The notes beneath the pieces were generated by a model, which made no database searches, was not told the origin of the DNA, and saw nothing but the letters and a program-made list of their open reading frames with translations. Positions 1-64,000 of a stretch of 64,000 nucleotides of DNA are shown in pieces. Both the position numbers and the translations under genes were made by a program. The first letter of the stretch is position 1, and the number at the start of each line of letters is the position of its first letter. The DNA is from Phymorhynchus buccinoides (taxonomy: Eukaryota > Mollusca > Gastropoda > Neogastropoda > Raphitomidae): contig CM065691.1 of assembly GCA_017654935.2 (NCBI GenBank), positions 35,642,900 through 35,706,899 on the forward strand. The letters run 5' to 3'.

Positions 1-203
1 GGGGGGTTCAATTGTAAAGTACCTTAAAAATGCCCACCCCCAACTTAGGAGCAGTTTTCGTGCATAGGGCCAGGATAAAATACCTTGTAAACGCCCACCT
101 CGCACTTTTGATCAGGAGGGAAGGAAGAAATAGCCAGGGTAATCAACTGCATGCAATTAACTGCCATTCAATCATTTGTTTCTGAGCGTTTTCTTCATAT
201 TGA

Positions 204-426
204 CAGTTGTCGCTTGTGCAAATCTGCCGCTCGCTACTATGATAGTGTGTATTTGCGACATTGAGCATGAACCACAAATTTCACTTTTTTGTAGGGATAG
301 GGTTAGGGTTAGGGTTAGGGTTAGGCAAATGGTTCAAGTAAAGAAAGAGTGAAATTTGTGTTTGTCGCAAATACACACTCTCATAGTACGGCAGATTTGC
401 ACGAGCTACACATTTGACTGCGACAC
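204..426. mobile_element. Foldback element with internal telomeric repeats
   Basis: The left arm (tgtgcaaatctgccgctcgc, tgtgtatttgcgac, accacaaatttcact) is matched by inverted right-arm blocks (agtgaaatttgtg, gtcgcaaatacacactctca, ggcagatttgcac). The centre holds about four TTAGGG units at 297-325. A related copy is at 25318-25521. Confidence 0.7.
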
Positions 427-1107
427 ACTGGCAAATTTAAAGTGAAGAAATATAACATCAAACAGTGCTTTAGCATCACCTTAAAATGTCTTACACAAAC
501 AGAATATATACTCATTTCATAAACCTACTGCTTAATCGGCGTTTTCTACATGGGTGTATAGTAAAAGCACGTGAAAGAAAAGAGTGTCAAAACAATATGT
601 CACACAAAACAATTTCCCCTATAAAAAAAAAAAGCTTCACAGAGAATCTCACAAAGTTAATTTTAAGCCATCAGTTGTAGGCCTGTGATTTGTAAGGAAT
701 CCAGCGGTGTCACAGACAGGATGAGTTAAATGAGGACAGAAACTAAATGATTTGAGAGACGTATGTGTAGAGCATGGGTGAAAGTAAAACATTCTCTCAA
801 TCCTGAAATCGGGCACGTTTCAATGGGTCTGTTTCAATGTAGGCCTACTCTGAACCTTCCCAATCCTGAAGTGGTGACCACATTAAATATACTTTCCAGT
901 GAGTGTCTGTGCGTATGACCTTGAAAACCAAAAATCTTTAAGGGGCTATAACGTCCACACCGTTGGTCTTTGGGACTTCAAACTTGGCTTATGGTTGCAT
1001 ACCGATCAAGGTCAAGGAGATCGGTAGGCCTTGAAAGTGGTAGGGGTCAAAAATGGTATTTTCAGCCACAAAAGTAAAAATATAATATTTTGCAGACCCG
1101 GCGAAAC

Positions 1108-1187
1108 CGGTACTCAGCGGTACCGGTACTTGGCGTTACCTGTACAAGGCGTTACCGGTACTAGGCGTTACCGGTATGGGGCGTTGC
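1108..1187 (+). repeat. 16-bp minisatellite, five units
   Basis: The units are cggtactcagcggtac, cggtacttggcgttac, ctgtacaaggcgttac, cggtactaggcgttac and cggtatggggcgttgc. CG-rich compared with the surrounding AT-rich DNA. Confidence 0.8.
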
Positions 1188-3000
1188 GCTAGTTCTGTAT
1201 ATAGACAAGTGAACACACACTAAGAGAGATTAGAAGAGAGAAGTATGCACACACTCACACATGCAACACACACGCATATGTGAAACACACATGTAACACA
1301 CACACACGCACAGAGTATACATGTGCATCTAATAATTCTGCTAACATCTTATTTCTTAATTTCAAAGTGGATGAACCTTTCCTTTTCAACGTAGTTTGAC
1401 ATATAGTAGTATAGAACCACGGTGCAAGATTTCCACACAAATATCCATACACAATCAGGCACACAACAAGAATTGTCATTTTAAATTTAATTTCATTTAT
1501 TGGATTTTTTTCATGACATTTGCTATTTTCTTAAAAAGGTGTGGCTGGATAGTGATGGAACAAAAACAATCCCCCCCCCCCCCCCCCCATCCCATCAACA
1601 TCTCCCACTTCTTTTCCTACCATTCTTTTACCCTACACAGGCAAGCGTGCACATGCAGATACATACATTCGTGGAAACAACATGCCTATAGATATCATGA
1701 TTAAAACCCTGTACATCATCAATCTTTATTCAGTGATATTTGTAGTATATCATAATTATCCGCTATAGTGTAATTGGTGCTGATGACAAACACAATGAAT
1801 ACAAAAAAACTGTCATTGAACAGCAGTTCACAACACAATCATTATCACATTAACCAAATTGGAACCTTTTACAAAGTATATTTTGTGAAATAACATAATA
1901 ATGGCAGTTAAATAAAAACAGTAAGACCTGTCTACCTGAGCAAGATGCAAGCAACTCCACTCAGACAGTAATGCTAGGTCTTAATATGGTTAAAAGTGTT
2001 GCTGGTCAATAATGCCTTCAGTGATCATGCTTTTTCGATAACATCCTTTGATTTACAGTGCATGTTGTATCAATACAATGTGTGTGTACAAGGTGTGCGT
2101 GTGTGGGCCTCTGTGTGTGTGTGTCTGTGCGTTATGTTTATGTATACGTGTATGTATGTGTGGTGTGTGAGTGTGTATGTATCTTTGTGACATGTGCGTG
2201 TATATCAAATGGTTCATGTGTAATATGTGTTCATGTGAACATATCATTTCGTTGATGTTTGCATTTTTGTGTCATTTCAAACTTGTTTTAGGCCTTTTGT
2301 AAGTAGTAGTAGTAGTAGTAGTAGTAATAGTAGTAGTCGTAGCAGTAGTAGTAATAGTAGTTGCTGTTGTTATTGATTGTCATCTGCACTTGCTGATCAT
2401 ATTACTGATATCCATTTCATGTTGTTATTTTACTTTGTTATGTGTAAAGCGCCCTGTAGCCTACTTCGTAGGATGGGTGCTATATAATTTTCCCCCATTA
2501 TTATTATTAATACACAGAATCAACTAGAAAGCAATGACTCAGGGCAAACCTATGCCTAGACTGGCAGTTCAGTTTTAATTTCTTTAGAGTTCAAATAATG
2601 AGGCTTTATACCGAAAATTATCTGCTCCTGTCTCGTGCCCTGAGATGCGAATGCCATCTACTTAAGATTACCGTCCTTGCCTGTCATGAAGAAGTAGTAT
2701 ATAGCCACAGAAAATGATCTGCACCTGAATCGTCGATAGGTGGCATGAGCAGTTCGGGCCTAAAATTATCGCCCTTTCGTGTCGGCAAGAAGTAGTATAA
2801 AGTCCCATTGTACTCGGCCTATTCAAGGCAAAAAAACAGCGAGTTAAGATGGGAGGCAACTCACAGTAAACCAAAACCAACTAAATATTAATGGTAGTTG
2901 TCATTATTTATAGAGATTCAGTTGAAATATGCCTCTTTCTTAGCAGTTAACTTTTAGAACCAATCAACCATATGTCGGAGATAATTAACAGTAGTGGAAA

Positions 3001-3068
3001 ATCATCCCTGGCCATCTGAACAATGTCAAAAAATAACGGATATTCAGGAGAACTCAGATAGTGTATGA
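3001..3068 (+). repeat. Direct repeat pair with 4280-4347
   Basis: The 68-base block from atcatccctggccatctgaa to aactcagatagtgtatga recurs at 4280-4347 with about two changes. It is either a dispersed repeat or a local duplication 1.28 kb apart. No coding reading is convincing. Confidence 0.75.
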
Positions 3069-3191
3069 TAGTCATTATCGTTGGAACATTTGAAACCATC
3101 CTGACACATTCAATGTTGAATGATCTAGTAGTTCAGGATGTGTCAACTGGAACACATTTTTGTCGGTAGAAGACAGATCTCACACACACAC

Positions 3192-3412
<221 letters not shown>

Positions 3413-5827
3413 CAAGATAACGGTTGGCATTGGTCACTTGGTACTTCTGATCTTACAAAACACAATGGGAGTACAAAAATTAGGCTATACAGTCAAACAA
3501 TAAAACAGTAAGAACAGCCAGTAGCTTCTCAACCACAACGAAACTATCTACCTAACTATGCATCATTCAGGCATAACAAGAAGTTTGAAGGTTATCAACA
3601 GTTTTACCAAGAAAACAAGTGGAAGACTTTTCAGAAAAAAAATTAAAGCATAATCGGTCATACATGTAAACAAAAAATAAAAAAATAATAATAACAGGTG
3701 ATGCAAGAAGCAAATCAATAAAAATGTGATGGCGAGGGACATTCCATGTTTTTTGCTAATCATTTACAAAACGTGAAAATGAAGTATAATTAAGAAAATG
3801 TGAACATGAAGAACAATTATGCACAGAAACACAAATAACACACTCTTCGTAACATTTTTTTTCAAGACACAGAAACACATACTTTGTTCAAAGTATTGTA
3901 GCTCGAGCTTTTAACACATGATATATAAATCATGCCTAGCGGTAGTCTACTACACATCTTAAATGTAAACTTGCATTGCACATCTGCATCAGTTCAATCT
4001 CATTCATTACAATGGCTATACATACTATTTACACAGCAATTATTGGTTCTACCAGTATCACATGAACATACATACACATAGCAAACTTTTTCAACTATAG
4101 CTAGAATCAGTGACACAATCAAAATCATATGCCAAATTAGTTATCACATATTATGAATGACATTATCAAATTGGTCCTTTCTGATGCAAGACAAATCACA
4201 CCATACAAATAGTTTTACTGAGTATTTCAACACTTCTGTTTCTTTTAAGTGAAGCCACTGGTATCTCTATATAGTATAAATCATTCCTGGCCATCTGAAC
4301 AATGTCAAAAAATAACGGATATTCAGGAGAACTCAGATAGTATATGACAACAACTGTTATAACATGCATTAGAATAACTGTCCCATTGTTTGGTAAACCT
4401 TTGCTCCAAGCCTTAGTAATTTCACAAAGAATAAGCACAGCAACTACATATTAGACTTATCCAAGCTTAACATTTTCACATAGATCTTGTGAAACAGTTG
4501 TTATAATTGCTACAACATTTGTGATTTATTAGCATTATTTCCATCTTATTTGTAACACTTCTGCTGCAAACCGTAATATTTTCACAGCTCCATTTAAACA
4601 ACTATCACCGCATTTATCCAAGTTGTTTTCTTCATGAAAGTTAAAACTTCTGCTCCTAGCCCTATAGGCGTTTTTCGCGGATTTTCCGCGATTCGCAGAG
4701 GTCTACCATGCCTGCATCACATCAGAGGCAAATGACCCATCCCTGTGAGTCTAACTCCAACTCATTGGCACATTTGGAAGCAACCAAGCAACATCTACAA
4801 ACAGTAGCTTGATTGTATTGGATTTTCTCCCCTATATTTTGTGTATGTTCCAGAATACTTTGTAATTTTTCTCTGTCAAATTTTGATGTGGTCTTTCCCA
4901 ATCTTCACATAAGCATCACATACCCATCTATACTCAACATTATGTAAATGTACTGAAATAAATTATTTTCATGAGGTTCAATGCATTCTAACACACAGCT
5001 CATCACTAACTAGGGATCAGAAGTACCCAAATGGATTAATGAAGAAAGCTTCATTGTTCAGAGACGCTTACCCCAATTTTCGACTTTCGGGAACAAAAAC
5101 CTTAAAAATCTAGAATTTCCATTAATTTTTTTAACATAGCAACAAAATGCGGCTTAAAAGTTATTTGTTGCTATCGCGATGCGGTCCAACTCATTGTGCT
5201 AATTCACAAGGGCAAAGTTCACAACATGTAGGAAAACAGATCTTTTGTACTCTGCCCAAGCTTGATGAACAGCCCTTTTGCATATTTGGCATTGTTTGAC
5301 AGTAACATTCTCCTTTTGGGACGAAAAACATTTGAGTTATCCAGTAAAAATTCGTGTTTGTTTCAGTATTAGCCGCCATTTTAAAAGGTATTCTGCACAA
5401 TGGAAGTGATGTTGGCCACTCAGAACTTTAAAAAAAAGGTTCCAATCCACAACTTGACGATTATCTCTCTTATCGGTGATTTTAATCTACCAGAACAGGC
5501 GGCGGAAAATCATATTTTTGGAACACTGCGACGATGTTCTTATTTTCTGGGACAAATATGGGTGTGCCATAACGGTAGGCATTTGATTGGTACATGTCGT
5601 GCAACAACGAAGCTTTCTTCATTAATCCTTCAATGCATCTGCTATCACTGTATCAGCACACTGATCTTCTGCAGGATGCTTTACTATTTCTACAACATCA
5701 GAATTCTTTTATCATGACATGCACCAAGGGGAAAATATCAAACAGATAAGCTAAACACACAAAAACATACAAACAACAACAAAAACTCCACAGTTAATCA
5801 TAGCGTTTTAGACTAGAAAACCTGGAA

Positions 5828-5893
5828 TGTAATGCATCCTGAAGTGTTAATGTAATGCATCCTGAAGTGTTAATTAATGCATCCTGAAGTGTT
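5828..5893 (+). repeat. Three tandem copies of an about 25-bp unit
   Basis: The unit gtaatgcatcctgaagtgtt is repeated three times, the last separated by taatt. No function is evident. Confidence 0.7.
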
Positions 5894-6261
5894 ATCTTTT
5901 AAATGACTTACGAGTCATGCTCGTCGTTTGACTGTAGGAAAGAAGTAAAGACTTTTCCTTGCTCTCCCTATCTGATAAAGTTGAAGACAAGTGACACTGG
6001 TTACTAACGTGCTGTTGACAATGGGTTTGTTTTTCTTACCCTTGTGGAGCAATACATTTTTAAAAAAAACATTTTTGTCAGACAAAATCTAAATTATTTT
6101 CCCCAAGATGCTTATACTGATGAAGTAAAAAAATATTGAATATATAACAACATTGAGGAAGGAATGGGAGGGGCTAAGTCATGTGGCTGTTTAGATTTTT
6201 TTCAAGACATACCTTATTGCAATGGGTTGTGTAATACATATAGTAGTAATATACATTAAGT

Positions 6262-6400
6262 GCTGTTGTTGTTGGGTTACCCTGGCTACGAGACTCCAGG
6301 GATCATCCCAACAGTGGAAGCACTTGAACGCTGTGACCGTTTTTGATCACCCCGCCACATGACCAGCCACACTCCGTCTTCGGGGAATGATACTATTTAA
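6262..6400. repeat. Dispersed repeat family copy 1
   Basis: It contains ttaccctggctacgagactc, cagggatcatcccaaca and gtttttgatcaccccgccac blocks. The same blocks recur inverted at 10200-10330 and 17215-17345 and directly at 54532-54705. Four copies in 64 kb indicate a SINE-like or MITE family of unknown type. Confidence 0.65.
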
Positions 6401-6927
6401 GTGACTACTTGACATGCATAACTTATCACCGTTTTATCCAAAGGACTAGCACCCAATAGATTTATGATTTAATTACAGTCAAGTGGAATGGAGAAAGCAA
6501 CAAATCATAATAAACTCAGTCTTTCATTTCATATTAAGACTAGGTATTCCCTAGAGCCACATTCCAGCATCTCTGAATATTTGTCCAAGAACAACTCTTT
6601 AAAAACAGACATCCTCCAAAGCATTACAACAGATTTATTGTTCAACAACAATCTCTTTGTATGCTTCCAACAGCTAGAGATTTTAGAAGTTTACATTCTT
6701 CAGTGTTGTTGGCTGCTTTTATACAGACTAAGATACTACTACCATCTCACAATCTAACAAAACTTATACTCTCACAATCTGACAAAATCATTCATGGAAA
6801 ACTTTACGTTTAACATTTTCATTCCGCAGAGTTTCCATATAAATTAAGCTTAAGTCTGTGTTTCTGTACAATTTAACACTAAGACTGTTTCATCTTTCGA
6901 TCGGACAAAAATCAAGTTGTCTTTTCT

Positions 6928-6933
6928 TTTATT
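6928..6933 (-). terminator. Candidate polyadenylation signal for CCDC22
   Basis: AATAAA on the minus strand lies about 36 bases past the CCDC22 stop codon. A second AATAAA occurs at 6634-6639. The nearer one would give an unusually short 3' UTR, so the second may be the one used. Confidence 0.3.
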
Positions 6934-6968
6934 CGTTGAAGGCAGTTGGCGAGTGTCCATGAAGGTTC

Positions 6969-26632
<19,664 letters not shown>

Positions 26633-26641
26633 CTTGTAAAA

Positions 26642-26651
26642 GTCATGTGAC
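26642..26651. promoter_or_regulatory. Palindromic E-box-type site just upstream of the CCDC22 start codon
   Basis: The sequence gtcatgtgac lies 10-19 bases upstream of the CCDC22 ATG. It is a near-perfect palindrome around CATGTG, the M-box/E-box class bound by MITF/TFE/USF-type bHLH-zip factors. No TATA box is evident nearby. Its function is inferred from sequence and position only, and it may lie in the 5' UTR. Confidence 0.25.
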
Positions 26652-26899
26652 ACAAACCTTCCAAACCAAACCCTTTGAAACTAAACCATTTAAGAATAGT
26701 CTCAGGGAGGTTGGAGAAAATAGTCTAGCCTTGTAGGAACTACGGACACAGTGCACGTAACAAATAAATTTGAGGTGGTTTTTTTAAAATATGAATTCTT
26801 GTTTTTAGAGCACGCCATGTGACAGCCACTTCATCATTTCACGGAAACTGAGTACAAGGAGCGGATTGGTGGGGGAAGAATTATGATCGTTGAAAAAAA

Positions 26900-27290
26900 A
26901 AGTGCGTCTTCACAGCAGACTTGAAGGAAGAAGTTGAAGGTAAGTGTCTGATATTGATGGGAAGTGTATTCCAGACAGTTGGTCCCTGAAAGGAGAAAGA
27001 ACGTTGACAGAAGGAACACGGAAGAGACGAGTGTCAGCAGAAGAACGAAGTTGACGGGATGGGGTGTAGATGTGTAGAATGTCAGAAAGATATTGTGGTC
27101 CAGTACCAGAGACAGAAGAGAAACAGATGGAAGCCAGCTTATCGTCAATGCGACTCTGAACCGGGAGCCAGTGGAGGGACTGCAACAGAGGAGTGACATG
27201 TTGACGTCTAGATGTTCTGCAGACAAGTCTGGCGGCCTGAGTGCACGATATACCTTGAGTATGTAAAAATAATAATAAAAACACAAAGTT
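26900..27290 (-). pseudogene. CR1/L2-type LINE reverse transcriptase C-terminus, degraded
   Basis: The minus strand reads QAARLVCRTSRRQHVTPLL, then LHWLPVQSRI, PQYLSDIL and RQLRSSADTRLFRVP. This is the typical end of the reverse transcriptase of CR1/L2-like LINEs. A frameshift follows near 27000, after which another frame continues towards the usual short C-terminus. It is flanked by an (AATCT)n-like run at about 27330-27355. Confidence 0.75.
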
Positions 27291-27714
27291 GCGACTTTGA
27301 AAGCCTAACGGCTATATTTTTTCGTCCCTATTTCTAATCTAATCTAATCTAATCATCATAAAGAGGTTGGTCACCACCACAGAAGAAGAGGGAGACACGA
27401 CTATGATATGTACAAAGTTAATTGCTACCCTTATTTTGCACTGAACTCAATCTTAATATTATTAATAATAATAATAAGCGAACACTTATATCGCGCTTTT
27501 TATCGAGCACAGGCGCCTTGCAATCAGCATTGAAAACACTTACACACGCACAACGTCATGCAGTGACAGACACACGCGCACAAACACGGATACACACGCA
27601 CAACACACTCACGCACTAGGCCTACGTGCACGCAGGCGAGTGAACGCGTTCTTGCACACAGACATACACACACAGACCCACACACATTTCATCAAACACA
27701 CAGAAAACACATTA

Positions 27715-27928
27715 GGGGAAGACGGGGTAAAAAGCGCATGGGCGGGTAAGAAGCCCACCCCAATTATCTCATGAAATAAAGAAAATTTCAGTCAAATTTG
27801 CCCATGAGACGAATGCTAAACATTAACGCTCGTTTCATGGGCAAAATAAGACTGAAATTAGCTTCATTTCATGAGATAATTGGGGTGGGCTTCTTACCCG
27901 CCCATGCGCTTTTTACCCCGTCTTCCCC
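27715..27928. mobile_element. Foldback MITE, 214 bp, TA-flanked
   Basis: The ends are perfect inverts: ggggaagacggggtaaaaag and its complement, flanked by TA. The arms continue through gcgcatgggcgggtaagaag and aattatctcatgaaat. The element is almost one palindrome with a short loop and has no coding capacity. Confidence 0.8.
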
Positions 27929-27989
27929 TATGACTGAAAATTAAACGCACACAAACTTACTCAAACATACACTTGTACTGACAGACATG

Positions 27990-28372
27990 CCTGCACGCAC
28001 GCACACACACACACACACACACAGTAGGCCCTACACACACACAGAGAGAGACACACACAACTTGAACACACACGCGCACTCACGTACACAAAACACTCCG
28101 GTGCACTCACACTCACAGACACATACTCGCACACACTCACTCCGCCCCCCCCCCCCCCCTCTCTCTCTCTCTAGCCGAACAATCTCTCCTGCGCACACTA
28201 CACTCATACCCACACACACACAAAACACACACACGCAACTTGCTCGGCAGCGCGGCCGTGGCGCACGCACACTCACAACTTACATACATACACATACACA
28301 AATTACATACATACATCGCACAACTCGCACGCACACGCGCACACACGCACGCACACGCACACACACACACAT

Positions 28373-28412
<40 letters not shown>

Positions 28413-28449
28413 ACGCACACACGCACACACACACACACACACACACACT

Positions 28450-28490
<41 letters not shown>

Positions 28491-28581
28491 CCACGCGCGC
28501 GCACCCACACAATCACACACTGTGACACACGTACGCATGCATGCACACAAACACACGCATAGGCCTACGCGCGTACACACT

Positions 28582-28640
<59 letters not shown>
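27990..28640 (+). repeat. Large CA-rich microsatellite region
   Basis: About 650 bases of CA repeats with ACGC variants, including pure runs at about 28371-28400, 28425-28485 and 28578-28640. ORFs on both strands are low-complexity artefacts. Confidence 0.95.
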
Positions 28641-28641
<1 letters not shown>

Positions 28642-28946
28642 GAGATGGGGGGTGTTATTGGAAAGACTGCCGGAACAGATATGGGTTTTCAGGTTTGTTT
28701 TGAAATATGCTAAAGATTGACTATGTCATATCAGTCCCACTGTTCACCAAACTCAGCCGAGCTAGGCTACCAACCAAACACAGTAGTTGATAGCAGCTGT
28801 CAAGCGGTATCAGCCTCGCTGAGGCTGATTTAGTGCCTGGTGGAAAGGTCACCTACCAGCTATTTTTTGTAGGCCTTGGTGAAATAAAAAAGCACCAACA
28901 GCAGCCTACGTCAGTCTGTTCGGAGTAACAGTATGTATAGTAGTTA

Positions 28947-29318
28947 GGGGAAGACGGGGTAAAAAGCGCATGGGCGGGTAAGAAGCCCACCTCAATTATC
29001 TCATGAAATGAAGCAAATTTCAGTCTCATTTTGCCCATGAGACGAGCGTTAATGTCTAGCATTCGTCTCATGGGCAAATTTGACTGACATTTTCTTTATT
29101 TCATGAGATAATTTGGGTGGGCTTCTTACCCGCCCATGCGCTTTTTACCCCAATTATCTCATGAAATGAAGCAAATTTCAGTCTCATTTTGCCCATGAGA
29201 CGAGCGTTAATGTCTAGCATTCGTCTCATGGGCAAATTTGACTGAAATTTTCTTTATTTCATGAGATAATTGGGGTGGGCTTCTTACCCGCCCATGCGCT
29301 TTTTACCCCGTCTTCCCC
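28947..29318. mobile_element. Dimeric copy of the foldback MITE, 372 bp
   Basis: It has the same outer ends and TA flanks as 27715-27928, but the internal palindrome is duplicated with a 158-base period (starts near 28993 and 29151), joined at tttttaccccaattatctca. Confidence 0.8.
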
Positions 29319-29731
29319 TATGAGGGATGGTCAAGGCATGAAGTTTACATGACCAAAAGCATGAATCCCTGATCCTATTCATAGAAGATAATGTACACTA
29401 TATAATTTTAGGGTTAGGGTTAGGGTTATATTTTGTGCATACGCAGTTGCATTGTTCAGCCCATCGCACATGGCCGCGAGAGCCGATACGCGACGTTAAA
29501 CTGACCTTCCACTGGAATAAAATTATTATCCTCTGGACTAACATCGAAAGAAGACCGCTTCTATACTTCATGCTTGCCAGATGGGTGGGGAATGGCGGAT
29601 GACACTGTCAGTAGGCCTATCGCTTTAGGGGCAGAGAAGGAAAAGGAGCCGTTTCTTTTCTTTTCTGTTTTTTTATCTCCTCTTTTTCTTGCTTGCTTGT
29701 CAGTGGAATGCTAGGAAGATAAGAGCCACTG

Positions 29732-29732
<1 letters not shown>

Positions 29733-29790
<58 letters not shown>
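29733..29790 (+). repeat. (GA)n microsatellite
   Basis: About 57 bases of GA, followed by ordinary sequence and another CA/GA-rich patch at 29870-30050. Confidence 0.9.
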
Positions 29791-29792
<2 letters not shown>

Positions 29793-30145
29793 TCGGCACT
29801 CGGAATTAATGACCCAGGCCAACAGCCCCTATCATGACAATAGCACAAAAATACATCAATATTCACATACACCCCCTCCCCATCCACAAACACATGCTTA
29901 CACATGCGCGCACGCACGCATCAAACGTGCACACATACATTTTCACAGTCAAGCACGCACGCGCGCACATAAACGCTCACACGCACACCCACCCACACAC
30001 AGTCTCTCCCTCCCCCCTCCATCCCTCCCTCAAGAGAGAGAGAGAGAGAGACTGAAAGGCAGAAAGGCCTATAGTAGTACCAGAAATCTTGCTGCAGGCG
30101 GTCGGTGGAAAGGTCACGAGCTATGTTAACTAAAAAACCCAGCAA

Positions 30146-30440
30146 CAGGTCAGGTACATTAAGACGACTAGGCCTCGCGGCCTCTCAAGCGTCTTTTCTT
30201 TTTTTCTTTTCCTTTTTTGGGGGGTTGGCTCAGCTGTGACGGTTTTGGTAGACTATTCGTCATACTGGTATTTTAATCTACTAAGGTTTGGGTCTTTGTC
30301 CAGGAGGTTTTTGAATTTGTTAGTTAGTATCAGGTGCAAGTTTTGTCTGAGCAGGAAGTGCGTTCCAATAGTTAGTCACTCTGTTACTGAAAAAGTGTCT
30401 CCTGATGTTAGTTCTACTATACTGTGTTAGTATTTTTAAT
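30146..30440 (-). mobile_element. Second 3' end fragment of the same LINE family
   Basis: It shares with 30641-30960 the GGTCAGGTacat start, the aggcctcgcggcctctcaag block, the ggaggtttttgaatttgtta block and the ctctgttactgaaaaagtgt block, in the same orientation. Only the 3' non-coding end and the last codons are kept. Confidence 0.7.
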
Positions 30441-30640
30441 TCATGATTTCTAGTCTTTGAAAAATTTGAAATCTGAAACAATCTGCAACAGCAGTGTACG
30501 TATAGGCCCTAGGCCTATTCGAGAGGTTGGGGGTGTTGTCTTGTGCCATGCCCTTATTCTCCATTTGGCATACAGCCGGGATGCATGTTTACTGCAATGT
30601 GAATTTGTCGACATCCCACTCAGGCCACTGGCTCTTGGAC

Positions 30641-31318
30641 AGGTCAGTCAGGTCAGGGTAATGAGGGCAATTAGGCCTCGCGGCCTCTGAAGTGCCCTTT
30701 CAATTTAGTTTTTGTAGTATTGGGCACAGCTGTGACGGTTTTTGATGACTCAATCAGTCATGTTGGTATCTCAATTCTGTCAATTTAGGGTCTTTGTCCA
30801 GGTTTTTAAACTGGTTAAGGTTTGGTGCAAGCTTGATTTGTGCAGAGAGGTTATTCCAATACTTGGCAACTCTGTTAGCAAAAAAATGTTTTCTAATGTT
30901 AGTTCTGCTGTATTGTATTAGTATTTTTAATTCACAGTTTCTAGTCCGAGAATAGTCCGAGGGCTGAAACAATCTTTTGTTAGTAAAGTCAGTATTGTTA
31001 AAAAAATTTAAAACATTTATCAGGTCTCCTCGCAGCCTGTATTTCAAGGATGGCAAATCCAGCTTGCGCAGCCTTTCACCATAGTCTTTATTTTTTAAGA
31101 GATTTTATCAGTTTAGTAGCTCTCCTTTGGCATCTTTCAATTGACACAGACTGTCTTTTGATATATGGGTTCCAAATTTGATTCCCATATTCTAAATGTG
31201 GTCTCTCCAAGCTTTTATACAGGTTTATAAACACATTATTTTTTATTCCTGAAAACTCCTTCTTTTCAGGGCCCACAGTCTGTTCAAGAAACCATGCCCA
31301 TGCTTCATCCACATATAA
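30641..31318 (-). pseudogene. Truncated LINE: RT C-terminus and 3' end next to the RAG1-like gene
   Basis: The minus strand reads FINLYKSLERPHLEYGNQIW, NPYIKRQSVSIERCQRRATK and, after a frameshift near 31090, PSLKYRLRGDLINVLNFFNN and AKYWNNLSAQIK to a stop at 30754. This is the C-terminal part of a non-LTR reverse transcriptase. The 3' end carries TGACC repeats. Its truncated 5' end stops about 20 bases from the RAG1-like ATG. Confidence 0.75.
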
Positions 31319-31332
31319 TTTGACAACATATC

Positions 31333-32089
31333 ATGGCATTTAATCACATGCATTTTCATCATTACCTTCAACAAGTTCAACAACAAAACCAATATTTACA
31401 TTTTCGTATACAACAACAACAACAGGAAAACCAACAACTTACACAAGAAGTGCAACGACTTAGACAACAAGTACATCAGAAAGATAGGCGCATAGTTACA
31501 TTAGAACAAAAAGTACGTGCAAAACAGACAGAATTAGGTTCAGTCACAATAGCCAAACAAATAAAAAGATACAAAAACTTAAGTAGGGCAGGAAAATGCA
31601 AGCGACTTTCGAACGTGAGGGCGGCACTTCAAAAGACATTTTCGAACGTGTCTCCAGACACAAAGAAGATTAAGGTCTCCCTCACAATAAGTGACTATAA
31701 ACAAAAGAATATAGACATTTTCGTCAAAGGAGGACCCCTGCCAGAGCAAAAAGAGGATGTCAAGCTCCAGCAAGCAAGGAAGGTCCTCAGGGTCAAGGAC
31801 AACTTTCGCATCTCCTACGATGCTCTGATGGCCTTGAGGAAACATGCTGGCTTCGACATCCCCTCCAAAAACTTCCTCCTTGCCGAGTCCCAACGCCTGG
31901 CCACATGCTTGCAGATAATCCCCATCACAGTGAGTTGACCCCTAAACACTTCTATATTTAAATGTGTACCTCATCTTCAAATTGATGAAAGCGGATGATC
32001 AATAGAAGAAGAAGGCTCAATATTTTGAAATTACTGGAATTAGAAAAGAATACCAACATGTGGCTTGCATGATGTGCATGTGTATGTGT

Positions 32090-32140
<51 letters not shown>

Positions 32141-35100
32141 ATGTGTGATATTTATCAGTTTACTAGTATTATTTTCAATAGTCATTCATACATATATATA
32201 CTGAAGCAAAAAAAAGAAGAAGAGATGCACAGACATGTGTTTATGGACATGCCGGAGAAACCATTGCCACTTCTGGCTTTTTATAGGTTCCAAGCAATGA
32301 TGGCTGTGCAAGGTCTGTGGATGAGGTGATCCAGTTTCTACTTGATCTGCCTCAACACCAACATGTACTAGCCACAGAGAGTGAACAAATCACCATCACT
32401 CTCCGCTTTGCCTGTGATGGGGCCAAAATCACCAAAGCCAAGGACTCGGTGAAGGGGGTTTGCAAGCTGATCCATGCAGCTGGACAGGGCAGGGATTCTC
32501 CTGATGATGAGGTTACCCTTTTCCTGTACATGGGTATGTTTCCATTTGTCTGTTGTTCAGTGTTGTTTCGCTTGAATCAAAATTCATACCCATCTTCCTG
32601 CACATAATTCTAAATATATTATTTCCTGTTATTCTTCCCAAATTAAAATTACTTGAAATACATGTAGTTTTGTTTTGAAAACTTGATTTATCAAATATTT
32701 TTAAAAGTTTGTTATGTGATGAAATAGACACCCAGATTCACATTCCCTCTTTTAACTGCCTATTTATGTGAGTGTGTGTATTGTGTGTGTGGGTGTGTGT
32801 GTATCTGTGTACAGGAAAAGAAGACACAGAGACTCTCAAAGGAGCCTTGCGACAAACCAGAAGGCAAATGATGCAAGCATCTCAAACGGGCCTTCTGGTG
32901 AAGGGAAAAACAGTCAAGGTCAAATGGTATGAAAATCAATGCATTTATACAGTGTTTGCCATATAATGTATATGTGGGTGTACGGTACCTGAAACACAAA
33001 ACTCAAGAAGAGAATCTCAAATTTTATCTTGGTGAATCCCAAGGATTTCATAGATCAAGTATAATTGCACTTCTCAGTTTTGACACCACCAACATCAGGC
33101 CTCGGTATTTCAGAAAGTACTGGAACAAAAAGTACCTAAACTTAGTAGATGACATTCGATCGTAGATGCTGTCAGCACTGATTCTGTTTCTATTAGTCCA
33201 AAAGCAGATCCTAACCCCACCCGTCCCCCTCCGTTTATGCTGGTGGTCGTGAAGGCTTTGTGGAATGCCTTTTTCCGTCACTTTGAGGAAAGTGATGAGG
33301 GTATCTCAGTGGTGTCAACATGAATAAAATGGCTAGGTGGCAAAAATCTGGAGCCAATTCAAATGGTCCATTTCAGGCAGCTGTAATTCAAATGGAAGCA
33401 CCATAGAGATACAGATGGGTGATTTACCATTATCATCAACAGCTAAAAAAAAAGAGAGAATAAAACAAGAACTAGCGAAGCAGAAGAAGAGTGAAGTAAG
33501 AGGCTCTTGTATTCAGCCTGGAAGTATAAAGTGTCGGTGATGCCAAAATAAAGTGAAAGAAATAGAAGCGGATCAGTAGCTGCAGGACTTTCCAGGGCCA
33601 CTTAATATGCACTATGGGAAACTCTTTAGTAAGATTCATTGTAAAATGTGCATTAAAGGAAGCAAAATCTTCATAATGTACTGTACAGTGCCATTTTAAA
33701 TCAAGTAAACATTTGTTATGCAATTGGCAAAGATGTAAAATTATGTTTTGGAACTCATCCCCTGTGTTACCTCCTACACCACCCTCTTCCTTTCCCAGCT
33801 ACTCTTGTGCTTGAGTGTTTGAGTGAAAGAGAGAGAGACCAATACAACAATAACAGCGCAATGGTCGACTTAGCGCGCAAAATCGGCCACCAGGGCGTTA
33901 GGGTCTTTACCTCGTGATTTTCTTACTTGGGAGTAGGGAGAGTGGGAGGGGTGGAGGGGGTGAGCCACCCTCTCTCTCACTCCCTTTCCCCAAGTAATAA
34001 AATCACGAGGATTCACCCCTTTTGGAGGTCATGCTCCCTGGTGGCAAAAACGGCAGCTAATTAAGTTGCTCATTGTTGGTTGTCGAATTTGAAAAGCGTA
34101 TTGAGCTTATGTGTAGATTTGTTGCGTTGACCCTTCACGGGGCATGTGATTTATCTTCTGGCAACTGCGTTGGTGTACAAGCATAACTAGTCTGACACCA
34201 TACCAACCTGGGACGGTATTCATGTCGAGATAGCATGAGACTTAGCATGATGCTAACTTAGAAGCTCTTCCAAAAGTCCTATTAAATCCTATAGGACATT
34301 GGAAGAGCTTCTAAGTTAGCATCATGCTAAGTCTCATGCTATCTCAACGTGAATACCGTCCCAGGGCCTGTATTTACGTTGAGATAGCATGAGACTTAGC
34401 ATGATGCTAACTTAGAAGCTCTTCCAATGTCCTATAGGATTTAATAGGACTTTTGGAAGAGCTTCTAAGTTAGCATCATGCTAAGTCTCATGCTATCTCA
34501 ACGTAAATACAGGCCCAGGTTCACTAAATTTGGCATGTAGGTGCATCTGACCCTTAGTATGACCACCATGATCTTGAAAATGTTCATGATCAAAGATCAA
34601 GGTTACAGCAGCGGCGCCCAGAAATTGCCACTATGCTGTTTCAGAGATGAGAATCACCAAATACAGTGTAAAAAAAAAAGGATGAAAAAATAGAGGGAAT
34701 CTGGAGACCAGTATTTTGACTCCTGCTTGGGCCAGGAGGACGCCCTTCCCTTACAGGATCTGGGGGACTCCCCCTTCTCCCTTAGGATCTGGATCCCCCC
34801 CCCCCCCCATTTTGGAGTAAAGTGAATTTGAACTCCCCATCACTTTCCGAACCCTCCCCCCCCCCCCCCCCCCCCCCATTCCAGCAGATCTTGGGGACTT
34901 TCACACATTCAGATACACACACACACACACACACACCGGCGGATTTGTTTTATTTTTGTGGATTTGAACTCCCAAACTCCCAGTCACATTCTGAACAACT
35001 TTCCCCCAACCCCAACTCTTGAGGAAACTGATCGAGTATAAAACGAACATCACGCAACTCTCGACACTTTGTGTTCTTGCTAAAATACAATGTTGGAAAG

Positions 35101-35262
35101 GAAATCTGAAAATGATTCTTAAAATTTGCATAGAGAGTTCTTTGGACCCTCTCATTTTATTCTTATGGAAAACACTTGTATCAGACAGACTAATGCATGA
35201 CTGTTTCTGCTATATTTCCTAATAGATTGACATGTTAACTTTACCACAGTTTAATATTATTG

Positions 35263-35325
<63 letters not shown>

Positions 35326-38300
35326 GTTTTCTCCACAGGCTCCTGTGTTCAGATTGGAAGGCGATGTCTCTGTTGAAGGGCATCAATGCTGCCAATTCGA
35401 AACACTTCTGTCTCTGGTGCAAGTGCAGCAAACCCGAGATTACCCAGTTCAACAGTAAACTTTTTTTTCTTGTTTCATCAAAGTTTAGTTTTTAGTTGAG
35501 CGACTCCTCATGTGCTGTGCAAATTACATTTACTGACAACTGTGTTAGTTTGTGTGCAAGCGTAGCTCCGCCACCATATAAGCCAGGGCCTGTATTCACG
35601 TTGAGATAGCATGAGACTTAGCATGATGCTAACTTAGAAGCTCTTCCAGTGTCCTATAGGATTTAATAAGACTTTTGGAAGAACTTCTAAGTTAGCATGA
35701 TGCTAAGTCTCATGCTATCTCAACGTGAATACAGGCCCGGGTTCACTAAATTTGGCATGAAGATGCATCTGACCCTTAGCCTGACCGCCATGATTTTCAA
35801 CATTCAAGTTTTAAGGTCACAGCAGCCACGCCCAAAAATTGTATGCATTTGGGGATTTCAGTGAATTTGTACTCCCCATCAAATTCTGAGCAAGCTTCAT
35901 TTTTGGGGTACACCCCCTCCCCCCTTCCTCCCGCAAGATCTTGGGGACACCACCCCACCCCAGATGCTTTTATTTAGTTAGTTGATTTTAGCTCATCACT
36001 TTCATTTTCACATACATACACTCATACTCATACCCGTAGGAAAGCTCAAGTACAAAAGTAACAATTTTCACACGACTACCCACACTTTGTGCTCTTGTTA
36101 AACATTTTTAGTCGTGCGACTCCAGTTCTCAGAGCGTGCGACTTATCTGATGGCACTTGCATTGATTTGAATGTATACATGTAATGGATGCAAGTGTGTG
36201 TGTACAAGTGTAGCTCCCAAACCGAACAAGCCAAGTTCACCAAATTTGGCAGGAAGATGCATCTTACCAATGCTCCAACCATCACCTGAAAAATCCCCCC
36301 CCCCCCGTAATTATAGCCTCCTCTCTTTTTGGGGATGAAGGGGTGTCCTGATGATACACACACCTCATGTGACTACCAACACTTCATGTTCTTGTTAGCT
36401 CAATTTTGCAATTTATAATGACATACATACACATATATACATATGCATACACACATACATGCATACTTCCATCCATCCAACCATCCATCCAGAGAGATTA
36501 AGACTTCAGAAACTCTATTTTACAATGAAGAGAATTTACACTAGACCTGTCGATTCTTACAATCTGTCATTGGCGAAAAACAACAACAACCAAACAGTAA
36601 TATATAACACTAAACTAGAAGAAAAATATAACTACATAAAACGTGCAAACCAGGATCATGAAGGACAACAAGAAGCTGTCAAAATAACATTTCAACTAAT
36701 TAATGCAAGAAACAAAATAATAATAAATAAATAAATAGAATTGAAGGGAAAAGAACATGTCAACTATAATACCATAAGTTTTCATCTAAAACCAAATCAA
36801 TTCATTGAATCAGGGATGTACAGTAGACCTCCTATACATCCCTGATTGAATGAAGTAATTGTGTTGAATCACTTAATACTGTACTTTATGGATTACAAGG
36901 CACACCTCATTATAAGGCTCACCCCTCAAATTTGACGAAAAAAGAGGATGTTGGAATGTTAGTATATTTTTCTACCATTTTATCAGTCACATTACTTGAT
37001 GCAGGGGGCTCAATGTTGGAAAAAAGGGCAAAGGTAAAGATGTGCCACCCCCCCTGCATTTCTCGGTTAATTCTATTTTTCCGTTTTTGCCTTTCTTACC
37101 ATACATAAAGCTGTATTTTAGGAACATATTCAGCTAATAACCTTTTTGGAATACTAACCCTAACCCTAACCCTAGCCCTAAACCTAACCCTACCCCCCAC
37201 TATGTACTGCAGTACACCGCGATTTGTCACAGTTGTGGTTCGTTGCGTTTTTCCGTCTTATAGAGTGGGGGGTAGGGTTAGGGCTAGGGTTAGGGTTAGT
37301 ATTCCAAAAAGGTTATTAGCTAAAAATGTTCCTAAAATACAGCTTTATGTATGGTAAGAAAGGCAATAACGGAAAAATAGAATTCACCGAGATAGGTAGG
37401 GGGTGTGGCACATCTTGACCTTTACCGAAAAAAGTATCGCCTTGTAGTCCGTAAAATATGCTATTTAAATATCATACAGATGTGGTTATTGTTTGCATGT
37501 TCATGCAGAAAGCTGGAAGACCTCAAGAAGCTACGAAGAGCAGATTGCCTGCCTTCGTGCACCTGCATCAGAGACATATGGCTACCAACGACCAGATATG
37601 CTGCCCTTTATTCCATTTGAAAATATGGTACCTGATGACCTACACCTCAGAATGCGCATAACAAACAAGCTTCTGAACCAGGTATTTTGTTAGTGTGAAA
37701 CCAGGTTTGCATTGTAGAATTCCCCAAATAGTTACAATATCTCACTAGAATTAAGCACTCGAGCGTACACCCCTGTCAGGGTAGCTCATTCCATGTTTTT
37801 GAGCATTTATTTATTGATGTTTTGATGCCCCCATCTCTACACAGTGACACAATGTGCACTCAGTTTCCAACATTGATTGGCACAAGGCCTAGTACCTGTC
37901 CAGTTTGCAACTATCCTTCAAGGGACGCGAGCCTGATAAAAATGAGAACAATCTTTTAGGCACAGTTCCGTCCTTTACATAGGGCTTTTGTGTATGAGTT
38001 AGGCTTAAAGAGAAAAAATCTTGTATGAAGATGGATATCTGGATCACCACCAAAATTTAATCATTTGTTCATTGGCCCATTGACAATAATCCCAACCAGT
38101 ATCATGCAAATCCGTTCCAAACATTTTGCTTAAAGTAGTGCACTAACAAACAAACCAACGCTGGTAAAAATATAACCTCCTTTGGCGGAGGTAAATTATG
38201 TGTCTCTTGTGACAATAAAAAAAACCCAACTATATTGTGTTTACATGGAAGTTTTCGTGTCTTGTTTTTTTTTCATTTATTGATTGCAGGTTGTGGTGTG

Positions 38301-41300
38301 GTCAATTGACCAGAAAAGGACCCAGTTTCTTCTGCAAGAGATGAAACGACTCAACGTCAACTTCACCATCACAGAAGAAACTGGGGACGATGGAAAGGGC
38401 AGCATAAAGAAATGGTCTCAACTGCAAGGTACAGTATTACTTATACACACATGTTGTTGTTCTAATGTTGTAGCATTCCTCAGCTAAACACTCTGAGGGC
38501 ACCCAGATGGGTGGAAGATTGCGTGTGTGGCTTTTTTTTTTTTTTACCTTGCACATGGGCAGCCACTCTTGAACCTCCTGCAGTGCAATGCATGAAAGTA
38601 GACCATTACAGTTGTGAACTTTATTGCTGATTTTACATTGCAACAGTGCAGTGACATTCATTAACTGTTGATATATACAAGGAGCATACCATGGCTGAAT
38701 GTATTCCCAAGATAACATTTTGTAACTAAAGTTTGCTTTAGCCATGTAGTTATACCTGATGTCATTGGATTGTCAACTAAAAAAGGAGCGCCTTATAGTC
38801 TGAAAAATACGGTGTATGCCATGGCTATCTTGCACACATTTAATTTTAATCCTTTTGTCTTTCCACATATCCATTTCACTGTTAGTGAAACTCTTAAAGC
38901 GTTGCACCGGAGATAACATATTCTCAGTTATATCCTCAAACACATCTTATGAACATTTTCAATTGAAGAAAGACATTGTCTGAATTTCAGGTGATCACCT
39001 TGAAAAAGTTCTCAAGAACATGAAAGTGATCAACGTTCTTGATCGTGGTCCCCGTCGAGTGAAAAACCTCCAACTCCTTCCAAAGGACATCCTTAGGAGG
39101 TCTGTTGAACACAGAACGGGGACCACACACCAGAAATCCACCAAGCCAGAACTTGTGCTCATCTTGCAGCGTCTCCTGACTGAAGAGGAACAGGTATAAG
39201 TGAAAGCCAGAAGATGCTACATTGAAACATTGATGGGAGTCTACTTTCAAGACATGTTTGTCAGTTATTTTGATTAGATACCCCCAACATACCCATATTT
39301 ATGCAATTATTCTGAATTGCTGTCAAAGAAACCTGTAATGTGAAACACTTTTCAACATATTATTCTGATGTAGTCATAAAGAAGCCAACAACAGCAACAT
39401 CAAGGCACCGGCGTGTGGCAAATATGTCATTTGCCTGTGTTACGCCCCCCTGGCCTGCCCTGCACATCTTTGCCCCCTTCTTTCATGTTTATTTCAGAGT
39501 TCCTTTCACACTTTAGGATGGCCTTTACACTTGCCTTAGTGCCACAACATTCATTTCTGTGACAGTAGTTTTAGATTAACTTTCTACTTTCAAAAAATAA
39601 ATAAAAAAAGAGACTTTCTACTCTGCTTTCTTTTTTGAGGTGCACCATTTCTGTCAAGCAGTTCGGGAGATATCCCCAGGAACATTTAAGTTCAAAAAGA
39701 CAACCCTCTGATTTTCAGGACCTTGATCGGGATACCTTAAGTTTGATGCACCATAAGCCTAAGTACTTAGGCTAAAAAATAAAAAAAAAAGATTTGTTTC
39801 CGGTTTCCCGACTGCCCCTAGTTTTTTGCTGCCGACCCTAAACTTTTTTTTGACAAATGAGGGAAATGTTTTTTAAAACATCAATAAAACGAAAGCAGTG
39901 TTCCCGTTACGCAAGTATGTGCGTCACAGACGTCAATGACGTATAAGTTACCGAAATGGATGCAAAAATTCATCACCCAGTGCATCAGTTTGATGTATAT
40001 TTAAAAATTTAAAAAAAGATGCCGACCTACCGACACTATTTTTAAAACAAATGAAACAGGAAACAGACCTTTTTTTGGGGGGGGGCCTTACATACTTAGT
40101 TTTGATATTTAAGTCCAACGATAGGAAAGTTATGGCGAAAAAACGAAATTCGGTTTTCAAGGTCATACTAAGGTCATGACCTTGATAACTTACATGCCAA
40201 TGTCTTTCTGTCATGGAGTCAAAAAGGTTCAATGGATTCTTTCACATGGTTCAGGAGGTATACTTGGGACAAACAAACAAAAAAAGAAAAAAAGAAAAAA
40301 AAACCAAACAAATCTATCTATGTTAGTATCTATCTGGCTATGTTACCATGATAGTGGACACATGGAATGTGCTTCAAATTTTGCATGTGGATAGGCATGG
40401 TAGAAATCTAGTCCAAGTTTGATTTTGGGGTTGATCAAAAACAGAAGGAGAATGCGCATGTCCGACACATAACAATAAAGCATAGTGTATTTCTCACCGC
40501 TTTCCATACTGCATGCTGGTCTGCAATGCGGTGGACTGGAGTTTGAATTGCCAACAGGAATGCTTTTTTTTGTAAATACTGGATCAAACGCTACGTCAAT
40601 GTCAACACTGTTCCCAAAAATGCTGCTGCGCAGCTGGTTGCTCTAGCGTTTCATGCTCTAGTTTATATCTTAACTTTGACAAAGGGCAAGCAATATGAAA
40701 TTGTGAAGTACATTCCATAAAGTTGAATACAAGCTTATCAATTGTCACTTTTCACAAAATACGGTCAAACGCAACATTATTGGAATGATGTTTGGGTGAA
40801 GTTTTATTTTGTTTTTCTGTTGTTCACAGAACATCTAATTCTTACAAATTTCAGAGGAATCTTGTTGCTCGCCGAAGGCCAAACAGGTCCCAATGTGTGG
40901 ATCCAGATGCCAGCCCCGATGCAGCAGATGGAGAAGCACATGAACCGGAACTGAGGCCTGACGCGATCCAAGAGCTTTGGGAGGAGTTCGACCAGCTCAT
41001 GGACTCCCTCAAAGTCAATCCTGCTCCTTCACCAGAAGTCTTCCACGAAAGAGCAAAGGCCTGGGCAGAAAAGTTCAAACATGATACCTTTGATGCAGAC
41101 GTGATCCCATACATTCATGGTAAGATACACTGCTTATTTTATGTGTCATTCAGAGCTTAAAACTGTTTTAAAATTGTAAGGGCCTTATGATCCATGGTTA
41201 CAAGAAAGAATGGTACATTTTCCCAAGTAATGGGCAAAATGTGTCACTGAAGTATTCAACTTTACTTCTATTGCAAATTTCATGGGTCAGATGACCCCTT

Positions 41301-43906
41301 GCTGCACTAAATGAGGATCAAATAAACATGAACATGGGTCAGTGACTTGGGCCCATTGACAATCTGAAGCTCTGGACATTTACAACTATGTTAAAACCAT
41401 GATATATTATTGAATAGAGAGAAGGGGCTCAACATAGGGACAGAGAGAGGTAGATAGACAAGACTTGTAATAAAAGTGTTTAAGCACAAACAATGCATCA
41501 TTTCTTGTAACCAAGACAGTCCTTGATACATTTTTTCATTAAACCTACGTATACTGTAAACGTTGAGGCTGAAACCTGTCTGAAGCTCTGTCTGAACGGC
41601 TGCAGACAATTTTGTACACACTTAGTGACTTGCTCTTCAGCATCTCCCAAAGATTTTCACACCCATTTTGGACCGGCAATCTAAAAGGCTGGGCTATAAT
41701 AGGTGATTGAAACGGGGTAACCCCCCCCTCCATCTTTTTGCCTGCGTGCCTGAGACAAAGGGCTGAACCCTGTTGTCCCACTTAACTAACCGACCTAAGG
41801 TTTTGCTCTCTCTCACGCTTGCAGCGGTGGAGTGGAGTGAAAGTACAAGGCACAAAGCTTTCTCCCTCGTATGTATGCAGTGGTGGGGTGGAGTGAGGGA
41901 AGAGGGGAGAATGGTAAGAAATAAGACTTGTGTTGTAGAAGGGTAAGGGAGGAGAGGGGGTGGGGGCGATGCCAGGCGAAGCCGGGAATGTTAGCTAGTT
42001 TGTTTATATGTTGTCAATTTCTTTTGTCTTCAGCAATGGTGTATCATGTGCCAGAGGCCCTCGCCAAATTTCGTTTCCTTCCGTCGCTTGGAATTTCGCA
42101 ACTGGAAAGGAAGAATTATGACCAGCACCTGGTGTACTTCCAAGGGACCAGTAAGCAAGGAGGGAAAAAAAAGAAGAAGGTCACAAGGCAGGTAGGAGAC
42201 ATTTTTTTTTATCAACAGCCTTTGCATTTCTTTGAGAATTAAGAAGGGGTGGTTGACCATGTTTATTAGATAGAAGTCGTGCCATGTTAAAGAAGTACTA
42301 TTTCAAGAAATTTGACAATATTAAATCCTTTGATTTAAGAACGAAAAATGTTATAAAATCCTATTCTCTTGGTTGTTTACTTTCAGATAATGGAGCGTGA
42401 AAACAGACTCCTGCTTTATGAAAAGAATCCACCTGTGACTGGTAAGACAGCTAATTTCATTTTTGCTGTACATGTAGTTTGACTATCAAGTTTTCAGTTG
42501 CTTTGTTACCTGTCTGGTACTATCAAATTTCATAATTAGAAATTTTTCTTAAAAAAGTCCACAAAGTTTGGCACATGCTCTTTTAGTTTCATTGCATCCA
42601 ATGTCTGGAATTCTTTCATCCCTCTTCTTCTAGAGATTCTTTTCATGCTGCATGCATTGAAAACATCTTCTCCACCACTACTGTCTTTATCTTTGGCAGG
42701 CACACTGATCACTTTCGGATGCAATATTGGTGTATGTGTATGTTATATGTGGGAAGGGGAGGGGAGGTGGGAGTTGCTGATGTGACATTGAGTGTGTGAT
42801 GTATGAGCATGTTTGTGTGTGAGAGAGCGCAAGTGTGTGTGTTTCAGTGAGCCTATCAGTTTGCTTGTCGATTTTATTATTTCATATCAAACTAGAAGGG
42901 AGGTCATTTAATGTAGCATTCGAGAATCACCCGCGTCGCTAGTTTTCAAGGTCATACGTCTAGGTCATAACCTAAATGACCCCAAAAGGCACATCTACAA
43001 TACCCAGCCTACATGCCCACCGCATTTTATCTTCAAAAGTCCATTTTACTGAACCCCTGAATTTCAGAGTCCAGCGATCTCCTTGACCATGATCGGGTCA
43101 ACAATTGTCATATGGAGCATAAGCCAAACCACCTTCATACCAAGTTTCAACATCATATGTCGACTAGTGCCCGAGATAAGGCTAAACACAGATTTTCAGT
43201 TTTCAAGGTCACACGTCAAAGTCCTGACCTTGACCTTGACCCTAAAAGGCACATCCACAGTACCTAACCTACATGCACATTGTTTCATCTTCCTATCTGT
43301 ATTCCTTCATGGTGATATGCTGTTAACAAGCACACACACATACGTACACACATACATACACAGCCACTTACACAACAAAAACAATATCACTCCGCTACGT
43401 AAACTCTGCGGGTGATAAATACAGTTATTCTTCCAATCTTCACTTCATGTTATTATATATGCGCAAAGAGCATATTTACTTGTTTCTGTGACGTGCGATA
43501 TATAAGACTTCTTTATTTTAAATTATTATAATCTTTAATATTCTTATGTAGTCACTGGTGTCACCAAAGTCTTGTTTGTGCAGGTGAAAGAGCAGAGTCT
43601 GATTCTGAAGAGAACAACAGAGAGGGGGAAGAGAACAGAGAGGAGGAAGAGAACAGAGAGGGGGAAGAGAACAGAGGGGAGGAAGAGAACAGAGAGGAGG
43701 AAGAGAACAGAGGGGAGGAAGAGAACAGAGGGGAGGAAGAGGACAGAGAGGGTGAAGAGAACAGCGAGGAGGAAGAGAACAGAGGGGAGGAAGAGGACAG
43801 CGAGGAGGAAGACAACAGTGAGGAGGAAGAGAACAGAGGGGAGGAAGAGAACAGCGAGGAGGAAGAAAGAGCAGCAAACAGTGAAACAGATGAAGATGCT
43901 AACTAA
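31333..43906 (+). CDS. RAG1/Transib-like DDE transposase-family protein (11 exons, 795 aa)
   Basis: Exons: 31333-31929, 32287-32533, 32815-32926, 35339-35454, 37509-37681, 38290-38428, 38991-39193, 40855-41119, 42034-42191, 42387-42441, 43584-43906. Donors and acceptors are GT/AG, phases join, and no stop interrupts 795 codons. Residues 1-70 are Gln-rich coiled coil. The core has Asp243 in a CDG motif, Asp324 in CSDW, Cys343 and Cys346 (FCLWC), His617 and His622 (YIHAMVYHVPE) and Glu642 (QLERKN). Mouse RAG1, from memory, has D600 (also CDG), D708, C727/C730, H937/H942 and E962. D to CxxC is 19 residues in both, His to His 5, and second His to Glu 20. This points to a DDE nuclease with RAG1-type zinc ligands. 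The tail (690-795) is acidic repeats. Exon 8 could start earlier, at 40831. No terminal inverted repeats or RAG2 partner were found, so transposon versus host gene is open. Confidence 0.85.
32094..32141 (+). repeat. (TG)n microsatellite in intron 1 of the RAG1-like gene
   Basis: About 46 bases of TG. It lies between exon 1 (ends 31929) and exon 2 (starts 32287). Confidence 0.9.
32287..32533 (+). CDS. Exon 2 of the RAG1-like gene, with the first catalytic Asp
   Basis: The exon begins after ttatag and ends at a GTATGT donor in phase 1. It encodes residues 200-281. The motif LRFACDGAKITK places Asp243 in a CDG tripeptide, as RAG1 has at D600. The preceding residues (about 165-195) contain YDALMALRKH followed by PSKNFLLAESQRL, a helical lead-in. 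Confidence 0.8.
33909..34011. repeat. Hairpin with GC-rich loop in intron 3 of the RAG1-like gene
   Basis: The arms cctcgtgattttcttacttg and its near complement caagtaataaaatcacgagg enclose a G-rich then C/T-rich loop (gggagtgagagagagggtggc on the complementary side). Possibly a small foldback element. Confidence 0.55.
34209..34363. mobile_element. Foldback MITE, first of a tandem pair (RAG1-like intron 3)
   Basis: Near-perfect palindrome: gggacggtattcatgtcgag on the left, with tctcaacgtgaataccgtcc on the right. The arms run through agcatgagacttagcatgat and aacttagaagctcttcca, with a loop of about 20 bases. Confidence 0.8.
34364..34517. mobile_element. Foldback MITE, second of a tandem pair
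   Basis: Same family as the preceding element, in opposite loop orientation. The ends read gggcctgtatttacgttgag, with the inverse on the right. The two elements abut with only the shared CAG between them. Confidence 0.8.
34520..34640 (+). repeat. Dispersed repeat hosting the foldback MITE (copy 1 of 3)
   Basis: This segment has ggttcactaaatttggcatg, gatgcatctgacccttagta-like and ggttacagcagcggcgccca blocks. Related segments lie at 35740-35840 and 36232-36280, with matching upstream flanks (gcgttggtgtacaagc-type) at about 34160, 35550 and 36195. Confidence 0.6.
35263..35322 (+). repeat. (TG)n microsatellite at the exon 4 acceptor of the RAG1-like gene
   Basis: About 58 bases of TG end 16 bases before the exon 4 acceptor, so they occupy the region where a pyrimidine tract and branch point are expected; only ttttgttttctccacag follows. 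Confidence 0.9.
35339..35454 (+). CDS. Exon 4 of the RAG1-like gene, with second Asp and CxxC zinc pair
   Basis: The acceptor ctccacag follows a long (TG)n run. The exon encodes LLCSDWKAMSLLKG and then INAANSKHFCLWCKC. Asp324 to Cys343 is 19 residues, the same as RAG1 D708 to C727, and the CxxC spacing also matches. It joins exon 3 (ending 32926) through a split Trp codon. The polymorphic microsatellite directly at the acceptor could affect splicing. Confidence 0.8.
35586..35738. mobile_element. Third copy of the foldback MITE (RAG1-like intron 4)
   Basis: The ends are gggcctgtattcacgttgag with the inverse at the right. The arms are the same as at 34209-34517. It is followed by gttcactaaatttggcatga, the same flank that follows the 34364-34517 copy. 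Confidence 0.8.
36884..37460. mobile_element. Non-autonomous DNA transposon with nested foldback and telomeric arms
   Basis: The outer ends are inverted: tactttatggattacaaggc on the left, and gccttgtagtccgtaaaata on the right. Inside, about 37030-37425, long arms pair (aaagctgtattttaggaaca with tgttcctaaaatacagcttt; aacctttttggaatactaac with its inverse). Both arms carry three to five CCCTAA/TTAGGG units at 37155-37195 and 37270-37300. It ends 48 bases before exon 5 of the RAG1-like gene. Confidence 0.7.
39194..40854. other. Intron 7 of the RAG1-like gene
   Basis: Mostly AT-rich, with a dispersed-repeat segment around 39640-40440 (ttcaaggtcatactaaggtc, atgaccttgataacttacat). Similar ttttcaaggtca blocks recur at 42946 and 43197 in the last intron. 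No coding segment was recognised. Confidence 0.5.
42034..42191 (+). CDS. Exon 9 of the RAG1-like gene, with second zinc His and catalytic Glu
   Basis: After the acceptor cttcag the exon reads MVYHVPEALAKFRF and then LPSLGISQLERKNYDQHLVY. The first zinc His (617) is the second-last residue before the exon 8/9 junction and His622 is here. Glu642 lies 20 residues further on, equal to RAG1 H942 to E962. RAG1 also has HVPE immediately after its second His ligand. The exon ends with a Lys-rich stretch and a GTAGGA donor. Confidence 0.8.
43584..43906 (+). CDS. Last exon of the RAG1-like gene: acidic repeat tail
   Basis: In frame with exon 10, this exon encodes about 107 residues dominated by repeats of the type ENRGEEE and ENREEEE, and ends ANSETDEDAN then TAA. 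The DNA is an 18-base-type purine-rich minisatellite. Other frames over it give long low-complexity ORFs that are shadows. Acidic tails occur in chromatin-associated proteins, but the function here is unknown. Confidence 0.7.
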
Positions 43907-44240
43907 GTAGAAACTACTGCAAAGCAGGATTGTGTGGAAACCCAGTCCAAAATCGCCTCTCCCTGTAAATAGTGTGTTTCTATATATATTTGTAGTGTTG
44001 TGTTGCCGAGGGCCATTCACACGAAGACCAAGAGATGGCTTTGCTCTTTATTCTCAATTCGATCACATGAATCTGACGTGCTGTGTTGGGAGTCGGGGCC
44101 TGACAGCTTTCTCACGCACGCTCTCCACAATTACACTTCTGATCGCTCAGAGTTCATTCCCATCATTCCGAATTCATTCACTCGCACGTGCACGACATTC
44201 TAAACATTCTCACTTCGCCCTCTCACATATTTTTAAAACT

Positions 44241-44461
44241 TCACGAGTAAATTGAGTCCTGAACATAGCTAACATTGACTCTTGCAATGTTGTCATCCAT
44301 TTGGAATTTGACATACCAGTTTAAGACTTTGCCCATAGTGTGTTGGTCATATGTCGGCTGAATCGGCACGTCAGTGTTGCCAGAGAAGGGACCACCCTCC
44401 TCCACCTGGCACTGGTCAGCCCTCTCCCCTGCTGATTTACCAGGGACCCAGGAACATCTGA
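44241..44461 (-). other. Unidentified open exon-like segment converging on the RAG1-like gene
   Basis: After a minus-strand acceptor (ctttcag) the frame reads CSWVPGKSAGERADQCQVEE, then GGPFSGNTDVPIQPTYDQHT and VLNWYVKFQMDD to a stop. Composition is protein-like, not low-complexity. I do not recognise it. It lies tail-to-tail with the RAG1-like gene, but no kelch-type motif is visible. No partner exon was identified. Confidence 0.35.
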
Positions 44462-44739
44462 AAGTACACAAATTTGTTTTTACTAAAGCTGATGACGAGT
44501 AAGACCTGTGGGGTGAGAATACTGAATTGTTTCCTCACGATAAATCCCAAGTACTGTCTTTCCAATTTAAGACATGACAAATGAGTGGTGCAGTACACAC
44601 AATGAAGGAAGATGTGGAAAATCCAGGTGTTGACATCTGTGTGGGGAAACACGGACATAGCATGTCAAAATGAAAGTACATTTTGGTGTACCTTCTCACC
44701 TCTGTTCACTAAATCATGGAAAGACTGCAACATCACCCA

Positions 44740-45112
44740 CTCTTCTCCTCCTCCAACCAGTTCCTTCTGCCTCCTCATGAACAACTACAACGTCACCCAC
44801 TCTTCTCCTCCAACCAGTTCCTTCCGCCTCCTCATGAACAACTACAACGTCACCCACTCTTCTCCTCCAACCAGTTCTTTCCGCCTCCTCATGAACAACT
44901 ACAACGTCACCCACTCTTCTCCTCCAACCAGTTCCTTCCGCCTCCTCATGAACAACTACAACGTCACCCACTCTTCTCCTCCAACCAGTTCCTTCAGCCT
45001 CCTCATGAACAACTACAACGTCACCCACTCTTCTCCTCCAACCAGTTCCTTCCGCCTCCTCATGAACAACTACAATGTCACCCACTCTTCTCCTCCAACC
45101 AGTTCCTTCTGC
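44740..45112. repeat. 57-bp minisatellite, about seven units
   Basis: The unit starts atgaacaactacaacgtcac and continues ccactcttctcctccaacca and gttccttccgcctcctc. Starts are 57 bases apart (44777, 44834 and so on). Because 57 is a multiple of three, several frames stay open on both strands (19-residue repeats). None shows a convincing gene context. Confidence 0.85.
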
Positions 45113-45184
45113 CGCCTTACCACTGTCTGCTTTTCCCCACACTGTCAGACACCCAAGAATTGAGGACAGTCTCTCCTCATCTGC

Positions 45185-45725
45185 AATCATTGGTCAACAT
45201 GGCGACCCCGAGCTGCAGTCAAGTTGGCGACCCCCGTGCTGCAGTCATTGGTGAACATGGCAACCCCAAGCTGCAGTCAACGGTCAACTTGGTGACCCTA
45301 TGCTGCAGTCAACCTGGCAACCCCGTGCTGCAGTCAACGGTCAACTTGGCGACCCTATGCTACAAAAAACGGTCAACCTGGCAACCTCGAGCTGCAGTCA
45401 ACCTGGTGACCCCGTGCGGCAGTCAACGATCAACCTGGCGACCCCATGCTGCAGTCAACGGTCAACCTGGCGACCTCGAGCTGCAGTCAACGATCAACCT
45501 GGCGACCCTGTGCTGCAGTCAACTTGGTGACCCTATGCTGCAGTCAACGATCAACCTGGCGACCCCGTGCTGCAAACGGTCAACCTGGTGACCCCGTGCT
45601 GCAGTCAACAGTCAACCCTATGCTGCAGTCAACGGACAACCTGGCGACACTATGCTGCAGTCAACGGTCAACTTGGCGACCCTGTGCTGCAGTCAGCGGT
45701 CAACCTGGCGACCCTGTGCTGTAGT
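45185..45725. repeat. About 32-bp minisatellite with shorter variants
   Basis: Repeats of ctgcagtcaacggtcaacct then ggcgaccctgtg, with some units lacking acggtca. There are more than fifteen units. The unit length is not a multiple of three, so frames shift and no ORF is credible. Confidence 0.85.
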
Positions 45726-45839
45726 ATCCGGGCTGGACCAATCCGGCTAGCGTAGCGCTCACCGGGGACGAACCCCGACCGGCACAGCTCCGGCCCTTCA
45801 TTTACCACTACTTTGACCTATGGCCCCTAATTCCTTATT

Positions 45840-46187
45840 TTAATTTTTAATTGGAGCAGGCCCTGAAGGTGTACCACCTGGCGCTGATGGTCTGCGCTGG
45901 CGGGGCCTGCTGCGATGGCTTCGTCGGTCAGTTGATTCCACTCCATCACTGTTCTTACAAAGGAGTTGCTGTACATACAGAGCTGTGCTGCTTGGTGGAA
46001 TTATGAAGCCTCTTGAATTTTGCACAGCTTGTCTCTGAACAATGTTGTCTGTTGTGCAGTCAGCATATCTTGTGGGCCTGATCCTACCACGATTTGCGTC
46101 GACTGGAGTTAAAAAATCCTCTGGTGGTAAAACTGGTGGTGTGCTTGTGCGTGTGTGTGTGAAAGTTCCATTGGATTGGCCACTCAT
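45840..46187 (-). other. Unidentified ORF, 115 codons
   Basis: The frame starts MSGQSNGTFTHTRTSTPPVL and includes DANRGRIRPTRYADC and a Pro/Arg-rich end (SRPRQRRPSAPGGTPSG). Its RPTRYADC segment faintly recalls C-termini of retroelement polyproteins, but this is weak. Composition is not microsatellite-like. Confidence 0.3.
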
Positions 46188-46593
46188 ATTTCTAGTGACC
46201 TATTTGATGCAACATGTGCAACACGTGTGAAAACAATTCCAATTTTTTAAATTCAGTCAAAATATCACACATGCCTAATTCAAGTTTTAAAAACTTATAA
46301 AAAAAAGGTTTTAAAAACTTGACAATGTAAACTAGTCTAGTGTTAAAAAAAGAAGAAAAAGAACAAAGAATAAATCAGAAATGGATTCTGACAATACAAA
46401 CTCCCTCCATCGCCGTGATGCACCACCACACAAAATGTGAAGCAATTTTGTTCTCTGGTTCATGATACAGATTGGGAACGAAATATATTGCCCAAAGAAG
46501 GAAACGTCGGTTATTAAGGTCAAACGTCAAGGTCAGCACAGTCCTAGTCGTGAATACGATAACAAAACTTTTGTACACATGTATTATTAACAA

Positions 46594-46800
46594 TTCGGGA
46601 CTTTCCTGGTGTTGCACTGCCTCCGGGCATTGCCTCCAGGATTGGTCCCACCATCTTTATATATACTAATGTCCCATATGTGTCTGAAGGAAAATAAAAA
46701 CGGATTTTCATCAAGATGTCTACCCCTCTGCCAAATTTGATAGGAATCCGTCCAGTAGTTTTTAAGAAAATTGATACACCGACAAACAGTACACAGATAC
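46594..46800 (+). repeat. Dispersed repeat, longer copy
   Basis: It contains gggactttcctggtgttgca, ctgcctccgggcattgcctc and ccaccatctttatat, then a tail with gataggaatccgtccagtag. The first 90 bases or so recur at 49473-49560. Confidence 0.6.
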
Positions 46801-46960
46801 CCCTGGCCGGGTAAAAAAAGTGCAACAGTAGTAGTTAGAAAAGCAGGAAGCCTTTGACCTTTAATACAAGAACTTCAAAATGACATAGACAAACATACGT
46901 ACAAAGTGATTTCAGAATACCCCTACCCTCTACCTAGGAATGCAGGGGCATAGTAAACAG

Positions 46961-47145
46961 CGGGGCCGTTTTGGTTGTTGTAGGGCCGTTTTCGTTATTG
47001 ACAGTATGGCTGTTTTGGTTTTCCGAGTACGGTCGTTTTGGCAGGACAAGGCCGTTTTTGTATTTTGAGTAGGGCCGTTTTCGTTATTGATAGTAGGGCC
47101 GTTTTCGTTTTCCGAGTAGGGCCGTTTTCATAGGACAAGGGCCGC
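46961..47145. repeat. Degenerate gggccgttttcgtt minisatellite
   Basis: Seven or more blocks of gggccgttttcgtt type are spaced about 22-32 bases apart, separated by attgatagta or ttccgagta. Irregular spacing suggests an old tandem array. Confidence 0.7.
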
Positions 47146-48033
47146 CGTTTTCTCCGGTAACCGTTCCATTCCCTGCTGGTTCTGGAAATGGAGTTGTATT
47201 TTTAGTGCTGCTGTTTTTGCAAGCTGGATGGTGAAGTAGCGTTCTGGTTCCCAAGTCGAAAGGGACGTATTGTGACATAAAATCAACGAAAAACTAGGAG
47301 AGCACACTCTATTTATAATCCCTACATATTTAAGTGACCTGGCCAGTGAGTGTTCATTATTTCTAGCCAGTTGTTCCACTACATTTTTGCTTACCGGATT
47401 TACCTGCATTGCTGGTTTGATGAGTCGGTTGTTTTTCGATGGTGTTAGATATTTGACAGCCTCGATGCCGAGTAGTAAAATTTGGTGGAAGGACAATAAC
47501 AAGCGAGCGTGAATTCGCAATAGTTTGTGGCACGCGGCCTATTTTTACCACTCCAATCATGAGTCACCTCCCCTGGCTTTTCAATAATTTAAATCTGTAA
47601 ACCAGAATGTTATCTCTGCACCATTTCATAACTTTTTATATCTTTTGGAAAACATTTAAAACTATTTATCCTACTTTATACTCATCAAAAGAAGCACCGC
47701 ATACTCGTCGTGTCTGTTGTAGTGTCTGTATTACGTATGTTTATTATTTTGTACGCTTTCAAATACATCATTTTAAAGAGCGGCATCAATTTGAAGTGCA
47801 GCCTCAATTTGAAGTGCGACAATTTTGTCAATATGTGCGACAATTTTGGACCGACCGACAGACAGACCGACCGACAAAGTGAGTTAAGTAGGTTTGTGGC
47901 TTGAGCCACAAACAAAAATATCAACAGAAGTTAAAATTCAGTCTTATGTATGAATGACTGTTTTGGGGACTGCAAAGAAGAATAAGAATGAATTAACTGT
48001 TCATGTTTAATTCAAAATTTATTAAAAGTTTAT

Positions 48034-48120
48034 TTGGTATTTGGTACTTTATTGTGTCACAGAGGCGTCTGTGAAATTCGGGTTGCTCCCACATGAAGAG
48101 TGTGTCGCAGCCAGAGGCTC
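48034..48120 (-). mobile_element. 3' fragment of the same SINE family, inverted
   Basis: It reads ggtatttggtactttattgt, gtcacagaggcgtctgtgaa and attcgggttgctcccac, the complement of the 3' block at 60740-60830. No tRNA head is present. Confidence 0.6.
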
Positions 48121-48886
48121 ACCACCCATTTTATTATTTTTTTAATTGTTTATTTGAGTCTTAAAGTAACCCTTGGCTTCCACTAAATTAAGGCTGAAGC
48201 GCTAAAGGGCTTCGCACACTAGCATCAAGATCTCGAGATCGCAGCGATTTTTTGCTGCAAGGCGCAGTTTGATGCGCCGCTTGCGTGAGAGATTCGCGGC
48301 GCGGCAGGATTTTTTATGCGTAGCTGCGCGATTTTTTGTTGCTCGAGAATAGAACCGGCTCCAATTTTGATGCTCAAGATCGCAGAGATCGTGAAACTAG
48401 CCAATCACAACGGACGGAAGGACCATAACTCTGATTGAAGAAAAAAAAATGGCAGACTTGCTCGAACCCGAAATAAAGCGTCTGATGCTAGAGTAATCTT
48501 TCCTTGCTTTCCAAATAAGGAAGTTCGCGCGACAAGAGGCGAAGCGACAAGAGTCGTGTGTGAGAACACCACTGCCTCGCTACAATGTGTGCTGTGATGC
48601 AGGCGTCAACGCGTCAAGGCGTTGCTCTGAGAAACAATTGACGCCTGATGCTAGTGTGCAAAGGCCTTAAGAACCTGTGCACAGTATGCCGCCTTGTTTG
48701 AAAACCTAAAACAGGCTGTAAAATAATTTCCACTTGTTGCAGGAACCAAATTTCGAGGGGTGAATGCCAGAATTGCCTATCTGTGCTCTTTATTCCTTTT
48801 GAGATAGACCGTTCTGGCAGGCACCCCTCGCAATGCTCATAGAATTTTTATTCTCACCTCCTCTTCTTTTTCTGTGTTCCCAGGCC

Positions 48887-49062
48887 ATATGGCCACAATG
48901 GGTGAAATTGTGTATGTGTCAGATCTTTCGTTTTCACTGGTCTCCCCGCTGCATTCAGCCAATACATTCCAATTTTGGAGGAGTTCAATGGAGAAAATTA
49001 TTTGGAAGAATTTTCATACAAAACAAAGGCAGGAGAATGGGCCAATAAGACAGAAAAAGTAG
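48887..49062 (+). other. Unidentified exon-like ORF after a good acceptor
   Basis: A pyrimidine-rich tract and ttcccag precede GHMATMGEIVYVSDLSFS, then SANTFQFWRSSMEKIIWKNF and a stop. It may be the last exon of an unannotated plus-strand transcript. No upstream exon was found and the family is unknown. Confidence 0.25.
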
Positions 49063-49472
49063 ATGACAGTAAAAGAAAAAAGAAGGAAAAGGCATATCAA
49101 AGAGGGTGATATATTTGAAGAGCACAGAACTTCCAGAAGGTGGGGGAACTATTTGTACTGAAAGATCCCCTGGGGTACTCTCAGTGTCTCACCTCAACAC
49201 TGGCACCTTTCAATGGCTAACAATAAAAATAATTATTAATGGATCCAAGCTTAAATTAAAGTGTATTTTTTTCCCTTCTTTTTTCCCCCTCTGTTTAAAT
49301 TGATTTTAATAAAATTAATTTGTTCCTAATCAGTCAATTGACTTGTATCATTTCCGCTGATTATGTAATCTTTGTTTTTTGGCATGTTTTGTCTGTCTGT
49401 GAGCATGATTGCTTAAAAAGGTATGGATCAATCCTGTTTCAGGATTCAATATACACGTCTGTATTGTTAAAC

Positions 49473-49560
49473 ATTTGGGACTTTCCTGGTGTTGCACTGC
49501 CTCCGGGTATTGCCTCCAGGATGGTTCCCACCATCTTTATATCCCATATGTGTCTGTTCC
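49473..49560 (+). repeat. Dispersed repeat, shorter copy
   Basis: This partner of 46594-46800 is nearly identical over gggactttcctggtgttgca to catatgtgtctg. Open frames over it are incidental. Confidence 0.6.
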
Positions 49561-51053
49561 AGGCCGGAGGACGTTAAGCAGAATTTCATCATCCTGTTTC
49601 AGAGGTTAAGTTTTGTGGCTGAGAGCATTGTTAGTGCTGGCCCTTGTCATGTAGCTCAGGTATTGAGATGATACTTTAGCTTATATTTAAAGAATGCCAG
49701 ACATAACGCTGCTCCAGACCTTTCACTTTACACTTAAATTTTGAATTGAAATGGAGTTATGAACAAACATTCTTACTTTAAATTCAATCTGCATGAAGGT
49801 AGTTCAATACTATTTTCAGACAGACTTTATTCAAAGTTTTTTTTAAAGGCTTTTGAAGGAAGGCAACACAGTCAATTGTGATGCCAGGTAAATCAGTGCA
49901 CCCTGTTCTTCAAAGAATTTATAGGAAGAAAAAGGATGGAAGTGGAGGAAAGAGTAAATACTGGAAAAAACGTTTATTCTACTTGTGCGCACAATATTGA
50001 AAGTAAACGTCATTTGATAAATTGATAATGAAATTAAGCATCCTTTCCTTCAGAAGTTTTATTTCACATCACACATTTCAGTCCAGAATGAGAAATCATG
50101 CAAATACTTTCATTCACTTCACTACAATACTCCAAAAAGATCCAAACAATAAACACTGGCAACATGTGACTAAAACCTGAGACCAGGCATAAGAATATGT
50201 GTCTCAAACACACACACACTCGCATACACTTGTCCAGTGGACATACATACACATACTCACACATAAGGAAACACACATATCGTCGCTGTCCGACGCTAAC
50301 CGTGTATTTACACAATCAGTGATTTTACAGGAGCATCAAAAAACATATTGTCGCCTGCTACAAAGTCAATCCCCATTTGATATACGCTTGACCCTTCTTC
50401 TTTACCGATGAGTAAACATGTGACACAATAAAAGTTGCATTAACACCCAGAATTTTCGTGATAATTCAGTTACACGGTTAGTAACAAAGTTAGTGCATTG
50501 TTCTCACAATGGGAGATACGACAGCTGCCGGCAGTTACACGATTAGCGTGACCAGTTACACACTTATCGCGTCAAAACCAGCAACAACCCGCCACATACA
50601 CGATTATTTCCGTGGTATCATGTGACAAATTTGAGCATTTTCATTGGTCGCAGAGACAAGATTTATAGAAGACCTGCGTGAGGTCACTTGAAGGAGTTTC
50701 AGTAAAAAATTTATTTTGGTAAAATTTTGTAGATACACGGTTAGCGTCGGACAGCTACGATATGCACAGACTAAAAATATATAAATGATGATTTCATAAA
50801 AATGCTCAGCAATAGTATGGCATAAGCATTCAACAAGAAATATTTTCTTACATATGGGTTGATCTCCATATCACACCTACACAACAAAACTATAATTTCA
50901 ATTCATGTAGCTTTCTTTCCATTTATTCCTTATCACAAACATTCAAGAGGAATTTTAAAATTCATGCAGCTTTCTTTCATTAAAACTGTTAGCATGAATC
51001 GTCAAAAATAAGTTCTGGACAAAATTAAGTTTAGGGTAAAAATAAAAAAAATT

Positions 51054-51212
51054 ACCATATTTTCCGGACTATAAGGACTTAATTTTACACAAAATGAAGA
51101 TTTTGTTATTATCTTTTCTTACCATATTTGTAGTCATATAATACAAGGTGCAGGGGTCTCACTCTGGGAAAAAGTTAAGTATAGCCTAATAATCTGAAAA
51201 ATATGGTATACA
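51054..51212. mobile_element. Short relative of the 36884-37460 transposon
   Basis: It starts taccatattttccggactat and ends with the inverse-like ctgaaaaatatggtata. The ends match those of 36884-37460 without the telomeric foldback. A single such end also lies at 38785-38815. Confidence 0.55.
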
Positions 51213-51308
51213 TTGCCAGTATCTAGTATTCAAATCTTTTGATCACAAGATCTAGTATGGTGGCAATGTCTCATTTCTGTTCCGTTCTCAATGCATAAGG
51301 AATGACAT

Positions 51309-52376
51309 GTTGTGATAGGAAGTTAACTCCTTTAACAATCTCATCTTCTGAGTTCCATATCGTATGACTCAAAGTTACTAGGACAACATAAACATGACCA
51401 ACGTCCATAGCATCGCATCACGATAGCTGAGGCGAACTATAACCCTATCTTTACAAGATGGTGGCAGCGGTGGGATTAATCCACAGAATGGCGAAGATTC
51501 CTGAAATGAACTGGAGAGAAGAAAACCTGGCAGAATCGCTAGGGATTTTCAAACAGACAATGGAATATTCTCCCAAGATGAAGACATCACCACAGCTGAA
51601 ACACAAGCATTGAAAATCCTCCGAGGAATGGGGTCAGAAGGAATAAAACGACTTCAAGCCTCTGGCCTCACAGACGCAGACAAGAAAGACCCAAAGAAAT
51701 TATGGGAATATTTTGAGTCTCAGTTACAAACTGATGTGAACTTCAGAGTGCATCGACTACAACTGATGAACCTCAGACAAGCAGAATGAGAATCACTGGA
51801 CGAATGATCTGTATGAAAGCCCGCACCGTAGCTCTCAAATGTCAGTTTCAAGAAAAGGAGCTAGAAGAACGCTTCATTGAACTGATTATAGCCTCAACCC
51901 CAACCAAAGCATTTCAAAGGGAGCTCTTAGGCAAAGACAAAACCTACACACTCTGAAGGAAGATGATTTGAGGCCATCATATTCATAGCAGGCACAAACA
52001 AACTGCAAGCAATGGCAACACCACCAGTCAACATTGATTCACAGTGCATGAAATATCCCTGTGACAACCACCCCCCACGTCAGTGCCCAGCATTTGGAGA
52101 TATCTGTGATGGCTGTGGAAAAAGAAACCACTAGAAGAAATGTCACAGCAACAAAGAAAAGAAGCCTCAGCTAAGGAACAGACATCAGCAATCACATAAG
52201 CAATACATGCATGATATTGAAGGCAATGAGCCTGACGAGGACATTAACAGCATCCACATCGAGAGCATTCAAATATCAAGCCAAATTGTGCAGCACGAAG
52301 TGTATGCTGATCTTGATGTGAAAATTCCAAGCATGAAAGGCATTCACAAACTCAAACTGAAAGTGGACATATAATT
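51309..52376 (+). pseudogene. Decayed Ty3/gypsy-type retrotransposon: possible LTR, gag, zinc knuckle
   Basis: A possible short LTR runs from tgttgtgataggaag (51309) to ctttaca (about 51460), followed by tggtggcagcggtgggat, a primer-site-like stretch common after gypsy LTRs. A gag frame starts at 51488 (MAKIPEMNWREENL) and continues after frameshifts with QALKILRGMGSEG and DPKKLWEYFESQLQ. At about 52050 comes CPAFGDICDGCGKRNH followed by a stop codon and KKCH, a CCHC zinc knuckle with one residue turned into a stop. A protease-like start (YADLDVKIPSMKG) follows, then the element ends. Several stops and shifts make it dead. Confidence 0.65.
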
Positions 52377-52695
52377 ATGTTCATATGTTTCAGTTTATCA
52401 AAACCTTTCCTTAAATTTTCCCAAACTTTGTGCTCACTTTGAAAAGTCTAATTTCATGCTGCATAATATTATTTTTAAGAACTACACTGCATGAATTCAT
52501 AAAATAGCCTGAACACTGGTTCCTGACATTCCCATGAACAGGCATTCAAGTATCTACTTTTCCTGTCGTTCGTTGACAACTTCACCCCGCCTCCCTCATT
52601 CTCCCACCCACCCAACTTTTCTTCATTTTTTTCAAATATTCAAATCGCCTCCCCCCACTCCCCCTCCAGCATCCCCCCCCCCCCAACACAGACTA

Positions 52696-55600
52696 TCAGC
52701 TGTTGTTTTCTAGGATGGGTTCAAACACGGGGTAGAAGATGTTGAGTCTCTTCTGCAAGAGGGACACAGTGACAGGGATGGCTTCGAAGGACTCTCCGTC
52801 TATGTTATACCACACTGGAGGCACCTGAAAGCATAAAGACTCGGTAATGACAAGACTGAAAATCAGAGGAAGAGAGGAAGAAAGAAAGAAAGGAAGGAAG
52901 AAGTTATAGAGGAAGGAAATTGTCCCCAAATATTTAACTATTTTCTAAATCTTATTAGCATGAACACAACTCTTGAGTACTAGGATCCTCTTTCTATTTC
53001 CCTCTTCCCAACAATCAAAACAAATAAGCAAACAAACAAACAAACAAACACCCACCACCACTAGCAAACCACAAGTGTAAATATTGACATTGGCTCATTG
53101 CACAATCCCGAACAATTTAAAATAACTCCTAACCAGCAGTGGATCTGTTTCAGCAATGTATCCAATCAAGTTAACCCGTTCTAAAACTGTTGAAGCTACC
53201 AGAGTGCATGCTATCTTGCACAAACTTAAATGAATTATACTCGTACTTAACTTACAGGGTAACTGCCTAAAAATCTGCTTGCTGTGTTATGAATGCAAAA
53301 TCGAAAGTCTTTAAGTTCTGGAGCGAATAAAATGTCTGTTTCGATAAAAGCATTTCAACTTACCGGGTATGCAACAACATGAACAACAACACACATACAC
53401 ACACATACAGACACACACACATACATACACCACATCTACGCTTCCCGACAGACATACCCCTTCCTGCGGTGGTGGCAATTCCAACTGAATGCTGACGTCT
53501 TTGAGAAGAAGGCGCTGGTTGTTGTCACTGCCATACTTCGGATATGTCCTCTTCATCCGCTCCCAACTGCAATCAAAATTGCATTAACTCACACCCTTTT
53601 AAAGAATTTAGCAAGTCTTATTATTATTTTATTGACCAGAGAATTTGGGAACAGAATGTGAGCAAAGTACATTTCTATAAGCTCTAAAACATCTTCCTCT
53701 CACTAATATCTAATAATAATAATGGTGAAAATTTATATAGCGCCCATCCTACGAAGTAGGCTACAGGGCGCTTTACATATAACAAAATAGAATAACAACA
53801 TGAAACAGATATCAGTAACATGGTCAGCAACATGATATCTTGCCCCATTATAATTTAGCAAAATTAATTGGTATCAATTTTAAAATTTATTGCAGTTCTT
53901 AATCTTAGAAACATAGAAACTAATGCACACACACACATTCACTATTTTATTAAAAGAACTGAAGAATACTCATGTATAAGTCATCCCAACTTATAATGAT
54001 ATAAAATCCTACTGACAACCTGCAAACTCGTATGTGTTGATAAGTGTTTGCAGGTATTAGAAGCAGAAATATAAAAAAAAGCATCCAAACAAAAAAGTTC
54101 CCTTTCATCTTCTCACGGAGCCTTACCCTTCGTAAATGAGTTCCGTCTTTGTTGGCTCAGCAGGCCCCAATTCAAAGTGAATCCCTGGCAGTGCTTGGTC
54201 CTGGATAAAGCAAGCCAAAGGAAAGTGGTGACCTTCACTTCATAGACTATCCTTGTTATTCAACATACTGAAATGTTTCAGCTTACATGTATATGTAAAC
54301 TGAAACATGATGCATAAATTTGCAAGCATGCAAATTTGCTTGATAGCAAAATCTCTAGTCTTGTAGCAAAAAGGAAGTGTTAAACTGAATGTGTAATTCC
54401 TTAATTACTAAGTGATATTAATTCCTTTTTAGTGACTTATATTCACGCACGCGCACCGCATCACATTTTTAATAATCTTTTTGTTCTGGAAGTAGATTTA
54501 TGGACAGGAAATAAAAGAGTACTACTTTTAGTGTTGCTGTTGTTGTCTTACCCTGGCTAAAAGACTCCAGGGATAATCTCAACAGCCAAAGCACTTGAAC
54601 ACTATGGTACAAATGCAGCAGCTAGGGATGAGAACATTACATGTGAGACCGTTTTTGATTACCCCGCCACGTGGGCAACCACACTCCGACTTCGGAGGAA
54701 TTTAGTAAATTTGGAGAAAATTTACTTTCTTTAATTAAATTTCTTCAAACAGGATTTTTTTCTCAAAAAGTTGCTTTTTAAAAAAAATTGAATTTGGGAC
54801 TATCAGTTTCTTCACTAAACATATTTTCAAAGACGTTGTTAAACCAAAGAAAGCACGAAACAACCCAGAGGGAAACTGGACTAACTTATAGTTTAAGGCA
54901 TCTCCCATCAATTATTTTGATTAAAAACTTTAACTGACAAGCAACATTCTGACGTTCTCGCAAAAGGGATAGGATTAGGATCAGCCTAGTTCTATTCTCC
55001 TGAAAATGGAAGAACCAGACTTTGAGATTGAGAGCCGTAAACAAGAGGGAGGGTGTCTGAAGTAGAGATTTGCCGAAAACTGACCTGTCCAGTTGTCATG
55101 TTTGTGGACATGAGGGCCAGTTCTACAGTGGACACTTCCTGCACCACTCGCTTTTCCTCCTCCTCCTCCTTCTCCTCCCTTTCATTCCTGTTCGTCTGTG
55201 CTGATAAGATCAAAACACAAGAAGGTCAAGATTAACTTCATTTACAGAAAGTGGACCACTCACTGACATTATACAAAATGGGAGTCATAACAGCCAAGGT
55301 TGACGACTGATTTCTTTTATTATTTAAAGCAACAGGAAAAGGTGGAATATGAATTTCTCACTACACATATATATAATACTACTACTAATAATGGATATTT
55401 GTTGCGCTCTTTCTTCAGAGAGCTCAGAGCGCTTACAAAGTTAACTTTAGACAACAACAATAACAATGGCAATAAACACAAAACAATCAGAAATAGATAT
55501 ATTAAATACAAATCTGATACTTCACACGTGCGTGTGCGCACATGCACACGCACAGTACACACAGAAAAGACATTCTTACCCAAAGGCTACTTTACATGCA

Positions 55601-58600
55601 AGCGCATACCAAAATCATGAGTGCGACCCATCAGCCAACGTCATGGGTAGCAAAACGCAAATCAGACCAAACTTAATATAACGCTAGATATCCTTACTGA
55701 ATGCAGCAGATGCTACTTGAAACACACGATGCCACATCAACCACAAGGTTTCTTTTTTAATCTGAGATTTTACTTCTTTTTCTTCTTTAAAAAACCCAAA
55801 AAACTAAATATAATAAAAGAGTTTTGTTCAGCTTGATCGCTTTACTTGTTTTTACAATTTGAAAACAATTGAGCTTACAGTTCATACATTTACACACATT
55901 CATGATATATCTTTCTGAACAAATTTCTTCATGAACTTTATAAGTGAAGACAAGTGAAAGAGAGCCGAAACTGTCTTGAGCAATACATAAATAATAAATA
56001 TAGTCGAACTCTGCCTAACGGGCATCCCGGTTTTGTGGACACCCTGGTAATCGTGAGTTTTATTCAGCCTCTTCTAACTTATCTATTACAAAAAGTGTTT
56101 CCAGCATAACGACCACCTCGCAATTACGTACAGTTTTGACCAGTCAGTTGGGTGGTCGCAATACCGAGATTCTACTGTAAATGTATAAAGTACATAATAA
56201 ACAAACAACAAGGTTTGACTGTAAATATGTAAAATACATGAAACTAAAGTAAAATAACAAACAAAGTCTAAGTTTACCTTGCTGCGTTTTCCTGCGGCCA
56301 GTCAAGAAATTCCAGAAGCTCCAGGACGCCTTTCTGGGCAGTTCCTCCTCCTCTGCAGCGTGCTTCATGTTGTCAGGGGTGGCCTCCACGTAAGAGATTG
56401 TGGACTTCACCACAGGAGGCCAAGTCTTCAACGCTGTGCGGACGTATGTCCACCGCGATTTCAGGGGTCCAAAATACCAGTACCTGTATGAATGAGTGAA
56501 CTTTGAAAATACATCTTCAGGTTATCTGAGTATTTGCAGATTTGAAAATTATAAATGTATTTTCAGGTTTTAATATTAAGTAAAGGGAAGGGTTGGAAAT
56601 ATTAAAAGATACCAGAACAAGAATTTGTGGTCCCTTATGTAGTTCACTTTTTTTCATTCAGAACATTCTTTAAGAAGAAAATACATGATAAACACTTCTT
56701 CATTTGCTATGAAAGTTTACCACAACAAGCACTGGTCTACAAAATCTTCAAGTTTTTAAGGATGATACAGGCTGCTCCATCACCCTTCAAGTAAAAATTG
56801 CACAATGAACATTGTCATTTTGAAACAAAAAGAGCTACTTATTTCATCCTGAAGTGTTCACATTCTATCTTACAAACAAGCATGCAACATACAGAGTTCA
56901 AGTTCTACCCATTCATACACAACAGACACTAACTTAGATTTTCGTTCCTCTGCATCTCTGTAAGCTCCGATCTCCATCCCACACAATGCATATGTTGTTT
57001 TTCCTTCTCCACCCTGTCAAAAACAAAAACAATGAAAAAAATATACACACGCAAGCACACATACACACCTACATACATTTTCACACACTTATGAACGTAT
57101 GACCTAAACCAATACTAAACGTAATTCACATACAAAACTTTTCAAAATTATAATATGAAATCTTTCTTAACCCCCCTGTGGGGATACTGGGGGGTCTTTC
57201 GTACAAATGGTTCCCCCACCTTCTGGAAGTTCTGTGCTTGTAACTTCCTCTAATCTGTCAATCTCTTTGACTCTGCTTTTCCCTTTGCTTACTGTCATCT
57301 ACTATCTTTCTATCTTACTGGTCCATTCTCCTACCTTTTATTCTATAAATTCTTACAAACATTTCTTCAGCCAAAGTCGGACATGCTGGGCCTAACAGCA
57401 TGACGCATCTACGCTCATATGACAGTAAACTGTCTAAGCGAAAGAAGAAGATGAAGAAGAAGAAGAAAACTTTCTTACAATGTCTCTCTTTTTTCTTTTT
57501 TTTTAAAACTTTCCTTTCCTTTTGCCTGTTTTGGAGCTACACAAGTTATAATTAAGAAAGGATTCTCAATTTGTTTAACCAGAGGCATGCACAGCTATTT
57601 TTAGTGTGCATGTGTGTGTGTGTGCGTTTGAGTGCATAGGTGTGTGTGCACACACAAGGGTATATGTGTGCGCATGCGCATGCGTGTATGCACGCACGCA
57701 TGTGTGTGCGAATTCACCTTGTTTAATTAAGGACTTTTAAAAAAAAAGTAACAACAGAACATTAAGTGAAGTATTACAACTTGGTACTGTTTAGATATTG
57801 TGCAAGGTTTGAAGCATTCAATCATCCCTTTCAATCTGCTTCTTTTTTTTTCAACATAACGTGAGTCATTCATACTGATCTATGATTATAGTTTCTGATT
57901 CCAGTACTCACATCCACTTTTAGAACATCGATTTTCTTTGTCACATTCTTCACCACCGCCATTGCCGCATCCGACATCATTCTGCAGAAACAGTAATGAA
58001 TTTCACTATACATGGGAATCAGTTAGATTGCAGGAGCTTAACCCTTTCACCTCAATGTCGCATTTTAGCACCACAATGGTTTAACACCCATGTCACTAAA
58101 AGGCATCAAATCAGGGCCTGTTATTCAAAGACACTATTTTCTTAATTTTAGGTGATAAGAATAGGCCTAATGTTATATATTTCACAGATATTGCAGATAT
58201 TTTATTTTCTCTACCCACTTAAGTTTAATTATATTTTTTGGCTGAAAAATGGCTGGCGGCTAAAGGGTTAAGCCAATCATTTGCAAAAAACAACAACAAA
58301 AACCACAAGATTTAAAAGCTTATAAATTGCACAAGGTTTCTTAGAAACCAAAATCAAACTAATAATGAAAATCGAACAGCACTTACTCGTGTGTATTTTA
58401 TTAGACGTTTTAGCACACACAAAAAAGCCCAAATTTTCATTGCCAAAAATAAAATGCTTCAAAATGTGTAACCATGTTTACCATGTCTATTCAAACTACG
58501 CAAACTCACGCACACATACATACAGACACAGTGACACACACACACACTCAAACACCATACAGCACACACAGAATATAGATAAATAATACTTGTCTTAACT

Positions 58601-61600
58601 ACAGTGTAACTACACACACGCCATACAACACCCATATATAAATTGCCTTTCTATATGCCCCTACAATCCAGACACACACACACCGTAAACCTATCTCTAC
58701 ATTACCTCACAGAGTCCTTGTCCACTCCATACAAGAGACGAGCAAATGTGTTGGTGTTACCCAGAGGTATCACACCCACGGGAATCTTGTGAAACTTCTG
58801 TCAAGCAATGACAACAAATATTGATCACCATGTTTTTGTTTTTTTAATATAATATTGTATACAACTCTCTATATATAATTCAAACGAAGCCTGGTATTTC
58901 ATGCTATAGTGTGAGATGCTAAGAAAGAGCATGGAACAGCGTGGAAAGAGCATCATTGTTGTAGAATATAGAAAGAAAGGTTTGCGTGTTGTATTATACT
59001 ATGTTGTATGTACGTAAGGTTTGCTGTAGCAATAGTTAGGTGAATAGTTGAGTGAGTACATGCGAAAATATGAGGATAGGGAGGGGACGGGAGGAGTGCT
59101 GGCAGTAGGCCTATGTCTGAGCATGTGTGTGAAGGTTTGTTTTAATTAATAGATGTTTTAGTGAAATTGTAAAGCGCTTAGGGCTCTAAGAATAAGCGCT
59201 AAAAAATGTTCTTTATAAATAAATAAACAGTATGATAGGGAGCATGATACGTAGTTTGACATGACTGAATATTATTTAATATAGTATGCACGGTTTTGGT
59301 TTGATTCTCCAGAGCATGGTACAGAATGGTAAAATATTTGAAAGTATTGTAAAACTTGGCTTAGTATGGGATGAAAAAACCTGAAACAGACTGTAACGTC
59401 ACTGACCAAAGTACCACACAAACAAATACACAACAAGTGCAAAGTTACATTATTTTATTAACGAGACAAAACAGAACATGTAATATACTTCAACAAAAAT
59501 GTCTTTTCCAAACAACATAAAAAACACAACAATACTTCCCCTTTTCACAGTCGAGCAGTCTCCAAAAATGTATGGAATGAATTTAGTATGGGATGGATTT
59601 CAATTGTCACAGTAGACAAGACAAGCGCATCAAATTTACAAATATACACACTAACTCTATAGAAGTTTACAAAAAGCAAATTATGTATCAAAAAGCTTTT
59701 CTATAGCTTCACTTAGCTATAAATGAACTAGTTAAAAAATGTTCTTATCAGCATGTTACAGTGAAAGACATCTAAAGAAAAAAGCTTCAGCCATATCGGA
59801 AGGTGCTTCTTATTGGATATTGATCTCACAAACACGTATAAACTTCTGTTCAGCACATCAATTAATATTTCCTTACCTTGTCATCTTTGCGCATAATTCC
59901 TGTTACAGTCTGGAAAAAGAAAAAAAAGAGAAGCACATTCCAAAATTGAATCACAAGCATGCAAAACAAAGCAAAATATAGTCTTATATCATGTCTGCAT
60001 TAACAATAGTTAATTTTATGCTACAGGCTCATTGCAGACACTTACAAACTATGTTTACAATTAAAAGTTATGTTTAAAACCCGGTGTGGAAAATCCATTG
60101 TCTTCATTAGTTCATAATGTTTTTGAAAGAAATGTAAAGAATTCTGAGGCAGAGTAATTTTCTCAACATGAACCAAATCATTAACTCTTAACATTTAATT
60201 GATTTGGAATGGTCTGTGGGTGACATTCTAACTCTACACAAAAATCAACAAGGGGATATTGAACTATTGATGAGCAAAGGGACAAAATATCAAAATCACA
60301 TATGATAAAGCAAGCATCATCATGTCACAATGAAAAACATACAAACCTTTCTTTCTGCATCCCAACTTTTCTCTGCTATGTCCATAATGTACGCACTCAC
60401 ACACACAAAGTATTCTCTCTCTCTTTTCTGTCTCTCACTCGCTCTCAGTATACAGACATATGTATTTATTTATTCAATTATTTTCTAATAATTCCAGAAT
60501 AGGTGTAGAGCGGCGCAGAGATAACGCGTTCGCCTCGTGCACGATAAACCCGAGTTCGAACCTGGATACAGGGGATTTTTCCTCTCACTCTGCACTAGGC
60601 TTTCAGATAAACCAAGATAAACCATGCACTAAGCACATGATAAACCCAGTGGCAACGAAAAAGTTGTTATTTGGTAAAAATTTACCCACCCCCCTTTCCT
60701 TCATCAGTCACACAAAAACTGCATGAAAAAAAGGGGCCTCTTGCTGTGACACGCTCTCTAGGTGGGAGCAACCCGAATTTCACAGAGATGCGCTCTGTGA
60801 CTATTAAAGTACTAAAATGGTCCAAATACCAAAATAAAAAACTCAATAAAAACTTAACTTACCAGCAGAGGTAAAAATTGCGCTCAGGGGACAACTCACC
60901 TCCAACAGTGTACCATCCCCTCCAGCCACAATGATGGCGTCTGTCTCTTCCTCTTCCAACACGCTGATGAACTTCTTCACTTGTCCCTCATACTCTGTCT
61001 GAACAAAACAATTACAAGTAAGGTTGACTACTTCTCTTTGCACATGTTTCTGCGCATCTCATGGAGCAGTATGCTTACTGTATGTCGCAATTTTTAATTG
61101 TAAAATAATCTAAAAAAAAGATACTACAGCTCAACAAACATACTACTTTCACGCCCACAAGAACAAAACAAACGAACAAGTTGCTTGTAGTCGAATATTT
61201 CGTGCCGATCACAGCACTTCACCAAGGATGACGTTGAATAAACTTCTTCAATGACACAATAGACAAAGACGTAAACAAAATGATGTCAAGCAAGGCCTCA
61301 GTGACCCACTTAGGGCCTATGATCTATCTTTAGTGCTCTCTGTTGATTTTAGATGGGGGTGGGGTATTTCCTCTTTATTTCAAAGCAAGCAGGGCGATAT
61401 GCCTTGATTGTTTGTTTTATATGAAAAAAAGATATTAAACATTATTTCTGCAAAGTTTCAGGCAATTGCCATTACTTGTAAGGGACTTGTGATGATTTCA
61501 GTCTATGATAATGGTCAAAATCTTGATTTTAGATGGGTGGGGTGGGGTAAGTATTTCGTCTTTATTTAAAAAACAAGGACATACCTTTATTGTTTGTTTT

Positions 61601-62792
61601 ATATGAAAAGGATATATTAAACATTATTCCTGCAAAGTGTCAGAAAATTGACAATAGTTTTTCAGGACTAATTATGAGTTTTGTCAGTTATGGGGGTCAA
61701 AAATGAAATTTTTGTTCACATTAAAACCTGTATTTTTCCCTAAATGTTAATCTCTCTGATATGATTCACACACACACACACTTAGTCACTATACATATTA
61801 AAAAGTATTATACCTTTAGGCTTACTGCCCAAGTCACAGTAGGTAAACTGAGTACGTGACGTCATATTCAGGGGGCATCTACTCTTAACAGTGGCAACAT
61901 GGCGACGCAATGAAATAAGGCCTAAGATTCTGCACTTTAATTAAAGTTGATTTATCTCTATTCGAAAGACTTTGGAATAGAAAGAAACGCACAATGATTA
62001 TTTATTACACATAAACATTAATTTAAGGCTGACTCGTCTTTTGACTTAAGACAAACAGCTTGAACTTACTTTGATCACATTCACTTCCAGTCCAGCCAGA
62101 TTCAGAATTGGTGCCGCATTCTTCTCAAACAACTTACGGGATTTCCTGCACACCCATTAGCAGTAGCACAGGGAAGGTCATTGTTGGCAATAACAAAACA
62201 ATGGACAAAAAGCTGCAGACAAACTTTGAATAAAAGCTTTTTCTTTTTTAATTAATGAAATCCTTAATAATGTTACGATTATGAGTATAAAATTCTATAT
62301 CCTGATCAGTTACTATTACTAATACTATTGTCTGAAGCTAACTTTTCATTACTAATAATAAACAAGTTCTGAACAACGAACAAATCATATTTTTGTTATA
62401 CTTATAGTTAATATAATCTGAGCCTTTTTTGCCCATTAAGTTACCAAGTGATGTAATCAAAGTAATGACCTCATACTAATTTGACGTCATTATCATCAGT
62501 CCATGGCGGGGCCCCTCGAAATATCTCACTCCAGTTAATGTGGTGTAAGTTGTTTGACTTTCTAACTCTAAGTCTGGTACCTTTTGTATACTTTTTTACT
62601 TTTCCTAGTATAGTAATGTAGTATGGTTCCTGCAACCATATGAGCATTACAAAAGAAGCAAACAAACTGCCAGTTTGGTACACAGAAGGTGTACCTGACT
62701 GGAGCATCTTACCCTCCATGAGCAGCAGGATTGAGGAAAACAGTCACTCTCCGAGGCTTTTCTGTCAAAGATATTTTCTCCTCTCCATATTT
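52696..62792 (-). CDS. AGK: AGK, mitochondrial acylglycerol kinase (12 exons visible, 5' incomplete)
   Basis: Exons in transcript order: 62792-62713, 62145-62070, 60998-60900, 59909-59877, 58797-58706, 57981-57912, 57013-56934, 56483-56278, 55200-55085, 54200-54127, 53566-53458, 52824-52696 (stop TGA). Phases join, giving 387 residues against 422 recalled for human AGK. About 45 N-terminal residues, including the membrane anchor, are missing and probably lie beyond the right edge. Diagnostic stretches are VTVFLNPAAHGGKSRKLFEK, NAAPILNLAGLEVNVIK, TEYEGQ, IIVAGGDGTLLE (the GGDGT nucleotide-binding motif of the diacylglycerol-kinase family), KIPVGVIPLGNTNTFARLLY, KYWYFGPLK and the C-terminal YNIDGESFEAIPV. 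The enzyme phosphorylates mono- and diacylglycerol to lysophosphatidic and phosphatidic acid and in animals also serves the TIM22 import complex of the inner mitochondrial membrane. An acidic/basic segment (NEREEKEEEEEKR) in the 55200-55085 exon varies between species. Confidence 0.94.
53728..53800. repeat. Dispersed repeat tail, inverted match to 2420-2500
   Basis: The block gcgcccatcctacgaagtag with gctacagggcgctttacata occurs here and, inverted, at about 2450-2490. Similar aagcgctt-type tails occur at 7385-7445, 27470-27530, 55395-55440 and 59165-59220, fitting SINE 3' ends common in invertebrates. Confidence 0.5.
54532..54705. repeat. Dispersed repeat family copy 4
   Basis: This is the longest direct copy. 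It begins gttgctgttgttgtcttacc and ends with cacactccgacttcggagga; it lies in an AGK intron. Confidence 0.65.
58038..58271. mobile_element. PiggyBac-like MITE with TTAA ends (AGK intron)
   Basis: It begins ttaaccctttcacctcaatg and ends ctggcggctaaagggttaa. The interior blocks match 21501-21746 in inverted orientation, so the two are copies of one family, one in CCDC22 and one in AGK. Confidence 0.65.
60507..60810 (+). mobile_element. tRNA-derived SINE (AGK intron)
   Basis: The tRNA-like head has a box B-type gagttcgaacctgg at about 60552. The 3' block gagcaacccgaatttcacag and gctctgtgac is followed by a caaatacc end. Same 3' family as 18568-18965. Confidence 0.65.
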
Positions 62793-62926
62793 CTGAAAGA
62801 TGAAAACTTATATGACTGTCTTTATAAAGTTAACCATGAATAACTTCTATAAAATGTTCTCACACTTTAAAATTGAACCCATGCACATAAACCTTTACCT
62901 GTTTATAATATAAAATATACATATAT

Positions 62927-63010
62927 ATGATCACAGGGGGGGGGGGACAAACAAGAAAACCAAGCTGTTTTCCGAATTTTCGTCTAAGGCACACTTCGTC
63001 AAGGACTGAC
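62927..63010 (+). repeat. Direct repeat, left copy, flanking the pogo-like MITE
   Basis: This copy runs from atgatcacag through a G run to cgtcaaggactgac. The same sequence recurs at 63481-63564 with two or three extra Gs and almost no other change. The pair encloses the truncated MITE. Confidence 0.8.
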
Positions 63011-63013
63011 GTT

Positions 63014-63475
63014 TTTACGGCCAAAGCTGAAATCTTCAATTTCGCTTTATTGGCCACTTTTTCTCTCTAATTTTTCCTCTTTACCCCCCCTTTTTTAGAG
63101 GGAGAACAACAGACAGTCACAGTGACAACACGCTTTTGACGTTTACATGGTTGAGTGTGAAGTTGGAAGGTGAGCTGTTGTCAATTGAAAGACCCTGCAT
63201 GGCGTTAAAATCACTCAAGAAAACAAAATCATTGTCTTTTACTCGTGCTTCTGTCAAGTTGTAGGATTAATAAAGTGTTCACATACAGTACACATACACT
63301 GTACTGTATGAACTCTTGTGTTTTGACAGATTTTATTCATTTCAATTTGACGTCATTGCTTTTGACTTGCATAATTGCGTCATACAGTATCTCGATGTTC
63401 GTTTTATCAGCCGATTCGCTTTATCGGCCACATTTTGCCTTGTCCCAAAAGTGGCCGATAAAGCGGATTCCACTG
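63014..63475. mobile_element. Second pogo-like MITE copy, one end truncated
   Basis: This is in reverse orientation to the copy at 17947-18430 and shares most of its length: the ccaaagctgaaatcttcaat end, the ttgacgtcattgcttttgac block and the terminal gcggattccactg followed by TA. The left terminal 115 bases or so are missing. Confidence 0.75.
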
Positions 63476-63480
63476 TATAT

Positions 63481-63564
63481 ATGATCACAGGGGGGGGGGG
63501 ACAAACAAGAAAACCAAGCTGTTTTCCGAATTTTCGTCTAAGGCACACTTCGTCAAGGACTGAC
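63481..63564 (+). repeat. Direct repeat, right copy, flanking the pogo-like MITE
   Basis: Partner of 62927-63010. The shared core includes acaaacaagaaaaccaagct and cgtctaaggcacacttcgtc. The near-identity and 554-base offset suggest a recent local duplication. Confidence 0.8.
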
Positions 63565-64000
63565 ATTAGTGACAAGGGCATGACGTCACCAAAATATGAA
63601 AAATATACAGTACAGAAAAATGTAAGTTTATATAAATCATGATACAGTGATCAATACACAGTCACAGTGCACTAGATAGTTTGTTAATTACAATATTGCA
63701 GTGTTATTAGTTATTAGTTTATATTCTTCAATTGTTGTTGATAAATGTGTTTATTGTTGTTTTTCTTATGTGCACCTGGCTGCAATTTCTCTGTTATGAG
63801 ATAATAAAGATGATTTGATTTGATTTGATATTATAATACTTTTAAAATTTTTTTTACACAGTCAGACTCTCTCTTTCTCACACACACACACACATATACA
63901 CATGTATACAGACAGAGCACAACACACTCATACAGAGAGACACACACACAGAGTAACACACACATACAGAACAGAGTAACAGTAACACACACATACAGAA

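What the first reader, a model, noticed from the sequence alone, without database searches (positions are those of the whole stretch)
31333..43906. Intact multi-exon gene with a RAG1-type catalytic core
The spliced 795-residue protein has Asp243 (CDG), Asp324, Cys343/Cys346, His617/His622 and Glu642. Three spacings equal those of mouse RAG1 (numbers recalled): second Asp to first Cys 19, His to His 5, second His to Glu 20. The CxxC spacing also matches, and CDG and HVPE occur in both. The D-to-D distance differs (81 against 108) and overall identity looks very low. This suggests a deep branch of the RAG1/Transib superfamily outside the known RAG1-like elements, with all catalytic and zinc ligands kept.
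Basis: partly seen in the sequence, partly recalled or inferred. Interest (0 to 1): 0.95.

Follow-up and report, generated by a model that had tools for sequence, protein, structure and literature searches.

The report
Intact RAG1-fold, Chapaev-like transposase gene
This 11-exon gene from what looks like a marine snail encodes a protein with the same DNA-cutting core as the enzyme that shuffles vertebrate antibody genes, but it belongs to an apparently undescribed branch that lies nearer to a group of jumping genes called Chapaev.

The parts
31333..31929 (+). Exon 1: start codon, glutamine-rich coiled-coil-like N-terminus (by eye) and pre-catalytic region (aa 1-199)
   Evidence: the 84-base unit 31414-31497 appears 2-4 times in fragment copies, read from the blast blocks
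32287..32533 (+). Exon 2; D243 (first catalytic Asp, CDG) at 32416-32418
   Evidence: aligned to RAG1 D600 in 3 of 4 settings
32815..32926 (+). Exon 3
35339..35454 (+). Exon 4; D324 at 35352-35354, C343 at 35409-35411, C346 at 35418-35420
   Evidence: aligned to RAG1 D708, C727, C730
37509..37681 (+). Exon 5; PDDLHL motif, H403 at 37643-37645
   Evidence: aligned to RAG1 H795
38290..38428 (+). Exon 6
38991..39193 (+). Exon 7; divergent SAP-like segment about 39053-39193 (aa 483-529)
   Evidence: alignment to relatives whose SAP passes Pfam; the window protein itself gives no SAP hit
40855..41119 (+). Exon 8; H617 at 41116-41118
   Evidence: RAG1 H937; one match in the assembly
42034..42191 (+). 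Exon 9; H622 at 42045-42047, E642 (catalytic Glu) at 42105-42107
   Evidence: RAG1 H942, E962; one match in the assembly for 42034-42441
42387..42441 (+). Exon 10
43584..43906 (+). Exon 11: acidic Glu-rich repeat tail and stop codon (least certain exon)
   Evidence: P0002 and P0006 also end in acidic tails
34205..34521 (.). Near-perfect palindromic insert in intron 3 (MITE-like); 34212-34514 absent from the C32 fragment copy
35583..35743 (.). Second palindrome of the same kind, in intron 4
37027..37428 (.). Inverted-repeat insert in intron 4; the two C24 copies lack it (empty site)

Best explanation
The gene encodes an intact DDE transposase-type DNA endonuclease with the RAG1-core architecture. 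It belongs to an apparently undescribed animal clade next to Chapaev within the wider Transib/Chapaev (CMCT) group. Shown by computation: gene model, aligned catalytic and zinc residues, RAG1-like fold of a close relative, separate clade, one complete copy found in this assembly. Inferred: it works as a RAG1/Transib-like dimer. The helical region before D243 would dimerise and bind DNA, D243/D324/E642 would bind two metal ions and cut DNA by nick and hairpin, C343/C346/H617/H622 would hold a structural zinc, and the SAP-like insert would give further DNA contact. Since exons 8-10 were found once, no convincing transposon ends were found, and the gene has ten introns, it is most likely immobile now: a domesticated gene or the last complete copy of a former transposon.
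Against: No expression or activity data; no test of selection on the catalytic half. The three longest exon 7 rows have 4, 4 and 5 replacing and no silent differences. Fragments of the gene on six other contigs hint at past mobility. One weak end pair (14 of 20 bases with a 6-base flank repeat, 27633/44188) stands slightly above five shuffles and was not followed. Foldseek's own superposition on RAG1 is loose (TM about 0.5-0.58, rmsd about 13 A). The window protein itself was not modelled. RAG1 was one sequence; no Transib sequence was used in the profile comparison, so Transib could be as near as Chapaev. The window protein matches no Pfam family significantly. A reversed DUF1280 profile scored 0.029 against RAG1, so 0.01 to RAG1 is not significant by itself.
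Confidence: 0.68

Rival explanations
1. A still mobile or recently mobile DNA transposon whose ends were missed; the window holds its one complete copy and the other loci are its broken copies.
For: Fragments on contigs C32, C10, C14, C15, C3 and C24 at about 87-98% DNA identity in blocks over the gene; the C10a copy jumps from exon 1 (31882) to intron 6 (38599); exon 1 differences are mostly silent per site; the left flank changes near 30510 between window/C32 and C10/C14/C15; one weak end pair; Littorina has two relatives (P0001, P0003) 47% identical to each other; some relatives have lost E642 or the C-terminus.
Against: No other place matched exon 8 or exons 9-10; the C32 block stops inside exon 4; no common right end beyond short repeat-like matches; no convincing inverted-repeat pair with target duplication; 12.6 kb with ten introns is large for this kind of element (inference).
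Confidence: 0.32
2. A true RAG1/RAGL/Transib lineage member: its nearest kin is RAGL or Transib rather than Chapaev.
For: Structural Z to RAG1 (25.4) is higher than that of the DUF1280 control (23.0); CDG, HVPE and all spacings but D-D agree with mouse RAG1.
Confidence: 0.12
3. A dead pseudogene of such a transposase that happens to be open.
For: The introns are full of repeats; the fragment copies are broken.
Against: 795 codons and 20 splice sites intact and every catalytic residue kept; exons 1-3 are 98-99% identical to the C32 copy against 96.9% over a 2,104-base block that includes introns.
Confidence: 0.06
4. Another DDE superfamily (hAT, P element, Kolobok) that mimics RAG1 by chance.
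For: All share an RNase H fold (recalled).
Confidence: 0.02

Closest known systems
Chapaev transposases (Pfam DUF1280, PF06918; ORFs on C7 and C3 of the same genome, L034 and L036)
   Same: D1, D2, CxxC, xxLHL, H(4)H in register, D2-C spacing 19; best sequence score; fold of a DUF1280 control
   Different: No DUF1280 hit for the window protein; no Cys-rich N-terminus; SAP in relatives where DUF1280 proteins have a PHD-like Cys/His cluster in the same interval; separate clade; ten introns
Vertebrate RAG1 / amphioxus RAG1L (ProtoRAG)
   Same: Core fold and order of parts over RAG1 459-992, DDE, ZnC2/ZnH2 ligands, H795 equivalent
   Different: 12-14% identity; D-D 81 against 108; no RAG2 partner found in the ORFs scanned; no Pfam RAG1 match
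Transib (HzTransib)
   Different: No sequence hit at E <= 10 in a profile search of PDB chains; single-gene mobile element with short TIRs (recalled), none found convincingly here
Uncharacterised proteins P0001-P0006 and P0008-P0016 (Littorina, Nucella, Mytilus, Batillaria, Babylonia, Branchiostoma, Haliotis, Exaiptasia and sources without organism name)
   Same: Same clade for the 14 of these 15 that were long enough for the tree; P0001 50% identical over the core
   Different: Five have a SAP domain above the noise in Pfam, the rest none; a few lack parts of the core

Membership tests
CMCT / wider Transib-Chapaev group | C(2)C and H(3-4)H between second D and last E (PMC12730594, section 16 read) | tested here: met
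CMCT / wider Transib-Chapaev group | CA..TG termini in most cases and 2-5 bp target duplications | tested here: inconclusive
   no convincing pair in 27500-31332 against 43907-48000, ungapped scan, or among the 25 longest of 181 inverted repeats; the left flank is disturbed
RAG1/RAGL | RAG1-core fold with DDE and zinc ligands in register | tested here: met
   (the model is of relative P0001; residue register by profile alignment)
RAG1/RAGL | sequence match to the RAG1 family profile (PF12940) | tested here: not met
   no hit at E <= 10 for the window protein or 15 relatives; HMMER filters drop most matches above about 0.1
RAG1/RAGL | adjacent convergent RAG2-like gene | tested here: inconclusive
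   10 of 16 downstream minus-strand ORFs of 80 aa or more scanned, no kelch; a spliced or distant RAG2L is not excluded
Chapaev | DUF1280 profile (Chapaev according to passages of PMC3985635) | tested here: not met
   window protein no hit; 1 of 15 relatives at 0.045, under the cut-off; same-genome Chapaev-type ORFs pass
Chapaev | N-terminal Chapa zinc finger (passages of PMC4411706) | tested here: not met
   three scattered Cys (89, 192, 206) in aa 1-240, against clustered Cys in the two Chapaev-type ORFs; no Chapa model was available
Chapaev | significant profile similarity and shared residue register | tested here: met
Transib | sequence kinship to Transib transposases | tested here: inconclusive
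hAT | best fold match to a hAT transposase | tested here: inconclusive
Domesticated host gene | same locus in other species, expression, selection | not testable with these tools
   no other snail genome or RNA held; a weak coding-constraint signal in exon 1 only

The most novel reading that the evidence does not exclude
A third animal branch beside RAG1/Transib and Chapaev, marked in part of its members by a SAP DNA-binding module in the interval where DUF1280/Chapaev proteins carry a PHD-like Cys/His cluster, has given rise in snails to a domesticated, multi-exon, catalytically complete recombinase gene, a second instance of what happened to RAG1 in vertebrates.
Probability: 0.25. Interest if true: 0.88.

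Novelty: new variant of a known kind. Interest (0 to 1): 0.6.

Why it matters
It fills a gap between RAG1/Transib and Chapaev. It shows that the eight active-site and zinc positions of RAG1 are shared well beyond RAG1, and gives a family in which two different DNA- or chromatin-binding modules (PHD-like, SAP) seem to sit between the second catalytic Asp and the Glu. If the snail gene is domesticated, it would be an independent host use of a RAG1-like endonuclease outside vertebrates.

Tried and rejected
Rejected: that the RAG1 structural match alone makes it a RAG1 relative (control). Rejected: that window 47496-47919, found downstream of the C3 fragment, is the right end of an element; it is a dispersed repeat (46 matches from 40 scored of 2,299 candidates). 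Not settled: the left flank changes near 30510 between window/C32 and C10/C14/C15. I read it as insertions upstream of the gene in the window and C32 (one at 30639-31255; LINE-like is my recollection, Pfam gave no hit for the ORF 30754-31104), but a transposon end there is not excluded. Not followed: the weak end pair 27633/44188.

Led nowhere: phmmer and hmmsearch of PDB sequences gave no RAG1; the profile search gave five weak rows, the best two SAP domains at 0.0013 and 0.025. Literature: listings showed no description of a SAP-bearing transposase or gastropod RAG1-type gene of this kind. Papers opened: PMC12730594 (passages; section 16), PMC7204232 (passages), PMC3985635 (passages), PMC4411706 (passages). 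Repbase is not held, so a Repbase name cannot be excluded. Never answered because busy: the viral structure library, and in the own genome RAG1 PF12940, DUF1280 PF06918 and the 3' flank 43907-44700. In the structural list families other than those named were not excluded by their absence.

Full report
Observation. Eleven exons between 31333 and 43906 join in one frame to 795 residues, with GT and AG at all ten introns. All seven residues named are at the stated positions. Mouse RAG1 sequences from the PDB confirm the recalled numbers and show that the three spacings are equal. Exon 11, a Glu-rich tail, is the least certain, because other acceptors would also leave an open tail.

Relatives. A protein search gave eight proteins and a profile search fifteen, ten of them new. 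The names given are uncharacterised, hypothetical or unnamed protein, except SAP domain-containing protein for P0011 in one source. I left P0007 (fused to an integrase), P0017 and P0018 out of the family alignment. In that alignment D243, D324, C343, C346, H403 and H617 have no substitution where a row has a letter; H622 differs in P0003 and P0015, E642 in P0002.

Copy number and mobility. The window lies in a 2.12-Gb assembly. A search with 621 residues gave 68 matches. Of these, 51 at E < 1e-3 are pieces of this gene: the window locus and fragments on C32, C10 (tandem), C14, C15, C3 and C24. The other 17, from 0.0187 up, are 16 distant matches, three of which I fetched and found to be Chapaev-type, and a short window exon. 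Exon 8 and exons 9-10 have one match each, the window; only the best candidates are scored by that tool. The C32 blocks cover exons 1-3 and end four bases after the codon of D324. The C24 copies show exon 5 only within the 19-20 kb fetched, with H403 changed to Q. Exon 1 differences, pooled by hand over the six longest of sixteen rows (rows under 80 bases were dropped there), are 36 silent per 618.7 sites and 45 replacing per 2,243.3 sites, a ratio of 0.34; the rows are not independent, and the three longest exon 7 rows go the other way (0 silent; 4, 4 and 5 replacing). No convincing inverted-repeat pair with target duplication frames the gene: apart from CA repeats one weak pair (14 of 20, 6-base flank repeat, 27633/44188) lies slightly above five shuffles and was not followed. 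The copies share no right end beyond short repeat-like matches. Flanking host genes are CCDC22 on the left and AGK on the right, both on the minus strand.

Conclusion. The protein is a DDE enzyme of RAG1 architecture from an apparently undescribed clade near Chapaev. The mechanism (dimer, two-metal nick and hairpin chemistry, structural zinc, SAP-like DNA contact) is inferred from RAG1 and Transib. That the gene is immobile and perhaps domesticated follows from catalytic exons found once, ten introns and missing ends, and is open to refutation by comparison with other snail genomes.

Noticed in passing
window 13050-22028, minus strand: Exons of a CCDC22 gene: four ORFs match Pfam CCDC22_N or CCDC22_CC, two of them above the curated cut-off.
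   Followed up: partly
window 52696-56521, minus strand: Two ORFs match the acylglycerol kinase C-terminal domain (2e-7 above, 5e-4 under the cut-off), so the gene lies between two ordinary host genes.
   Followed up: partly
L028-L029 and L030-L031 (C10): A 109-base piece of intron 6 and exon 7 is repeated head to tail about eleven times in two neighbouring copies; a gene fragment is turning into a satellite.
   Followed up: partly
window 37027-37428; L006, L009: Inverted-repeat insert in intron 4 that two fragment copies on C24 lack (empty site).
   Followed up: partly
window 47480-47930: Dispersed repeat of about 420 bases, 93-97% identical in the 39 other places listed; 40 of 2,299 candidates scored.
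   Followed up: yes
L034, L035, L036: Long Chapaev-type ORFs (954 and 1,200 aa and part of a third) in the same genome; the readable part of the L035 protein looks identical to that of L034 by eye.
   Followed up: partly
P0007 (Batillaria): A predicted protein joins the N-terminal part of this family to a retroelement integrase; it may be a gene-model artefact.
   Followed up: no
   Followed up: no
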